Below, piece by piece: positions 1 to 64,000 of a DNA stretch of 64,000 nt (the stretch's first letter is position 1; each line of letters starts with the position of its first letter). The position numbers were made by a program, and so were the translations under genes. The notes under the pieces are model-generated. The model saw nothing but the letters and a program-made list of their open reading frames with translations. It was not told where the DNA came from and did not search any database. The DNA comes from Catellatospora sp. IY07-71 (GTDB taxonomy: Bacteria > Actinomycetota > Actinomycetes > Mycobacteriales > Micromonosporaceae), in assembly GCF_018326265.1 (NCBI RefSeq), contig NZ_AP023360.1, forward strand, positions 5,365,501 through 5,429,500. The letters run 5' to 3'.

Positions 1-478
1 TGAACCCCGACTCGCCCGTGCCCACCATCACGAAGTCGTCGGCCGCGGTCGCGCCGAAGGCCACCAGCAGGCTGCCGCAGGACTTGGCCGAGTTGGGGCC
101 GCCGGTCACCGCCGAGCGGGCCGCGGCGTCGCCGACGGGCCGCCAGAGCTGGCCCGCGTCGTCGCTGTACCAGAGCCCGCCCTTGCCGGTGCCCGCGTAG
201 ACGCGGGTGCCGTCGGGGCTGACCGCGATGTCGCGGACCCGGCCGGTGGTGCGCACGTAGCTGGCGGTGCCGCTGGAGCGTGCCACAGACGGCCCGATCG
301 GCACCCACCGGCGCACGTGCCGGCTGACCGGCAGCGGCAGGCCGGCCAGCAGCCGGCCGATGGCCGCGGCCAGCGCCCCGGCGTCGAAGTCGCCCAGCCG
401 CGCGCTGCTGTACTGAGCGCGGCGGGCCGCCAGCCCCCGGCGCCGCGCCCGGCGGTCCTCCCGGCTCTGCTCGCTCAC
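1..478 (-). CDS. Asp-box (BNR-like) repeat protein, 3' part outside window
   Basis: Reading from a GTG at 476-478 gives an open frame of 159 codons that runs off the left edge. The start is chosen because its GTGA overlaps the TGA of the upstream 1259-aa gene, the same coupling seen at every other junction in this operon. The N-terminus is basic (SEQSREDRRARRR). Around residues 85-115 it reads DIAVSPDGTRVYAGTGKGG then YSDDAGQLW, which fits an Asp-box (SxDxGxxW) in a beta-propeller blade of the sialidase/sortilin type. No signal peptide is visible. Seen: the Asp-box and propeller-like spacing. Inferred: a multi-blade propeller that acts with the other products of the operon. The function is unknown and the family cannot be fixed from this fragment. 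Confidence 0.7.
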   Translation of the reverse strand, partial: MSEQSREDRRARRRGLAARRAQYSSARLGDFDAGALAAAIGRLLAGLPLPVSRHVRRWVPIGPSVARSSGTASYVRTTGRVRDIAVSPDGTRVYAGTGKGGLWYSDDAGQLWRPVGDAAARSAVTGGPNSAKSCGSLLVAFGATAADDFVMVGTGESGF

Positions 479-3400
479 GCGGGGTCCTCCTCCTCGGGCG
501 TCACCCGGATCCAGCCCTCCTGCGCCTCGTGCGGCGACCGGGGCAGGTACGCGGTCTGCGTCGCCGCGACGATCGGGTCGTCGCGCCAGGTCAGCGGGCC
601 GGTGCGCCGGGTGAACGTCTGCTTGTCGCCCAGCAGGTTCACCAGCGGCAGCCGGATCTCGGCCGGGTCGACCAGCACCGGCCCGACCCGCACCGACGGC
701 ACCAGCCGCCGCAGGCCCGGCGTCACCCAGTGGTCGGACAGGGACAGGTGCTTGCGGGGCAGCACCCCGGAGGTCAGGTGCACTCGGCCCAGCGGCAGCA
801 TCAGCAGCGTCAGCCGCACCGTCTGCCCCGGACGAATCGTGATCTGCCCGTCGGGCACCAGGTACGGGTGCGCCAGCGGATCGAGGCCGGGCGTGGTGAC
901 CGCCCCGAGCAGCCCCAGGTGGCCGCGCAGCCGTCCGCTCTCGCGCGCCTGCGCGGCCACGACCCGGTCGACCAGGTGCAGCCGCGAGTAGTCGTCGTCG
1001 ACGTAGAACCCCAGCAGCGCGTCGTCGGTGCGGGTCAGCTCGCCCAGGCTCACCTCGAACCGCTGCTCGGCCAGGGCCGCGAACGCCGCCCGCCGGGCGT
1101 CCGCACCGCCGGGCTCGGTCACCTCGATCTCGGCCGTGTCGTCGGGGGCGTCCAGCCGCAGCACCGCCCGCACCACCGCGATGGGCCGTCCCACCAGCCC
1201 CGCGACCGTCGGCGAGCCGACCGCGGCATACGTGTCGACCGTCCACAGCGTGGTGTCCACGGCGCGCAGCAGCGCGGTCAGCGCGCTGCCGGCCGGGGCG
1301 GGCACCAGGGCGCGGGCCTGCGCGTCGGCCACGACCAGCCCCGCGGCGATCTGTCCGGTGATCCGTGCCGACGCGGGCAGGTCGGCCAGCGGCTCCGCGT
1401 CGGGCGGCAGCGGCCGGCCCGGGGCGGGCTCCCAGGTGACCGCGCCGGTCACCGGGTCGTGGCCCAGCTGCCCGAGCGCCTGCCCGCCGACGGTGAACGC
1501 CTCCAGCTCCTCGTCGATGTGGTCGGGCAGCAGGAACCCGGCGACCGGGTTCACGCCACCGGACGGGTCGAGCTGGTCGACGTACGCCTCGTGCAGGTCG
1601 CCGGGGGCGGTGGCGGCGGGCTGGGCCGGGTCGACCAGCCGGAACAGCCAGCGGGCGCTGTGCTGCAGCCGGGGCCGCAGCCGCATCCCGCCGGGCAGGT
1701 CCACGGCCAGGTCCAGGGTGGTCGCGGTGGCGGCGACCGCCTCGGCCGGGATCGCCAGCGTCCGCCCGAACGCGTCCACCAGCCGCAGCTTGTCCAGCTG
1801 CACCGTGCCCCCGAACAGCGGCACCGGCAGCGCCGAGGCCTGCGGCTTGCCGGTCGTGCCCCGGCGCACCACCCCGACGTAGTCGATGCCCAGCAGCCGC
1901 TCGCGGATGCCGTCCAGCGACGCCGACACCAGGTCCATGGGGGCGAGCAGGTCGCCCAGCCGCTGCAGGGCCAGCTCGTCGGCGGTGGACAGGGCCGACG
2001 GGCCGCCGGTCGCCTCCCGCTGGTGCTCGGCCTCGATCCAGCGCCGGATGCCCTCCCGCAGCGCCGTGGCCGCACCCTGGCCGATGGGCGAGCGCCCGGT
2101 GCAGGTCAGCCGCACCGGGTTGCCGGGTATGGCCGGTTCGCTGCCGGGTCGCAGGTCCAGGTCGGACAGCTCCCAGCCTGCCACGCTGTCGCTGCCGTCG
2201 ACGACGGCCTGCCATTCCAGCCACAGCGGCACCCAGGGCTGGCGCCACGTCGTGATCGCGATGGGGCTCGGCGGCGTGCCGACGTACAGCGAGTGCCGGG
2301 CCAGTTCCTGCGCGATCTGCCGGTCGACGGCCTGGTCCCGGGCCGAGGCCCAGGTGCCGGAGACCGGTGCGGCGGCGCTCGCGGCGGGCAGGTTGAGGCC
2401 GCTGAGGCCGTCGTAGCGGCCGTCGGCGCCGTACAGCCGGACCATCTCGGCGGCCAGGCGGGTGCGGTACGGCCCCGCCCCGCCCGACGGCGGCGCCCCC
2501 GCCTCGGCCAGCCACCGGTACGCGTACGGGTTGAGCAGCACCGCCTCGCGCACCACGGTCAGCACCTCGTCCGGCACCGCACCCGAGCCCAGCGACGGCA
2601 CCACGGCCGCGCCGGTGACCACGCCCTCGATCGCGGTGACGGCCTCACTCGGATAGCGGCAGCGCAGCCGCCCGCCGTCGTCGAAGTCCCCGTCGTGGTG
2701 GTGCCGGTGGCTGGGCCTGGCCCCGCGCAGCGCCAGCATCGGCGCCTGCGGCCGGAACCAGCGCGGCGCCGGGCGCACCACCTCGCGCACGTCTGCCTTC
2801 TCCCGCGCACCGGTGACCAGCCGCACCTCCTCGGCGCGGGCCGAGCGCAGCCTGTCCACCCGCCCGCCGAGCAGCACATCGGACTTGACCTGCCAGTCGA
2901 GTTTGGCGCCCAGCCGCGACGAGGGCTGCGCGGCGCGGCCCTTGCGGCCCACGGTCAGCGGGCCCGCCGCGGCGCTGTCCTCGCCGCGCAACCGGTCCGG
3001 TTTCGCCCCGGGCAGCGGCGTGCCCGGCAGCGCCCAGAACCCGTCGGCGTGCTCGCGCTCGGCCAGGTCGGTGAGCCCGTCCGGGCTGCCCAGCTGCTCG
3101 ATCAGCCCGCTGGTGAACGCCGCGACCAGCGTCTCGGCCTCGCGCCGGTGCGCGGTGTCCAGGCCGAGCACGGCCGCGCCGAACGCGGCCACCACGTCGT
3201 CGAGGTCCTGCCCGAGCGCGACGCCGAGCGCGGCCGGGTCGGGCCGGTCGTCGGCGGCCGGCAGCGGCCCGGCCACGGGCACCCCGAGCACGCAGCCGTG
3301 CAGCAGGGTCGCGTACCGGGGCAGCGCCGGGGTCACCACGACCTGCTCGACCATCGACACGGGCAGCGAACCGAGCACCGCGACGCCGTCCAGGCGCCCG

Positions 3401-4254
3401 GTCAGCGCCGCGCCGTCGGCGGCGGCGACCTTCGCCGGCGGGTCGTCGACCGGGGCGGTCAGGCCCGCGGCCTCGCGCACCTGCGCCAGGCGCGGATCGG
3501 GGGCGGTCAGCACCGTGTCGTCATCGTCGTGGACCAGCCGCCAGCCCCGGGCGGCCAGCGCCGCGTCCAGCCGCGCCGGCCCGGCCGCGCCGGCCAGCGG
3601 GTCGGCGGCCAGGTCGCTCCACCAGCCCGCGACCGTGTACACGGCCTGGTCGGCGTGCAGGTCCGGGGTCAGGTCGGCCAGCGGGTCGTGGAAGGCGAAC
3701 CGGTCGGCGCTGGCCGTGTAGGACGCCGTCCACATCAGCGAGCCGCCCGCGGCCGCGTCCAGCGGCTCGTACACCCGCCCGCCGGCCGGTCCGGGCGTGC
3801 CGGTGTACGACTCCAGCGGCGTCACCGCTGCCGTCGCGGCGTCGATGACCCAGCCGCGCAGCCGCACCTGGCGGGCACCCTGCGGTGCCAGCGCCCGCAC
3901 CACCACCCACCGGTCCGGCAGCGGCGGCAGCACCAGCGAGCGGGTCTTTGGATCGTTGCGCCCGGCCAGCAGCGCGTCCGGCAGCGCCCAGTGCAGGTGA
4001 ACCCCGTCGGGGCGGACGGCGCCGGCGGCGAACGGGTCCGGATCGTCGGGGCCGCCGGTCACCGGCACGGTCTGCTCCCCGCCGGGCACGGCCACATAGG
4101 CCTGCACGTCGACGGGCACGAGCACGCGGGTGCGCCGGGACAGGTGCGGGTCCCAGGTGTGCATGCCGGCCGCGTCCACCCCGGACCGGACCAGGTCGGC
4201 GTAGCGGGTGTCGAAGACCGCCTTGGCGGCCAGCCTCGGGTCGATCGCCGCCAT
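475..4254 (-). CDS. Large hypothetical protein, 1259 aa
   Basis: The start is the ATG at 4252-4254, which shares one base with the stop of the 321-aa gene (TGATG), so translation is probably coupled. The product begins MAAIDPRLAAKAVFDTRYAD and soon has the segment GVHLHWALPDAL (about residue 90), a motif I associate with uncharacterised actinobacterial proteins but cannot tie to a function. It is rich in Trp, Pro and acidic residues, with no signal peptide, transmembrane helix or recognisable catalytic motif; a long alpha/beta, probably multidomain, cytoplasmic protein. The C-terminus ends EEEDPA. It sits in the middle of the giant-protein operon. Coding is supported by uninterrupted frame, overlapping junctions on both sides and strong third-position GC; longer readings in other frames are shadows. 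Confidence 0.85.
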   Translation of the reverse strand: MAAIDPRLAAKAVFDTRYADLVRSGVDAAGMHTWDPHLSRRTRVLVPVDVQAYVAVPGGEQTVPVTGGPDDPDPFAAGAVRPDGVHLHWALPDALLAGRNDPKTRSLVLPPLPDRWVVVRALAPQGARQVRLRGWVIDAATAAVTPLESYTGTPGPAGGRVYEPLDAAAGGSLMWTASYTASADRFAFHDPLADLTPDLHADQAVYTVAGWWSDLAADPLAGAAGPARLDAALAARGWRLVHDDDDTVLTAPDPRLAQVREAAGLTAPVDDPPAKVAAADGAALTGRLDGVAVLGSLPVSMVEQVVVTPALPRYATLLHGCVLGVPVAGPLPAADDRPDPAALGVALGQDLDDVVAAFGAAVLGLDTAHRREAETLVAAFTSGLIEQLGSPDGLTDLAEREHADGFWALPGTPLPGAKPDRLRGEDSAAAGPLTVGRKGRAAQPSSRLGAKLDWQVKSDVLLGGRVDRLRSARAEEVRLVTGAREKADVREVVRPAPRWFRPQAPMLALRGARPSHRHHHDGDFDDGGRLRCRYPSEAVTAIEGVVTGAAVVPSLGSGAVPDEVLTVVREAVLLNPYAYRWLAEAGAPPSGGAGPYRTRLAAEMVRLYGADGRYDGLSGLNLPAASAAAPVSGTWASARDQAVDRQIAQELARHSLYVGTPPSPIAITTWRQPWVPLWLEWQAVVDGSDSVAGWELSDLDLRPGSEPAIPGNPVRLTCTGRSPIGQGAATALREGIRRWIEAEHQREATGGPSALSTADELALQRLGDLLAPMDLVSASLDGIRERLLGIDYVGVVRRGTTGKPQASALPVPLFGGTVQLDKLRLVDAFGRTLAIPAEAVAATATTLDLAVDLPGGMRLRPRLQHSARWLFRLVDPAQPAATAPGDLHEAYVDQLDPSGGVNPVAGFLLPDHIDEELEAFTVGGQALGQLGHDPVTGAVTWEPAPGRPLPPDAEPLADLPASARITGQIAAGLVVADAQARALVPAPAGSALTALLRAVDTTLWTVDTYAAVGSPTVAGLVGRPIAVVRAVLRLDAPDDTAEIEVTEPGGADARRAAFAALAEQRFEVSLGELTRTDDALLGFYVDDDYSRLHLVDRVVAAQARESGRLRGHLGLLGAVTTPGLDPLAHPYLVPDGQITIRPGQTVRLTLLMLPLGRVHLTSGVLPRKHLSLSDHWVTPGLRRLVPSVRVGPVLVDPAEIRLPLVNLLGDKQTFTRRTGPLTWRDDPIVAATQTAYLPRSPHEAQEGWIRVTPEEEDPA

Positions 4255-5219
4255 CAGCCACCCACCCGGAACACGCTGGTCACCATGGTCTCGTACGAGA
4301 TCGTCGGCCGGAACACGTGCGTCACCGGCGTGTGCGCCGGATCGCCGAACACCTGCCGGAACGGGAACCGGACCAGCTGCAGCGCGTACTCGGAGCTGTC
4401 CAGCCCGTCGGCGGCACCGCTGCCGACCCGGGTCGCGAGCGAGCGCTCCAGCTGCTGGATGTCGACCACCCCCGGCGCCCCGGCCCGGAACGGCACGTCC
4501 ACCGCCGGGCCGGACAGGTACTCGAACGTGGTCGCGTCGCGGGGACGCAGCGTCGCCCGCACCTGGTCGTCCTCGCCGGTCGCGTCGAACCCGAACTGCA
4601 CCCCCTGCCGGGGCTCCTCCACGTGCACCACCGTCGGCACCCCGTCGAACAGGCACAGCAGCACCGCCGGAGCGAGCCGTTCCAGGCGCAGCAGCCGCAT
4701 CCGGCCCGGCCCGTCCTCGGGGATCCGGGCGGTGTCGCCGCCCTCCGGCTCGACGCTGAACGCCCGCACGTGCAGCGCGGGCCAGCCCGACACCGCCCGC
4801 GAGCGCAGCAGGAACCCGCTGATCGGCCCGGCCGCCCCGGCGTAGCGCCGGGTGCCCTGGCGCCGCCGCAGGTTGCGCTCCTCCTGGTCCAGCTCGTCGC
4901 GCACCCCCGGGTACTGGGCGGTGAGCTGGGTGCGGTCGTCGCTGTTGACCGTGCCGACCGCCAGCGCGCCCTGCACCAGCGCGTCGGTCCAGCGCCGGTC
5001 CACGTAGAACCAGCGGATCGACTCCGGTGGCAGCAGCTCGCTGTCGGCGACCAGGTACGCGAACGGCACCCCGTCGAGCAGCCGCAGCCGCACCAGCCAT
5101 TCGCGCAGCTCGGCGGGGATGGCGCCGTCGCCGTCGTCGGTGTCGGCCAGCACCACCGGCGGCTGCACGGCCAGGGCCAGCGGCAGGTCGGTCAGCAGGG
5201 CCTGCTTGTCCAGGTTCAT
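4254..5219 (-). CDS. Conserved hypothetical protein, 321 aa
   Basis: The ATG at 5217-5219 overlaps the TGA of the upstream 647-aa gene as ATGA, and its own TGA overlaps the next ATG as TGATG. The protein begins MNLDKQALLTDLPLALAVQPP. Around residues 50-90 it has FAYLVADSELLPPESIRWFYVD followed by WTDALVQGALAVG, a dense conserved-looking block; the C-terminal half has beta-rich segments ending in VFRPTISYETMVTSVFRVGG. No signal peptide, membrane helix or enzymatic motif was recognised. The position between two much larger proteins in the same operon suggests that it is a structural or assembly partner rather than a free-standing enzyme. That is inference from context only. Confidence 0.85.
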   Translation of the reverse strand: MNLDKQALLTDLPLALAVQPPVVLADTDDGDGAIPAELREWLVRLRLLDGVPFAYLVADSELLPPESIRWFYVDRRWTDALVQGALAVGTVNSDDRTQLTAQYPGVRDELDQEERNLRRRQGTRRYAGAAGPISGFLLRSRAVSGWPALHVRAFSVEPEGGDTARIPEDGPGRMRLLRLERLAPAVLLCLFDGVPTVVHVEEPRQGVQFGFDATGEDDQVRATLRPRDATTFEYLSGPAVDVPFRAGAPGVVDIQQLERSLATRVGSGAADGLDSSEYALQLVRFPFRQVFGDPAHTPVTHVFRPTISYETMVTSVFRVGG

Positions 5220-7159
5220 CGGGGCGCCTCTGTCGGGTGGGTGTCGACGCGGGGACTGAGGGTGTCAGCGATCAGGGCGTCGCGGCGCAGGGCGAGCGTG
5301 TCGGCCAGCGCGGTCCTGATCGCCGTGGCCGCGACCGCCTGGTCGCCGGCGGTGAGCACCGGGTGCTCGCGCAGCCGGTCCAGCACGGCCGCCGGGTCGC
5401 CGCCGAGCATCCCGGCGGCCAGCCCGAACCCGGCCGCGAGCACCGTGTGCGGTGCCGCGTCGAGCACCAGCGGCCGCCCGGCGTCGACCAGCGGGCGGGG
5501 GTCGCCGAGGAAGTCGTGCGGCCGCTGCGCCACCGCCCCGGCCAGCGCCCGGCCCAGCGCGGCCCCGATCCGGGCGTCGACGGCCCCGCCGACGCCGAGG
5601 CTGCTCAGGAACGGGGCGAGCTGCGCCCAGCCGGTGCTGCGGCGGTGGTACTGGTAGCCGCCCTGGCGCCAGCGCATCAGCGCGGCGACCATCGACGGCC
5701 GGGCCAGGGCCAGCAGCCGTCCGATCTCGAACGCCGCGGCCAGCGAGATGTCCTCGCGCCCGTCGGGGACGACGATGCGCAGCTGGTCGGCGGCGTGCGC
5801 CAGCGGCAGGCGGCCGCCGGGCGGGTCGGCGGTGGGGTGCGGCACCAGCGGGCCGCGATACCAGGAGCGGACCTCGTCGCCGCGGCGCAGCCGGTGGGCC
5901 AGGCCGGTGTGGCCGGTCTCGACGACCTCCAGCGGCGGCCGGCCGGCGGGTTCGGCGGGGGTGTCGGCGACCGTGCCGAGCAGCCCCGAGTCCAGGCCCT
6001 CCATCAGACTGCGGAAGGTGGTGGCGCCGTAGGAGGTGAAGCTCCAGTGCAGCAGCACCGGGAACCGCAGCGCCGGGTCGAGGGGGACCTTCACCCCGAT
6101 CTCGGCGGCGGTGTGCGCGAACGGGGCGGCCATCTCGGCGTACACCTCGGCGTGTGCGCGTGCCGCCGACGCCAGACCCCAGGTCGCCGACGCGCTGTAG
6201 GGTGCCGCGGCGGCGCTCGGCGTCGCGGTGACCGGCCCGGTCGACGGGTGCGCGACCGCAGCGGAACCGGTTCCGGAGCCGAGGAACAGCGTCGGCTCGG
6301 TGCCGAACACCGGCGTCTCGGCCACCGCGGCCGCGCCCGTGGGGGCGGCGGTCGCGGTGGTGCCCATCCGCAGGTGGTCCCAGGCCGCCTCGCTGACCGC
6401 GGTCGCCGCCACGGCGACGGGCGACAGGGTGAACCTGCGCGGCGGCGGCGCCTCCGGCAGCAGCTTCGTGAACTGGCCCTCCAGGTTCACCAGGCAGGCC
6501 AGATACTTCACCGGTACGGCCTCGCCGTGCTCGTCGCGGCCCGGCAGCGGCAGCCGGTTGGCGATGACGACCGCCAGGAACCCGTCGTCGTCGCCCATCA
6601 TCAGCTCGGTGTCGTGGATGTCGACCTCGCGGGCGTGCGCCAGCAGCGGCACGTCCCTGCGGGTCGGGAAGATCCGGTCCACCATCGACTTGCGGATGAG
6701 CAGGTAGTTGCCCAGTTCCGCGTCGGCCTTGCCGGTCAGGTGCACGCCCGGGGTCACGCACTGGGCGGTGGGCTGGTTCAGCTTCAGCTCGGCCTCGCCC
6801 TCGGCGATGAGCACCAGCGCCAGCCACGGCGTCGACGCGGGCACCCCGGTCTCCACCAGCCGCTCCCACGGCAGGGTGCGGCGGCGGATCACCACCTGCG
6901 GCAGCCGCGACCCGTAGGAGCCCTCGCCGCCCGCGGGCGGATAGGTCGACAGCACCTGGTCGGGCGGCAGCGCGTACCGCGGGGACCGGACCGTCACGTA
7001 CGTCGGCAGCTCGTCGACGGGCAGCTCGTCGGCGGGCAGGTCGTCGCCGTCGTGGCCGGAAGTGCTCAGGTTCTGGCTCGCGGTGAACCGGTAGTCACCG
7101 GCCTGCAGCGGCGGCTCGATCCGCGAGTACAGCACGAACTTGCCCTCACCGACGGTCAT
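5216..7159 (-). CDS. Hypothetical protein, 647 aa
   Basis: The start is the ATG at 7157-7159 (MTVGEGKFVLYSRIEPPLQAG), lying 14 bases inside the end of the upstream 3292-aa gene. The N-terminal 200 residues look like beta-rich binding modules (LYSRIEPPLQAGDYRF, TYVTVRSPRYALPPDQVLS). The middle contains LVNLEGQFTKLLP; the C-terminal 250 residues are Ala/Leu-rich and probably helical. There is no signal peptide, transmembrane segment or known catalytic motif. The stop codon overlaps the next start as ATGA. Taken with its neighbours the protein is probably part of a stoichiometric set of large cytoplasmic proteins; I do not recognise a family with confidence and give no function. Confidence 0.85.
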   Translation of the reverse strand: MTVGEGKFVLYSRIEPPLQAGDYRFTASQNLSTSGHDGDDLPADELPVDELPTYVTVRSPRYALPPDQVLSTYPPAGGEGSYGSRLPQVVIRRRTLPWERLVETGVPASTPWLALVLIAEGEAELKLNQPTAQCVTPGVHLTGKADAELGNYLLIRKSMVDRIFPTRRDVPLLAHAREVDIHDTELMMGDDDGFLAVVIANRLPLPGRDEHGEAVPVKYLACLVNLEGQFTKLLPEAPPPRRFTLSPVAVAATAVSEAAWDHLRMGTTATAAPTGAAAVAETPVFGTEPTLFLGSGTGSAAVAHPSTGPVTATPSAAAAPYSASATWGLASAARAHAEVYAEMAAPFAHTAAEIGVKVPLDPALRFPVLLHWSFTSYGATTFRSLMEGLDSGLLGTVADTPAEPAGRPPLEVVETGHTGLAHRLRRGDEVRSWYRGPLVPHPTADPPGGRLPLAHAADQLRIVVPDGREDISLAAAFEIGRLLALARPSMVAALMRWRQGGYQYHRRSTGWAQLAPFLSSLGVGGAVDARIGAALGRALAGAVAQRPHDFLGDPRPLVDAGRPLVLDAAPHTVLAAGFGLAAGMLGGDPAAVLDRLREHPVLTAGDQAVAATAIRTALADTLALRRDALIADTLSPRVDTHPTEAPR

Positions 7160-10100
7160 ACGGCACCTCCTGCTGCTGGTCGAGGGCGGTCCAGGTGACC
7201 CGGCAGCCGTCGCCGCCCGGGGTGAGCAGGCGCGCGGTCGCCGCGACGAGGCCCTGGCGGACCAGGATCGCGGCGACGGCGGCGGGGTCGCGCTCGCCGC
7301 CGAGCACGCCGGTGACCTGCCAGTCGCCGCCGGCGCGGACCCGCACCCCGACCGGGCCCTGTGCCGGCTCGACGGGATAGAGCAGCACCGACTGCCCGCC
7401 GTTGTGGATCACGGTCGGCGGGGTCTGGCCCCGGCCGTCGCGGGCGCGGCGGGCGCCGGTCAGCTCCAGGGCCAGGCCGTCGAGCCGGTCGGCGGCGGCG
7501 GCCTCCACCACCACCGCGACGGTGCGGACCGGGCCGGGGAAGCGGGTCAGCGACGACGCGGCGCCGTCGAGCAGGTCGGCGGCGGTGCTCCAGCGCATGC
7601 CCCGCCCGTTGGGCAGGCCGTCGCTGGTGAGCACACATCCGGCGGCCAGCGCCGCGTGCGCGCCCAGCGCACAGATCCGCGACCGGGCATGCCATCCGGC
7701 CAGGCCCTCCGCGACGGCGGTGGTCCCGTCGGCCTGCACCGCGATCAGCGCCGCCGTGGCCGCGACCGGGACCGGCCCGTGCGCGTCGACGTCGGCGAGC
7801 ACGTCACCGCCGCCGTTCAGGACGGTGATCCGGGCCCGCCCGTCGACGGTCAGCACGCCGCCACCGGTCGCGGTCGACGCATCCGGGAACGTCAGGACGA
7901 CCACGTCCCCGGACCCGAGCAACTGCCCGGCCGGAGCCGGTGCGGCCCGACGCAGCTCGTTGTGCGCGGCGGCTGGTGCGGCCGAGGTGAGGCCGCCGAC
8001 CAGGCGGGACAGGCTGCTGGTGCCGTAGCGGTAGGAGCGGGCGGTGCCGGGCACGACCGTTCGCGGCACCTCGACCGCGGCCAGGGTGCCGTCGCGGGTC
8101 ACCGCTGGCGCGGCCGCCAGGTGCAGTTCGACCGGCAGCTGCGTGGCCAGCCGGACCCGGGCCGCGTCCAGCGTCGGCGCGGTGCGCCGCGGCAGGGTGC
8201 GGTCGGCGACGGTGGTGGCCGCGGCGCGGGCGGCGGCCCCGGCCCCGGCGGTGAGGTAACCGGCCACGACCGGTGCCCGGTCGATCCGTACCGCGGGCCC
8301 GGCGGGCGGCGCGACGCGGGCCGCGGTGGCGTCGGTGCCGTTGGCGGCGGCCAGGCCGTCGGCGAGGGTGCCGAACAGCGGCGGCGCGGCGACCTCACCC
8401 CGGTACGACGCCCGCGCCAGGGCGCTGCGCGCCCCGGTCGGCAGCAGCCCGGCCGCCGTGGGCGCGGGTGCCCCGAACAGCTGCGCCTGCGCCGCCTCCA
8501 GCGCCTGCGCGACGCCGGTGACGGCCGGGGAGGTCACCGACGCGGCGTCGCTGAGCAGCGTCGCCCGGGTCGGGCCACCTGCCTGCAGCGGCAGCGGCCG
8601 GCGCGACGCCTCCACCCGGTAGTAGTCGATCTCGGGCCCGCGGTGCATCGACACCGCCTCGGCGACCAGGCGCACCTGGTTGCCCGCGTTGATCACATCG
8701 CCCTGCGGCAGCGGCGCGGCGTCCAGGCCGCTCAGCTCCGGCTGGCCCCAGGCGCCGATCGGGTACGCGTCGCGGGTGTAGCTGCTGCCCCGCTCGGTCG
8801 GCGCCGGGGCGGCCAGATTCGCGCCGATCTGGCGCAGCGGCGCGGGCAGCGGCGCCCAGCCGCCGGCCGTGCGCTGCTCCAGCCGGACGGCGAGCACCGA
8901 GCTGAGGTCGGCGGCCTTCATCGGCTTGAGGCCGAGCGGCACCACCGCACCGTCGGAGCGGGTCACCGGCACCGGCACCGGCCCCGAGGCCAGGCCGACG
9001 TCGATCGCGGACATCGGGATGGTGGTGACGAAGGTCAGCTCGAACTCGGCGTACACCTCGAAGGGCCGCTCGCTGCTGCCGTCAGGCGTCGGCGCGGCCC
9101 GGTCCCCGCCGGTCGCCGCGGGCAGCGAGCCCTGCCCGGTGATCGCCGACAGCGCCCGCGCCCGCCCGCCACCCGCGTCCTCCAGGTACTTGGCGACGAA
9201 CTCCGACCACGCCAGCGTCCGGGGCTCGACCCGGCGCTCGCTGCCGAACCCGACGGTGAAGCTGCACGGCCCGACCTCGAGGGTGGCCTCGCCGGAGAAG
9301 TCCGGCCCCCACACCTTGATCCGGGCGCCCAGCGAGATGCTGAAGCTGATCGTCCCGAGCCAGGTGTCGATCTCGATCCCGGCCGAGATGCGGGCGTACG
9401 CCATGACCTCGAACCAGAACGGGTCGAAGTAGACGATCCCGTGCGCGCCGAACGCGATCCGCGCCCACGCCCAGCCGAAGTCGGCGCTCACCTCGACGTC
9501 CACGCCCGCCATCAGCGCCTCGGACGTCAGCGCGAAGTACACCCCGCCCTTGATCACGATGGCGTCGGAGATGCGCCACATCAGCCCGAGCCGCGGCACG
9601 TCCGGGTAGCCGTCGCGGTGGAAGTCCGGGTGGTAGCCGCCCAGGGTCAGCACGAACTGCCCCGACAGCGGCCCCTTCCACCAGGTCGCGAACGCGAACC
9701 CGCCGGTGAGCCGGACCTCCGGGTACAGCAGCCACGAGTTGTCGGTCAGCGCGGCCCGGATGATGAACAGGCCCTCGCGCGTGGAGAACCGGGCCAGCAG
9801 CCCCAGCTCGATCGAGACCAGCGGCGCCTGCGGGCGGGGCAGCGCCATGCGCGCCAGCCCCATCAGGTTGATCTCCAGCCCGTCGCCGAACGACACCGCC
9901 ACCACCGCGATGCCGTCGACCAGGCTGAACGAGTTGAAGCTGATCCCGGCCGCGAACCAGAAGTTGCCGCGCTGGGCCGGGAAGTAGTCGGTCAGCCGCC
10001 GCAGCTCCGCCATCGGGTCGGCGGGCGGCCGGGCGGCCGGGTCCAGCGCCTGGATGAACGGGAACTCCGCGAACCGGGCCACGTCGTCGGGGATGCGCAG

Positions 10101-13100
10101 GCCGCGGTTGATGCCCAGGCCGCCGCCGATGCCGGTGAGGAAGAACGCCGGCGGGCCGCCGATCGGGCCGTTGAGCGCCCCGAACACGAAGAACGACGGG
10201 TTGCCCGCGTCGTCGGTGTAGCCGCCGAACACCGACAGGCCGTACACCCCGAACCGGCCCAGCAGCATGCCGACGTACGACACCGGGCCGGTGGCCGTGG
10301 CGCCGGGCGGCAGCGGATCGCGCGGCGGGCCGATCGTCTTGAGCATGCCGCCCGACAGCGACACCCCGGACAGGTCCGCCGACACGGCCAGGCCCATCAG
10401 GTCCGCGGCCCAGTGCGACAGGTCCAGCACGTCGCCGCCGAGCCAGGTCAGCGACAGCTGGTCCACCGCCGCGGTCAACCCGAAGATCGACACCCGGCCG
10501 TCGAACAGCAGCGAGATGCTGCGGACCTCGCCGTCGACCTCGACGCTGCCGAACCCGACCCGCTCCAGGTAGAGCGGCCCGAGCTGGCGCTGCACCAGGA
10601 TCCACCACGGTCCGGGCGGCGGCCCGGCCCGCAGCGACACCGCGAGGCTGTGCCCGGGCCGCTGCTGGATGGCCAGCGACGGCGAGAACGCCGGGCGGCT
10701 GCCCTGGCCGGCGGCGCCCGCGTCGGACAGGATGCCGTTGGCGACGCTGTTGCCGCCGCCGGACCCGCCGGGGGAGATCGCCAGCCCGGCCAGCTCCACC
10801 TGCACGCCGCCGCCGATCCCCGCGGGGGAGGCCTCGCCGTAGGCGTGCACGGCGATCGCGTCCAGGGACACCCCGCCCAGTGCCAGCAGCGGGCCGCTGG
10901 TCTTGGTGAAGCGCAGGCCCAGGCCCGAAACCGACACCGCCGGGACGATCTCCAGCGTCGCCGCCGACGTGCCCGCCAGCACGTACACGGTCAGGCCGGG
11001 GGCGACCTCGGCCTGCACCCACGACGCGTCGACCTCCAGCTCGACCTTGGTGTCGCCGTCGGCGATGGTGAACCGGCGTCCGGCGGCCAGCGAGACGTTC
11101 ACGCCCAGCGACCGGGTGCCGTCGTGGTCGCTGCCGGTGATCCCGACCGTGACCACGCCGTCGATGGTGAGGGTCAACCCCGGTCCGGCGGCGGCGTTCC
11201 ACACCAGCCGCTTGAGCCGGGCCAGCAGCGCGTCGGGCGCCAGCAGGTCCAGCGCCAGGCCCGGGTCGATCTGCGTCGAGCCGTCGGCGTCGGTGAACAC
11301 CACCCCGCGCAGGCAGGCGATCGCGCGCGGCGTCAGCACCGTACGCAGCTGCTGCACCGCGACCCCGCCGGCCAGCGACACCGCCTGCGCCAGCAGCCAC
11401 AGCGCCGCCTGCGCGGCGTCGCCGACACTCTCCCCGCCGGTCGACACCGTCACCGCGGCCAGGGTCGGCGCGCTCGCGTCCAGCGCCCACCGGACCTGCA
11501 CGCTGCGCGTCCCGGCGTCGTCCAGGGCCAGGCCCAGCCCGGCCAGGCGGCTGCCGCCCGCGGCCGAACCGGCGCGCACCAGCAGCAGCGGGCGCAGCGC
11601 GAACGGGCCCACGTCGGCGACGACCGGTCCGAGCCGGACCGCCACGTCCACCCCGGCGGCCGACAGGCGCAGCCGCTCCAGGACGAAATGCCCGACCCCG
11701 ACGATCGCGACGTCGGCACGCAGCTCGACCGCGGGCAGCGGCCCGCTCGCGTCGAGGACCAGGTGCACCGGCTGCCCGGTGCCGAAGCCCAGCGTCACCA
11801 CGTTGCCGGCCGGACCGGTGACGGTGACCAGGGTGTGCGCCGGGTCCAGCGCGGCGGCCAGGCTCGCCACCGCGCTGGTGATCAGCTGCGGCAGCCGGGC
11901 GGTCAGCGCCGCGGCCGGGTCGGCGGCGAACGCGCTGATCCGCGCGCCGGTGAACGCGGTGCCCTCGCGCAGGTCCAGGGCGCCGCCGAGGTCGTACACG
12001 GCCCGGCCGACGTCGCGCAGCACCGAGGCGGTGCCGTCGGTGCGGTGCCCGGCCAGGGCGTTGAGCACCGGCGGCAGCACCGTCTCGCCGATCGCCGACA
12101 GGGCCTGCCCGAGGCCGGGCCCGTCCGGGTACAGCGTCAGCGCCGCCGCCGGGGCCGGGCGCAGCAGCTCCAGCCGTACCCCCGGATCGACCGACAGCCG
12201 CAGCCCGCGCCCGTCGACGTCGACGCTGCCCGACACCACCGGCTGCGGCAGCCCGTCGCCGCCGACCAGCAGCCCGCCGGCCAGGTGCGCGGTCACCACC
12301 GTCGAGCCCGACACGGTCCGCAGCGCCACGTCCAGCAGCAGCCGCAACCGGTCGGACTCCACCCGGTAGGACACCGTCACCCCGTCGGCGATCGGCCACC
12401 CGGCCGCCGACCCGCGACCTGGCGCCACCAGCGGCGCCAGCGCGTCCAGCAGCGCGACCGCGCTCGCGGCCGGGCTGGTCCGCCACCCGGCGCTCGCCTG
12501 CCGCAGCCACCCGCCCGGGTCGGCCACCAGGCCCACCGGCACGACGACGTCGCGGCCACCGTACAGATCCGGGCCGGTCAGCAGACCGACCGCGTCCAGC
12601 GCCACGTCGAGGGCGGGGCGGGCCTCGGCCGACACCGCCGCGCGCAGCGCGGTCAGCACCGCCTGCCCGGTGACCGCGGGCACCAGCACCACGGCCAGGT
12701 CCCGCAGCCCGGCGGCGTCCGGCCCGGGCAGCAGCGCGACCGTGCGCGCCGCCGCGTTCGGCACCCCCCACTGCACCTCGACCGCGGCCGCCGGTGCCGT
12801 CCGGGCCACCAGCCGCAGCCCGCCGGTGTGCGGGTCGAGCTCGCCCAGCGACGCCGTCGCCGTCGCGCCCGCCGCGGTCATCGCGACGGTCGCCTCGATC
12901 ACCGGCAGGCCCGGCTCGGCCAGCCGCCAGCCGATGTTCAGGCCACCGATGGCCAGGTCGCCGCCGACCGTGGCCGGGCCGACCGTCCACGCCAGCGCGG
13001 CCCCGGTCCCGGTACACGCCGGTATCAGCTCCCGCAGGTGCGCGGCCAGTTCGGCGGGCGCGGCGGCGACCGCCGCCCGCACCGTCGCCGCGGTGTCGTG

Positions 13101-16100
13101 CAGCAGCCGGTCCAGGCCGTCGGGGTCCAGCCCGCCCGCGCGCATCACACCGAGCAGGCCCAGCAGCGCCCCCAGGTCCGCCGACGCGGCCCGCAGCCGG
13201 CCCAGCACCTCGCCGACCAGCACCCGCACCTCGGGCACGGCCCCGGTGAGCTGGTCGGCGGTGACGTCGAACGCCGCCCCGGCCGGGTCGGCGCGCACCA
13301 CCCACCGCTCCCGGTCGATGCCGAGCCCGCGCGCCTCGTGCAGCACCAGCTCCGCGTCCCCGGGGCGCCCGTCCAGCGGCACCTCGATCCGTGCCGACAT
13401 CCACCGCACCTCGGGGTCGCCGGCCGTGCCGGGCCCGCCGACCAGCCAGCCGTCGTGCACGCCCAGGTGCACGTCCACGATCACGCCGCGGACCAGCTGC
13501 GCCGACACGCCGCCGTCCGAGCGGCCGATGCGGCACAGCTCGACGGTCGCGCCGACCCCGACCAGCAGCCGGTCCAGGTCCAGGTCGATCACGGGCAGGT
13601 CCACCCCGACGTGCAGGGCGGTCACCGGCCCGGCGGCGAACTCGGCCGCCGCGGCGGCCTCCAGGCGGGCCGAGATGCCGTCGGCGACGTACGCGCCGAG
13701 CCCGTAGGCGAGCGTCTCGGCGTCGAGCGCGCCGAACACGGCCCGCACCGACAGTCCCGTGCGGCGCGTCTCGGCGGCGGCCGACGGCAGGTCGACCGGC
13801 CCGGCCGACCGCTCGATCAGCCCCGCGACCTGCATCCCGGCCGTCAGCTGGTGCGCGATCATGATCTCGGGCCAGCTCGGTGTCTCGGCCCGGCGCAGCC
13901 GCCCCAGCAGCCGCAGCGCGTCGCCGCCCAGCCCGGTCCGCAGGCTGTCCACGGCCACCGCCGACCAGGGCGTGCCGACCGTGATCACCTCGGTGACCGC
14001 CGTCAGCGTGGCGGCGGCCCGGATCGCGGCCGCGCCGCAGGCCCCGTACGCGACCACCGTCACCGGTGCCGTGCGCCCGGCCAGCACCGCGGCCAGGCGG
14101 GCCGCCTGCTCGCCGACGCCGCCGCGGTCCGGGCGGGCCATCGCGGCGGCCGTCGGGGTGGGCAGGCGCACGAACCAGGTGCCACCGCCGGTGGCCGGCA
14201 CGGTCGCCGGGTCGCCCGGGTCGGCGGCCGAGCGGTCGAACGCGCTGCCCGCGGGGCGGTCGGTGGTCCAGCTCGGCTCGCAACCCACGTGCAGCACGGC
14301 GGCGGGCAGGGACGCGGCGACCTCGCCGACGAGCAGGCCCGCGCCGCCGAAGGCGACTAGTTCGGCGTAGCCCAGTCCGGCCAGGACGGTGCCCGCGACC
14401 CCGTCGGGCAGCGCCGAGGGCATCCCGACCAGGCCGTCGGTGCCCGCCCAGCGGGCCGTCAGCAGCTCGAACCCGGTGGCCAGGGAGTCGCGGCCGACGA
14501 GCAGGTCGGCGACGTCGGGCAGGTTGTACGCCGCGTCGCGCAGCACCGCCACCACCGTCGCGGCATCCGGGGCCAGCCCCGCGGTGAGGTGCCCGATCGC
14601 CGGGGCGACCGCGGCCACCGGGGCGCACCCCGGATCCAGCCACACCGCCAGCCCCGGCGCCCTCGGCTCACCCGCGACGGGGCACCGGTACGGGCTGCGC
14701 GCGGTGCCGCTGCCGTACGGCGCGGTGATGCGCAGCCCCGACAGCAGCGCGGCCACCGGGCCGAGCGCGGCCCGGACCCGGCCGCAGTCGAGCACCAGGT
14801 CGGCCAGCCACGCCTCGACCGCCGCGCGCGGGTCGCCGCCCAGCAGCCCGCGCAGCGACAGGCGCGCGCCGGCGCCGTGCCAGCCCAGCAGCCCGACGAC
14901 CGCGTCCACGGCCGGGACCCGCAGCTCGGCCAGCAGCACGGCGAGCACCCGCTCGACGGCGTCCCAGTCCGGCGCCGGCAGGGTCAGCCGCCCCGCGTCG
15001 TCCAGGGTGGGCAGCGAGAACGGCACCCGCAGCCCCTGCCCGCGCTCCAGCACCACGGCCAGCCCGTCGGCGGCCAGCACGCCGCGCAGCCCGCGCCCGG
15101 CGGCCCAGCTCACCGTCGCGGCGATCCGCTCGGCCTCCAGGCTCAGCCCGGCCAGCCGCAGCCGGGCGGGCTGCCCGTCGGCGCGGGCCAGGCTCAGCGT
15201 GCCGTGCACCTGCCCGGCGAACACGACGGTGCGGGCGGCCAGGTCCAGCCGCAGCAGGCTCAGCCCGACCGTGGCGGCGGCCTCGAACTCGCCGAGCACC
15301 GGCGTGCGCACCGACCCGGCAAGGTCGGCCAGCAGCACGTCACCGGTGCGGCTCAGGCGCAGGTCGAGCCCGGCGGCCAGCCGCACCCGCCACGGGTCGG
15401 CCGCGGTGCCCGCGCCGGGCACGGCGGCGACGGCGGCTCCGGTGAGCAGGTGGCGCAGGTGGCCCAGCACGTCGGCGATCGCGGCCGGGGCGGCGGACAG
15501 GTCCCGCCAGTACCGCAGCACCTCGGCCAGCGGGTCGGCCAGCAGCCCGGTCACGTCCAGGCCGGTGACCCCGGCCGGCGGGTCCAGGCCCAGCAGCCGG
15601 TTGACCGCCGCGCCGAACGGGCCGAGTGCGGCGACGGCCGCGGCGATCGCGCCCTCGACGACGCTCTCGGCGGCCTCGACGGCGGCCTGCGGCGAGGACA
15701 GGTCCAGCAGCGGGTGGGTACGCCCACCGACGCGCACGTCCTGCAGGGTGAGCGTGAACGCGGGGCGGCCGGTGGCGTCCCGGCGCACCCCGGTGTGCAG
15801 GCTGCCGACGTGCGGGTCGGTGCCCGGCAGCAGCGCCGTGCCGCCCGCGTCGGCGCCGAATACCGCCTCCAGGCGTGCGTCGGGCAGCGCGGTCACCGCC
15901 CCGGTGCCGGTGTCGGCGCGCAGCACGTCGGCGGCCAGCCGCGCGCGTACCCCCGTCCGGGTCTGCAGGGCCAGCTCCACCCAGGGCACCAGGACCGGGT
16001 GCCCGCCGGTGCCGGGCTGCACCCGCACCCCGAGCGCGAACCGCGCGGGCCCGAACGCCTTGGTCACCGCCTGCCCGCCGCTGTCGACCGTGCCGTCGAT

Positions 16101-17024
16101 CAGCAGCGCGAGCTGGCCCAGCCAGGCCCGGCGCGCCGGTTCGGCGGCCAGCACCTGCTCCACCCAGCCGACCAGCGCGCTGATCCCGGCGGTGGGCAGC
16201 TCGGCCAGCGGCAGCGGCGGCAGGTCGTCGACCTGCCGCATCCCGGCCAGCCCGGCCACGGCCGCGAACGCCCGCAGCTCGGGGCGGCTGAGGTCCAGCG
16301 CCTCGGCCTGCGCCCGCACCAGACCCGCCACCAGCTCGAACACGTCGGAGCCGAGCTCGTCGAGGCTGTGCGCGTCCAGCGTGAACGTCCGGGGCGCCGG
16401 CGCGCCGGGCAGCTGCAGGTCGCGCAGCTCGACCGCGACCGACAGATCGTCCCCGGCGGCCGTGGGCACGCCGAGGGTCAGCGACAGGCCGCCCAGCGAC
16501 GCGGCCCCGGCCGCCGGGGCGGTGTCGGTGAACACCGCCTCGACCCCGACCGAGATCCGGCCGCCGGCCCGGCCGAGCAGCAGCCAGCCGGGCAGCGTGT
16601 CGTCGGCCGGGGCGTCGGCGTCGCCGCGGGCGAACCGGAAGATCGGCACGTGCACCCGGGTGGCGACCCGCGGCGTGCCGTCGCTGGTGTCGTGCTCCAG
16701 GCCCGCGCCGAGGTGGACGAACCCCTCGAGCTCCTCGACGACGGCGAAGACCGTCACGTGCGGGTCCGTCTCGGCGAACAGCGGCACCCAGGTCTGCCCG
16801 CCGCGCACCGCCCGGTCCGGCGGCCCGAGGACGCCGTCGACGAACCCGAGCAGCGCCCGGCGCTGGTCGTCGTCGGCGAGCAGGTCGCTCAGCCCGTGCG
16901 GGTTGCCGGACCCGCCGACCGGGTCGGTGAACCAGGACGCGTTCGCACCGCCGCCCGGTTCGACGATGCCCAGCGCCTTGGCCAGGTCGCCGAAGGAGCC
17001 GAGGGTGTCGGAGCTGACGGTCAC
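7146..17024 (-). CDS. Giant protein with DUF6603-like region, 3292 aa
   Basis: The start is the GTG at 17022-17024 (VTVSSDTLGSFGDLAKALGI), overlapping the upstream stop as GTGA. At 3292 residues it is the largest gene here. Residues 1-900 are repetitive beta/alpha segments (short Leu- and Gly-rich strands such as RISVGVEAVF). Around residues 910-1050 lies a segment resembling an alpha/beta hydrolase core without the nucleophile. Residues about 2100-2600 contain long Gly/aromatic beta strands (LYLERVGFGSVEVDGE, FFVFGALNGPIGG, FFLTGIGGGLGINRGL, WWKGPLSGQFVLTLGG) that I believe match the DUF6603 family. The C-terminal 700 residues are more soluble-looking. No signal peptide or hydrophobic membrane helix was found. 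The role is unknown; the repetitive strands suggest a scaffold or lipid/ligand-binding tube, but this is speculation. Confidence 0.85.
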   Translation of the reverse strand: MTVSSDTLGSFGDLAKALGIVEPGGGANASWFTDPVGGSGNPHGLSDLLADDDQRRALLGFVDGVLGPPDRAVRGGQTWVPLFAETDPHVTVFAVVEELEGFVHLGAGLEHDTSDGTPRVATRVHVPIFRFARGDADAPADDTLPGWLLLGRAGGRISVGVEAVFTDTAPAAGAASLGGLSLTLGVPTAAGDDLSVAVELRDLQLPGAPAPRTFTLDAHSLDELGSDVFELVAGLVRAQAEALDLSRPELRAFAAVAGLAGMRQVDDLPPLPLAELPTAGISALVGWVEQVLAAEPARRAWLGQLALLIDGTVDSGGQAVTKAFGPARFALGVRVQPGTGGHPVLVPWVELALQTRTGVRARLAADVLRADTGTGAVTALPDARLEAVFGADAGGTALLPGTDPHVGSLHTGVRRDATGRPAFTLTLQDVRVGGRTHPLLDLSSPQAAVEAAESVVEGAIAAAVAALGPFGAAVNRLLGLDPPAGVTGLDVTGLLADPLAEVLRYWRDLSAAPAAIADVLGHLRHLLTGAAVAAVPGAGTAADPWRVRLAAGLDLRLSRTGDVLLADLAGSVRTPVLGEFEAAATVGLSLLRLDLAARTVVFAGQVHGTLSLARADGQPARLRLAGLSLEAERIAATVSWAAGRGLRGVLAADGLAVVLERGQGLRVPFSLPTLDDAGRLTLPAPDWDAVERVLAVLLAELRVPAVDAVVGLLGWHGAGARLSLRGLLGGDPRAAVEAWLADLVLDCGRVRAALGPVAALLSGLRITAPYGSGTARSPYRCPVAGEPRAPGLAVWLDPGCAPVAAVAPAIGHLTAGLAPDAATVVAVLRDAAYNLPDVADLLVGRDSLATGFELLTARWAGTDGLVGMPSALPDGVAGTVLAGLGYAELVAFGGAGLLVGEVAASLPAAVLHVGCEPSWTTDRPAGSAFDRSAADPGDPATVPATGGGTWFVRLPTPTAAAMARPDRGGVGEQAARLAAVLAGRTAPVTVVAYGACGAAAIRAAATLTAVTEVITVGTPWSAVAVDSLRTGLGGDALRLLGRLRRAETPSWPEIMIAHQLTAGMQVAGLIERSAGPVDLPSAAAETRRTGLSVRAVFGALDAETLAYGLGAYVADGISARLEAAAAAEFAAGPVTALHVGVDLPVIDLDLDRLLVGVGATVELCRIGRSDGGVSAQLVRGVIVDVHLGVHDGWLVGGPGTAGDPEVRWMSARIEVPLDGRPGDAELVLHEARGLGIDRERWVVRADPAGAAFDVTADQLTGAVPEVRVLVGEVLGRLRAASADLGALLGLLGVMRAGGLDPDGLDRLLHDTAATVRAAVAAAPAELAAHLRELIPACTGTGAALAWTVGPATVGGDLAIGGLNIGWRLAEPGLPVIEATVAMTAAGATATASLGELDPHTGGLRLVARTAPAAAVEVQWGVPNAAARTVALLPGPDAAGLRDLAVVLVPAVTGQAVLTALRAAVSAEARPALDVALDAVGLLTGPDLYGGRDVVVPVGLVADPGGWLRQASAGWRTSPAASAVALLDALAPLVAPGRGSAAGWPIADGVTVSYRVESDRLRLLLDVALRTVSGSTVVTAHLAGGLLVGGDGLPQPVVSGSVDVDGRGLRLSVDPGVRLELLRPAPAAALTLYPDGPGLGQALSAIGETVLPPVLNALAGHRTDGTASVLRDVGRAVYDLGGALDLREGTAFTGARISAFAADPAAALTARLPQLITSAVASLAAALDPAHTLVTVTGPAGNVVTLGFGTGQPVHLVLDASGPLPAVELRADVAIVGVGHFVLERLRLSAAGVDVAVRLGPVVADVGPFALRPLLLVRAGSAAGGSRLAGLGLALDDAGTRSVQVRWALDASAPTLAAVTVSTGGESVGDAAQAALWLLAQAVSLAGGVAVQQLRTVLTPRAIACLRGVVFTDADGSTQIDPGLALDLLAPDALLARLKRLVWNAAAGPGLTLTIDGVVTVGITGSDHDGTRSLGVNVSLAAGRRFTIADGDTKVELEVDASWVQAEVAPGLTVYVLAGTSAATLEIVPAVSVSGLGLRFTKTSGPLLALGGVSLDAIAVHAYGEASPAGIGGGVQVELAGLAISPGGSGGGNSVANGILSDAGAAGQGSRPAFSPSLAIQQRPGHSLAVSLRAGPPPGPWWILVQRQLGPLYLERVGFGSVEVDGEVRSISLLFDGRVSIFGLTAAVDQLSLTWLGGDVLDLSHWAADLMGLAVSADLSGVSLSGGMLKTIGPPRDPLPPGATATGPVSYVGMLLGRFGVYGLSVFGGYTDDAGNPSFFVFGALNGPIGGPPAFFLTGIGGGLGINRGLRIPDDVARFAEFPFIQALDPAARPPADPMAELRRLTDYFPAQRGNFWFAAGISFNSFSLVDGIAVVAVSFGDGLEINLMGLARMALPRPQAPLVSIELGLLARFSTREGLFIIRAALTDNSWLLYPEVRLTGGFAFATWWKGPLSGQFVLTLGGYHPDFHRDGYPDVPRLGLMWRISDAIVIKGGVYFALTSEALMAGVDVEVSADFGWAWARIAFGAHGIVYFDPFWFEVMAYARISAGIEIDTWLGTISFSISLGARIKVWGPDFSGEATLEVGPCSFTVGFGSERRVEPRTLAWSEFVAKYLEDAGGGRARALSAITGQGSLPAATGGDRAAPTPDGSSERPFEVYAEFELTFVTTIPMSAIDVGLASGPVPVPVTRSDGAVVPLGLKPMKAADLSSVLAVRLEQRTAGGWAPLPAPLRQIGANLAAPAPTERGSSYTRDAYPIGAWGQPELSGLDAAPLPQGDVINAGNQVRLVAEAVSMHRGPEIDYYRVEASRRPLPLQAGGPTRATLLSDAASVTSPAVTGVAQALEAAQAQLFGAPAPTAAGLLPTGARSALARASYRGEVAAPPLFGTLADGLAAANGTDATAARVAPPAGPAVRIDRAPVVAGYLTAGAGAAARAAATTVADRTLPRRTAPTLDAARVRLATQLPVELHLAAAPAVTRDGTLAAVEVPRTVVPGTARSYRYGTSSLSRLVGGLTSAAPAAAHNELRRAAPAPAGQLLGSGDVVVLTFPDASTATGGGVLTVDGRARITVLNGGGDVLADVDAHGPVPVAATAALIAVQADGTTAVAEGLAGWHARSRICALGAHAALAAGCVLTSDGLPNGRGMRWSTAADLLDGAASSLTRFPGPVRTVAVVVEAAAADRLDGLALELTGARRARDGRGQTPPTVIHNGGQSVLLYPVEPAQGPVGVRVRAGGDWQVTGVLGGERDPAAVAAILVRQGLVAATARLLTPGGDGCRVTWTALDQQQEVPYDRR

Positions 17025-17668
17025 CGGTGGCCTCGCTTCACGGGTTCGGGCGCGCGGTGGCGGGCCATCGGCTGCAGCAGCAGCACGTCGCGGGCCGCGC
17101 CGATCGCCCCGGGGACCAGCGGGTCGCCCGCGGTGTCGGCGCCGGTCGCCGCGCACAGCGACTGCGCCAGGTGCACCAGCGCCTCCCACGCGAACGCGGT
17201 GATCGCCTCGCCCCACCCGGCCACCACGACCGCCGGGCCGCTCGGGCGGGCCAGCGTGGACATCACCAGGCCGGCGGGGGCCTTCTCGCTGCCCACGGCG
17301 AACGGGACCCCGACCACGGCGCCCTTGCGCAGCTGGTCGCAGGCGACCGGCACCCCGACGGTCACCACACCGGACTCGCAGGTCAGCTCCAGGGCACCGG
17401 TACGCACCAGCAGCTCGCTGACCCCGGCGGTCCACACCACGTCGCCGGAGCCCTTCGCGGGCACGTCGGCCACCACCCGCGCGGTCTGGCGCAGCAGCCG
17501 CTGCGCGTCGCCGACGGGCACCCGCAGTTGCCGGGGCGAGGGCCGGCCCGCGACCAGGTAGACGCCGCGGTCCAGCGCGTGGAACCAGTCGGTGTGCGCC
17601 ATCGCGACCCCGAGGACCTGTGCCCCCACCTGGTCGGGATGGTGCTGCGGCCGTTCGGCCTCCGTCAT
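17021..17668 (-). CDS. Hypothetical protein, 215 aa; first gene of the giant operon
   Basis: The product begins MTEAERPQHHPDQVGAQVLG and ends APEPVKRGHR, with the TGA overlapping the GTG of the 3292-aa gene. It is alanine/valine-rich with alternating hydrophobic strands (LRVPVGDAQRLLRQTARVVADVP, LELTCESGVVTVGVPVACDQL) and no signal peptide. As the first gene in a long coupled operon it is presumably expressed from the divergent intergenic region at 17669-17843. I do not recognise a family. The size, the lack of membrane segments and the shared coupling suggest a small accessory subunit for the larger products downstream. Confidence 0.8.
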   Translation of the reverse strand: MTEAERPQHHPDQVGAQVLGVAMAHTDWFHALDRGVYLVAGRPSPRQLRVPVGDAQRLLRQTARVVADVPAKGSGDVVWTAGVSELLVRTGALELTCESGVVTVGVPVACDQLRKGAVVGVPFAVGSEKAPAGLVMSTLARPSGPAVVVAGWGEAITAFAWEALVHLAQSLCAATGADTAGDPLVPGAIGAARDVLLLQPMARHRAPEPVKRGHR

Positions 17669-17843
17669 GACGACTCGACCCCCTGCCCCGTAGCGGTCGG
17701 ACCGATGCCCCGTCCATGTTCGACGACGTATCGACGCAGGGAAAGAGCCGAATAGACCTTCGGGTGTCTGCTACTTGTCAGCGTCACTGTCGCGGGGGAC
17801 GGCTACCCTGCTCCTGCTGTCACCGACCCGAGGGAGCCCCTTG
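17669..17843. promoter_or_regulatory. Divergent intergenic region between the giant operon and a small membrane gene
   Basis: This 175-base stretch separates the minus-strand operon from a plus-strand gene, so it must hold promoters for both. It includes a lower-GC stretch at 17725-17790 (cgacgtatcgacgcag to ctacttgtcagcg). I see no clear palindromic operator. The ribosome binding site AGGGAG of the plus-strand gene is at 17831-17836. Confidence 0.45.
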
Positions 17844-18077
17844 ATGGCGCGTATCCGCATGTGGCTGGAGGGTGTGCTCGCCGCGGTCGCCGCGGGGCTC
17901 GCCGTGCTGACGCTGTTCATCCCCGACTGGATCGAACGCTTCTTCGAGGCCAAGCCGGACAGCGGCGAGGGCGAGGCGGAGTGGCTGGTCTCGGCCGGGT
18001 TCGCCGCCGCGGCGGTGCTGCTGGCGCTGCTGGCGCGCCGCGACTGGCGCCGCCTGCACGCCGCGACCGAGCACTGA
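17844..18077 (+). CDS. Small two-helix membrane protein, 77 aa
   Basis: The ATG at 17844 is chosen over an upstream in-frame ATG because AGGGAG lies eight bases before it and the protein then opens directly with MARIRMWLEGVLAAVAAGLA. Two hydrophobic helices are visible (about residues 8-24 and 46-64) separated by a charged loop (DWIERFFEAKPDSGEGEAEW) and followed by a basic tail RRDWRRLHAATEH. Proteins of this layout are common in actinomycetes as unannotated inner-membrane proteins; some are mislabelled ABC permeases. It is monocistronic, followed eleven bases later by a strong hairpin. No function can be given. Confidence 0.75.
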   Translation: MARIRMWLEGVLAAVAAGLAVLTLFIPDWIERFFEAKPDSGEGEAEWLVSAGFAAAAVLLALLARRDWRRLHAATEH

Positions 18078-18087
18078 CGACTCGCCG

Positions 18088-18117
18088 AGGTGGTGGACCT
18101 GGGCAGGTCCACCACCT
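18088..18117. terminator. Hairpin, 14-bp perfect stem
   Basis: AGGTGGTGGACCTG is followed two bases later by its exact reverse complement. It begins eleven bases after the stop of the 77-aa gene. No T-tract follows, as is usual for actinomycete terminators. Confidence 0.65.
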
Positions 18118-18390
18118 GGGCCTGCGCTACGGCAGCCGGGTGCGGGGCGATGTCGAACATCCACTAACCGGACGGCTTGTACACCCCGCCACGACGGCGG
18201 CTCAGCGCGTCCCGCCGAACAGACAACCGCCCCGGCCTCAACGGCGCCGCAGAGTACTCGAAAGTCCTTTCCATCGATTTGCTCATCAAATGCTCATCCG
18301 TTCGCGGCAACCTCGTACCTGACCGCTGCCGGACCTTCCGGCAGGGTGCGAAGCCCCGGCTCCGGCTGGCGGCGCTCACGAGGAGGACGA
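18118..18390. other. Intergenic region upstream of the SDR gene
   Basis: About 270 bases without a convincing gene. It contains the direct repeat GCTCATC-AAAT-GCTCATC near 18281-18298, within a locally AT-richer stretch, which could be a regulator site or part of the promoter for the SDR gene. The ribosome binding site AGGAGG is at 18381-18386. Confidence 0.4.
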
Positions 18391-19182
18391 ATGGACCTGC
18401 AGCTCACCGGCAAGACCGCGTTCATCAGCGGATCGACCCAAGGCATCGGTTACGCGACCGCGAAGGGGCTGGCTGCCGAGGGTGCAGACGTGATCCTCAA
18501 CGGCCGTGATCCGCAGAAGCTGACCGGGGCCGTCGACAGGCTGCGGCGCGAGGTGCCGGGTGCATCGGTCAGCGGTCAGCCCGCAGACTTCGCGGTCACC
18601 GAAGACGTCGACCGGCTGTGCGAGCAGATCCCGAGCGTCGACATCCTGATCAACAACGTCGGGCTGTTCGAACTCAAGCCGTTCGAGAAGATCTCGGACG
18701 ACGACTGGCGGCTCTACTTCGAGGTCAACGTGCTCAGCGGCGTTCGGCTGGCACGGCGGCTGATGCCGGCCATGCTCGACCGAGGGTGGGGCCGGATCGT
18801 GTTCGTCAGCAGCGAGTCAGGCGTCGACATCCCGGCCGACATGATCCATTACGGCACGTCCAAGACGGCGATGCTCTCGGTGGGCAACGGCCTGGCGAAA
18901 CTCACGAAGGGCACCGCGGTGACCGTCAACTCGGTGCTGGGCGGCCCGACGTACTCCGACGGCGTCGCTGCGACGGTCAAGACCCTGGCCGCCGCGCAGT
19001 CTCTGCCCGAGGAGCAGATGAAGGCGGCGATCATCGGCGCCAACCAGACGACCCTGCTCGCCCGATTCATCGAACCTGACGAGATCGCGAACGCGGTCAC
19101 GTTCCTCGCCAGCCCGCTCGCGTCCGCCATCAACGGATCGGCGGTACGCGTCGACGGCGGTGTGCTGACGACGGTGCTGTAA
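18391..19182 (+). CDS. SDR family oxidoreductase, 263 aa
   Basis: Short-chain dehydrogenase/reductase using NAD(P)H; the substrate is unknown. The ATG at 18391 follows AGGAGG by five bases and gives the normal SDR N-terminus MDLQLTGKTAFISGSTQGIG; longer readings upstream are not needed. Visible motifs are the glycine-rich cofactor loop (SGSTQGIG, residues 12-19), NNVG (about 89-92), the catalytic Ser in VSSESG and Y-x-x-x-K in YGTSK (about 152-156). The Rossmann C-terminus ends SAINGSAVRVDGGVLTTVL, typical of classical SDRs. The length is standard. A SARP-family regulator follows on the same strand after 105 bases, so the pair could be co-regulated, but no shared operator is evident. Confidence 0.9.
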   Translation: MDLQLTGKTAFISGSTQGIGYATAKGLAAEGADVILNGRDPQKLTGAVDRLRREVPGASVSGQPADFAVTEDVDRLCEQIPSVDILINNVGLFELKPFEKISDDDWRLYFEVNVLSGVRLARRLMPAMLDRGWGRIVFVSSESGVDIPADMIHYGTSKTAMLSVGNGLAKLTKGTAVTVNSVLGGPTYSDGVAATVKTLAAAQSLPEEQMKAAIIGANQTTLLARFIEPDEIANAVTFLASPLASAINGSAVRVDGGVLTTVL

Positions 19183-19287
19183 GCCCGGCGGGACACCCCG
19201 AGGCCGCACGCCGCGATGCCGGACCGGACGGCTGTCGGCAAGACGCTGCAGGCTGTCTGAGCCGGGGAATCGCGATAGCGTGGCGGC

Positions 19288-21228
19288 ATGCACGGCGGGC
19301 GGATCGATTTCGGCGTTCTCGGCCCGATGACCGCCGAGGACCCGCAGCGTCGACCGGTCGCGCTGAAAGGTCCGATGCACCGTGCGGTGCTGGGTCGGCT
19401 CCTGGTGGCGCGTGGGCGGACCGTACCCGTGAATGATCTTGTTGATGATCTGTGGGTTGCCCCGCCTGAGGGCGCGGTGGCCGCGGTGCGGACGTTCGTG
19501 GCGGCGCTGCGCAAGGCCATCGAGCCGGACCGCCCACCGCGGGCACCCGCCACGCTGCTGGTGACCCAGGGCCTGGGGTACGCGTTGGCGTGCGCACCCG
19601 ATCAAGTGGACGCCTGGCGGTTCGAGCAGGCCGTGACCGAGGCCGCCACGGCGGACCCGGCCACGGCGCTGGCCCGGCTGGACGAGGCGCTGTCCTGGTG
19701 GCGCGGTCCCGCGTACGCGGACTTCCCGGACGCCGCCTGGCCGCGCGCCGACCGGTCCCGCCTGACCGAGTTGCGCCTGCAAGCCGTCGAACAGCGTGCC
19801 CAAGCCCACCTCGACCTCGGGCAGGCCGGCCAGGCCGTCGCGGACCTGGACGGACACGTCACCGCACATCCATGGCGGGAGCAGGGGTGGGCGCTGCTGG
19901 CTCTGGCGCTGTACCGGTCGGGTCGCCAGGGTGATGCTCTCGCGATGCTGCGCCGGGCCCGTGAGCTGCTCGCCGGTCACCTCGGTCTGGAGCCCGGCCC
20001 GGCGTTGCGCACGCTGGAGATCGACATCCTGCGGCAGGAGCCGGGCCTGGAGGCCCCCGGCCGGCCGGATCCGGCCGCCGAGGTGTTGACCCGGGTCGCC
20101 TCCGCCTACGAACGGGTCGACGTCGGCGCCCGGATGCGGCTGGAGTCGGCGGTCGGCATGTTGCGCAACCTTGCGGTCACCGGCGCCGGCGGTCTTGAGG
20201 TGGCCCGTGAGCAGCGGGCCGCAGCGGTCGCGGCCGCCGAGCAGCTCGGCGATCCGGAGCTGACCGCGCGGGTGATCGGCGCCTACGACGTGCCGGCCAT
20301 CTGGCCCCGTGCCGATGACGCGCAGCTGTCGGCCGGCATCGTGGCCGCTGCCGAACGGGCTCTCGCGCTCCTCCCGCCGGTCGGCCGGGACCCGGCCCGG
20401 GCCCGGCTGCTGGCCACCATCGCGATCGAGTCGCGGGGCACCCGTGATCCACGGCCGGCGGAGTGTGCCCGGCAGGCCGAGGCGATCGCCCGCGCCGGCA
20501 ACGACCCGGCGCTGCTGGCGTTCGCGTTGAACGGCGTGTTCATGCAGAGCTTCGCGAGCACCGGCGGATCGGCGGACCGGGACCGGATCGGTGCCGAGCT
20601 GATCGACCTGGCGAACCGACACGACCTGGCGAGCGTGGAGGTGCTCGGTCACCTGATCAGGCTGCAGTCGAGTTGCGCGGTGGCCGCGTTCGACCGGGCC
20701 GAGCAGCACGCGCAGGCCGCCGACGACCTGGCCGCCCGGTATGAGCGGCCGCTGGTCGCCGTGTTCACCCAGTGGTATCGGGCGCTGCGGGCCGACCTGG
20801 CCGGCGACGACCAGGCCGAGATTCTCTACCGGCAGGCAGGTGCCCGGCTGGACGATGCCGCGATGCCGGGTATGCGCGACGGGCTGCTGCCGCTGGCGCT
20901 GCTCGGGATGCGGCTGCGCCGGGGACAGCCGCTGGAGGCCACCGATGACGACTGGGGGCCGTACGAGCCATGGGTACGTCCCCCAGCCCGGCTCGCCGAC
21001 GTGCCGGATCCCCCTGCGGATCCGCTCGCGGAAGCGCTGTGGTGTCTGCTGGGCCGTGCCGCCATCGCCGCCGGCGATCCGGACACCATGAAGCGGGTCA
21101 GGCAGGCGCTGCTCCCGGCGGCGGCGGAGTGGGCCGGCGCGGCCAGTGGAGCCCTGACGATCGGCCGCGTCGCCGATCATCTGGCAGCGCTGGACGCCGC
21201 GATGCTCACAGCTCGCGCAGCACCTTGA
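19288..21228 (+). CDS. SARP/BTAD-family transcriptional regulator, 646 aa
   Basis: A regulator of the AfsR/SARP class. Residues 1-95 form an OmpR-like winged helix (IDFGVLGPMTAED, then LLVARGRTVPVNDLVDDLW), which in this family binds direct repeats near promoters. Residues about 100-245 match the bacterial transcriptional activation (BTAD) domain (WRFEQAVTEA, LDEALSWWRGPAYADFPD, LRLQAVEQRAQAHLDLG, GPALRTLEIDILRQEP). The remaining 400 residues are helical and TPR-like; no NB-ARC Walker A motif is present, unlike full-length AfsR. Such proteins often control nearby secondary-metabolism or oxidoreductase genes; the SDR immediately upstream is a plausible target. ATG at 19288 is the first in-frame start after the intergenic gap. 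Confidence 0.88.
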   Translation: MHGGRIDFGVLGPMTAEDPQRRPVALKGPMHRAVLGRLLVARGRTVPVNDLVDDLWVAPPEGAVAAVRTFVAALRKAIEPDRPPRAPATLLVTQGLGYALACAPDQVDAWRFEQAVTEAATADPATALARLDEALSWWRGPAYADFPDAAWPRADRSRLTELRLQAVEQRAQAHLDLGQAGQAVADLDGHVTAHPWREQGWALLALALYRSGRQGDALAMLRRARELLAGHLGLEPGPALRTLEIDILRQEPGLEAPGRPDPAAEVLTRVASAYERVDVGARMRLESAVGMLRNLAVTGAGGLEVAREQRAAAVAAAEQLGDPELTARVIGAYDVPAIWPRADDAQLSAGIVAAAERALALLPPVGRDPARARLLATIAIESRGTRDPRPAECARQAEAIARAGNDPALLAFALNGVFMQSFASTGGSADRDRIGAELIDLANRHDLASVEVLGHLIRLQSSCAVAAFDRAEQHAQAADDLAARYERPLVAVFTQWYRALRADLAGDDQAEILYRQAGARLDDAAMPGMRDGLLPLALLGMRLRRGQPLEATDDDWGPYEPWVRPPARLADVPDPPADPLAEALWCLLGRAAIAAGDPDTMKRVRQALLPAAAEWAGAASGALTIGRVADHLAALDAAMLTARAAP

Positions 21229-21347
21229 TGCCCGCCATGATCAGAATCCAGCCGGCCAGGCCTCTGGGTCAGTCCTCGCGCCGCGAGGGCGCAGACCCTG
21301 AACCGCTCGCCGGACCGGGTGCCCGAGGGCGCGTCTGCCGATCGCCA

Positions 21348-21383
21348 CCGCGGCGGCGTCACCATGGCTAACCGCCGCCGCGG
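21348..21383. terminator. GC-rich inverted repeat between convergent genes
   Basis: CCGCGGCGGC at 21348-21357 is the reverse complement of GCCGCCGCGG at 21374-21383, with a 16-base loop. It lies between the SARP gene and the convergent esterase gene and may end transcription from both sides. The loop is long, so confidence is low. Confidence 0.35.
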
Positions 21384-21482
21384 CGGCCTCTGCTCATCAC
21401 TCCCGGACGATCACGAAACCTGACCCACGAGAACGGCAGTAGACCCGCTTTGTGGCCGTGCGTGTGAGGATCGTTGCCGGTG

Positions 21483-22520
21483 CTACACGGTCCGGATCTG
21501 TTGGGCGATGAACGCTGCGACGGCCTGGTTGACCGCGGCTGAGCGGATTGACTCGAACAGGTCGAAGTCGTGGTGTGCGCCGGGCAGCTCGGCGTACTGG
21601 ACTGGAGCGCGCGACGCTGCTCGTGACCGTTCGGCAAACGCGCGCGCGTGCGACGCCGGTACCACGAGGTCGTTCTGGCCATGGATGATCAGCAGCGGCG
21701 GGCCGTCGCGTAGCGTGAGGTCGCCGTAGTATCCGTAGCGGCCGATGAGCCCCGCAATGGCGTCTGTGCTCTCACCGACCGCCCGTATCGCGAGGTATGC
21801 GCCGGCCGAGCTGCCCGCGATGAACAGGTCCTCCGGATTGCCGCCGTACTCGGCGGCGTGCAAACGTACCCAGGCGATTGCCGCGTGGGCGTCGGCCACC
21901 TGTTCGGCGAGGGTCGCCTGCGGCTGCAGCCGGTAGTTTGCGCTGACGCAGACGATGCCGCACGTTGCCGTGAGGTAGCGGATCAGCGGCCGCGCCTCGC
22001 GCCGTTTGTTTCCGGAGTGGAAGCCGCCACCGTGTAGGAGCAGCAGGACCGGCATGCCGGACGGCCGGTCGCGCCGGTGGTACACGTCCAGCGTACGGTG
22101 CGATCTGGCTGCCTGCGCCGTTGGAGACGAGCCGTCGCCGTAGGTGCGGTCGGGCACCCGGACCACGTTCCATGCGCCCCGGACGAAGGGTGCGGCCAGG
22201 ATCCGTGCCCACGGCCGGTGCGGCCGCCCGTCCATGTGCAGCGCCGCGTGCGCGCGGGTCGCCCGGTCCACGATCACCCCCAGCCCGGCGAGCGCGAGCA
22301 GCGCGACACCGGCACCGACTGCCCCGGCCACCGAGCCCAGGTCACCTTCGCTGAGGGCAAGCACCGTCGAAGCGATCAGGACATACCCGAAGATGAAGGG
22401 CAACTCGTTGACGAGCAGGGCCGGTATCGCGCAAACCGAACCGGGTCGACGCCACCGGGTCAGCGCACACGTGACGCCCCACGACACGAGTGTCACCGTG
22501 AGCAGGTACCCGACCGGCAT
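21483..22520 (-). CDS. Membrane-anchored alpha/beta hydrolase (esterase, HSL-like), 345 aa
   Basis: ATG at 22518-22520 overlaps the stop of the preceding gene (TGATG). The first 90 residues hold about three hydrophobic helices (MPVGYLLTVTLVSWGVTCAL, ELPFIFGYVLIASTVLAL, LGSVAGAVGAGVALLALAGL). The C-terminal 250 residues are a hydrolase of the hormone-sensitive-lipase/acetyl-esterase type: oxyanion motif HGGG (about residue 158), nucleophile elbow GSSAG (about 235), acid in HGQNDLVVP (about 280) and His in GAHHDF (about 315). All three catalytic residues are present. It probably cleaves a short acyl ester at the membrane face. The partner upstream is a small membrane protein of sensor-domain type, suggesting a two-protein membrane unit. 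Confidence 0.85.
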   Translation of the reverse strand: MPVGYLLTVTLVSWGVTCALTRWRRPGSVCAIPALLVNELPFIFGYVLIASTVLALSEGDLGSVAGAVGAGVALLALAGLGVIVDRATRAHAALHMDGRPHRPWARILAAPFVRGAWNVVRVPDRTYGDGSSPTAQAARSHRTLDVYHRRDRPSGMPVLLLLHGGGFHSGNKRREARPLIRYLTATCGIVCVSANYRLQPQATLAEQVADAHAAIAWVRLHAAEYGGNPEDLFIAGSSAGAYLAIRAVGESTDAIAGLIGRYGYYGDLTLRDGPPLLIIHGQNDLVVPASHARAFAERSRAASRAPVQYAELPGAHHDFDLFESIRSAAVNQAVAAFIAQQIRTV

Positions 22521-22939
22521 CAGGCACCCATCACCCGGCGCCACACTGCCACGTACGCGCGGAGGATCCACGGCACGATCAGCAGGAAGACAATGCCGGC
22601 GAGCGCGTGTACCGCCCAGGCGCCGGCGAGCGTCGGGCCGCCCCACGAGTCGCGGTACTCGCCGCTCATGCCGAACAATGGTCTTGTCGGGTACGCGAGG
22701 TTCACCACCACGCCGATCCAGCAGTACCCGGTCACGGCCAGCGCGACCACGTCGATCGGCACCGCGGCGAGCCCGTACAGCCTGGACCGCCGCGGCTCCC
22801 TGCGCAACAGGGCGGTCGCGACCAGGCGCTGCGCTTCGCCGCCGTCCACTACGGCCCACACGGCGAGAGGAACGGATAGCACGAGAAAGAGCGCGTACCG
22901 GTACGGCTCTGCCGACAGAGGCAATCTCCACCACGGCAT
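22520..22939 (-). CDS. Small membrane protein resembling the putative sensor domain, 139 aa
   Basis: I chose the ATG at 22937-22939 (MPWWRLPLSAEPYRYALFLV); an in-frame ATG 14 codons upstream (22981) is also possible, and neither has a good ribosome binding site. Hydrophobic segments are seen at about residues 14-30, 52-72 and 104-126. The motif DSWGGPTLAGAWAVHAL resembles the C-terminal part of the actinobacterial Sensor domain found in front of histidine kinases, but no kinase domain follows. It overlaps the membrane-anchored esterase gene by one base, so the two are surely co-translated. It may sense an envelope signal or act as an assembly partner for the esterase; that is inference. Confidence 0.7.
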   Translation of the reverse strand: MPWWRLPLSAEPYRYALFLVLSVPLAVWAVVDGGEAQRLVATALLRREPRRSRLYGLAAVPIDVVALAVTGYCWIGVVVNLAYPTRPLFGMSGEYRDSWGGPTLAGAWAVHALAGIVFLLIVPWILRAYVAVWRRVMGA

Positions 22940-23345
22940 GTTGCGCAGCTTAGCGACAGTCGGCAATAGACAGCTGTGCACCGGTAGACGACCTCCTCGA
23001 CTCCGATGTGGCCATACCGGCGGTGCGCGCGAAGGCGTACATCCTCACGGGCGAGCCAGGACGTTATGTCGGCTCAATGAAGTTCGAGGGGGTCAGGGCA
23101 TCGGACGAGAGCCGCCTGCCGGGTCGGGAGATGAGCCGACCGCTCGCACGGCTACCAGTTCGGCGCTGGTGTTCTGACAGATCGTCGAATGGACGTTGCA
23201 CACCAAGTCCGCCCGTACCCCCAGCCCTATGTTCCTAGGATGCCTGGCGGTAGTGAGTCGAGTCTCTTGCGAACAGCTCGTTCTCCGTGGTCGTCGACAC
23301 CGTGGAATCGTCCGGGCGGGACCAAAGCCTTGACCGCGAGCCGGC
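22940..23345. other. Intergenic region, no gene seen
   Basis: About 400 bases without a supported gene. At 23318-23329 the sequence GGGACCAAAGCC resembles half of a DevR/DosR box, and similar boxes occur near the adjacent gene group. Short open frames here lack ribosome binding sites and homology that I can recognise. Confidence 0.4.
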
Positions 23346-24317
23346 CTATCGCATGTCGACGACCCGCGAGATGCCTCGGCGCGGGGTGGAGCGCCCCGGT
23401 GGGGCCTGCCCGACCCGCAGCACCATCTGCGGCACGCCGTCGCGGCCGAACGCGTCGGCCAGCCGCTGCCGTTCGGTGTCGACCTCGATGGGCTGGGACA
23501 GCATCGAGGCGGCCAGGCCCGCCTCGGTGATCGTCAGCAGCACCCGCTGCAGCGCCAGGCCGGCCTGGATCTGCTCGGCGGCGGTGTCGCCGGCGGTGCC
23601 GAGCACGACGACGAACGGGTCCGGATCGAAGTCCATGCCGGGCACGGGTGGCCGGTCACCGAAGGCGCGTCGGGGTAGCAGGTCGCCGGGTTGCGGGCTC
23701 GGACCACCTGCCGCGGCGGGTACACCGTCGTCTGACCGGTCGTCGGGCCGGGTCCAGGCGCGCAGCTCCGCCCGGTAGTCCTCGTCGGCGGTGAGGGCGT
23801 CGTGGGCCGCCCGCACGATCTCGGAGATCACTTCGATGGATGCCGGTCCGGTGACGAGCTCCACCCACGCACCTTCGGCCTGGGCGGCGTGGACTATCTG
23901 CACCCGGGCTTGGACCGGTACGGGAGCAGGTCCGAACGGTTCCCGGACGCTGCGGCGCTCGGCGATGGCGGTGTACAGGGCCGTCTCGGTGTCAGTCGCC
24001 GGACGGGCGGCGTGCGGGCTGAGCCGTGCCATCAGCTCGGGGTCGGCGGGGTCGGGCAGCAGGTGGGTGTTCGCGGCCAGGCCGTTGACCGCCAGCGCCA
24101 GGCGGGCGTTGAACGCGGCGGCACCGCAGGCGATCCGCACGGCCCGGCCCGTCGGATCGGCCACCGGCAGCCGGCGGGCCGGATCGGCACAGACGTCTAC
24201 CGATCCGCCGCGGATGCGAAAGCGCCAAGGTTGGCTGTTGTGCAGCGACGGGGCGCGTACCGCGGCCGCCACGACCTGCTGGAAGGTGGTAGGGGTCAGC
24301 ATCACGGCAGCGGTCAT
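23346..24317 (-). CDS. Acg-family nitroreductase-like FMN protein, 323 aa
   Basis: The protein has the duplicated nitroreductase-like fold of the mycobacterial Acg (Rv2032) family: an N-terminal AAVRAPSLHNSQPWRF block (phosphate/flavin contact in the family), RRSVREPFGPAPV near residue 120, and a C-terminal GLALQRVLLTITEAGLAASMLSQPIE segment. In Mycobacterium such proteins lie in the DosR dormancy regulon and may sequester FMN rather than reduce nitro compounds. Two adjacent ATGs are possible (24318-24320 and 24315-24317); AGGAG has better spacing to the second, which I use. It precedes the alcohol dehydrogenase, ABC ATPase and DoxX genes in a group with DevR-like boxes, consistent with a hypoxia or redox response. 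Confidence 0.85.
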   Translation of the reverse strand: MTAAVMLTPTTFQQVVAAAVRAPSLHNSQPWRFRIRGGSVDVCADPARRLPVADPTGRAVRIACGAAAFNARLALAVNGLAANTHLLPDPADPELMARLSPHAARPATDTETALYTAIAERRSVREPFGPAPVPVQARVQIVHAAQAEGAWVELVTGPASIEVISEIVRAAHDALTADEDYRAELRAWTRPDDRSDDGVPAAAGGPSPQPGDLLPRRAFGDRPPVPGMDFDPDPFVVVLGTAGDTAAEQIQAGLALQRVLLTITEAGLAASMLSQPIEVDTERQRLADAFGRDGVPQMVLRVGQAPPGRSTPRRGISRVVDMR

Positions 24318-24438
24318 CATGCTCTCCTGCGGCAGGCCGGGTGTCTGTCCCGATCATCCCCGGTCTCGGCGTGACTTGCGCCGATTACCGGGTTACCGGC
24401 GGTTCGGGGCTGCCGCGGTGGTGCCGCAGCCCGATACG

Positions 24439-24480
24439 GCACCGTGGGCGGGCCGCAGCTGTGCGGCCCGCCCACGGTGC
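24439..24480 (-). terminator. Strong 19-bp hairpin after the alcohol dehydrogenase gene
   Basis: Nineteen bases (24439-24457) are exactly complementary to 24462-24480 with a four-base loop. It begins five bases beyond the dehydrogenase stop on the minus strand, so it ends that transcript before the nitroreductase gene. Confidence 0.8.
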
Positions 24481-24485
24481 CCGGT

Positions 24486-25496
24486 TCAGACCTGGAACAC
24501 GATGCGGGCGGTGACCCGCCCGGCCAGGACGTCGTCGACGGCGTCGTTGATCTCGTCGAGGTCGCGGATCTCGTACTGGACCGTGGTGCGTCCGGCGGCG
24601 TGCAGGGCGAACACCTCGGCCAGGTCGGCGCGGGTGCCGACGATCGACCCGATGACGGTCAGGCCGCCGAGCACCGTCTCGAACACGGGCAGGCGCATGG
24701 TGTTGTCCTTGGGCAGCGACACCAGGACCAGCCGTCCGCCGCGGCGCAGGCTGGCGTGCGCCTGTTCGAGCACCTTCGGGTCGGCTGCCAGCACGACGGC
24801 GACGTCGGCGCCGCCGAGGTCCTGGATCGCGGCGACGGGGTCGGTCCGGGCGGCGTTGACCGTGTGCGCGGCGCCGAGCTTGAGCGCCAGCGCGAGCTTG
24901 TCCTCGGTGACGTCGACGGCGATGGCGTCGCCGCCGAAGATCTGCGCGTACTGCTGGGCCAGGTGGCCGAGCCCGCCGATGCCGAAGACGGCCACCCGTT
25001 CCGTAGGCCGCACCTGCGCGACCTTGATCGCCTTGTAGGTGGTGACTCCGGCGCAGGTCAGCGGAGCGGCGTCGAACGGGCTGACGCCGTCGGGGACCTT
25101 CACGACATGGCTGGCGTATGCGACGGCGTACTCGGCGTGGCCGCCGTCGATCGAGTAGCCGGTGTTGCGCTGCGACAGGCACAGCGTCTCCCGGCCGCTG
25201 ACGCAGTACTCGCAGGTGCCGCAGGCGTAACCGAGCCACGGCATGGCGACCCGGTCACCTACCACGACGTCGGTGACGCCACGGCCGAGGCGCTCGACGA
25301 TACCGACGCCCTCGTGGCCGGGGATGAACGGCAGCGCGGGCTTGACCGGCCAGTCGCCGCGGGCGGCGTGGATGTCGGTGTGGCACAGCCCGCTGGCCTC
25401 GACCCGGACCAGGATCTGGCCGTCGGCCGGCCGCGGGATCGGCACGTCGCCGACGGTCAGCGGGGCGTCGAAGCCGGTCACCACGCAGGCGCGCAT
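24486..25496 (-). CDS. adhP: Zinc-dependent alcohol dehydrogenase, 336 aa
   Basis: A medium-chain dehydrogenase of the AdhP (propanol-preferring) group that interconverts primary alcohols and aldehydes with NAD(H). Catalytic zinc ligands are in CHTD (about residue 37) and GHE (about 59); the structural zinc site is CGTCEYC followed by LC (about 92-106); the Rossmann loop is GIGGLGHLAQQYA (about 170). Length matches the family. The start is the ATG at 25494-25496 because AAGGAGAG lies seven bases upstream; a 23-codon longer reading has no ribosome binding site. A palindrome GGGAC-N4-GTCCC about 90 bases upstream resembles a DevR/DosR box, so induction by hypoxia or redox stress is plausible. 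The gene is closed by a strong hairpin. Confidence 0.9.
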   Translation of the reverse strand: MRACVVTGFDAPLTVGDVPIPRPADGQILVRVEASGLCHTDIHAARGDWPVKPALPFIPGHEGVGIVERLGRGVTDVVVGDRVAMPWLGYACGTCEYCVSGRETLCLSQRNTGYSIDGGHAEYAVAYASHVVKVPDGVSPFDAAPLTCAGVTTYKAIKVAQVRPTERVAVFGIGGLGHLAQQYAQIFGGDAIAVDVTEDKLALALKLGAAHTVNAARTDPVAAIQDLGGADVAVVLAADPKVLEQAHASLRRGGRLVLVSLPKDNTMRLPVFETVLGGLTVIGSIVGTRADLAEVFALHAAGRTTVQYEIRDLDEINDAVDDVLAGRVTARIVFQV

Positions 25497-25586
25497 GACG
25501 GCTCTCCTTTCCTTCGTGGTGTTGCCTTCACCTTCGAGCCTTCTCCGCACGGCCGTTGCAGTCATGAGGCGGACGTCCCCGCCGGC

Positions 25587-25600
25587 GGGACGTTGGTCCC
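25587..25600. promoter_or_regulatory. DevR/DosR-like box upstream of alcohol dehydrogenase
   Basis: GGGAC-GTTG-GTCCC is a perfect 5+5 palindrome with the four-base centre of the DevR consensus (GGGACTWWAGTCCC). It lies 91 bases before the adhP-like start on its upstream side. Confidence 0.55.
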
Positions 25601-25618
25601 GTCTCGCTCCGATGCGGC

Positions 25619-25649
25619 GGTGCCGGCCGCCGGGTAGGTGGCCGGCACC
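25619..25649 (-). terminator. Hairpin after the ABC ATPase gene
   Basis: GGTGCCGGCC at 25619-25628 pairs with GGCCGGCACC at 25640-25649, loop 11 bases. It lies 12 bases past the stop of the ATPase gene on the minus strand. Confidence 0.6.
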
Positions 25650-25661
25650 GGGCCGGGGCGT

Positions 25662-26846
<1,185 letters not shown>

Positions 26847-27054
26847 GGTCGTCACCTCCGGGGATGAGGGGGTACATTGCCGGTCTGAGCACGCCTGCGG
26901 CGGGCCGGTGGCCGGCTGCTGTGCCCGTGGTCTTGGCTCCGGTTGTCGTGACCGCGGTACGCGCCGGGTGACGTGACGTCGCCGCGAGCGGATCGCAGGT
27001 CTGCCCGGGGCTTCGGGCCCGTGGTGGTGTCGGTTGCAGTGCGGTGCGGCGTTA

Positions 27055-27093
27055 CCGGGTGCGGCCGCCGCGAGGGTCGGCGGCCGCACCCGG
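27055..27093 (-). terminator. 16-bp hairpin after the DoxX gene
   Basis: 27055-27070 pairs exactly with 27078-27093 across a seven-base loop, 14 bases after the DoxX stop on the minus strand. Confidence 0.75.
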
Positions 27094-27106
27094 GCGGCGG
27101 GGGATG

Positions 27107-27676
27107 TCAGCGCAGGAAGGGCATCCGCCGCACGATCGCGGTCCGGGCCCAGGCCTTGCCGAGCCCGAAGGTGTCGCCGGCGTCGGTCAGCGCCAGGACG
27201 GCGAGCAGTCCGGCGTAGACGAGGTGGTCGTCGATGATCGGGTTGTTGGCCGGGGGCAGCACCGCGGTCCACATCAGCACCAGCAGCAGGCCTCCGGCGG
27301 TGGCGGCGGCGCGGAGGCCGATGCCGGCGATCAGCGCGACACCGATGCCGAGCAGGCCGGTCATGAACAGCCAGTCGGCCCAGGTGGCGCCTGCGATGGC
27401 CTGGTAGAGGCCGGCGAACGGGCCTTCGGTGCCGAACTTGAGGAAGCCCAGGGTCGGCTTGCCGCCGTTGATCCAGGCGGCTTCGGTCTTGGTCTCGTGG
27501 CCCAGGCCGAACAGCTTGTCGAGGAACGCCCACAGGAAGACCCAGCCGAGCGCGATGCGCAGGCCGGCCAGGACGAGCCGGGTGGCGCGGGCGCGGCCGG
27601 TCTCCGGCGGCGGGGTCGGGCGCGCGAAGGGCTGGTGGCCGTTGGGGGTGGTGCGGGGGGCGAGCAGGGCGGTCAT
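27107..27676 (-). CDS. DoxX-like membrane protein, 189 aa
   Basis: ATG at 27674-27676 is preceded by AAGGAA. After a Pro/Thr-rich 30-residue cytoplasmic segment the protein has four hydrophobic helices: [57 protein letters not shown] and [19 protein letters not shown], with the DoxX-type DKLFGLG after helix one. DoxX relatives act in quinone-linked sulfur oxidation or, in mycobacteria, in a membrane redox complex with SodA; which applies here cannot be told. Upstream at 27763-27777 is GGACCAAAGACTCCC, a degenerate DevR-like box, matching the redox theme of the neighbouring nitroreductase and dehydrogenase genes. Confidence 0.8.
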
Positions 27677-27827
27677 CGCCGGATTCCTTTCTCTTCGGGG
27701 GTGGCGCCTTGAGCATCCCGCCGCCGGCCGTGGCGGGGCAGTGCCGCCGGTCCCGTCCGGAAAGGACCAAAGACTCCCGCAGCCGCCGGGCTGCGGGCCC
27801 CAGCGGACGCCGCGGCTGCCGGCTCGT

Positions 27828-28000
27828 CGTGGCGCCCGCCGGCTCGACCTGCCCGGCCAGGTACTGCTCACCGTCGCGGTGTGCACCGGCGTGGGCGTGC
27901 TCATCGAGGGACCGCACCTGGGGTGGACCTCACCGGTACTGCTGGCGGGTTGCCTGGTCGCTGGGCCTCACCCTGCTGTTGATTCGCCAAGACGCGGTGA
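27828..28000 (+). pseudogene. Remnant of a DHA2-type MFS efflux transporter
   Basis: The plus-strand reading gives [20 protein letters not shown] then [17 protein letters not shown], which matches the region after helix six of EmrB/QacA-like drug exporters. A frameshift then moves the reading to WSLGLTLLLI before similarity stops. No start codon, ribosome binding site or further transporter sequence is present, so this is a decayed internal fragment of about 55 codons. Confidence 0.6.
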
Positions 28001-28118
28001 CGTCGGTGCTGCCGGATCGGCTGGCGTGTGATGTTCCGCAGGCACTGACCGCACCACGCCGGCGGCAAGCGATACCGGCCAACCGGTGCCGAGGCATCGG
28101 CGCTCGACCATTGTGGTA

Positions 28119-28600
28119 TCAGGGGAGGCTGGTCAGTCGGCCGTCCTTGAGGTGCAGGGTCTGGTCGCACCGGGCGGCTATGTCGGTGTCGTGGGTCGCG
28201 ACGACGATCGTGGTGTTCTGTTCGGTGCGCAGGCGCAGCAGCAGGTCCATGACGGCGCTGCCGTTGTGGCTGTCGAGGCTGCCGGTTGGCTCGTCGGCGA
28301 GCAGCAGCCTGGGCCGGTTGATCAGTGCGCCGGCGATGGCGACGCGCTGCTGCTGGCCACCGGACAGTCGCGAGGGCAGCGCGGTGGCCTTGTCGGCGAG
28401 CCCGACCAGGTCGAGCAGTTCCCGGGCGCGGGCGAGCTTGTCGAAGTCGGTGCGCAGCGGCATGACCGGCACGGCGATGTTGTCGAGCGCGGTGAGGGTC
28501 GGCAGCAGGTGGAAGCGCTGGAACACCAGGCCGATGCTGCGGCGGTAGGCCGCCGCAGCAGCTGAGGAAAGGCCGTTGACCGGCTGTCCGGCGACCTCCG
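28119..28600 (-). pseudogene. 5'-truncated MacB/LolD-type ABC ATPase
   Basis: The frame contains GLVFQRFHLLPTLTALDNIA (Q-loop region), LSGGQQQRVAIAGALI (signature), RLLLADEPTGSLDS (Walker B, D-loop) and VVATHDTDIA, all as in LolD/MacB export-type ATPases. Similarity begins at AGQPVNGLSS; the first 60 or so residues, including Walker A, are missing and the upstream codons are unrelated. No permease gene follows. An 11-base direct repeat (GCGACCTCCGT at 28591 and 28618) lies at the break. Without Walker A it cannot bind ATP normally, so it is a truncated pseudogene. Confidence 0.8.
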
Positions 28601-28638
28601 TCACCGTAGCGGAGCCCGCGACCTCCGTAAAGGCATGA

Positions 28639-29895
28639 CTACGGCGCTGCGCGCCTGGAACGCCAGGGGTTCGCCGATTGCCGGTTGCGATCGCGGTTCT
28701 TCCAGCCTCGAGACATGAGTGACCGGACCTCGACCTCGTGCACCGCACGGACATGGAGTTCGTTCTCCAGCTCGTGCAGGCGGGCGAGATCGCGGTCGTC
28801 GGAGTCGAGGACCTGGCCCGCCAGGCCGATCAGCGAGTCGTCCCGGTGCGGCGTGGACCATGCGAACAGCAGGTCGAGGAGCGCATCGCAGGTCTCGGCG
28901 GGATCAGGCGCGCTGCGCAGGCCGAGCCAGGGCCGGCTGGCCCAGTAGCCCAGCAGCGCGGTGAACGTGCTGAGGCAGTGCCGCTTGTCATCGACGTCGG
29001 CATCGGATTCCAGCCGGGCGACCAGGTCGGCGTACAGCTCTGCCATGCTCAGGCCCAGTGCGCGGGCTCCTGCGTAGGCCCAGTAGTCGGAGCCGGTGCC
29101 TGGACCGTGGGCCTCCCACCGCGGGTTCCACAGCAGCTGAGTGAACGCCGTGCGGGCACGGCCGCCGTGCAAGGCGATGCCGAGAATGAGACCACCGTTG
29201 CAGTCTGTCGAGGCCCCGCCTTCACCCCACGTGACGAGCTTGTCCAGCCAGGACGGGTCGCCTGTCTTCGTCGCCAGCACCGGCAGGAACTCCGGGAACA
29301 GATTCACGCCGAAGTGGCGTTCCAGCGCCTGGGCGATGTCGGTTCGCAGATCACGACACGGCAGGTGCAGCAGTCCCAGACACGCGTTCATCGCCTCGTC
29401 GTACGGGCCTTCGACGTGGTCCCACAGCATCCGCTCAGCGGGCTCGTAGCCCAGGTAGCCGACCGCGTGCAGCACCTCGGTCGGCACCCCCTCGCGCAGG
29501 CGTCCGGCGTCCACACATACCGCCACCAGGCGTTCGGCCGTCGGCAGATCTCCGTGCCGGGCGAATACCGGCACCAGGCGCCGGCGTGCGCGGGGATCGT
29601 CCAGGAACGCCGCGAGCAGCGCCCGCGCGTCGGATGAGGACCCGTGGCGGAGGATGACGTCGACGATCGCCGACTCCCATCGCCTCGTCGCGGCATGGGG
29701 CGCGGTGCGGTACCTGTCCAGCAGTTCCCGCGTAGCCAGTAACACCGCCGCACGCTCCTCGTCGACCGGCGTCAGGCTACTCTTCAGTTCATCGCGCTGC
29801 TCGAGTGGGCAAGTTGACGTCGGCTCCACCGTCGTACGGGTGGCAGAGCCAGCGTAGGTCCAGGGGCGCGCGCATGACATTGGCGAGTTCGCCAT
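28639..29895 (-). CDS. Hypothetical helical-repeat protein, 418 aa
   Basis: From about residue 45 the sequence is a run of amphipathic helices (ERAAVLLATRELLDRYR, AIVDVILRHGSSSDARALLAAFLDD, TAERLVAVCVDAGRLREG) suggestive of HEAT- or TPR-like repeats. No catalytic motif, signal peptide or membrane helix is seen. I use the ATG at 29893-29895, but the first 40 residues (MANSPMSCARPWTYAGSATR) look less convincing and the true start may lie further in, perhaps at a rare start codon near residue 40. The gene abuts the truncated ABC ATPase and sits in a stretch of gene remnants, so it may be part of horizontally acquired or decaying DNA. No function is assigned. Confidence 0.7.
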   Translation of the reverse strand: MANSPMSCARPWTYAGSATRTTVEPTSTCPLEQRDELKSSLTPVDEERAAVLLATRELLDRYRTAPHAATRRWESAIVDVILRHGSSSDARALLAAFLDDPRARRRLVPVFARHGDLPTAERLVAVCVDAGRLREGVPTEVLHAVGYLGYEPAERMLWDHVEGPYDEAMNACLGLLHLPCRDLRTDIAQALERHFGVNLFPEFLPVLATKTGDPSWLDKLVTWGEGGASTDCNGGLILGIALHGGRARTAFTQLLWNPRWEAHGPGTGSDYWAYAGARALGLSMAELYADLVARLESDADVDDKRHCLSTFTALLGYWASRPWLGLRSAPDPAETCDALLDLLFAWSTPHRDDSLIGLAGQVLDSDDRDLARLHELENELHVRAVHEVEVRSLMSRGWKNRDRNRQSANPWRSRRAAP

Positions 29896-30013
29896 ACGTG
29901 CCGGTGAGCGGGCGTCGGTGCGTCAGGGTTCGCTGGCCACGTCCGGACCGGCTCAGGCTGGTTCACCCGAAAAGATTGAGCAGTTTCGGGCCGGCCCTGC
30001 AAGGATGCCCGGC

Positions 30014-30781
30014 ATGTCTAGTCGTGCGCTGAGCTTCGGAGCGATGGCGGAAGCATACGAACGGTTCCGGCCGGGGTATCCCGCGGAGCTGTTCGACATG
30101 GTGATGGCGTACGCAGGTGGGCCGGTTCAGGCCGCCCTTGAGATCGGCGCTGGGACCGGCAAAGCGACCCGCCTGTTCGCTGAAAGGGGGGTCAGCGTCA
30201 CTGCGACCGATCCTGACGGGGACATGCTCGCCGAGCTTCGCAAGCACGTCCCGGCAAACGTCCAGACTGTGCAGGCTGCGTTCGAGGAACTGCGACCCGG
30301 CGTGAGGTACGGGCTGGTATATGCGGCAGCGGCACTGCATTGGACGAATCCGGAGGGTCGGTGGTCGCGCATGGCCGCGCTGCTGGAGCCGGGCGGCGTG
30401 TTCGCCTCGTTCGGTGGACCGATTCGTTTAGCCGAACCGGCGGTGGAGGAGGCTGTGCGCATGGCCAGAGCACCGTTCTTGGAGAGCGACGAGGTTCCGT
30501 CTCCCGACGGGACGCCTCCGGAACACGACATGCAGTGGCCCGGTACGGAACTCCGGCAGTCCGCGTGGTTCGCCGATGTTCAGCAGTCCGTGATCGAGCG
30601 GCGTTTGACGATGAGTGCTCGGGACTACGTCGGCCACCTCTCTACTGTGTCGGCGTACCTGGTACTGCCGATCTCCGAGCAGGAGCAGGTTTACAGACGG
30701 ATCATGCAGGTCCTGCCTGAGGTGGTCGAGATCGGCGCCGACGTCATCGTCCATCTGGCGCGTCGGCGCTACGAGCCGTAG
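30014..30781 (+). CDS. Class I SAM-dependent methyltransferase, 255 aa
   Basis: A class I methyltransferase of the UbiE/BioC-like broad group. ATG at 30014 (MSSRALSFGAMAEAYERFRP) is preceded by AAGGA at eight bases; AYERFRPGYP is the usual N-terminal block of this group. SAM-binding motif I is ALEIGAGTGKATRLFAERG (about residues 38-56), the acidic residue after strand two is in VTATDPDGDML, and motif post-II is YAAAALHWTNPEGRW. The substrate is not predictable. It is monocistronic and next to a DHFR-like remnant on the opposite strand. Confidence 0.87.
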   Translation: MSSRALSFGAMAEAYERFRPGYPAELFDMVMAYAGGPVQAALEIGAGTGKATRLFAERGVSVTATDPDGDMLAELRKHVPANVQTVQAAFEELRPGVRYGLVYAAAALHWTNPEGRWSRMAALLEPGGVFASFGGPIRLAEPAVEEAVRMARAPFLESDEVPSPDGTPPEHDMQWPGTELRQSAWFADVQQSVIERRLTMSARDYVGHLSTVSAYLVLPISEQEQVYRRIMQVLPEVVEIGADVIVHLARRRYEP

Positions 30782-30957
30782 TACCTCGACAATCAAATGT
30801 CCGCCTTTGACTACGGGCAGCCGCAGCCGCCACAAGACGCCCGGGTCGCGCCGAGGGGACCAGGCGGGGACCACGTCGAGCGTCTCCGCCCGGTCGCGAC
30901 AGGGAGTGATGGCTGTCCGCCGGCACCGGACCGGACTACACGTGCCGGGGTGGATCG
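30782..30957. other. Intergenic, no gene seen
   Basis: Short non-coding stretch between the methyltransferase and the DHFR-like remnant; together with that remnant and the xylanase leader it leaves almost 800 bases without an intact gene. Confidence 0.4.
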
Positions 30958-31294
30958 TCAGCGCTGGACGCGGTAGCGGATGTGCGTGGCCTGCGGTGTG
31001 TCGATCACCCGGGCGATCTCCAGCTCGATGCGCGACGGCAGCACGTCGAACAGCCGGCGGCCGCCTTGGCCTGTGCCATCGCGCTGACGATCCCATCGTT
31101 GACATACGTGACCAGCGGATAGTCGGCGACCGACGGGCCCGGCGGGCGGTGGCTGGGTACGAAGATCGGAACTCCGTGATGGTCACCGCCCCAGTGGTCC
31201 ACCTGCTCCACGGTGCGCCCAGCCGCATGAAGCCGTCGCCGCCGGGGTTGTCCGGCCCGTCGTGTGGACCGGTGATGTACCCGTCGAGAGACAT
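30958..31294 (-). pseudogene. Decayed dihydrofolate-reductase-family (RibD C-like) gene
   Basis: The start at 31292-31294 reads MSLDGYITGPHDGPDNPGGD, the exact N-terminal pattern of small actinobacterial DHFR/RibD-C family proteins. Further on, in another frame, come GVPIFVPSHRPPGPSVADYP and TYVNDGIVSAMAQAKAAAG, and in a third frame the normal C-terminus RRLFDVLPSRIELEIARV then DTPQATHIRYRVQR and TGA at 30958-30960. The whole is about 340 bases, whereas intact members are near 570, so it has at least two frameshifts and internal deletions, including the block between the AQAKAAAG helix and RRLFD. It is clearly a dead gene. Confidence 0.85.
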
Positions 31295-33997
<2,703 letters not shown>

Positions 33998-34040
33998 GGA
34001 CGGACTGCCTACCCCGGCCGATCCCGATCGCTGACCGCTC

Positions 34041-34076
34041 GGGCGTGTCCGGCGCCGACCGGCGCCGGACACGCCC
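34041..34076 (+). terminator. 16-bp hairpin with T-rich tail after the xylanase gene
   Basis: 34041-34056 pairs perfectly with 34061-34076 around the loop GACC, followed by TTCT. It lies 43 bases after the xylanase stop and between convergent genes, so it probably works in both directions. Confidence 0.85.
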
Positions 34077-34140
34077 TTCTCCGCCGCGAGGTCATTCGGC
34101 CAGGCCCGCCCCGCGCACCTCTGCCCGGCACGCCTGCCGG

Positions 34141-36285
34141 TCAGAGCAACTCGGCCAGCAGCCGTGCCGCTCGCTGCGGCCCGTCCGTCGCCACGGGCCG
34201 GTACGCCGTCGTCCGCCCGATCTCCGCGGCGATGGCCTCGGCGAGCACCTCGGGCGTGAGGTCGTGGTAGTCCAGCCGCCGCCCGGCGCGATAACGGTCC
34301 AGGCGGTGCGGCACGTGGAGATTCTGCTCGAAGTGGTGCTGCAACGGGATGTAGAGGAACGGCCGCCCGGTGGCGGTCAGCTCCATGCAGGTGGTCAGGC
34401 CGCCCTGGACGACGGCGAGATCGCAGGCGGCCAGGTGCCGGTGCAGATCGGGGACGTAGGGGCGGATGTCCAGGCCGGGTGCGGGGCGGATCGAGGCGGG
34501 ATCGATGCGCGGACCGGTGATCACGATCATTCGCAGCCCTGGCACGCGCCGCGCCGCGGCCCCGTACGCGTCCACGACCCGGTGCAGCAGCGCCGCGCCG
34601 ACCCCTGAGCCGCCGACCGTCACGACGCAGACCTGTTCGTCGGGCCGGTAGCCCAGTTCGGCGCGCAGGGCCGCGCGGTCGGCGACGGCGGCCGGGTCGA
34701 AACCGGTGGCGTACCCGGCGAAGGCGTAGTGCTGCCGGGTCCAGTCGCGGATGCGCGGCAGGCCGGGGCCGAACGTGCCCTCGATGACGTCCTCGGGGTC
34801 GCCGATGAAGATCGCCCGGTCCCGGATGCGCGGGTAGCGGGCGATGTGCTCGATCATTTCGGCGTTGTAGTCGGCGGCGACCAGCGCCTCGCGCGGGCCG
34901 GCGTCGGGCATCGGCAGGTAGCCGACGAAGTCGGTGAGCCAGGCGTACGCGAACCGTTTGAGTTCGGGGTTCTCGTGCAGGAAGTGGTCGACCTCCCAGG
35001 CCTCGTCGCCGACGACCAGGTCGTACGCGCCGTCGTGGACGACGTCGTGGAAGACCATGAAATTGGCGAGGAGGACCTCGTCCATCCGGCGCAGTGCCTC
35101 GAAGCAGTGCAGGTCGTGTTCGCCGGCTTCGCCTTCGATGTGCGCGGACTCGTTGGCCAGCCAGCGGCTGGCGGGGTGCACCTGCTCCCCGGCGTCCTCC
35201 AGCACCCGGGTCACCGGGTGCTGGGCGAGCCAGTCGATGGCGACGTCCGGGTGCAGGCGGCGCAGTTCGGCTGCGATCGCGGCGTCGCGGCGGGCGTGGC
35301 CGAGGCCGATGGGGGAGGAGAGGTACAGCACCCGCTTGGTACGCCGGTTCCACCGCGTCCAGGTGCGCGGCGCCGGTGTCCGCGGTGCCAGCTGCTGGAC
35401 GAACTCCTGGATGAGCAGGTTCACCTGCACCGGGTCGCGGGCGAGCGGGATGTGGCCACCGCCGTGCAGGGTGACCAGCCGCCCGCCGGTGAGCTCCGCG
35501 ATGGTCTGGCTGCGCCCGGCCGGGCTGACGCGGTCGTCGTCGCCGTGGATCAGCAGGACGGGGCAGGTGACGCGCCGGCACCACTCGGTGAACGCCGCCG
35601 TCGCCGGCCAGGTGCCGTGGCTCGCGGCCACCAGCACCTCCGCGCTGGTCTGGCGGCCCCAGCCGACGCCGTCCTCGATCTGCTTGGTCGAGTGCGGCTC
35701 CGGGAAGCACTGGCCGAGGAAGAACCAGAGGAAGTCGTCGTAGTGCTGCCGCCAGTAGGCGCGGTTGTACTTGGCCCAGTGCTCGTCCGGATCCGGCGCG
35801 AGCACCGGCACCCGCGAGGACGGCATCGTCGGCGGCTCGGCGTCCATGGGCGGAGTGTGTGCCCGGGCGATGCTGGCGGGGGGCACGGGTGCCGTGGGGC
35901 CGATCAGCGCGACGCCGCCGACCCGGGCCGGATGGTGTGCGGCCAGGTCGATCGCCCAGGTCGCCGCCATGGACAGGCCCACCAGCACGGCGGCACCGGT
36001 GCCGGTGGCGTCCAGCACCTTCAGGGCGTACGCGGTGTGGGCGTCCTGGTCGTACGCGCGCGGATCGAGGGGCCGGTCCGAGCGCCCGTTGCCAGGCCCG
36101 TCGTAGGCGACGACGCGGTGGTGCCGGGCCAGGTAGGGAATCTGCCCCTTCCAGAAGCGCTTGTGGATGATGGTCCACGTCGGCATGAGCAGGATGGTCG
36201 TCTCGCCCGTGCCGAACACCTCATAGTGGATCCGCACGCCGTCGTGTTCGATGAAGCCCTCGGCGTCGGCCGCCCGTGCCCGCAT
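34141..36285 (-). CDS. Fusion of alpha/beta hydrolase and GT-B glycosyltransferase, 714 aa
   Basis: ATG at 36283-36285 follows GGAGG. Residues 1 to about 290 are an alpha/beta hydrolase: TILLMPTWTIIHKRFW (oxyanion region), nucleophile Ser in VGLSMAATWA, acid in IHGDDDRVSP and His in GGGHIPLARDP, so the triad is complete. From about residue 305 a GT-B glycosyltransferase starts (RVLYLSSPIGLGHARRDAAI) and ends with a GT28/UGT-like nucleotide-sugar domain (VTVGGSGVGAALLHRVVDAY, VVQGGLTTCMELTATGRPFL). The joint is in one frame with no frameshift signs. No signal peptide is seen. The fusion suggests coupled acyl removal and glycosylation of one substrate. It follows a methyltransferase-like gene by 17 bases and is likely controlled by the divergent TetR gene. 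Confidence 0.88.
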   Translation of the reverse strand: MRARAADAEGFIEHDGVRIHYEVFGTGETTILLMPTWTIIHKRFWKGQIPYLARHHRVVAYDGPGNGRSDRPLDPRAYDQDAHTAYALKVLDATGTGAAVLVGLSMAATWAIDLAAHHPARVGGVALIGPTAPVPPASIARAHTPPMDAEPPTMPSSRVPVLAPDPDEHWAKYNRAYWRQHYDDFLWFFLGQCFPEPHSTKQIEDGVGWGRQTSAEVLVAASHGTWPATAAFTEWCRRVTCPVLLIHGDDDRVSPAGRSQTIAELTGGRLVTLHGGGHIPLARDPVQVNLLIQEFVQQLAPRTPAPRTWTRWNRRTKRVLYLSSPIGLGHARRDAAIAAELRRLHPDVAIDWLAQHPVTRVLEDAGEQVHPASRWLANESAHIEGEAGEHDLHCFEALRRMDEVLLANFMVFHDVVHDGAYDLVVGDEAWEVDHFLHENPELKRFAYAWLTDFVGYLPMPDAGPREALVAADYNAEMIEHIARYPRIRDRAIFIGDPEDVIEGTFGPGLPRIRDWTRQHYAFAGYATGFDPAAVADRAALRAELGYRPDEQVCVVTVGGSGVGAALLHRVVDAYGAAARRVPGLRMIVITGPRIDPASIRPAPGLDIRPYVPDLHRHLAACDLAVVQGGLTTCMELTATGRPFLYIPLQHHFEQNLHVPHRLDRYRAGRRLDYHDLTPEVLAEAIAAEIGRTTAYRPVATDGPQRAARLLAELL

Positions 36286-36302
36286 CGGCAGGTCCTCCAG
36301 TC

Positions 36303-37078
36303 TCAGCGGGTGCCGCTGTCCTGCGGCGCGCGGCGCCGACCGGCCAGCGCCCGGGGGCTCGGGATGAAGCGGGGCACCTGCTCGGCGTACCGCAGGTAGG
36401 GCTCGCCGAGCTCGCGGCGCAGGTCGGCCTCCTCGAACCGGACTGCGATCAGGATGTAGCCGGTGCCCGCGACCGCGAACAGCAGCCGTCCGGCGCTCAT
36501 CTGGGGTGCCGCCCAGAAGGCGATGAGGAAGCCGACCATGATCGGGTGCCGGACGAGGCGGTAGAGCAGCGGCTGGCGGAACCCCGGCTCGGCGTAGGCG
36601 GTCTGCCGGACCCGCGCGAGCGCCTGGCGCACCCCGAACAGGTCGAAGTGCCCGATGAGGAAGGTGCTGAGGACCAGAGGACGGCCCAGCCTGCGGCGTA
36701 CAGCGTCCAGAGCAGTGCCTGCGCCCAGCCGGCCGAGACCTCCCACACCGGATCGGGCAGCGGCCGCCACTGCCACATGAGTGCCGCGATGACGAGGCTG
36801 GCGGTGAGTACATAGGTGCTGCGTTCGACGGCCGGGGGCACGGCGCGGGTCCACCAGCGCTTGAACCAGGGCCGCGCCATCACGCTGTGCTGGACTGCGA
36901 ACAGGCCCAGCAGGCCGGCGTCGGTCAGCATCGCCGCCCAGACCGGGCCGGTCCTGCCGTCGTCGATGGACTTGGGCACGCCGATGTCGGCCAGCCAGCC
37001 GATCGTGTAGCAGAAGACCCCGAGGAACGTGAGGTAGGCGACCACTCCGTAGCCGAGTGTCAGGATGCGCCGGCTCAT
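36303..37078 (-). pseudogene. MddA/isoprenylcysteine-methyltransferase-like membrane gene with a frameshift
   Basis: The start at 37076-37078 (MSRRILTLGYGVVAYLTFLG) and GGGAG upstream are normal. The N-terminal half gives helices and GLFAVQHSVMARPWFKRW, WRPLPDPVWEVS, LLWTLYAAGWAVL in one frame. Near 36675-36685 the similarity jumps to another frame, continuing LVLSTFLIGHFDLFGVRQ, LVRHPIMVGFLIAFWAAP, GEPYLRYAEQVPRFIP to the stop at 36303. The 776-base span is one base short of a multiple of three, so a single missing base explains it. Intact relatives (about 260 aa, four to six helices) methylate methanethiol or similar thiols. Either a sequencing error or a recent mutation; the rest is well preserved. 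It precedes the hydrolase-glycosyltransferase gene. Confidence 0.8.
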
Positions 37079-37097
37079 GGTTCTCCCTTCCTTTCGC

Positions 37098-37109
37098 TCG
37101 GTCGACCGA
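37098..37109. promoter_or_regulatory. TetR-type operator candidate 1
   Basis: TCGGTCGACCGA is a perfect 12-base palindrome just upstream of the MddA-like start and overlaps its likely promoter. It shares the CGGTCGA/TCGACCG core with the second site 23 bases away. Confidence 0.65.
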
Positions 37110-37131
37110 CCGAATTCAGAGGAAGCTATCA

Positions 37132-37149
37132 TTCGGTCGATCGACCGAA
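37132..37149. promoter_or_regulatory. TetR-type operator candidate 2, perfect 18-bp palindrome
   Basis: TTCGGTCGATCGACCGAA is its own reverse complement. It lies between the divergent MddA-like and tetR genes, 27 bases before the TetR start, where an autorepressor would block both promoters. Confidence 0.75.
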
Positions 37150-37175
37150 CAAGACGTTGTCTGATGGGAGACTCG

Positions 37176-37757
37176 ATGGCCGCCGATACGACGACCAAGA
37201 TCATGGAGTCCGCCCGCGCCTGCCTGCTCTCCGGCGGCTATGCCAACCTGTCCACCCGCAGGGTGGCCGACCGCGCCGGCGTACCGCTGAGCCAGATCCA
37301 CTATCACTTCGGCGGGAAGCAGGGCATGGTCCTGGCCCTGCTGGATCGCGAGAACCAGCTCCTGGTCGAGCGGCAGCGCCGGATGTACGCCGCTTCCGTA
37401 CCCCTGTGGAAGCGCTATGGGCAGGCATGCGACTTCCTGGACGACGATCTGGCGTCAGGCTACGTCCGGGTGCTGCAGGAGATGGTCGCCGCCGGCTGGT
37501 CCGACGACGCGGTCGCCCGGCGGGTGCTCGCGCTGCTGCAAGGCTGGATGGACATCCTGGAGGAGGTAGCCCGCGAGGCCGAGGAGCGGTTCGGCTCCCT
37601 CGGCCCGTTCACCGCCGCCGACCTCGCCACCCTCATCGGCCTGGCGTTCCTCGGGGGCGAGACGCTGATCCTGCTGGGCGACGACGGCTGGAGCGAGCGG
37701 GTCCACGTCGCCCTCCGCCGGGTCGCCGAGGCCATCCGGACCCTGGAGGAGGCATGA
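37176..37757 (+). CDS. TetR-family transcriptional regulator, 193 aa
   Basis: ATG at 37176 (MAADTTTKIMESARACLLSG) has GGGAG five bases upstream; a start four codons earlier is possible. The N-terminal helix-turn-helix is GYANLSTRRVADRAGVPLSQIHYHFGGKQGMV (about residues 20-50; the H-Y-H-F block is diagnostic). The ligand domain has FLDDDLASGYVRVLQEM and GLAFLGGETLILLGDDGW. Perfect palindromes between this gene and the divergent MddA-like gene are probable operators, so it likely represses itself and the thiol-methyltransferase/hydrolase-glycosyltransferase operon until a small ligand binds. A hairpin right after the stop separates it from the convergent lyase-like gene. Confidence 0.9.
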   Translation: MAADTTTKIMESARACLLSGGYANLSTRRVADRAGVPLSQIHYHFGGKQGMVLALLDRENQLLVERQRRMYAASVPLWKRYGQACDFLDDDLASGYVRVLQEMVAAGWSDDAVARRVLALLQGWMDILEEVAREAEERFGSLGPFTAADLATLIGLAFLGGETLILLGDDGWSERVHVALRRVAEAIRTLEEA

Positions 37758-37758
37758 C

Positions 37759-37784
37759 GGAGGGGGCCCGTGTGGGCCCCCTCC
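37759..37784. terminator. Bidirectional hairpin between convergent genes
   Basis: GGAGGGGGCCC at 37759-37769 pairs with GGGCCCCCTCC at 37774-37784, loop GTGT. It starts two bases after the tetR stop and seven before the stop of the convergent gene. Confidence 0.75.
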
Positions 37785-37790
37785 CGTCCG

Positions 37791-38807
37791 CTACAGCCGT
37801 TGCCAGAGCGCCGGCACGTTGGGCGGCTCCCAGCCGATCTGGGAGGTGTGGGCCTGAAGGCACCGGTAGGAGATTCCGCCGTAGGTCACCTGGGCTCCCA
37901 CGGCGTAGGCGACACCGGCCCGCCAGCTCGTCGTGCCGGTCGCGGTGGTTGAGGGCGTGGGGGTCGGCTTGGGGCTTGCCGTCGTAGCCGTCGGTGTCGG
38001 GGTCGGTGTCGGGGTCGGACCATTGACGAGCTGATATGCCTTCATGTCGCGCAGGAGCAGGTAGGTGTCCTGCAGTGAGCCGGAGGTGTCGCCGAGAGAA
38101 CGGTAGATTCCCCACTTCGGCCGGACCCGGTCGGCTAGGAAGGTGTCGACTCCGGTCCGGGTGGCGTCGATGATCGTGGTGCCGGCGCTGCGGACCACCC
38201 AGCGGACGGAGCCGGCGGTCCCGTCACCGATTTTGATCTCGTACTCGACGTCGATCCATTTGTTGTGCAGCGGTTCGAGGTTCGTCCGGCCCACGAGGAC
38301 GTCTCCGGCGATGACCTTGTGTTCGATGGTCTGCACGCCGTCGACCCGGCGCAGCGAGGTGACGGTGATGGGGGAGGTGCCGGTGCCGGGCTGCTTGGTC
38401 TGCATGATGTGGGTGAAGGACGTGGTCGCCTTCAGCGAGCTGGGAATGTACATCGAGTAGGTCACCCGCCAGGTCTGGCCGAGGTTCCACTCCAGATAGC
38501 TCGAGGCGGACGTGCGGGTGCCGGTGACCTCGTGACGCTGCCGGTCCGTGGCGGTGTCACGGTCGACCATGTGCATGTCGAACCGGTAGTCGTTGCCGAC
38601 GACCTTGATGTGGGGCCGGGCCGCGGTATGCGAGTCTGCTCGGTCGTCCTCGATGGACTCGAAGGCCCCGAGGCCGACCGTGCCGGCGCTGGGAGCCCAG
38701 CGCAGCTGCCATACCGGTGCGGCCTGCGCTGACGGGACGACCAGAAGGGTCGCAACGCCGGCGACGGCGACGGCGAGGGTTGCGAGGGCGATGTGCGAAC
38801 GGTTCAT
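37791..38807 (-). CDS. Secreted polysaccharide-lyase-like protein with CBM5/12, 338 aa
   Basis: A signal peptide is clear (MNRSHIALATLAVAVAGVAT, cleavage near AQA-AP). Residues about 35-255 look like a concanavalin-type jelly roll as in polysaccharide lyase families 13/20-like proteins (YLEWNLGQTWRVTYSMYIPS, FTHIMQTKQPG, WIDVEYEIKIGDG, RPKWGIYRSLGD). A Thr/Pro linker (TPTPTPTPTATT) leads to a C-terminal chitin-binding CBM5/12 of about 45 residues (WRAGVAYAVGAQVTYGGISY, CLQAHTSQIGWEPPN, LW). It probably binds and cleaves an extracellular polysaccharide; the exact family and substrate are uncertain. A degenerate palindrome with TAG-AAAGTT-CTA at 38834-38848 upstream may be an operator. Confidence 0.75.
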   Translation of the reverse strand: MNRSHIALATLAVAVAGVATLLVVPSAQAAPVWQLRWAPSAGTVGLGAFESIEDDRADSHTAARPHIKVVGNDYRFDMHMVDRDTATDRQRHEVTGTRTSASSYLEWNLGQTWRVTYSMYIPSSLKATTSFTHIMQTKQPGTGTSPITVTSLRRVDGVQTIEHKVIAGDVLVGRTNLEPLHNKWIDVEYEIKIGDGTAGSVRWVVRSAGTTIIDATRTGVDTFLADRVRPKWGIYRSLGDTSGSLQDTYLLLRDMKAYQLVNGPTPTPTPTPTATTASPKPTPTPSTTATGTTSWRAGVAYAVGAQVTYGGISYRCLQAHTSQIGWEPPNVPALWQRL

Positions 38808-39050
38808 CCGCTCACCTCAATCGGTCCGATGGATAGGAAAGTTGACTAACAATAGCGTCGAAGACGGTACCTGCCAAGAAGCCCGCCCGGCGGTCGGCGT
38901 GATTGGTAAACGGTCTTCCTGACACCTTGACAGCGTCCCCGCGCACATCGAGACTCATCACCAAGCGGCTTGGCGCGGCGTCCGAACCGGACGTGACGTG
39001 CTCAGTGTGTACTGCCCCGGCCGGTGAATCTCCCCTCAGAGGAGCACACC
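38808..39050. promoter_or_regulatory. Divergent leader of the lyase-like and phosphatase genes
   Basis: About 240 bases shared by two divergent secreted-protein genes. At 38834-38848 TAGGAAAGTTGACTA is a partial palindrome (five of seven pairs) of the sort seen before actinomycete carbohydrate-active genes. The ribosome binding site for the plus-strand gene is GAGGAG near 39037-39043. Confidence 0.4.
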
Positions 39051-40790
39051 GTGCAGTCCAGAAAACATGTCCTCACCACGGCGGCGGCTGCCGCAACCGC
39101 TCTGCTGACCGCGGCCACCGTCGTCCTCGCCCAGCGCGCCGAGGCCGCCGACGTCCTGCTCTCCCGCAACAGGCCGGTAGCGGCGTCTTCTGTCGAAGCC
39201 TCGGCGTACGCGCCGGAGAAGGCCGTTGACGGCGACACCGCCACCCGGTGGGCCAGCGCCGAGGGGTCCGATCCCCAGTGGATCCGGGTGGACCTCGGCG
39301 CGGCCACGCCGATCACCCGCATCCGGCTCGTCTGGGAAGCGGCGTACGCGTCGGCATACCGGCTGGAGACCTCGGCCGACGCCACGACCTGGACCACGCT
39401 CAAGGCGGTGACCGGCGAGAACGGCGGGACCGACGACCACACCGGACTCGCCGCGACCGCACGCTACGTCCGGGTCTACGGCACCCAGCGCGGCACGCCC
39501 TACGGCTACTCGCTCTGGGAGCTGGAGGTCTACGGCCCCGGCTCGCCGCCGGGTCCTGGCACCGACTACCAGGCCGAGGACGCCGCGCTGTCGCAGGCGG
39601 TCGTGGCCGTCAACCACACCGGCTACACCGGCAGCGGGTTCGTCGACTACACCAACGTCAGCGGCAGCCGGATCGAGTGGACGGTGACCACAGCCGTGGC
39701 CGGTCCGGTCGCGCTGACCCTGCGATACGCGAACGGCACCACCGCGAACCGGCCGATGGACATCGCGGTCGACGGCGCCGTCGTCGCCGCGAGCGCCCCC
39801 TTCGCCCCGACGGCGAACTGGGACACCTGGACGACGTACACGGTCACCACGACGCTGGCGGCCGGTACCCACACCGTCCGCGCCACCGCCGTCGCCGGCA
39901 CCGGCGGACCCAACGTGGACAAGCTGACCGTCACGCCGACCGCCAGCCCCACGGCCGGCCCGACGCTCAGCCCCAGCCCCACGCCCGGGGGCGCGTTCAC
40001 CGTGGCCGCCGCCGGCGACATAGCCGAGCAGTGCACCGCCTCGTCGAGCACCTGCCAGCATCCGAAGACCGCGGCCCTGGTCACTGCCATGAACCCGGAC
40101 TTCGTGCTCACGATGGGGGACAACCAGTACGACGACGCACGCCTGTCGGACTTCCAGAACTACTTCGACAAGACCTGGGGCGCGTTCAAGTCGAAGATCC
40201 GCCCGGCGCCCGGCAACCACGAGACCTACGATCCGGCCGGTGCCATGGTCGGCTACCAGTCCTACTTCGGCTCGATCGCCTACCCGCAGGGCAAGCCCTA
40301 CTACAGCTACGACCACGGCAACTGGCACTTCATCGCGCTGGACTCCAACACCCTCACCGCGTCGGCCCAGCTGACCTGGCTGCAGAACGACCTGGCGGCC
40401 ACCACCAAGGGCTGCATCGCCGCGTACTGGCACCATCCGCTGTTCAGCTCAGGTGAGCACGGCAACGACCCGGTCAGCCGCCAGGCATGGCAGCTGCTCT
40501 ACAACGCGCGCGCCGACCTGGTGCTCAACGGCCACGACCACCACTACGAGCGGTTCGGGCCGCAGAACCCGTCGGCGGCCGCCGATCCCAACGGCATCGT
40601 CGAGGTCCTCGGCGGAATGGGCGGCGCCCCGCCCTACTCGATCGACAACGTGCAGCCCAACAGCCAGAAGCGCCTGACCGGCGTGTTCGGGGTACTCAAG
40701 CTGTCGTTCACGGCCGGCACGTTCTCCTGGCAGCTGATCGGGACCGACGGCACGGTCAAGGACACCAGCCCCACCTACACCTGCCACTGA
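39051..40790 (+). CDS. Secreted CBM32 - CBM6/35 - calcineurin-like phosphoesterase, 579 aa
   Basis: GTG at 39051 follows GAGGAG by about eight bases; a GTG nine codons upstream has no ribosome binding site. A signal peptide (VLTTAAAAATALLTAATVVL, cleavage after AEA) is followed by an F5/8 type C (CBM32) domain (residues about 35-165; AVDGDTATRWASAEG, YVRVYGTQRGTPYGYSLWELEVYG) and a CBM6/35-like domain (about 178-300; YQAEDAAL, HTGYTGSGFVDY). After a Pro linker, residues about 318-579 are a metallophosphoesterase with all metal-binding motifs: GDIAEQ, GDNQYDD, GNHE (about 388), WHHP and GHDHHYER. It probably acts on phosphate esters attached to carbohydrate polymers outside the cell. It is translationally coupled to an MFS transporter gene. 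Confidence 0.9.
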   Translation: MQSRKHVLTTAAAAATALLTAATVVLAQRAEAADVLLSRNRPVAASSVEASAYAPEKAVDGDTATRWASAEGSDPQWIRVDLGAATPITRIRLVWEAAYASAYRLETSADATTWTTLKAVTGENGGTDDHTGLAATARYVRVYGTQRGTPYGYSLWELEVYGPGSPPGPGTDYQAEDAALSQAVVAVNHTGYTGSGFVDYTNVSGSRIEWTVTTAVAGPVALTLRYANGTTANRPMDIAVDGAVVAASAPFAPTANWDTWTTYTVTTTLAAGTHTVRATAVAGTGGPNVDKLTVTPTASPTAGPTLSPSPTPGGAFTVAAAGDIAEQCTASSSTCQHPKTAALVTAMNPDFVLTMGDNQYDDARLSDFQNYFDKTWGAFKSKIRPAPGNHETYDPAGAMVGYQSYFGSIAYPQGKPYYSYDHGNWHFIALDSNTLTASAQLTWLQNDLAATTKGCIAAYWHHPLFSSGEHGNDPVSRQAWQLLYNARADLVLNGHDHHYERFGPQNPSAAADPNGIVEVLGGMGGAPPYSIDNVQPNSQKRLTGVFGVLKLSFTAGTFSWQLIGTDGTVKDTSPTYTCH

Positions 40791-41986
40791 TGTACATCAC
40801 ACTGCGCCGGGACACCCCGGCTCCGGGACGGCGGGCGCTCTCCGCCGTCCCGGCCAACGTCATCGCGCTGGGCGCGGTCAGCCTCGTCACCGACGTCTCG
40901 TCCGAGATGGTCACGGCCGTGCTGCCGCTCTACCTCGCGCTCACCCTCGGCCTGACGCCGCTGCAGCTCGGCTTCGTCGACGCCCTGTCCTTCGGGGCCA
41001 CCGCGCTGCTGCGCCCGGCCGGGGCCCGGGTCGCCGACCGGTGGCGGCACAAACCGGTGGCCGCCGCCGGGTACGCGCTGTCGGCCCTGGCCAAGCTCGG
41101 TGTGCTCGCCGCTGGGGCGGCGCTGGGGCCGCTGGCCGCAGCCATCGTGGCCGACCGCACCGGCAAGGGCCTGCGTACCGCGCCGCGCGACGCCCTCATC
41201 GCGGCGTCGGCTCCGGCCGGTGGCGAAGGGCTGGCGTTCGGCGTGCACCGGGCCATGGACACCGTGGGTGCCCTCCTGGGCCCGCTGGCCGCGTTCGCCG
41301 TGCTCGCCGCCACCGGCGGCACGTACCGGGCCGTGTTCGTGGTCAGCTTCTGCGTCGCGGCTTTCGGCGTGGTGCTGCTCGCGCTCTACGTCAGGGACCG
41401 GCCGGGTCCCACCCCGCCGGCGCCGCCGCTGCGGACGGTCCTGCGCGACCGTCGGCTGTGGCGGATGTGCGCGGTCGCCGCCGGGCTCGGCGCGTTCACG
41501 ATGAGCGACTTCTTCGTCTACCTGCTGCTGCAGCGTTCCGGCGCGGTGCCGCTGCGGTACTTCCCGCTCCTGCCGCTGGGCACGGCCGCGGTCTACCTGC
41601 TGCTCGCGGTGCCGCTCGGCCGCCTGGCCGACCGCGTCGGGCGGGCGCGGGTCCTGCTGGGCGGTCATCTCGCCCTGGTCGCGGCCACGCTCCTGCTCGC
41701 CGGTACGCCGGCCGCGGCGCCGATGGTCGTGGGGGTGCTCCTGCTGCACGGGCTGTTCTACGCGTCCACCGACGGGGTGCTGATGGCGCTGGCGGGGCCG
41801 CTGCTGCGGGACTCCTCGCGCACCACCGGACTCGCGATGGTCCAGACGGCGCAGGCGGCCGCCCGGTTCGTCTCCTCGCTGGCCGCCGGCGCGCTCTGGG
41901 CCGCCTGGGGTCCCCGGGCCGCGCTGCTGGTGATGGCGGCGGGCCTGCTCGCGGCCGTCCTGGCCGCCGCGCGGGGGCTCCGATGA
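40790..41986 (+). CDS. MFS transporter, 398 aa
   Basis: ATG at 40790 overlaps the phosphatase stop (TGATG). Twelve hydrophobic helices are visible. The MFS signature between helices two and three is GARVADRWRHKPV, with a matching GRLADRVGRARVLLGG in the second half; helix one is PANVIALGAVSLVTDVSSEMV, a start typical of the actinobacterial DHA1-like group with unknown substrate. The coupling with a secreted phosphoesterase and a beta-propeller protein suggests transport of a product or a related metabolite; no substrate can be given. The stop overlaps the next start (ATGA). Confidence 0.88.
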   Translation: MYITLRRDTPAPGRRALSAVPANVIALGAVSLVTDVSSEMVTAVLPLYLALTLGLTPLQLGFVDALSFGATALLRPAGARVADRWRHKPVAAAGYALSALAKLGVLAAGAALGPLAAAIVADRTGKGLRTAPRDALIAASAPAGGEGLAFGVHRAMDTVGALLGPLAAFAVLAATGGTYRAVFVVSFCVAAFGVVLLALYVRDRPGPTPPAPPLRTVLRDRRLWRMCAVAAGLGAFTMSDFFVYLLLQRSGAVPLRYFPLLPLGTAAVYLLLAVPLGRLADRVGRARVLLGGHLALVAATLLLAGTPAAAPMVVGVLLLHGLFYASTDGVLMALAGPLLRDSSRTTGLAMVQTAQAAARFVSSLAAGALWAAWGPRAALLVMAAGLLAAVLAAARGLR

Positions 41987-42927
41987 GGCGCGCGTGGCTC
42001 GCGTTGGCAGCCGCGCTCCTGCTGGGCACGGCGGCCACGGTCTACATGACGCACACCGCCACGCCGACACCGGCCGTACCGCCGACATCCCTGCGCAGCG
42101 GGCAGCTCTACTTCCGCGACGGCGGTGGTCAGGTCGCCTCGGTCGCCCCAGCCGATCCGGGCGGCTCACGACAGCAGTCGGGGCTGCGCTGCGACCGGTT
42201 CGCGGCCGCCTGGCCGACGGCGGTCTGCCTGACCGCCGACGTCACCAACGGCCTGCCGACGACCACCGCGGTGATCCTCGACCGCGACCTGCGCGAGACC
42301 CGGCGGCTGCACCTGGCCGGGATCCCCAGCCGCGCCGGCGTCTCGCCCAGCGGCCGGATGGTCGCCTGGACCGTGTTCGTCACCGGCGACTCCTACAACC
42401 AGGGCGGCTTCTCCACGTGGACCGGCATCCTGGACACCCGCACCGGGTACGTCGTGACGAACATCGAGAACATCCACCTCTACCTGACCGGCGGGCGCCA
42501 CCACGCGGCGGACGTCAACTACTGGGGTGTCACGTTCGCCGCCGACGACACGACCTTCTACGCCACGGTTTCCACGCGGGGCAAGACGTATCTCGTGCGC
42601 GGCGACTACGCAGCCTGGGAGGCGCGGGCGGTGCTCGCCGGGGTGGAGTGCCCGTCGCTGTCCCCGGACGCGACCAGGGTCGTCTACAAGAAACCGGCCC
42701 CGGGGCGGGTCCCGTGGCGCCTGGCCGTGCTGGACCTGCGCACCCTGCGCTCGGTGGACCTCGCCGAACCGCAGGGGGTCGACGACCAGGCGATCTGGCT
42801 CGACGACCGGACGGTCGCCTACGCCCGCGACGGGGACGTGTACGCGCTCGCCGCCGACGGCACCGGTGCACCCCGGATGCTCGTCCGGGACGCGTCATCT
42901 CCCACGCCACCGCTGACACCGCGTTGA
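41983..42927 (+). CDS. Exported TolB/PD40-like beta-propeller protein, 314 aa
   Basis: ATG at 41983 overlaps the MFS stop as ATGA. The N-terminus (MRRAWLALAAALLLGTAATVYM) is a signal or anchor peptide without a lipobox Cys. The rest is a series of WD40-like/PD40 blades (LYFRDGGGQVASVAP, GVSPSGRMVAWTVFV, LSPDATRVVYKKP, LDDRTVAYARDGDVYAL). Such proteins bind partners or ligands rather than catalyse. As the third gene of the phosphatase-MFS operon it may be an extracytoplasmic binding component. A 15-bp hairpin follows its stop. Confidence 0.82.
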   Translation: MRRAWLALAAALLLGTAATVYMTHTATPTPAVPPTSLRSGQLYFRDGGGQVASVAPADPGGSRQQSGLRCDRFAAAWPTAVCLTADVTNGLPTTTAVILDRDLRETRRLHLAGIPSRAGVSPSGRMVAWTVFVTGDSYNQGGFSTWTGILDTRTGYVVTNIENIHLYLTGGRHHAADVNYWGVTFAADDTTFYATVSTRGKTYLVRGDYAAWEARAVLAGVECPSLSPDATRVVYKKPAPGRVPWRLAVLDLRTLRSVDLAEPQGVDDQAIWLDDRTVAYARDGDVYALAADGTGAPRMLVRDASSPTPPLTPR

Positions 42928-42934
42928 CACGCGA

Positions 42935-42969
42935 CGACGGCGTCACCCGTAATCCGGGTGGCGCCGTCG
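42935..42969 (+). terminator. Hairpin after the phosphatase-MFS-propeller operon
   Basis: 42935-42949 pairs with 42955-42969 (15 pairs including one G-U) around TAATC, seven bases past the stop. Confidence 0.7.
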
Positions 42970-43048
42970 GCTGTGCCAAACCCCGGCCGGCCTGGCGACC
43001 GACGGAAGGCCGCTCGCCGCCCGCTCCCTCGCCGCATGCCGCCGGTCG

Positions 43049-43834
43049 TCACACGGACGGGTCCCAGGCCGCGAGCTGATCGAAGATACGGCGGTCGCCT
43101 TCGAACCTCAGCGAATCCAGCGGTATGCGGCCGTAGAAGAACAGGACCAGGTCACTGGCCGTGCCCCGGGCACAGGCGTCGGCCGTGCCGGGGTCCTCGC
43201 CGGCACCGGGCGTGAGGTGGGCGACCTGTGCGCCGTCCTGGGAAAGCCGCAGGCGCCAGGAGCGGCCCTCGGTGGCGTGGTAATCGACGACGGCGGGGTC
43301 GTGTGGCCAGGCGACCGTCGTCGCGCAGAGGGTGAACTGGCAGTCGTCGAAACCGTCGAGGGCCACCTCCTCCGGCAACGGCTGCGGGGCGCCCACCGTG
43401 AGCTGCGCGTCGTAGGTGTGCACCGCGATCTCGGGAACCTGGCGCCGCGCCCATGCCCCAGAGGTCTGCGGTGACGGCGAGTCATCCCACCACGTCCAAC
43501 AACCGCGGTCCGGGCCGGCCTCGCGCAGCGTGCTCGTCAGCTGCTCGACCGACTCGGTCCACCAGGCCAGCAGAGCCTCGCGCTCCCGAGGCGCACCCAT
43601 GCCGCCCTCCCAAGCCGACTTCTCCGGCGGCGCGTCCGCGGGCCCTGCGGCGACGATGGCCGCTGATTTGCGGCGGCCCATGCCCACGTGTTGCACGAGA
43701 TCGAACAGCGTCAGCTCGGGATGGGTCGGCACCTGCAGGTCGAGGCTGGGCGCCGCGGCGACCGCAGCGCGGAAGGCGGCCGACCGTTCGTCGATCAGCC
43801 GCAGATGATCAGAAAACGTGAGAATCCTGTGCAC
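43049..43834 (-). CDS. Maleylpyruvate isomerase-like (DinB/MDMPI) protein, 261 aa
   Basis: The N-terminal 170 residues are the MDMPI_N four-helix bundle (LTLFDLVQHVGMGRRKSAAI, TLFDLVQH His as a metal ligand, and VPEIAVHTYDAQLTVG with another His), followed by the MDMPI C-terminal beta domain (ACARGTASDLVLFFYGRIPL). In the family this fold binds a metal and mycothiol, acting in thiol-dependent isomerisation or transfer. The start (MHRILTFSDHLRLIDERSAA) is the only good ATG. It is alone, facing an APH kinase gene on the same strand after 110 bases. The real substrate is unknown. Confidence 0.85.
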   Translation of the reverse strand: MHRILTFSDHLRLIDERSAAFRAAVAAAPSLDLQVPTHPELTLFDLVQHVGMGRRKSAAIVAAGPADAPPEKSAWEGGMGAPREREALLAWWTESVEQLTSTLREAGPDRGCWTWWDDSPSPQTSGAWARRQVPEIAVHTYDAQLTVGAPQPLPEEVALDGFDDCQFTLCATTVAWPHDPAVVDYHATEGRSWRLRLSQDGAQVAHLTPGAGEDPGTADACARGTASDLVLFFYGRIPLDSLRFEGDRRIFDQLAAWDPSV

Positions 43835-43945
43835 GCCGGCTTTCTATCACCGTGCTCCGGCGACCGGACAGCGAATTTCGCAGCCGACGCGGCGGCCGCC
43901 CCGGCACTGATTCGTGCCCTCGGATCTGGCTGGCGACGATGCTGT

Positions 43946-44851
43946 TCAGTGCGCGGCGGCGTCAGCGAGGATCTCCTGAAGCCGTGCCCGACATTCGGCG
44001 ACGAAGGCTGGAAAAGTATCCCAGTAGTAAGAGATTCCACTGACGCCCACCGCGATGGCCCAGGCGCGGGCGCGGGTCCAGGTCGGCTCGTCAAGGTTCA
44101 TGGCGTCCCAGTACGCCTCCCGCGCGTCGGTCGGCAGGTCCCAGATGGTGGAGTGCTCGGCGTCTGGAAACCCGACGGAGAGGCTTCCGAAATCGATTAC
44201 GGCGTGTAGCCGGCCGTCGGCCACCAGAAGGTTGGTCGGCTTAAGGTCGCCGTGGAGCCACACGTGAGGGCTGGAGGGCTCAGGCAGGGCGGTCGCGGCA
44301 CGCCACATACGTGCCAGCGAATCTATATCGATCTCTGCGCCGACGGTGGTTCGACAGTCCTCGAAACACCTGCTGATCCACTCGTCGCAAGCCTGCAAGC
44401 GGCCTCCGCGATACCAGCGGAGGTCACCCGCACTGGTCGCCTCCATGAGGTCGATGTTGTGAAGCTCGCGCACGAACGACGCCAGCTCGGCTCCGAACGC
44501 GGCCCAGTCCTGGACGGTGTCCGGCCGGGCCTCCTTCCCGTCAATCCAGCGAAATACCGACCAGGGCAGCGGGAACGCAACGGTGGGAGTGCCCGCATGG
44601 ACGGGCTCCGGGACCGCGTGCGTGAGCAGCGGCGCCAGACGGGGAAGCCATTCCTGCTCCTTCCGCAGGGACCGCGCTTTGTCCTGGGTTCGCGGAAGCC
44701 GCACAAGCAGGTCGTCACCTAGCCGATACATGGTGTTCTCCGTGCCCGCGCCTGCTAGCGACAGTGAGAGGCCGGCCCACTCCGGGCGCTGTGCATCCAG
44801 CAGCGACCTGACAACCGCCTCATCGACCGGGACCTCGTTCTCGTGCAGCAT
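43946..44851 (-). CDS. Aminoglycoside-phosphotransferase-family kinase, 301 aa
   Basis: The protein has the APH/ChoK fold: a glycine-containing nucleotide loop (AGAGTENTMYRLGDDLLVRLP, about residues 33-55, with the phosphate-anchoring Arg/Lys replaced by Arg in VRLP), the hinge region (FPLPWSVFRWIDGKEA), the Brenner catalytic loop HGDLKPTNLLV (about 198) and the metal site VIDFGSLSVGFPDAE. Length matches. Members may phosphorylate aminoglycosides, macrolides, homoserine or other small hydroxyl compounds; resistance is possible but not shown. I use ATG at 44849-44851 (MLHENEVPVDEAVVRSLL). The gene's upstream DNA carries a fragment of an undecaprenyl-diphosphate synthase gene. Confidence 0.87.
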   Translation of the reverse strand: MLHENEVPVDEAVVRSLLDAQRPEWAGLSLSLAGAGTENTMYRLGDDLLVRLPRTQDKARSLRKEQEWLPRLAPLLTHAVPEPVHAGTPTVAFPLPWSVFRWIDGKEARPDTVQDWAAFGAELASFVRELHNIDLMEATSAGDLRWYRGGRLQACDEWISRCFEDCRTTVGAEIDIDSLARMWRAATALPEPSSPHVWLHGDLKPTNLLVADGRLHAVIDFGSLSVGFPDAEHSTIWDLPTDAREAYWDAMNLDEPTWTRARAWAIAVGVSGISYYWDTFPAFVAECRARLQEILADAAAH

Positions 44852-44934
44852 CACGGTGGAGATCCTGCCGCCAGGCGGCACGAAGGGCCAGCGACTATCG
44901 GCAGAGTTCCGACACTCATGCGCCAGCTGACCGA

Positions 44935-45072
44935 AGCGGGACGGCTCATCGGCCATCGGCGGTTGCCATCCATGACGATCGCGACGTGCCGGGGCAGGCT
45001 CGCGCCGGCCAGTTGCGCGTTGAGGCGCCGAGCGTAGAGCGCGTAGGCAGTGTTTCTCACCGTCATCCACAT
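44935..45072 (-). pseudogene. 5' fragment of an isoprenyl transferase (UppS) gene
   Basis: On the minus strand an ATG at 45070-45072 gives LYARRLNAQLAGASLPRHVA then IVMDGNRRW, the invariant N-terminus of cis-prenyltransferases (the Asp of MDGN binds magnesium). After RRW the sequence turns to unrelated codons and the frame ends inside the next gene's leader. Only about 45 of the usual 250 residues remain, so it cannot be active. It is a duplication remnant of a full gene presumably elsewhere in the genome. Confidence 0.8.
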
Positions 45073-45121
45073 TCGGCGACAACAAACCGGATCGTGACAG
45101 CGATGCCGGCGACAGCGGTCG

Positions 45122-45151
45122 TTGCCATTAATTGATGGTCGTCTCTACAAT
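45122..45151 (+). promoter_or_regulatory. Consensus-like promoter giving a leaderless mRNA
   Basis: TTGCCA at 45122-45127 and TACAAT at 45146-45151 are separated by 18 bases, a good match to housekeeping sigma-70 promoters. The start codon of the next gene is at 45160, so transcription would begin at or within a base or two of the ATG; no ribosome binding site is present. Confidence 0.6.
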
Positions 45152-45159
45152 TTATCGAC

Positions 45160-46125
45160 ATGAGACTATCGAACGCTTTCCTGCGTCGGATCGCCCAACT
45201 CGCCACGGCAGTCGTCGTGGGTGTGGGAGCGGTCGCTCTCCTGCCTGCGCCGGCACACGCGGCGACCGTGGCCTTCGCGAAGGAGAGCCAGTGGTCCAGC
45301 GGCTACGTCGGCAAGATGACCGTGCACAACCCCAGCGCGGCGACGCTCACCTCGTGGCGGGTCGAGTTCGACCTGCCGGCCGGCACCACGCTCGGCTCGT
45401 ACTGGAACGCGAACATGACCCGTGAGGGCGGCCGCTTCGTCTTCACCAACATGTCGTGGAACGGCACGCTCACGGCCGGCGCCTCGACCAGCTTCGGCTG
45501 GGTGGCGAGCGGCAGCGGTGAGCCGCAGGGCTGCACGGTCAACGGCGCACCCTGCTCCGGCCCGCCGGCCGTCGACGTGACGCCGCCTTCGGCGCCGACG
45601 AACGTTCACTTCGTCACCGGATCGTTCACCGGCATCGTCTGGTCCCCGTCCACCGACGACACCGGCGTCGTCGAGTACCAGATCTTCCACCGATCCACCC
45701 AGATCGCAACCTCCACGACGACGAGCTACAGCATGCCGACACCGCCGCCGATGGTCACGACCTATGGGGTGCGGGCTGTCGACGCGGCCGGCAACATCTC
45801 CCCGTTCACGCCGCTCCACGTCGGGCAACTGCCGGACTCGACCCCGCCGACCGCACCCGCGAACCTGCGGATCGGTGGCATGTCGCCCGACCACCTGACG
45901 GTGCGCTGGGACGCTGCGACCGACGAGACGTTCCTGGTCGGGTACGAGATCTACCTGAACGGCGCGCTGATCAGCAAGGTCGGCGGCACCAGCGGATACG
46001 TCCCGTTCACCAGTTTCGGAATCTACACGGTACGGGTGCGGGCCTGGGACGCCTCGGGCAACTTCGGGCCGTACGCCCAGATCAGCATCGCCATCGACCC
46101 GCCGCCGCCTCCACCTGCACGCTGA
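45160..46125 (+). CDS. Secreted CBM2 - FnIII - FnIII protein without catalytic domain, 321 aa
   Basis: ATG at 45160 is nine bases after a good -10 box. The signal peptide (LATAVVVGVGAVALLPAPAHA) is followed by a CBM2-type carbohydrate-binding domain, residues about 35-130 (SQWSSGYVGKMTVHNPSAAT, LGSYWNANMTREGGRFVFTN, SWNGTLTAGASTSFGW), whose N-terminal cysteine is missing; the Trp residues that bind cellulose or chitin are present. Two fibronectin type III domains follow (about 140-220, 225-315; starting PPSAPTNVHF and PPTAPANLRI) and a Pro tail. No hydrolase domain exists, so this is a binding or adhesion protein, perhaps for insoluble polysaccharide. It could also be the truncated remainder of a larger enzyme, but the frame is clean. 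Confidence 0.85.
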   Translation: MRLSNAFLRRIAQLATAVVVGVGAVALLPAPAHAATVAFAKESQWSSGYVGKMTVHNPSAATLTSWRVEFDLPAGTTLGSYWNANMTREGGRFVFTNMSWNGTLTAGASTSFGWVASGSGEPQGCTVNGAPCSGPPAVDVTPPSAPTNVHFVTGSFTGIVWSPSTDDTGVVEYQIFHRSTQIATSTTTSYSMPTPPPMVTTYGVRAVDAAGNISPFTPLHVGQLPDSTPPTAPANLRIGGMSPDHLTVRWDAATDETFLVGYEIYLNGALISKVGGTSGYVPFTSFGIYTVRVRAWDASGNFGPYAQISIAIDPPPPPPAR

Positions 46126-46332
46126 CCTTGGCCTGCCGGGGGCTCTGAGCCTCGTGTACCACTCGGTGCTGACGCCGGCCAGGACCGCGAGGACACTACG
46201 CACAGGTCACGAGGGCCGCCGGCGGACCCGCTCACCACATTGACCTGTGCCGCCGCGCCCCGCGACCATTTCGCCGGCGGGTTCCCTCCGCGGGCCGTGC
46301 CCGTGGCGTCGTGAGGGGCATGGAGGGGCGAC

Positions 46333-46923
46333 GTGACACATGATGAAGCCTGGGTGCCGGTCGGCCCGGGTGCGCCACCCGAGCAGCAGGCGCGGTTCGA
46401 CGACTTCGTGCGGGCCCGCACGCGCGCGCTGTGGCGCACGGCATACCTGCTCACCGGCGACCGGCATCTTGCCGAGGACCTGCTGCAGACCGCGCTGGAA
46501 CGCGCCGCGGTGCGCTGGCGCCGCCTGGACCAGCCCGAGGCGTACGTCCGGCGGGTGCTCTACACCCAGTCGGTGTCCTGGTGGCGCAGCCGGCAGCGGC
46601 GGGTGCGCGAGGTGCTGCTCGACACCGCGCCCGAACCGGCCGGGCCGCCCGGCGACCCCGAGCTGCGGGTGATGCTGGCCCAGGCGCTGCGGCGGCTCAC
46701 CCCGCGCCAGCGCGCCGTGCTGGTGCTGCGCTTCTACGAGGACTGCTCCGAGACGGAGACGGCCCGCACGCTCGGCGTCGCCGTCGGCACCGTGAAGAGC
46801 CAGACCAGGCATGCCCTGCGCCGCCTGCGCGAGCTCGCCCCGGAACTCGGCGACCTCATCCCCGACCCGGCCGCTTCGGCCGGCCGCATCCGGCACGACG
46901 AGACCTCGGTGGTGACGCGATGA
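46333..46923 (+). CDS. SigE-family (SIG-like ECF) RNA polymerase sigma factor, 196 aa
   Basis: GTG at 46333 follows GGAGGGGCGAC. Region 2 is seen in FDDFVRARTRALWRTAYLLT, GDRHLAEDLLQTALERAAVRW and YVRRVLYTQSVSWWRSRQRR; region 4 in LRRLTPRQRAVLVLRFYEDCSETETARTLGVAVGTVKSQTRHALRRLRE (helix-turn-helix near residues 140-165). This is the actinobacterial SigE-like ECF group (ECF41/42-independent), often with no classic anti-sigma. Its stop overlaps the ATG of a membrane beta-propeller gene (ATGA), so that protein is the likely regulator of its activity. Confidence 0.88.
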   Translation: MTHDEAWVPVGPGAPPEQQARFDDFVRARTRALWRTAYLLTGDRHLAEDLLQTALERAAVRWRRLDQPEAYVRRVLYTQSVSWWRSRQRRVREVLLDTAPEPAGPPGDPELRVMLAQALRRLTPRQRAVLVLRFYEDCSETETARTLGVAVGTVKSQTRHALRRLRELAPELGDLIPDPAASAGRIRHDETSVVTR

Positions 46924-48473
46924 GCCTCGGACAGCACCTGCATGCCATCGCCGACGAGCAGCCGCCGCCGCCCGTACCCGCGGATCTGTTCCAGCGGGCG
47001 CGCCGCCGCGCCCGCACCCGGCGGGTGACCACCACGGGTCTCGCGCTGGTGGCCTTCGCGGGTCTCACTTCCGCGCTCGGCACCGGCGGGATCGCGCCGC
47101 ACCAGCCCGCGGCAGGCCCGGACCTGCTGCGCGACCTGTTCGGACCGGGCCTCGGCGGGCCGCTGGGCTGGCTGCTGCTGGCGGCGCTGCTCGGCCTGCT
47201 GGCCTGGCGCTGGCGCACCGCGCCCCGCGCGACCCTGCTCCGGCGGCTCGCGCTCACCGCGGTCGCCGGCGCGCTGCTGGTGATCGCCGCGCCTCCCGGC
47301 ACCGCGCTGTGGGGCGAGCCGCACGGGCAGCGGCCCGGCTTGCCCGACCGGTTCGCCGCGCCGTCGACCTGGACCTGGGTGGCCGAGGTACGCCAGTCCC
47401 CGCCCGGCCGGGTGGCGATGGTTCTCAGCGGCCCGGGCACGCACGGCGGGTTCGAGGAGGGCCGGGCCGTGTTGGTCGCCGCAGACGGCGACCGCTACCG
47501 GGTGCTCGACGTCTTCAGCGACCCGCTGGAGCAGCCCTGGACGTACGAGGTGGGCTTCGGCCGCACCCAGCTGCTGTCCCCGGACGGGCGCTACCTCACG
47601 GTGAATCAGGACGTCGTGGACCTCACCACCGGCGCAGCCCCGCCCGTCGGCCCTGCGCTGTCACCGGTGGCGTGGTCGGCGGACGGCAGCCGGATCGTGG
47701 TAGGCGTCCCCGATGTCGTCGACGGCGGTCAGCGTGCGTGGGAGGTGTGGGACATGCGGTCGCACGTCCTGGCGCGCACCATCACGCTGCCCGCCGGGGC
47801 GACCGCCGGCGGCGTGGCGCTCTCGCCCGACGGCGAGCGCGTCGCGGTGGAGGAGGGCGACCGCCTCGCGGTGTACCCGGTCGGCGGCGGCGAGCCTGTG
47901 CAGTGGCCGCTGACGGGCTGGCGGCTCGGCGACGGCGTGGCCTGGAGCACCGACGGACGCCTGCTGGCGCTGGTCCGGCGCGACGGCTGTCCCACCTGCT
48001 ACCACGAAGCAGGGCAGGCGCGCGGAATCCGGATGGTCGATCCGGACACCGGGCAGGTGGTCGCGGGCGGCGAGTTCGCTCCGCTGCCGGCGGACGTCGA
48101 GCTGGCGGTGCAGGGCTGGCGCGGGCCCGACCAGCTCGTCGCCCAGGTCGGCGGGGTGGTCGAGGTGTTCACGCGGGGCAGGGCGGCCCCGACCCGGCTG
48201 TTCGACCTGCCCGCGGGGGTCACCCACGTGGAGATCGCCACCGATGTGCTGCGCCTGCCGATGCGGCCGGCCGGACCGGCGACCTACGGGCCGCCGAACC
48301 TGTTCTTCTGGTACCTGCTCGGGACGGCCGCCGCACCGCTGGTGGCGCTGCTGTGCATGGGCCTGGTCATCCGGCGAGTCGTCCGGCGGCAGTCGGCGAC
48401 GACCCGCCCGGGCGGCCCGCCGACCGAGGGCACCGGCCCGCCCGCCGAGGGGGCCGGCACTCACGAGGCTTAG
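46920..48473 (+). CDS. Membrane WD40/PD40-like protein coupled to the sigma factor, 517 aa
   Basis: ATG at 46920 overlaps the sigma-factor stop. Residues 1-45 are cytoplasmic and basic (ADLFQRARRRARTRRVTTTG); hydrophobic helices follow at about 42-58, 78-98 and 108-124, then an extracytoplasmic beta-propeller (SPDGRYLTVNQDVVDL, VAWSADGSRIVVGVPD, VALSPDGERVAVEEGDRLAV, VAWSTDGRLLALVRR), and a last helix near 460-485 (FFWYLLGTAAAPLVALLCMG) with a basic tail. Topology and coupling suggest a membrane sensor that controls the sigma factor, although no zinc-type anti-sigma motif is present. A double hairpin follows the stop. Confidence 0.82.
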   Translation: MSLGQHLHAIADEQPPPPVPADLFQRARRRARTRRVTTTGLALVAFAGLTSALGTGGIAPHQPAAGPDLLRDLFGPGLGGPLGWLLLAALLGLLAWRWRTAPRATLLRRLALTAVAGALLVIAAPPGTALWGEPHGQRPGLPDRFAAPSTWTWVAEVRQSPPGRVAMVLSGPGTHGGFEEGRAVLVAADGDRYRVLDVFSDPLEQPWTYEVGFGRTQLLSPDGRYLTVNQDVVDLTTGAAPPVGPALSPVAWSADGSRIVVGVPDVVDGGQRAWEVWDMRSHVLARTITLPAGATAGGVALSPDGERVAVEEGDRLAVYPVGGGEPVQWPLTGWRLGDGVAWSTDGRLLALVRRDGCPTCYHEAGQARGIRMVDPDTGQVVAGGEFAPLPADVELAVQGWRGPDQLVAQVGGVVEVFTRGRAAPTRLFDLPAGVTHVEIATDVLRLPMRPAGPATYGPPNLFFWYLLGTAAAPLVALLCMGLVIRRVVRRQSATTRPGGPPTEGTGPPAEGAGTHEA

Positions 48474-48500
48474 ATTCCGTCTCGCGGATCCTGACCGGAA

Positions 48501-48548
48501 GCGGCGCGGCCGGACCGGTGGTAGACCACCGGACTTCGACCGCGCCGC
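48501..48548. terminator. Composite hairpin between convergent genes
   Basis: An inner stem CCGGTGG/CCACCGG (48515-48521, 48526-48532) is nested in an outer stem GCGGCGCGG/CCGCGCCGC (48501-48509, 48540-48548). It can serve the sigma operon and the convergent VOC gene. Confidence 0.65.
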
Positions 48549-48593
48549 ATACCGCAGACGCAACCGGGTCGGACATGATCCACCAGCCGGAAC

Positions 48594-49202
48594 CTAGGCG
48601 GACACGGCCTCCCACCGGAAGCCGTCGAGGTCGACGAAGCGTCCGGCGTCGCTGCCGACGGCGATGCGGTGCGAGCCGGAGCCCTCGGGTGACACGCCGG
48701 AGTCCTTGGCGGCGAACTTGCGGCTGTAGAGCGCCATCTTGATGGTCGAGGTGCCGAATTCGACATACTTGCTGCCGAAGCTCTTGGTCACCGGCAGGCC
48801 GCGGTCGGCGTAGAACTGCCTGGTCGCCTTGACGTCGCCGACGCCGAGCAGCAGCACGACATCGTTGACCTGGCGCGTCGCGGGGCCGGTGTTCTTCTTC
48901 TCCGCCGACGCGAGCTTCCAGACGGTGCCGAACGGGTCCTGGATGGTGCCGCCGTAGCCCCAGAAGCTCTTGCTCGCCGGCTTGAGCGTCGTCGCTCCGG
49001 CGGCCAGGGCTGTGGCGAAGAAGCTGTCCACGTCGCAGGGCTGGGGCACGACCAGCGAGATCGCGTAGCCGCGGAATCCGGCCGACGGTTCGTCACCGGC
49101 CCGCACGCGGATGCGCTCGCCCAGCCCGAAGGCCGCGGTGTAGAACGAGTCGGCGGCGGCCGGGTCGGTGACTTCGAGGATGAGGTGGTCGATGGAGGTC
49201 AT
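48594..49202 (-). CDS. Two-domain VOC (glyoxalase-like) protein, 202 aa
   Basis: Two vicinal-oxygen-chelate modules: residues 1-105 (MTSIDHLILEVTDPAAADSF, GYAISLVVPQPCDVDSFFAT, DPFGTVWKLAS) and 110-202 (VNDVVLLLGVGDVKATRQFY, KYVEFGTSTIKMALYSR, DLDGFRWEAVSA). Metal-ligand positions are only partly conserved, as in bleomycin-resistance/glyoxalase-like proteins with binding roles. ATG at 49200-49202 is preceded by GGAG. A perfect 7+7 palindrome 32 bases upstream is a probable operator. The reaction is not known. Confidence 0.85.
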   Translation of the reverse strand: MTSIDHLILEVTDPAAADSFYTAAFGLGERIRVRAGDEPSAGFRGYAISLVVPQPCDVDSFFATALAAGATTLKPASKSFWGYGGTIQDPFGTVWKLASAEKKNTGPATRQVNDVVLLLGVGDVKATRQFYADRGLPVTKSFGSKYVEFGTSTIKMALYSRKFAAKDSGVSPEGSGSHRIAVGSDAGRFVDLDGFRWEAVSA

Positions 49203-49233
49203 GGCGTGCTCCTTCGGGAGGCTGTCGTGGATC

Positions 49234-49251
49234 GCTGTGTCTGAACACAGC
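49234..49251. promoter_or_regulatory. Palindromic operator candidate before the VOC gene
   Basis: GCTGTGT-CTGA-ACACAGC is a perfect 7+7 inverted repeat with a four-base centre, 32 bases upstream of the start codon, where a repressor or activator would overlap the promoter. Confidence 0.5.
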
Positions 49252-49456
49252 TTCACCTCCCGGGCCGCCCGCCCACATCCGTGGTGACCACGGAAGCCGC
49301 CACGGAGCGGGCGTACGGATACACGCGCGAGCCATGATCCGCGAGACAGGCCACAGGGTCGGCCGCATCGGTAGGAGCCGTATTTCAGTACGCCGTTGCC
49401 TGCCCGCTCACCGGCGATGTACAGGCGGCCGTCAATGCCGTACGGCGACGCTGCCG

Positions 49457-50218
49457 TCACGTACGCAGATAGGAAGCGCCGTTGAGGTCGACGATCGTGC
49501 CGGACGCCCACTCGGCCAGCGGTGAGGCAAGCCAGAGCACCGCCGCCGCGATCTCCTCGGGCCGGGCCACCCGCCCGAACGGGCTCTGCGCCCTGATCGC
49601 GGCGCCGCCGGGGGAGTCGAGATGCTCGCTGGTCATGTCGGTCTCGACGAAACCGGGCGCCACCGCCGCGACGGCGATCCCCAGCGGGCCGAGCGCGACC
49701 GCGAGCGACTGAGTGAGCGAGTTGAGCCCGGCCTTGCTCGCGCCGTACGCCGCGTGAGTCGGCTCGCCGCGGAAGGCGCCCCGCGACGACACATTGATGA
49801 TCCGGCCGCCCCTGTCGCGCATGTGCCGCGCGGCGCACCAGATCGCGTTGGCCGCACCGACGAGGTTGGTGTCCAGTGTGAGCCGCCACTGGCGTTGCCA
49901 CTCCTCGTAGGAGGTTTCGAGGACGGGGTGATGCGTGTAGACGCCGGCGTTGTTGACCAGCACGTCCAACCCGCCAAGCGCTTCTGCGGCACCGTCCACC
50001 ATGGCCCGGACGGCGTCCGGGTCGGCCATGTCGCCCTGAACGACGACGTGTCCGTCACCGGGCAGCGAGTCGCGCAGCTGCTCGGCCGGCCGCACCGACG
50101 CGCGGCAATGGATCGCCACGCGATCACCGCCGTCGGCGAACGCCTGCGCCACGGCACGTCCGATTCCGCGGGAGGCTCCGGTCACCAGGATCGCGCGTCC
50201 AGACATACTGATCATCAT
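49457..50218 (-). CDS. SDR family oxidoreductase (FabG-like), 253 aa
   Basis: A classical short-chain dehydrogenase: cofactor loop TGASRGIG (about residues 13-20), NNAG (about 93-96), catalytic Ser in INVSSRGAF and YxxxK in YGASKAG (about 160-166), PG motif APGFVETDM and C-terminus GTIVDLNGASYLRT. Three ATGs (50218, 50215, 50206) are possible; none has a strong ribosome binding site. Length is standard for FabG-like NADP-dependent 3-ketoacyl or sugar dehydrogenases, but the substrate is unknown. It is not in an operon and the next plus-strand operon starts 211 bases away in the opposite direction. Confidence 0.9.
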   Translation of the reverse strand: MMISMSGRAILVTGASRGIGRAVAQAFADGGDRVAIHCRASVRPAEQLRDSLPGDGHVVVQGDMADPDAVRAMVDGAAEALGGLDVLVNNAGVYTHHPVLETSYEEWQRQWRLTLDTNLVGAANAIWCAARHMRDRGGRIINVSSRGAFRGEPTHAAYGASKAGLNSLTQSLAVALGPLGIAVAAVAPGFVETDMTSEHLDSPGGAAIRAQSPFGRVARPEEIAAAVLWLASPLAEWASGTIVDLNGASYLRT

Positions 50219-50429
50219 GCCGTAAGGCGTCGCGCTCCCGCTCAGGGGGTCACCGGCCGGCCATCGCCCCGATCATCCGGTGCGACGGGGCCGTCGCGCC
50301 AGCGATCCCGCAGCAGTCGACTCGAGCCCGCTACCGCGCCACGCTCCTTCGAGAACGTTTGTCCGATCACGACTGCTGTGCTTTCCTATAAGGCTTTGCG
50401 CTTTCGTCTCAGCGAGATCCGGGGAAGAC

Positions 50430-51455
50430 ATGGTCATTCGACACCTGCTGGGCGCTGTCACGTATTCGGCGGTAAGGGCGTCGTTGAACGGGCCGGCACG
50501 TCCGGCCGTCATCGACCTCAACAGCTCGCCCCTGCGCCGGTTGGGCGTGTGCGGGCTGTGGAGCCTGCGCAGGAGCTTCGGGGCCGAGCGCGTGGCCATG
50601 GCGCTCGGCGAGGCGGCGCTGCCGGGCTGGACCATGGTCAGAAGCCCGATCTGGCACGGCGTCTCGTCACTCGGCCGGTTCGCGTATGTCGGCCCAGACC
50701 GTGCGGTGCTGGTCGAGTCGGTCCTCGACGAGGAGAACAGCAGTGCTGTCGCCAGGCTCGACGACGCGGCAGGCGAACTCGCCGCGGTGCTGGGGCGCAG
50801 CTCCGCAACGGTGGGTGCCGTGGCCTGCGTGTCAGGCGACGTCGAACCACGTGACCTTCCCGGCCCCTCCGGCCGGCTGGTGACGGTGACCGGGACCACC
50901 TGGCTGTGCGGCCTGCTCCGGAGCCGCTACGTGGTGGACGGACCGGAACGCGCGGTCGGGCCGCCCGCCATCGCGTCCGACGGCCCGCGGCGTGCGGCGC
51001 AGCGTGCCCTCTACGTCGAGCTGGTCGACAAGCTGCCCGGCTGGTGGACGGTTCCGGAACTGGTGCTGGACGACGGGGGCGGCGAGCCGTTCGACCTGGT
51101 CGCAGTCGGCTGCACGGGGGTCCTCGTCGTGGACGTCTCCCAGGACCTGACCGACATCCGGGTGGCCCGGCTGGCGCGCTGGACCAGGCGGCTGCGTACC
51201 GTGCTGCCGGTCAGCGACGTCATCCCGGTCGCGATCTCGTCCGGCCCTGACGTGTACGGGCCGCAGACCGACGACGCCGGCTACCAGATCGCCTGGATCG
51301 ACCCCGACCGGCTGGCGGCGTTCGCCGCCGGCCTGAGTTGCCGCGGGGTGGACGTGCAGCAGCTCGCGCTGCTGAACCAGCCGACGCCGTTCTGGTCCCG
51401 GCGGGTCCGGCGCGACGCGTCCGGTGTCACCGTGCAGATCGGCTCGCCGGCATGA
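50430..51455 (+). CDS. Tandem degenerate NERD-like domain protein, 341 aa; first gene of putative defence operon
   Basis: ATG at 50430 follows GGGGAAG. I read two nuclease-related (NERD) folds in tandem: residues about 40-125 (SFGAERVAMALGEAALPGWT, GRFAYVGPDRAVLVES) and about 190-290 (AAQRALYVELVDKLPGWWTV, PFDLVAVGCTGVLVVDVSQD). The core strand pattern of NERD (acidic residue, then D...GP.GV.vv(D/E)xK) is visible, but the catalytic Lys is absent in both copies (VLVES, VVDVS), so both may be inactive or modified. No signal peptide is seen. The stop overlaps the next ATG as ATGA. NERD domains occur in plasmid-encoded and defence proteins, often next to kinases and helicases, as here. The call is by motif reading only. 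Confidence 0.75.
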   Translation: MVIRHLLGAVTYSAVRASLNGPARPAVIDLNSSPLRRLGVCGLWSLRRSFGAERVAMALGEAALPGWTMVRSPIWHGVSSLGRFAYVGPDRAVLVESVLDEENSSAVARLDDAAGELAAVLGRSSATVGAVACVSGDVEPRDLPGPSGRLVTVTGTTWLCGLLRSRYVVDGPERAVGPPAIASDGPRRAAQRALYVELVDKLPGWWTVPELVLDDGGGEPFDLVAVGCTGVLVVDVSQDLTDIRVARLARWTRRLRTVLPVSDVIPVAISSGPDVYGPQTDDAGYQIAWIDPDRLAAFAAGLSCRGVDVQQLALLNQPTPFWSRRVRRDASGVTVQIGSPA

Positions 51456-52807
51456 TCGACCCGCTCGACCAGCTCACCGCGGCCTCGCGCAACTTCGCGT
51501 TCCTCGGTCCGGTGGCGCCGCGCATGGGCGCCGACGCGGCCGCCGCCGAGTATTACGCGTTCTCCGATCCGGACGCGGCGATGGGCCGGGCACGGCGCTT
51601 CGCCGAGGAGTTCACCCGCTCGCTCAGCGGTCCCTTCACCGGCAAGGAGCCCAGCCTGCACGAACGGGTGCGCAGGCTCGTCGCCGGCGGCGTGGTGCCC
51701 GGCAGGCTGGTGCCGCTGCTGGACACCGTCCGCCGGCACGGCAACGAGGCGGTGCACCAGGGCTCCGGTGACGTCGCCAAGGCGCTCGTCTCGGTCGAGC
51801 ACTGCTTCCGGCTGGCGGTGTGGTGGCACGAGCACACGCAGGGCAGCCCGCCCGGGCACGCGTACGTTCCTCCGTCGGCGGCCCTCGGCCGCTCCCTGGA
51901 GCTGCGCCGCCTGGTCGAGGCGTTCGAGAAGGCGGTGGACGCTCCGCCGCCGCGGATCGTGATCGCGCCGCGCGCCGCGCCCGCCGAGGACTGGGCGGGC
52001 GGTGTGGAGGTGACCGGCGGGCCCCACCGCTACGTGGTGTACGGTCCAGCCGAGGTCAGCGAGGCACCCGACCGGTCGTGGGTCTTCCGTGACGCGGCGG
52101 CGCGGCGGCACGACGCGTCCAACGAGCCGGTCCGGCTGCGTGGTGTGCGGGGTGCCGGGGCGGCCTATGAGCAGCTGGTGCGAGGCCTGGACCGGCAGTC
52201 GGCGCTGCTGGCCGAGCTCGGCGGGCGGCCGGGGCTGCCGCGGCCGGTCTGGCGCGGCGCCGACGGCGACGCCGAGCTGCTCGTCGCCGCCCCGCCGGCC
52301 GGGGTGAGCTGGCAGGAGCGGTTCGGGCTCGGCCCGCAGCCGCTGGATCCGCTGGTGGTGCCGATGGCGCTCAGTGCGGCGATCGACCTGGCGAACACCC
52401 TCACGGCCCTGCACCAGGCCGGAGCGACCCACCTCGCGCTCTCCGGCCGGTCCGTGCTCGTCGGCAGGGACCGGCGCGGGGCGCTGCGCGACCTGGGCCA
52501 CGCGGGGCTCGCGGCGCTGCCGCCCGCCGCCGACGGCTACCCGGCTCCCGAGCAGCGGGCGAGTGCCTACGGACGACCAGGCCCGGCGTCCGACGTGTAC
52601 CAGGTCGCCGCGCTGCTGCACCACACGTGCGCCGGAGCCGCGCCGGGAGGCGGGCCGGTGGTGCTCTCCCCGCACGCCCCGGCCGGCCTGGCCGAGCTGC
52701 TGGCCGCGGCCCTCGACCCGGAACCCCGCCGCCGTCCCGACCTGCGCACGTTCGCCGGACGGCTACGGCGAGTCCGCACGCATCCCCACCCGGAGGCGAC
52801 CCTGTGA
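51452..52807 (+). CDS. DUF4145-like domain fused to a protein pseudokinase, 451 aa
   Basis: ATG at 51452 overlaps the previous stop (ATGA). Residues about 40-140 match the DUF4145 helical domain found at the N-terminus of type I restriction HsdR subunits (EPSLHERVRRLVAGGVVPGR, RRHGNEAVHQGSGDVAKALV, VEHCFRLAVWW). Residues about 200-440 look like a serine/threonine kinase C-lobe: HQAGATHLALSGRSVLVG takes the place of HRDLKPxNIL (catalytic Asp, Lys and Asn all lost), DLG at about 346 replaces DFG, while PAPEQ (about 366) and the SDVYQVAALLHH helix are kept. A pseudokinase or binding module is likely. Sandwiched between NERD-like and helicase genes, it resembles the kinase-helicase pairing of Mokosh-type defence. 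Confidence 0.78.
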   Translation: MIDPLDQLTAASRNFAFLGPVAPRMGADAAAAEYYAFSDPDAAMGRARRFAEEFTRSLSGPFTGKEPSLHERVRRLVAGGVVPGRLVPLLDTVRRHGNEAVHQGSGDVAKALVSVEHCFRLAVWWHEHTQGSPPGHAYVPPSAALGRSLELRRLVEAFEKAVDAPPPRIVIAPRAAPAEDWAGGVEVTGGPHRYVVYGPAEVSEAPDRSWVFRDAAARRHDASNEPVRLRGVRGAGAAYEQLVRGLDRQSALLAELGGRPGLPRPVWRGADGDAELLVAAPPAGVSWQERFGLGPQPLDPLVVPMALSAAIDLANTLTALHQAGATHLALSGRSVLVGRDRRGALRDLGHAGLAALPPAADGYPAPEQRASAYGRPGPASDVYQVAALLHHTCAGAAPGGGPVVLSPHAPAGLAELLAAALDPEPRRRPDLRTFAGRLRRVRTHPHPEATL

Positions 52808-55746
52808 ACCCATCGCCCGTACACCTGCCCGGCGCCGTCGCCCTGCTGCCCTCGCCCGGGTTCCTGGACGACATCGGCAACCAGTTCAGCCCGCTGCTGC
52901 ACGAACTCAACCTGCTCGCAGGGCAGGGTGTGCTCCCGGCCCGGCTCGAAGAGGACGACCGCGGCTGGCGGCTGTTCCTGCATACCTCGACCCGGGTGCT
53001 GCGGCTGTATCCGAGCCGGGGCGGTGACGCGTACACCATCGCCCGTGCCCATCCGCGTGGCTTCCGGGACGAAGCGGCGCTGCTGAAGCAGGCCCTGCTG
53101 CTGACCAGCCGGCACGGCTTCCGTGCCTTCCCGGACATGGGCGAGTTCAACCGCAGCGTCGCGGGCAGCCGGGTGATCCGGTCGAACCACGACGACACCC
53201 TGTGGGATGCCTGGAACGCCCAGCTCGACGCGCCGGCGCCGCACGCGTCACCCCACGAGCACCGCCTGGCCCTGATGGACCTGGTGGTGCAGGCGGCGCG
53301 CGACATCGAGCTGGGGCGGGTGGCCGAGCGCGCGCCGCACCAGTACGCCTCCCGGGGTGACGCCAAGGAGGAGCGGCATTCCGCGCGCGGCGTCTACCGG
53401 TTCCGCATGCTGCGGCGGCCCGAGCTGGCCGTGAACACGGTGGTGTGCCTCGGCGACGCGCCGGACCTGCGCGGTGTCGTCATCCGGGTCGACGGCAACG
53501 AGGTCACGGTGCGTTTCGAACCGGGCGCGGACTTCCGGCGCATCGGGGCGCAGGGCACACTCATGGTCCTGCCCAGCGACCGGGTCTTCCGCGCCCAGCT
53601 TAAGGCGATCGATACGCTCCGCCGCGGCGGCGGCCGCAATCCGCAGCTACTCGACGCGCTGCTCGACGGCGCCGTCCGCCCGTACGCGCCGGACACGTCC
53701 GTGCAGCCCGCGGGCAGGCTCGACGGCGACCAGCGCGAGGCACTCGGGCGGTCGGCCGCGGTGCCCGACGTCCTCTGCGTGCTGGGCCCGCCCGGCACGG
53801 GCAAGACCACCACCATCGTCGAGATGGTCCGGGCCGCCGTCCAGCGCGGAGAGCGCGTCCTGGTCACCTCGCACACCCACCGGGCCGTCGACAACGTGCT
53901 CGAGAACCTGCCCGCCGACATGAACGTCGTCCGGTTCGGCAACGAGGACCGGATGTCCGCCCGGGTGAAGGCCCTGTCCGCGGAGAGCCAGGCCGAGACC
54001 GCCCGCAGGGAGATCCTCGCCGACACCGCCGCGCTCGACCAGCTCGCCGCCCAGCACAGCCACCGGCCGCTGGCCGAGCAGCACCTCACCCACCTCGACG
54101 ATCAGCTGCGGCGGCTGACGGCCGCCGAACAGGAGACACGACGGCTCGACGCCGCGCTGCTCGACGTGGTCGCGCCGGCCGGTTCCCCGCTGCGCCGGGA
54201 ACTCGACCAGGCCGCCGCGGCGATCACCGGGCACCGCGAGCAACTCGCTCAGCTGCAGCGGGCGGTCGACGCCGTCGGCCGCCGGATCGCGTTCGCCCGG
54301 CGGATCGCCGCCGACCTGCCATTCCTGGCCTTCCTCAGCAACTGGTTCATCGCCTGGCAGAGCGGCCACGCCGCAGCCGCCGGGCAGTCGCAGGCACGTA
54401 TACGGGTGGAGCTGGCCGCCGCCGAGGCCGCCCACCGATCCGTACTGCAGCAGGCCGAAACCCTGGCCGCGAGCACCCCCGCCGCCCGCGGGCTGCTCGA
54501 AGCGCGGGCGGCGGCCCAGCGGGCGACGGCCGCGGCCCGCGCGCAGGCCGAAGCCTCGTCGGGCGCGCTCGGCCTGCTGCTCGGGCCGCTGTTCGCGCCG
54601 CCGGCGCCGCAGCCGACGGTGGAGGATTGGCGCCGCTACCACGGCGACTGCCGGTCCGGGTTCGACCTGATCGAGCGGCGGCACGCGCTGTTGCAGGAGT
54701 GGCGGGCCCGCTGCGGCGACCTGACCACCGAACTGCAGAACGAGATCGCCCGCTACGCCGACGTCCTCGGCGCGACCTGCATCGGCACGGACACCTCCGC
54801 CCGGATCGCGGAGATGGAGTTCGACCTGACGATCGTCGACGAGGCGGGCCAGATCTCCCTGCCCAACCTGCTCGTGCCGCTGATCCGCTCGCAGCGGATG
54901 GTGCTCGTCGGCGACCACCGGCAGCTGCCGCCCTACCTCGACGACGAGCTGCGCCGCTGGGGCGACGATGTCGCCCGTCACCAGGGCTTGACCGCTCAGG
55001 AGATCGGCCAGGTTCGGGACCTGCTGGTCAAGAGCGGTTTCGAGACGCTGTTCCCCCGGCTCGGGCCCGCCAACGCCGTCTGGCTGCGCACGCAGCGCCG
55101 CATGCCCGCCGAGATCGCGCAGTTCGTGTCCCGCGCCTTCTACGACGGCAGGCTGGCCACCGAACACCCCGGCGCCCGCCCTGCCGACCTGTTCAGGAGC
55201 CCGTTCGCCATGGTGAACACCGCCGACCGGCCGCTGGGCGAACGCGGCGAGACGGCGCTGAACGGGCCGCGCGGCGGCTTTCGCAACGAACTGGAAGCAA
55301 AGATCATCGCGGACCTGCTGGTCCACCATCAGGAGCAGTATCCGACCTGGGCGGTGATCGTGCCGTTCAACGCCCAGCGGGAGCTGGTCCTCAAGGAGCT
55401 GAACGTGCGGCAGGGCCTGCCGCTCGACGCGGCGGAGCACGTCGGCACCGTCGACTCGTTCCAGGGCGGCGAGCGCGATCTGATCATCTTCGGTTTCACC
55501 CGGAGCAACGCGGCGGGCCGGATCGGGTTCCTGCGCGAGCTGCGCCGCTTCAACGTGGCCGTCACGCGGGCACGCCGGCTGCTCGTCCTCGTCGGGGACC
55601 TGGACACGCTGACCGCCGCGGAGCACCGGGCGTTCCGCGACGTCATGCGGGACATGCGTACGCACCTGACGGGCAGCGGCCACGTACGCGGTTCCATCGA
55701 GATCGAGAAGGACCTGCGCGAGCGCGGAATGGGGCAGCCATGGTGA
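52804..55746 (+). CDS. COG1112-type superfamily 1 helicase (Upf1/Dna2-like), 980 aa
   Basis: GTG at 52804 overlaps the previous stop (GTGA). After an N-terminal 300-residue region (YSFIARAHPRG-like beta/alpha segments) the AAA_11 core starts: Walker A GPPGTGKTTT (328-335), motif Ia VTSHTHRAVDNVLENLP. A long helical insertion, about residues 390-640, is rich in Ala/Gln/Arg coiled-coil-like heptads. Walker B is IVDEAGQIS (about 679-683), motif III VGDHRQLPP, motif IV FNAQRELVLKEL, motif V GTVDSFQGGERDLIIFGFTR and motif VI FNVAVTRARRLL; all needed ATPase and translocation motifs are intact. It probably unwinds or moves along DNA or RNA. COG1112 helicases are central in several phage-defence systems. 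The next gene overlaps it by seven bases. Confidence 0.9.
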   Translation: MNPSPVHLPGAVALLPSPGFLDDIGNQFSPLLHELNLLAGQGVLPARLEEDDRGWRLFLHTSTRVLRLYPSRGGDAYTIARAHPRGFRDEAALLKQALLLTSRHGFRAFPDMGEFNRSVAGSRVIRSNHDDTLWDAWNAQLDAPAPHASPHEHRLALMDLVVQAARDIELGRVAERAPHQYASRGDAKEERHSARGVYRFRMLRRPELAVNTVVCLGDAPDLRGVVIRVDGNEVTVRFEPGADFRRIGAQGTLMVLPSDRVFRAQLKAIDTLRRGGGRNPQLLDALLDGAVRPYAPDTSVQPAGRLDGDQREALGRSAAVPDVLCVLGPPGTGKTTTIVEMVRAAVQRGERVLVTSHTHRAVDNVLENLPADMNVVRFGNEDRMSARVKALSAESQAETARREILADTAALDQLAAQHSHRPLAEQHLTHLDDQLRRLTAAEQETRRLDAALLDVVAPAGSPLRRELDQAAAAITGHREQLAQLQRAVDAVGRRIAFARRIAADLPFLAFLSNWFIAWQSGHAAAAGQSQARIRVELAAAEAAHRSVLQQAETLAASTPAARGLLEARAAAQRATAAARAQAEASSGALGLLLGPLFAPPAPQPTVEDWRRYHGDCRSGFDLIERRHALLQEWRARCGDLTTELQNEIARYADVLGATCIGTDTSARIAEMEFDLTIVDEAGQISLPNLLVPLIRSQRMVLVGDHRQLPPYLDDELRRWGDDVARHQGLTAQEIGQVRDLLVKSGFETLFPRLGPANAVWLRTQRRMPAEIAQFVSRAFYDGRLATEHPGARPADLFRSPFAMVNTADRPLGERGETALNGPRGGFRNELEAKIIADLLVHHQEQYPTWAVIVPFNAQRELVLKELNVRQGLPLDAAEHVGTVDSFQGGERDLIIFGFTRSNAAGRIGFLRELRRFNVAVTRARRLLVLVGDLDTLTAAEHRAFRDVMRDMRTHLTGSGHVRGSIEIEKDLRERGMGQPW

Positions 55747-56945
55747 AGCGGGTCATCTATCCGGCGACGCGAGCGGTCGAGCACGCGATCGCCCAGCCCG
55801 GCGTGCGGCCGGTCAGGTTCTTCCCGGTGCTGTGGCCCCTGTGGGAGGTCCAGACCACGGCCGAGATCCACGACGAGCAGGCCTTCGAGATCATCGACCA
55901 TTTCCTGCTGCGGGCGGTCGACGAGGCCGACCTGCACGACCCGGCCCGGCTCGCCGGTTTCCTCGGCCTGCCGCCCGGCATCGTCGACAGGTGCCTGCGC
56001 TTCCTCACCATGATCGGGCACGTCACGATCGACGGCGGCGGCGTCCGGCTCACGCCGCTGGGCAGGCAGTCGCTGCAGGCAGGCGTCCGGCTGGTCCCCA
56101 AGACCAGCAGCCAGACGCTGTACTTCGAGCGGCAGACCGGCCGGCCGCTGCCGCGCCGGTACTACGACGCCAAGGTGCCGTTCCTGGACCGGCCCGAGGT
56201 CGCGCCCGAGCAACTGGCCGACGGCACCCGGTTCCTGTCGGTCTTCACCGTCGCACGGTTCCAGCCCGAGTGGCTCACCTGGCTGGAGAGCAACCCGCAG
56301 CGCGCCGATTACAACCTGCCCGGCCTGCTGCGCGACCTGCGGCAGGACGGCCAGCGCGAGGCATACCTGCCCAGTTATCTGATCGAGACCGCCGACCGCC
56401 GCATCCTGGCCTACACCGCCTGCTCGGGTGAGCGCGACGACTTCCTCGAGCAGGTGTACCACAAGACCACGATCGGCAGCTTGATCGAGGCGCAGGGCGT
56501 GCGGGAGCCCGCCGAGACATGGAACCGGTGGCTGTCCAACTCCGCCGCGTTCGGCCGGGGCAAACTGCGGCACCGCGGTGACCTGTGGCAGGTGACGCTG
56601 CCGGCGGACGCGTTCGGCGACCACCCGAAGGTGTCGCTGTCGCGCCTGGGCGGATACCAGTTCCGGGAGAACCACTTCATCCAGGTGTGGTGCGACGACG
56701 CCGCGACCCGCAAGCAGGCGCTGGCGCAGCGGTGCCGCGGCATCGCCCGGCAGGCCGACGTCTCGTCGGTGACCGAGCTGGTACGCCGAGTCCAGGCGCT
56801 CGCCGACACCCTTGAGGTGCCGCACATCGACCTCGCACAACTGCGCCGCGAGGCCGAACGGGCCAACGACCACGCCTGCCTGCACAGCCTGCGCCTTCTC
56901 GAAACCGGAGCGGCGGGCCGGGCCACAGGTCAGCGTGCCCGGTAA
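55740..56945 (+). CDS. Winged-helix-like hypothetical protein, 401 aa; last gene of putative defence operon
   Basis: ATG at 55740 overlaps the helicase stop by seven bases, so it is co-translated. Residues about 35-120 look like a winged helix: AFEIIDHFLLRAVDEADLHD, PARLAGFLGLPPGIVDRCLR, FLTMIGHVTIDGGGVRLTPLG. The remaining 280 residues alternate helices and strands (RYYDAKVPFLDRPE, YLPSYLIETADRRILAYTAC, WLSNSAAFGRGKLRHRGDLW) with conserved-looking Trp and Arg but no nuclease HKD, HNH or PD-(D/E)xK motif that I can identify. It may recognise nucleic acid and guide the helicase, or regulate the operon. No family name is given. An 18-bp hairpin follows. Confidence 0.78.
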   Translation: MVKRVIYPATRAVEHAIAQPGVRPVRFFPVLWPLWEVQTTAEIHDEQAFEIIDHFLLRAVDEADLHDPARLAGFLGLPPGIVDRCLRFLTMIGHVTIDGGGVRLTPLGRQSLQAGVRLVPKTSSQTLYFERQTGRPLPRRYYDAKVPFLDRPEVAPEQLADGTRFLSVFTVARFQPEWLTWLESNPQRADYNLPGLLRDLRQDGQREAYLPSYLIETADRRILAYTACSGERDDFLEQVYHKTTIGSLIEAQGVREPAETWNRWLSNSAAFGRGKLRHRGDLWQVTLPADAFGDHPKVSLSRLGGYQFRENHFIQVWCDDAATRKQALAQRCRGIARQADVSSVTELVRRVQALADTLEVPHIDLAQLRREAERANDHACLHSLRLLETGAAGRATGQRAR

Positions 56946-56962
56946 CGGCCGATTCGACGCAG

Positions 56963-57010
56963 ATCCCCGTTTCAAGGCCGGAGTAGGTCGATCGGCCTTG
57001 AAACGGGGAT
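56963..57010. terminator. 18-bp hairpin with AT-richer arms between convergent genes
   Basis: 56963-56980 pairs exactly with 56993-57010 (ATCCCCGTTTCAAGGCCG and its complement), loop 12 bases. It lies 17 bases after the defence-operon stop and 35 before the stop of the convergent glycosidase gene, so it probably terminates both transcripts. Confidence 0.75.
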
Positions 57011-57045
57011 ACTGCCAGGCGATCAGGTGGTGGTGAGGCACCGGA

Positions 57046-58701
57046 TCAGGGTGCGGCGCAGTTCTCCGCCGCGTAGCCGACCGCCGCGTCGAACAGTGCT
57101 CCGCCACCGGACGCGAAGGCAGCCGGGCTCGTCGCGCTCGCCGGGAACGCGATCCGGCAGCCGGGTGCGGGCGTCCCGCCGACCATGCTCGCCCCGGACT
57201 CGTACACGAAGATGCCGGGCTGCCCGGAGACGGTCGCCACCGTCGTGGCACCGCCGGCACCGGTGTCGGGTATCCCGAAGCCGATGGTCTGGTTCGTGGC
57301 GTAGAGGCCGACCGTGCCGGTCCGGCCGGCGGCGAGCGGATGACCGGCAGCGGTGATGACGGCGGAGGACGCGGAGACGTTGCCGTAGCTGACGTCCGCG
57401 GTGGCGCCCGTCATCCGCATGTCGTCGTAGATCCACGGCTTCCACGTCAGGACGGGCACGGCGACGTCCCGGAACCGCGAGGTGAGGCTCGAGGACACCG
57501 ACGCCGAGATCAGCACCGCGGCCTGACCCGTGGCGTCGCCTGCCGTGACCGTGCCGTCGTCGGCGAGGGTCACGGTGTGGCCCGCCGCGGTCAGCCGGTT
57601 GCGGACCGCGGTGTCACCCGTGGTGAGTGCGGCCGGGTCCCCGACCACGAAGAGCAGCCCGCTGCCGGGCGGTGGCGGGGGCGGGGGTTCGGCCGCGCCG
57701 CCGAAGTACGGGTCCGCGCCCATGGCCGCGAAGGCGTCGCGGGACTGCGCCGAGGAGTCCGCCCACCAGTCGCACGCCGGGTACTGGCTGTTGTCGTGCT
57801 CGGTGTGGAAGTAGAGCAGGCCGCGGAACTGCTCCCACCCGGGCTGCTTGAACAGCGCCTGCGCGGCAGCCAGCCACGCCGCCTTCCGGTTGGGCTGGGC
57901 GGGGTCCTCGACCGTGGCGAACTCGGGCAGCCACAGCTCCTCGCCCGGATGCTGCGTCCCGAACTGCCGCAGGGGCTCGATGATCGACTGCAGCGACTTC
58001 CAGCCCTCGTTGCTGCCCCGGCAGGTGTACCAGTTGTAGGAGTCCGCGCCGATGCCGTCGACGACGTCGTCACCCGGGTACCACTTCTCCGCGCGGCGAC
58101 GGTCGGTCGGATTGACGAAGAAGCTGTAGTCGGTCATGGTCAGCAGGTACTTCGCATTCGTCACGCCCTGCGCGCGGAATACCGTGACGATCCGGCGCCA
58201 TGCGTTCTTGAAATCCGTGGCGTCTCCGTTCTGGAGGTTGGTCGACGCCTCGGGTTCATGGTTGAAGATGAAGTAGATCGGTGCGCCCCAGCTCTTGATC
58301 CTGGCCGACCACGACACGATGTCGTCGTAGATCGCCTGGCCGGGCGCCGCGTTCGCGATGCTGCTCCACGGGATCCGCTGGCCGTTGAGCCGGCGCGCCT
58401 TGACCGACAGCAGCAGCGTGTGGTTCGTGCTGCGCAGCCAGTTGTGGTAGCTGTCCGGGAACTGCTGGTCCCACAGCACGAAGATGCGGGAGCCGCGCAG
58501 GCTCTGGCCGAGCGACGCCTCGAGGTTCTGGACCGCCTGCTGCTCGCTCTCACCCCCGCGGCGGCCGACGTGCGCCCCCCAGATCATGGGCTCGGCGGCG
58601 GCCGTCGCCGGCGCGATCGGTCCCAGCAGAGCGGTCGTCAGCACCATGCTCAGGGCCAGCAGCCCTCGGCGCTGGGCGGGACGTGGGCGAATCCTGTTCA
58701 T
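57046..58701 (-). CDS. Secreted GH26-like beta-mannanase-type glycosidase with C-terminal domain, 551 aa
   Basis: ATG at 58699-58701 follows GGAGG by about 10 bases. The signal peptide is MNRIRPRPAQRRGLLALSMV and onward with cleavage near ATA-AA. Residues about 38-330 are a TIM-barrel glycosidase similar to GH26 or related clan-A families: MIWGAHVGRRGGESEQQ, acid/base Glu in FIFNHEPEAS (about 148), GADSYNWYTC and nucleophile Glu in ELWLPEFATVED (about 258). After a Pro linker, residues about 345-551 form an alpha/beta, amidotransferase-like domain (LLFVVGDPAALTTGD, VLISASVSSSLTSRF) of unknown role. It probably cleaves an extracellular beta-mannan-like polymer; the exact family needs a profile search. 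Confidence 0.8.
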   Translation of the reverse strand: MNRIRPRPAQRRGLLALSMVLTTALLGPIAPATAAAEPMIWGAHVGRRGGESEQQAVQNLEASLGQSLRGSRIFVLWDQQFPDSYHNWLRSTNHTLLLSVKARRLNGQRIPWSSIANAAPGQAIYDDIVSWSARIKSWGAPIYFIFNHEPEASTNLQNGDATDFKNAWRRIVTVFRAQGVTNAKYLLTMTDYSFFVNPTDRRRAEKWYPGDDVVDGIGADSYNWYTCRGSNEGWKSLQSIIEPLRQFGTQHPGEELWLPEFATVEDPAQPNRKAAWLAAAQALFKQPGWEQFRGLLYFHTEHDNSQYPACDWWADSSAQSRDAFAAMGADPYFGGAAEPPPPPPPGSGLLFVVGDPAALTTGDTAVRNRLTAAGHTVTLADDGTVTAGDATGQAAVLISASVSSSLTSRFRDVAVPVLTWKPWIYDDMRMTGATADVSYGNVSASSAVITAAGHPLAAGRTGTVGLYATNQTIGFGIPDTGAGGATTVATVSGQPGIFVYESGASMVGGTPAPGCRIAFPASATSPAAFASGGGALFDAAVGYAAENCAAP

Positions 58702-59580
58702 GGTGGCAGCCTCCGTGCGTTGTCGGCGCGAACTGAAGGTTCCCCCCAGGGCTGCTAGATCATTTTCCCCGCCTGGGCGCGTTCAGGTTAGTTGCTGCGC
58801 ACAGCGCGTAGTGGGACCACGCCACGTGTGGCGGCCACTGTCGTCGGACTGACAGGCGGCCGCGGCGGCTATACCTCGCCCGCTCGGCGGGCCGGATGCC
58901 GCCCAGTTGCCAGTGAACTGTCCGCCGTCCGGCTGCCGATGGCGGCGAGCGGGCTTGATCAATTCATCCATATCGCTGTCCTGGCCTCGACCGGCGGTCA
59001 GATCTGCGCGGGTAGCCGCAGAGCCGGGAGTCGTCGGCCCGGGACTGGGCGTCCCCCGGAGCGGCTCGGATCGACCGCTTGGACCGGTGCCCGCAGGCGA
59101 CGGCCAGGCTTGTTGTTTCCGCAGCTCAAGGCTGACATCGGCCGCAGATCTGAATCGTGCCCGTTGATGCGGACGGCGCTGGACCGCGATTGTTCGCCGA
59201 GCATCTTCGGCGAATCGGGACGATGCGCTCGGCCGGGTGGGGGATGCTGAGCTAACGATATGCCCGCGACGTCGTTGAACGTCGCGTGCGTGGCTGCTCG
59301 AACTGGCCCGCGCGAGGTACTATAGACAGTCTCCAATCTAAATGGCTGTGCGAATCGAACTCGCTTCGGGTGGCGTTGACCGCCCCGGCGGGCATCGGTG
59401 AGCCGCCAGGTCGTCGCGGACGCCCAATCGGACGAATCGGTGCAGGTCCGACACGCGGTAACGGTGACGGCGCGTATGCAAGAACCACCCAGATTGATAG
59501 AGTTCCGCCACCGCGGTCGGCGCACCTTCCGGGACACCAACGGGAATGCTCTGCGGCAGTCATCGACCGAACGGAGCAGA
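58702..59580. other. Long intergenic region, no gene seen
   Basis: About 880 bases between the divergent glycosidase and methyltransferase genes. No open frame here has a ribosome binding site or recognisable product. It holds an 8-bp inverted repeat at 59265-59286 and a possible -10 (TACTAT, 59318-59323). Parts may be leader RNA of either gene. Confidence 0.45.
59265..59286. promoter_or_regulatory. Inverted repeat upstream of the methyltransferase genes
   Basis: CGCGACGT-CGTTGA-ACGTCGCG is a perfect 8+8 repeat with a six-base centre, about 35 bases before a possible -10 box. It may be an operator for the NNMT/PRMT-like operon. Confidence 0.4.
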
Positions 59581-60426
59581 GTGTCCGCCACCGGGAAGGC
59601 AAGCCTCGTGCCAGCTGTCAACAACGCCGAGTGCCCCTGGGACCTGTTCGACTCCGAGTCGTATCAGCAACGCAACTATGCCACGCTGCACGAACTGGAC
59701 CAGATAATCATCCCGAAGCTGGCCCGCTTCTTCGAGGAGCAGAACCTCGGCGGCGATCTGGAGGCGGTCGACGTCGGTCCGGGGACGAATCTCTACCCGG
59801 CGATGTCGATGCTGCCTTTCGCGAAGAGCATCACTCTGCTGGAGTACTCCTCGACCAACATCGCCTGGTTAGAGGACGAGATCGGCAGCTACCGTGAGTC
59901 ATGGAACGCATTCTGGCGGGCGCTGGCCGACAGTTCTGACCACTATGGCGCCATCGCCGAGCCGGGCGTGCTCCTGAAGGAGGTCGCCGACGTCCAGAAA
60001 GGCAGCATCTTCGATCTCGCCGAAGGCCGGTGGGATCTGGGAACGATGTTCTTCGTCGCCGAGTCCATCACCGGGATGCGGGACGAGTGCGCGAAGGCGA
60101 CCACCAGGTTCGTGCGTTCGCTGAAGCCCGGGGCACCGTTCGCGGCCACGTTCATGGAGAACTCCCGGGGATACGTGGTCGGCGGACACACCTTCCCGGC
60201 CGTGGCCGTCACGGAGGTGGACGTGCTGACGCTGCTGCGTGACGTGGCCTGCGACATCACGCTGCACCCCATCCGGTCACCTCACCTGTTCCGTCACGGC
60301 TACGACGGAATGATGCTGGTCACGGGTGTTCGCAGCGACACTCGAAGCGAACCCGCACGCGAATCCGGATGGGCCACAATCAGCGGAAGGACCGGCCGAC
60401 GTGACCGACAGCACGCCGCGCGCTAG
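59581..60426 (+). CDS. NNMT/PNMT-type SAM methyltransferase, 281 aa
   Basis: GTG at 59581 is preceded by CGGAG; longer in-frame starts (for example ATG at 59476) lack good sites, so this choice is moderately firm. The protein opens with WDLFDSESYQQRNYATLHEL, the actinobacterial version of the NNMT/PNMT/TEMT pattern, then motif I AVDVGPGTNLYPAMSMLPF (about residues 60-78; the acidic residue ends strand one), LLEYSSTNIAWLEDEI and, near 155, WDLGTMFFVAESITGM. Substrates in the family are amines or pyridines. It overlaps a PRMT-like gene by 26 bases, so two methyltransferases are made together. Confidence 0.85.
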   Translation: MSATGKASLVPAVNNAECPWDLFDSESYQQRNYATLHELDQIIIPKLARFFEEQNLGGDLEAVDVGPGTNLYPAMSMLPFAKSITLLEYSSTNIAWLEDEIGSYRESWNAFWRALADSSDHYGAIAEPGVLLKEVADVQKGSIFDLAEGRWDLGTMFFVAESITGMRDECAKATTRFVRSLKPGAPFAATFMENSRGYVVGGHTFPAVAVTEVDVLTLLRDVACDITLHPIRSPHLFRHGYDGMMLVTGVRSDTRSEPARESGWATISGRTGRRDRQHAAR

Positions 60427-61270
60427 CCTCGAGACGAAGGCTGCGATCGACAAGGCATTCACGACCTACGACATCCAGGCGTGCCTGTACGACACCCGCC
60501 GGGTCAAATACCTGCAGGACGCGATCGTCAAGACCGTGGCGCCCGGTGACGTCGTGGTGGACGCCGGCAGCGGCACCGGTCTGCTCGGCCTGCTCGCCGC
60601 CAAGGCGGGCGCCAGGCGCGTCTACTGCCTGGAGTTCAACGCCGACTTCATCCCCGTCATCGAGGAGAACGCCCGGCGCAACGGCCTCGCGGACCGGATC
60701 ATCGCGATCCACGCGGACGCGACGAGCTGCGACCTCCCCGAGGCCGTCGACGTCGTCATCAGCGAGGTGATCAGCGCCGGGTTCTTCTACGAGCCGCAGC
60801 TGCAGATCACCAACAATCTGCGCCGCTTCCTCAAGCCCGGCGGCGCGATGATCCCGATGGGCATGCAGAACTACGTCGAACTCATCTCGGCCCAGGAGGA
60901 CGTCTACGGCCTGAAGCTGAACTTCGACACCAGGTTCACCGAGCTCGAAGAGGATCGCCCGCTGACCGACAGCCGGCAATATCTCGACAACAGGTTCGAG
61001 GACTGGACGGATCCGGCGATTCGCGGACGAGCACGGCTCAAGGCGTCGACGGCCGGCCGGGCGAACGCCGTCAGAATCGCGTACCGGATCGACTTCGCCG
61101 AGGGGATCTCCGGCGACAAGCCGACCGACTTCCTGCTGAATCCGCAGGTCGTGTTCCTGGAGAAGCCGATCGACCTGCAGGCGGGTGACCAGTTCGACAT
61201 CTCTTTGGACTACGTGGCCAGCAACAGCCCGCTGGAGGCCGACATCACCATCACGGCCGTCCTGTCGTGA
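60401..61270 (+). CDS. Bacterial PRMT-like protein arginine methyltransferase homologue, 289 aa
   Basis: GTG at 60401 lies inside the end of the previous gene after GGAAGGA. Residues about 15-30 (AFTTYDIQACLYDTRRVKYL) resemble the PRMT YFxxY/helix-Y start with H/Y-x-x-M-x-x-D-like pattern. Motif I is VVVDAGSGTGLLGLLAAKAG (about 49-66), post-I CLEFNADFIPVIEENA, and the double-Glu loop of PRMTs appears as SEVISAGFFYE (about 121-131), followed by a beta-barrel half (PGGAMIPMGMQNYVELI, LDYVASNSPLEADITITAVL). The THW loop is not clear. It could methylate arginine in proteins or in a natural-product peptide; a small-molecule N-methyltransferase is the alternative. PRMTs are rare in bacteria. Confidence 0.75.
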   Translation: MTDSTPRASLETKAAIDKAFTTYDIQACLYDTRRVKYLQDAIVKTVAPGDVVVDAGSGTGLLGLLAAKAGARRVYCLEFNADFIPVIEENARRNGLADRIIAIHADATSCDLPEAVDVVISEVISAGFFYEPQLQITNNLRRFLKPGGAMIPMGMQNYVELISAQEDVYGLKLNFDTRFTELEEDRPLTDSRQYLDNRFEDWTDPAIRGRARLKASTAGRANAVRIAYRIDFAEGISGDKPTDFLLNPQVVFLEKPIDLQAGDQFDISLDYVASNSPLEADITITAVLS

Positions 61271-61330
61271 GTTCCGTGGCGTAGCGTCCACATCGGATGA
61301 CAATGGATCCATCCTCGAGATGGGATCCGG

Positions 61331-64000
61331 ATGTCGGTGACGGACGAAGGCACGTGGATCGGAAGCCAACCCGGGGGTGTCGGCGCCCTCGCCGCCTGGA
61401 CCTCGCCTGACGGACGACCGCGTGTCGCGTCATCCGGCACCGACGGCTCCATCCAGATCTGGGATCCCGAATCGGCCGAGCAGGTGGGCCCGCCGGTGCC
61501 CGGCCACGCGCAGCTGGTGCTGAGTCTCAGCGCGTGGGAGTGGCCCGGCGGCCGGCTGCTGGTTTCGACCAGCGAGGACGGCTCCGTATACGCCTGGGAC
61601 GTCGCGTCGGACGACCCGGTGGGAACCCGCCTCGACGGCCACCGCGGCTGGGTGCCGACGGTGTGCTTCTGGGACACACCGGCCGGGCCCCGGCTCGCCA
61701 CGGCGGGCCAGGACGACGGCACCGTACGCCTGTGGGATCCCGTCGCCGGGGCCGAGCTGGGTCCGCCCCTGCTCACCGGCCAGAGCCGGCTCGCCGCGCT
61801 GGCGTCGTGGCCGACAGCCGATGGTGACCTGCTCGCGGTCGGCTTCGACGACGGCCGCATCGAGATCTGGGACCTCGCCGCCCGGCGTCGCGCCGATCGG
61901 CACAACCTGCGCCATGACGGCGGGCTGTGGGCGCTGTGCGCGTGGACCGATACCACCGGCGCGGCCCGGCTGGCCTCCAGCGGACGCGACAACCGGATCC
62001 GGCTGTGGGACCCGGCCACCGGTGCGGCAGCCGGCGAGCCGCTCGCCGGCCACAGCGGATGGGTGCCGATCCTGACGACGTGCCCGCAGCCCGGCGGCGG
62101 CACCGCGCTCATCTCCGCGGCGGCCGACGGCACCGTCCGCATCTGGGACGTGTCGGCGCCCGCACCCACCGGGCGGCTGATCGAGGGCACGGGCGGCGCG
62201 CTGCCGTCCGCCGCCGTGTGGACCTCGACCGGCGGATCGCCACGGGTCGCCGTCGCCCAGCGCGCCGGGGTGTGCTCGTACGACCTCGCCACCGGCCAGG
62301 CCGCAGGAAACCCGCTGGTCGGTCATGTCGCGGGCATGTGGGCGCTGACGAGCTGGCCGGAGCCGGACGGCACCCACCTCGCCCTCGGCGGCGACAGCGG
62401 CACGGTCCAGGTGTGGAACGCCGACACCGGCCAGACCGTCGGCCGGCCGCTGACCGGGCACACCGCGGCGATCTGGCAGGTCGTCCACTACCGCGACGCG
62501 GCCGGCCGGTCGATGCTCGCCTCCACCGGCGACGACGGCGCCGTGCGGCTGTGGGACCCGCAGGCCGGGACGCCGGTCGCCACCCTGCTCGGGCACCGGG
62601 AGTGGGTTCCCGCGCTGATCGCCTGGACCACTCCGGCGGGCGCCCCGATGCTGATCTCCGCCGGGATCGACGGCACGATCCGGCGCTGGGACCCGCTGAC
62701 CCGGTCCGCGATCGGCCCGCCGCTGACCGGCCACCGGGGGCGGGTGCTGTCACTGGCCGTGTGGGAGGGCCCGGCGGGACCGCGGCTCGCCTCCGGGGGT
62801 GACGACGGCACGATCCGGATCTGGGACCCGGTCACCGGCGAACCCGCCGCCGAGCCGTGGACCGGACACGACGGGTGGGTGCGTTCGCTGTCGGTCTGCC
62901 AGGGCGTCGGGCCCCACCTGCTGATCTCCGGCGGCTACGACGGGACCGTACGGCTGTGGGACCTGGACACCGGAGCGCCGGCCCACGAGCCGCTGCGGGC
63001 ACACCCCGACCGGGTGAGCGCGGTGTGGGCCTGGGCCGAACCCGACGGCGGGGCGCGGCTGGTCAGCGCCGGTGCGGACGGTGTGATCCGCCGCTGGGAC
63101 CTGGACCGGGCGCAGCTGCTGGAACCGGCGCTGCGCGGGCACGAGGCCGGCATCTGGGCCGTGACCGGCTGGACCGACGCGCAGGGCGAGGTCAGGCTCG
63201 CCACGTCGGGTCAGGACGGCACCGTGCGGCTGTGGGACCCGCGGCACGCTCGGGCCGTACGCACGCTCGAGATCGGCCCGGTCTCCATCTGGGGTGTGTC
63301 CGACGCCCCCACCAAACGCGACGTCATCGGCCGGCAGGCCCTCGCTGACGCCATCGCCCAGCAGATCCGGCACCCTGGCAGCGTGCCGGACGGCGACGGG
63401 CCCACGGTGGTCGGCATCGAAGGGCCGTGGGGATGCGGCAAGAGCACACTCATGAACCTGGTCCGCGAGCTGCTGCGTGGGCGCCACCCCGTTCCGGCGG
63501 TTCCGCAGGGGCGTGGCCTGAGCGTGCGCGCGGCGCTCCGGCACATCGCCGAGCCGGGCACCGGGCCGCGGCCGGTGGCGGCCGCGGGCAGCGCGGGCGT
63601 GGTCACCGCCTGGTTCAATCCGTGGGCCTACCAGTCCGGTGAGCAGATCTGGGCCGGGCTGGCCAGCGAGATCATCGACGCGGCGGACGGCGTCCTCTAC
63701 ACGACCACGGCGGACAAGCAGGCGTACTGGCTTCGCCGCAACCTCGGCCAGGTCGACCGCTTCGCGCTGCGGCGGGCGCTGCGGCGCCGGACCCGCTCGC
63801 CCGTCTTCGGCCTGTCCGCCGCGGCGTTTCTCGCCCCGGCGGTGGTGACGCTGCTCGGTGTCGAGGACCCGGTCTCCCTGGCCGGGGTGTCCGTGGGCGC
63901 GACGTGGCTCGCCGCCGGCGTGGCGGCGGCCACGATGCTGGCGGGCGTCGCGCACACCCTGTGGCGCCGCCGGTTCGGGCTGGCGTCGGCCTACCTTCCG
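61331..64000 (+). CDS. WD40 (two 7-blade propellers) - KAP P-loop NTPase, cut by right edge
   Basis: ATG at 61331, 60 bases after the PRMT-like gene; the ribosome binding site is weak. The frame stays open for 890 codons to the edge. Residues about 1-640 hold 14 WD40-type blades (GSIQIWDP, GSVYAWDV, GTVRLWDP, GTIRIWDP and so on; blade 7 is degenerate, GVCSYDL), enough for two propellers. A KAP NTPase domain follows: GIEGPWGCGKSTLM (Walker A, Lys 704), then WFNPWAYQSGEQIWAGLASE typical of KAP, and two hydrophobic helices inserted at about 824-843 and 850-879, the membrane hairpin of this family. KAP NTPases are membrane-associated and occur in anti-phage and signalling systems; the propellers would sense a partner. 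Walker B lies beyond the window. Confidence 0.9.
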   Translation, partial: MSVTDEGTWIGSQPGGVGALAAWTSPDGRPRVASSGTDGSIQIWDPESAEQVGPPVPGHAQLVLSLSAWEWPGGRLLVSTSEDGSVYAWDVASDDPVGTRLDGHRGWVPTVCFWDTPAGPRLATAGQDDGTVRLWDPVAGAELGPPLLTGQSRLAALASWPTADGDLLAVGFDDGRIEIWDLAARRRADRHNLRHDGGLWALCAWTDTTGAARLASSGRDNRIRLWDPATGAAAGEPLAGHSGWVPILTTCPQPGGGTALISAAADGTVRIWDVSAPAPTGRLIEGTGGALPSAAVWTSTGGSPRVAVAQRAGVCSYDLATGQAAGNPLVGHVAGMWALTSWPEPDGTHLALGGDSGTVQVWNADTGQTVGRPLTGHTAAIWQVVHYRDAAGRSMLASTGDDGAVRLWDPQAGTPVATLLGHREWVPALIAWTTPAGAPMLISAGIDGTIRRWDPLTRSAIGPPLTGHRGRVLSLAVWEGPAGPRLASGGDDGTIRIWDPVTGEPAAEPWTGHDGWVRSLSVCQGVGPHLLISGGYDGTVRLWDLDTGAPAHEPLRAHPDRVSAVWAWAEPDGGARLVSAGADGVIRRWDLDRAQLLEPALRGHEAGIWAVTGWTDAQGEVRLATSGQDGTVRLWDPRHARAVRTLEIGPVSIWGVSDAPTKRDVIGRQALADAIAQQIRHPGSVPDGDGPTVVGIEGPWGCGKSTLMNLVRELLRGRHPVPAVPQGRGLSVRAALRHIAEPGTGPRPVAAAGSAGVVTAWFNPWAYQSGEQIWAGLASEIIDAADGVLYTTTADKQAYWLRRNLGQVDRFALRRALRRRTRSPVFGLSAAAFLAPAVVTLLGVEDPVSLAGVSVGATWLAAGVAAATMLAGVAHTLWRRRFGLASAYLP

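What the first reader, a model, noticed from the sequence alone, without database searches (positions are those of the whole stretch)
50430..56945. Four-gene operon of NERD-like, pseudokinase, COG1112 helicase and winged-helix proteins: candidate new defence system
The four reading frames overlap at every junction (ATGA, GTGA, 7-base overlap), so they form one translational unit. Seen: a tandem NERD-like fold, an HsdR-type DUF4145 domain with a kinase lobe, a full Upf1/Dna2-type helicase and a winged-helix-like protein. Established, as I recall it: Mokosh-type systems pair a COG1112 helicase that has a kinase domain with a PLD nuclease, and PglW of BREX type 2 joins kinase and NERD. Inferred: this locus is a relative or new type in which kinase and nuclease domains are separate genes and degenerate, and no PLD nuclease is present. 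It stands next to unrelated enzyme genes, typical of accessory insertions.
Basis: partly seen in the sequence, partly recalled or inferred. Interest (0 to 1): 0.82.

Follow-up and report, generated by a model that had tools for sequence, protein, structure and literature searches.

The report
Mokosh-like defence operon with swappable effectors
A four-gene bacterial operon looks like an undescribed relative of the Mokosh anti-virus systems, in which an apparently dead kinase carries interchangeable killer domains next to a nucleic-acid helicase, but nobody has yet tested that it protects cells.

Summary
The four overlapping genes are real (A 50430-51455, B 51452-52807, C 52804-55746, D 55740-56945). 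C is closest to the Mokosh helicase MkoA (PADLOC 1.4e-110). D matches only the N-terminal part of MkoB; the PLD-bearing part of MkoB has no counterpart in D. B ends in a kinase fold that lacks catalytic residues. A is a tandem NERD-like protein without the catalytic lysine, found at 2 of 5 sister loci: an accessory. The conserved unit is B-C-D, contiguous at 23 of 27 loci with full-length-type D, with mostly unrelated neighbours. B's N-terminus is exchanged: LmuA/Avs2-type nuclease (10), DUF4145/HEPN (5, the window's type), tentative Cap4-like (3), hydrophobic segment (3), TIR (1), truncated (1). In a congener the flanks match, but the 8.5-kb block with the operon is replaced. Best reading: a Mokosh-related defence family with a helicase core and a pseudokinase that carries exchangeable effectors, as LmuA does in Lamassu. 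Defence activity is inferred. For the window itself it is doubtful that the DUF4145 domain is catalytic.

The parts
50430..51455 (+). Gene A, 341 aa: tandem NERD-like protein, catalytic lysine missing; accessory
   Evidence: hhalign to NERD in both halves; alignment with L014 relative, DVS in place of (D/E)xK in the C-terminal half of both
51006..51218 (+). NERD-like stretch of the C-terminal half of A (residues 193-263)
51452..52807 (+). Gene B, 451 aa: N-terminal DUF4145/HEPN domain plus C-terminal pseudokinase; proposed effector carrier
51545..51760 (+). DUF4145 domain of B (residues 32-103); the position that is exchanged in other loci
   Evidence: Pfam PF13643 4.6e-7; HsdR-like; motif GN.A.H in 5 of 5
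52364..52780 (+). Kinase-fold part of B (residues 305-443), HRD aspartate replaced
   Evidence: MkoA kinase part 2.2e-6; THLAL in place of HRD
52804..55746 (+). Gene C, 980 aa: MkoA-type SF1 (Upf1/Dna2-like) helicase, GTG start
   Evidence: motifs
53719..54141 (+). C: first helicase domain match (AAA_11, residues 306-446) with Walker A
55039..55599 (+). C: second helicase domain match (AAA_12, residues 746-932)
55740..56945 (+). Gene D, 401 aa: MkoB-like N-terminal part, own C-terminal part of unknown fold
55773..56396 (+). MkoB-like part of D (residues 12-219)
   Evidence: N-part comparison 96, 30 shuffles at most 0.5
48458..56960 (.). Variable block: replaced by other genes in congener G002 between flanks of 93-94% DNA identity
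56963..57010 (.). Inverted repeat just after D, at the right end of the block; terminator-like by eye, not scanned
   Evidence: read directly; a similar repeat stands at the G002 side

Best explanation
The operon is a Mokosh-related defence system of an undescribed type. The MkoA-type helicase C and the MkoB-type protein D form the recognition core that engages foreign nucleic acid (inferred). B is the effector carrier: its pseudokinase half docks to the C-D core (inferred from its conservation), and its N-terminal domain is exchangeable. At other loci that position holds an LmuA/Avs2-type PD-(D/E)xK nuclease, a TIR domain, a tentative Cap4-like nuclease or a hydrophobic, possibly membrane, segment (shown by sequence). 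In the window it is a DUF4145/HEPN domain, predicted to cut or bind RNA, with A as an optional accessory. Engagement of foreign nucleic acid would release the effector and stop the infection, probably by harming the cell (inferred). Compared with Mokosh type I, the kinase is a separate gene and inactive, the MkoB-like protein has no PLD nuclease, and the killing domain sits on the kinase-fold protein.
For: C best family MkoA 1.4e-110, D to MkoB 6-129 at 6e-16, B's kinase part to MkoA 2.2e-6. D N-part to canonical MkoB N-part hhalign 96 against at most 0.5 in 30 shuffles; D C-part 0.1, whereas two MkoB groups match each other there at 95.5. B-C-D contiguous at 23 of 27 loci. B's N-terminus: LmuA 2.1e-47 and 2.7e-31, Avs2 1.4e-10 and 1.4e-9 in the two REase-type proteins scanned of ten, D and QxK invariant in 10 of 10; TIR_2 6.5e-31 in L091; DUF4145 over cut-off in 4 of 5. 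Least number of domain changes on the helicase tree is 4; TIR row nested with Frankia REase rows, 100/99. Patchy presence: 13 of 151 relatives, 0 of 10 congeners. Variable block. LmuA is described as carrying variable N-terminal effectors with a docking C-terminus (PMC10586767, passages).
Against: No activity is shown. No structure could be predicted. The window's own effector is doubtful: in DUF4145 the residue before the motif Asn is Gly, with an Arg three positions earlier in 4 of 5, and A lacks the lysine. Cap4 matches are below Pfam's cut-off and PADLOC gave no Cap4 match for L096 at 1e-3. PDB profile searches with the REase and DUF4145 domains found nothing credible. The three hydrophobic-type B proteins keep the HRD aspartate. 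Domain exchange is only as frequent as the minimum for five classes. No background rate was measured for defence genes among neighbours. No match on plasmids, phages or viral contigs. A catalytically degenerate short C-D pair is common in genus g29 and sat in the same neighbourhood in the two read.
Confidence: 0.6

Rival explanations
1. An ordinary Mokosh type I system that has only been split into separate genes and works by the same kinase and transcript-destroying route.
For: Homology of C, D and B's kinase part to MkoA/MkoB. NERD is listed for Mokosh type I (PMC10952713, table passage).
Against: Kinase aspartate missing in 20 of 23 B proteins (L092 was misread by the script and reads HRA); no PLD-like counterpart in D; effector domains on B not found in the canonical MkoA read here, L074-L076; the 26 helicases form one clade against three MkoA, 100/100.
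Confidence: 0.13
2. The window's copy is a non-killing or decaying derivative: DUF4145 and NERD-like parts bind rather than cut, and the operon acts by blocking or regulating, or no longer acts.
For: Canonical HEPN Arg not in place, NERD lysine lost, a degenerate C-D pair exists in genus g29.
Against: All four genes are intact with overlapping junctions, helicase motifs intact, DUF4145 type retained at five loci of which B is 36-45% identical to the window over that domain.
Confidence: 0.2
3. A conflict system aimed mainly at plasmids or conjugative elements rather than phages, as described for Lamassu and Wadjet.
For: LmuA-type effector; Lamassu acts on plasmids (PMC10586767, passages).
Against: Nothing in the sequence tells the target; Mokosh is described as acting on viral transcripts (PMC11291487, passage).
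Confidence: 0.25
4. A housekeeping DNA-repair or RNA-quality operon with a Upf1/Dna2-like helicase.
For: Closest solved relatives of C are SMUBP-2, DNA2 and UPF1; a short C-D pair has a shared neighbourhood in two genomes of genus g29.
Against: Patchy presence, differing neighbours, variable block, immune effector domains on B.
Confidence: 0.06

Closest known systems
Mokosh type I (MkoA + MkoB)
   Same: Helicase of MkoA type, kinase fold, MkoB-like N-terminal part, adjacent genes
   Different: Kinase fold is a separate gene and lacks catalytic residues; no PLD-like part in D; exchangeable N-terminal domains on B
Lamassu (LmuA effector protein)
   Same: A carrier protein with exchangeable N-terminal effectors; the REase-type B N-terminus is homologous to LmuA (2.1e-47)
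   Different: No LmuB SMC-like protein among A-D; ATPase is an SF1 helicase
Avs2 N-terminal effector
   Same: REase-type B N-terminus matches the Avs2 N-terminus (1.4e-10)
   Different: No STAND ATPase or sensor repeat in A-D
PglW of BREX type 2
   Same: NERD-like and pseudokinase parts occur together (PMC12839542, passages)
   Different: NERD-like A is a separate, optional gene; no active kinase in A-D; PADLOC gave no PglX or PglZ match for A-D
HsdR N-terminal (DUF4145) region of type I restriction enzymes
   Same: B residues 12-160 match the HsdR model's first 156 positions
   Different: No HsdR nuclease or motor part in B

Membership tests
Mokosh type I | COG1112/MkoA-type helicase | tested here: met
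   PADLOC MkoA 1.4e-110 for the window's C; about 1e-100 for C of L088 and L169
Mokosh type I | Kinase fused to the helicase in one protein (definition recalled; seen in L075 by Pfam) | tested here: not met
   Kinase fold is in B, helicase in C; fused in L075
Mokosh type I | Active kinase (recalled as STK) | tested here: not met
   HRD Asp replaced in 20 of 23 B, window included; canonical L074-L076 have HRD. Canonical-like L071-L073 read HRN, so this feature varies within MkoA too
Mokosh type I | MkoB with a PLD-like nuclease | tested here: not met
   D C-part does not match MkoB C-part (0.1); no PLD hit in 5 of 5 D scanned. Caution: Pfam PLD passes its cut-off in only 1 of 5 canonical MkoB scanned (L071), and a simple HKD motif was also absent from 4 of 5 of them
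Mokosh type I | Anti-phage activity | not testable with these tools
   needs an experiment
Lamassu | LmuB SMC-like ATPase | tested here: not met
   no SMC/LmuB match among A-D
Lamassu | Effector protein with exchangeable N-terminal domain | tested here: met
   B N-termini across 23 loci; meets the logic, not membership
BREX type 2 (Pgl) | PglZ, PglX and single-chain PglW | tested here: inconclusive
HEPN RNases (DUF4145) | DUF4145 domain | tested here: met
   over cut-off in window, L014, L015, L165; not in L085
HEPN RNases (DUF4145) | R-x4-6-H catalytic motif | tested here: inconclusive
   GN.A.H invariant in 5 of 5, Arg three positions before the Gly in 4 of 5, not at the usual place

The most novel reading that the evidence does not exclude
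A separate actinobacterial immune family in which a dead kinase fold has become the adaptor that plugs interchangeable killer domains (nuclease, TIR, HEPN-type, membrane) into a Upf1-like helicase sensor, so that Mokosh-type sensing is combined with Lamassu-type effector exchange.
Probability: 0.55. Interest if true: 0.85.

Novelty: new variant of a known kind. Interest (0 to 1): 0.74.

Why it matters
If right, a pseudokinase serves as a general effector socket in bacterial immunity, and helicase-based sensing of the Mokosh kind, whose trigger is little understood, can be studied with easily read outputs (NAD+ loss for the TIR type, DNA cutting for the REase type). It would connect Mokosh and Lamassu through shared parts, and adds a family that the PADLOC-DB 2023 models name only piecewise.

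Tried and rejected
Considered and rejected: A as the nuclease effector (lysine missing; A was found only at the window and L014 among the 170 loci held). Canonical Mokosh membership (defining features not met). A fixed housekeeping locus. Spread on known plasmids or phages: D gave no match in the plasmid and phage collections, A and D none in viral contigs. The HKD motif as proof that D lacks a PLD: dropped, because 4 of 5 canonical MkoB also lack it; the profile comparison replaces it.

Led nowhere: the first gene-calling script failed on a syntax error (done). PDB profile searches with D, the REase domain and the DUF4145 domain gave nothing credible. A's two halves do not match each other (1.0). 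Literature searches for a description listed none; preprints are not held and two lists were cut (40 of 42; 12 of 37).

Rows left out: 39 matches were listed; 19 short ones (all genus g29) and one C-terminal fragment are not among the 27 loci; of the short ones only L024 and L025 were read. The NERD profile used 13 of 14 matches. The tree used only a C-terminal piece of the interrupted helicase of L021 and the called piece of L092. Flank comparison covered 18 loci (131 genes); L165-L170 were not compared; 110 of the 131 were scanned with PADLOC.
Full report
WHAT IS THERE. The window holds four intact + strand genes: A 50430-51455, B 51452-52807, C 52804-55746, D 55740-56945. The junctions read ATGA, GTGA and ATGGTGA. 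The window is G000:C1:5365501-5429500 of an 8.6-Mb single-contig genome. Its family is most likely Micromonosporaceae: contigs of same-family genomes have the lengths of named Micromonosporaceae records, e.g. G065 and Phytohabitans suffuscus NZ_AP022871.1.

THE PROTEINS. C is a Upf1-like SF1 helicase: AAA_11 and AAA_12, best PADLOC family MkoA at 1.4e-110, PDB relatives SMUBP-2, DNA2, NAM7/UPF1, motifs intact. D matches MkoB positions 6-129 of 610 (6e-16). Against two canonical MkoB (L075, L076) D's residues 12-219 align (95). Split in two, D's N-part matches MkoB's N-part at 96 (30 column shuffles at most 0.5) and the other MkoB group at 84; D's C-part does not match (0.1 and 0.7), whereas the C-parts of the two MkoB groups match each other at 95.5. 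Pfam finds PLD over its cut-off in 1 of 5 canonical MkoB scanned (L071) and in 0 of 5 D. B has an N-terminal DUF4145 domain like the HsdR N-terminus and a C-terminal kinase fold (PknB 3.6e-16 by a 12-member profile). The window reads THLAL where HRD should be, and an Arg where the VAIK Lys is expected (position judged by eye from the alignment); DxG and APE remain. A is NERD-like in both halves (80 and 93; 60 shuffles of the whole at most 3.6; reversed 16); the halves do not match each other. In the C-terminal half the lysine of D..(D/E)xK is Ser in both members.

RELATED LOCI. A search with D matched 13 of 151 relatives and 0 of the 10 other genomes of the genus. A scan of named genomes gave 14 loci from Micromonosporaceae, Streptosporangiaceae and Frankiaceae. 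A family search with the D profile matched 37 of 300 genomes, with 39 matches: 19 full-length type, 19 short (all genus g29), one fragment. A phylum search of 396 genomes gave, besides the window, two weak matches, in loci with an apparently active kinase gene, a helicase and a D-like protein (L077, L078). Without duplicates and short forms there are 27 distinct loci with full-length-type D; B-C-D is contiguous at 23. Exceptions: C-D only in L016, L022, L167; a D remnant in L097. Of the 23, L021 has a gene inserted within C, L092 lacks a called N-terminal part of C, L166 lacks B's N-terminal part. A occurs at the window and L014 only, among 170 loci held: 2 of 5 DUF4145-type loci. Whole-genome searches with A matched 2 of 151 and 2 of 300, the second marginal at 9.9e-4 with a stop inside.

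THE EXCHANGED DOMAIN. B's N-terminus at the 23 loci: PD-(D/E)xK nuclease 10, DUF4145 5, tentative Cap4-like 3, hydrophobic segment 3, TIR 1, truncated 1. The nuclease type has D and QxK invariant in 10 of 10; the two of ten scanned match LmuA (L089 2.1e-47, L088 2.7e-31) and Avs2 (1.4e-10, 1.4e-9); one has a sub-threshold Mrr_cat hit (0.0063). L091 has TIR_2 at 6.5e-31. DUF4145 is over cut-off in 4 of 5; L085 has no Pfam hit but aligns with the others over its length. Cap4 matches (0.0028, 0.066, 0.013) are below cut-off, and PADLOC gave none for L096. The hydrophobic type has 19-residue hydropathy peaks of 2.2-2.3 against at most 1.56 in the other B proteins. The kinase Asp is missing in 20 of 23 and kept in the three hydrophobic-type proteins (the script misread L092, which reads HRA). 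On the helicase tree the 26 rows of the family form one clade against three canonical MkoA (100/100), the DUF4145 loci plus L016 one clade (99/100), and TIR groups with two Frankia REase rows (100/99). The least number of class changes over 22 labelled rows is 4, the minimum for five classes: exchange is real but not frequent.

MOBILITY AND NEIGHBOURS. In congener G002 the DNA matches the window at 94% up to 48457 and at 93% from 56961 on, 16 bases after D's stop. Between, the window has 8.5 kb (a glyoxalase-type gene by Pfam; an SDR gene by eye; A-D) and G002 a different 10-kb block, by eye transporters and metabolic genes. Orthologues of the SDR gene (81-84%) lie in six congeners; in the three compared, nothing else of the window region stands beside them. 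Among 18 loci (131 flank genes) four neighbours are shared by L018/L087; L093/L094 and L089/L090 share one each; L088 and L095 share a vWA and a PP2C-type gene in different arrangement; other similarities are single weaker family matches, one of them between the window's SDR and a gene of L088 at 65%. Pfam shows a UvrD helicase and a PIN_8 protein before L014's A and a recombinase after L087's D. No background rate was measured, so this is suggestive only.

MECHANISM. Shown: homologies, gene order, domain exchange, loss of kinase residues. Inferred: C-D senses foreign nucleic acid, B's pseudokinase docks to it, the N-terminal domain executes. This is the logic described for Lamassu, where LmuA has variable N-terminal effectors and a C-terminal part that possibly docks (PMC10586767, passages read). 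Weak point for the window: DUF4145 is a HEPN family whose motif is mostly conserved (80%) (PMC3710099, passages read), but here the residue before the motif Asn is Gly, with an Arg three positions earlier in 4 of 5; RNase activity is uncertain, and A looks inactive.

KNOWN OR NEW. The definition of Mokosh type I (kinase-helicase MkoA, PLD MkoB) is recalled from Millman et al. 2022, not read; a review table lists PLD for types I and II and NERD for type I (PMC10952713, passage), and another paper says that Mokosh degrades viral transcripts (PMC11291487, passages). PMC12278908, PMC7159879 and PMC12839542 were read in passages only and describe no such trio there. The operon fails the fusion, active-kinase and PLD tests, so it is filed as a Mokosh-related new variant, not as Mokosh. 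The searches listed no description of a kinase-fold/helicase/MkoB-like trio with exchanged effectors; preprints and most subscription papers are not in that library.

Noticed in passing
L024:6847-9218, L025:8117-10524 (genus g29): A short C-D pair without B: helicase of 532/558 aa without a Walker A motif or second helicase domain, D cut to about 250 aa, next to TetR and MMPL genes in both. 19 short-D matches, all in this genus, look like an exapted, catalytically dead relative.
   Followed up: partly
L077:3820-14385 and L078:1995-12560: Operon of an active-looking separate kinase, helicase of 1137/1128 aa, D-like 482-aa protein with a wHTH-PRTase-associated domain, and two further large genes: possibly another split Mokosh relative.
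   Followed up: partly
L071-L073: Canonical-like MkoA/MkoB pairs whose MkoA kinase part reads HRN instead of HRD; MkoB of L071 is 1932 aa with PLD and a GHKL ATPase domain.
   Followed up: no
L075:10364-14518: A NERD-bearing 1384-aa protein stands beside a canonical Mokosh pair, PglW-like by eye.
   Followed up: no
L088:11200-14692 and L095:1828-5533: vWA/TerY, PP2C and STK_OB-type genes next to B-C-D in two Dactylosporangium loci, in different orientation.
   Followed up: partly
L021:10079-11782: A 567-aa gene on the opposite strand splits the helicase gene of this locus in two.
   Followed up: no
window 7146-17024 (-): A giant 3292-aa protein with a DUF6603 domain.
   Followed up: no
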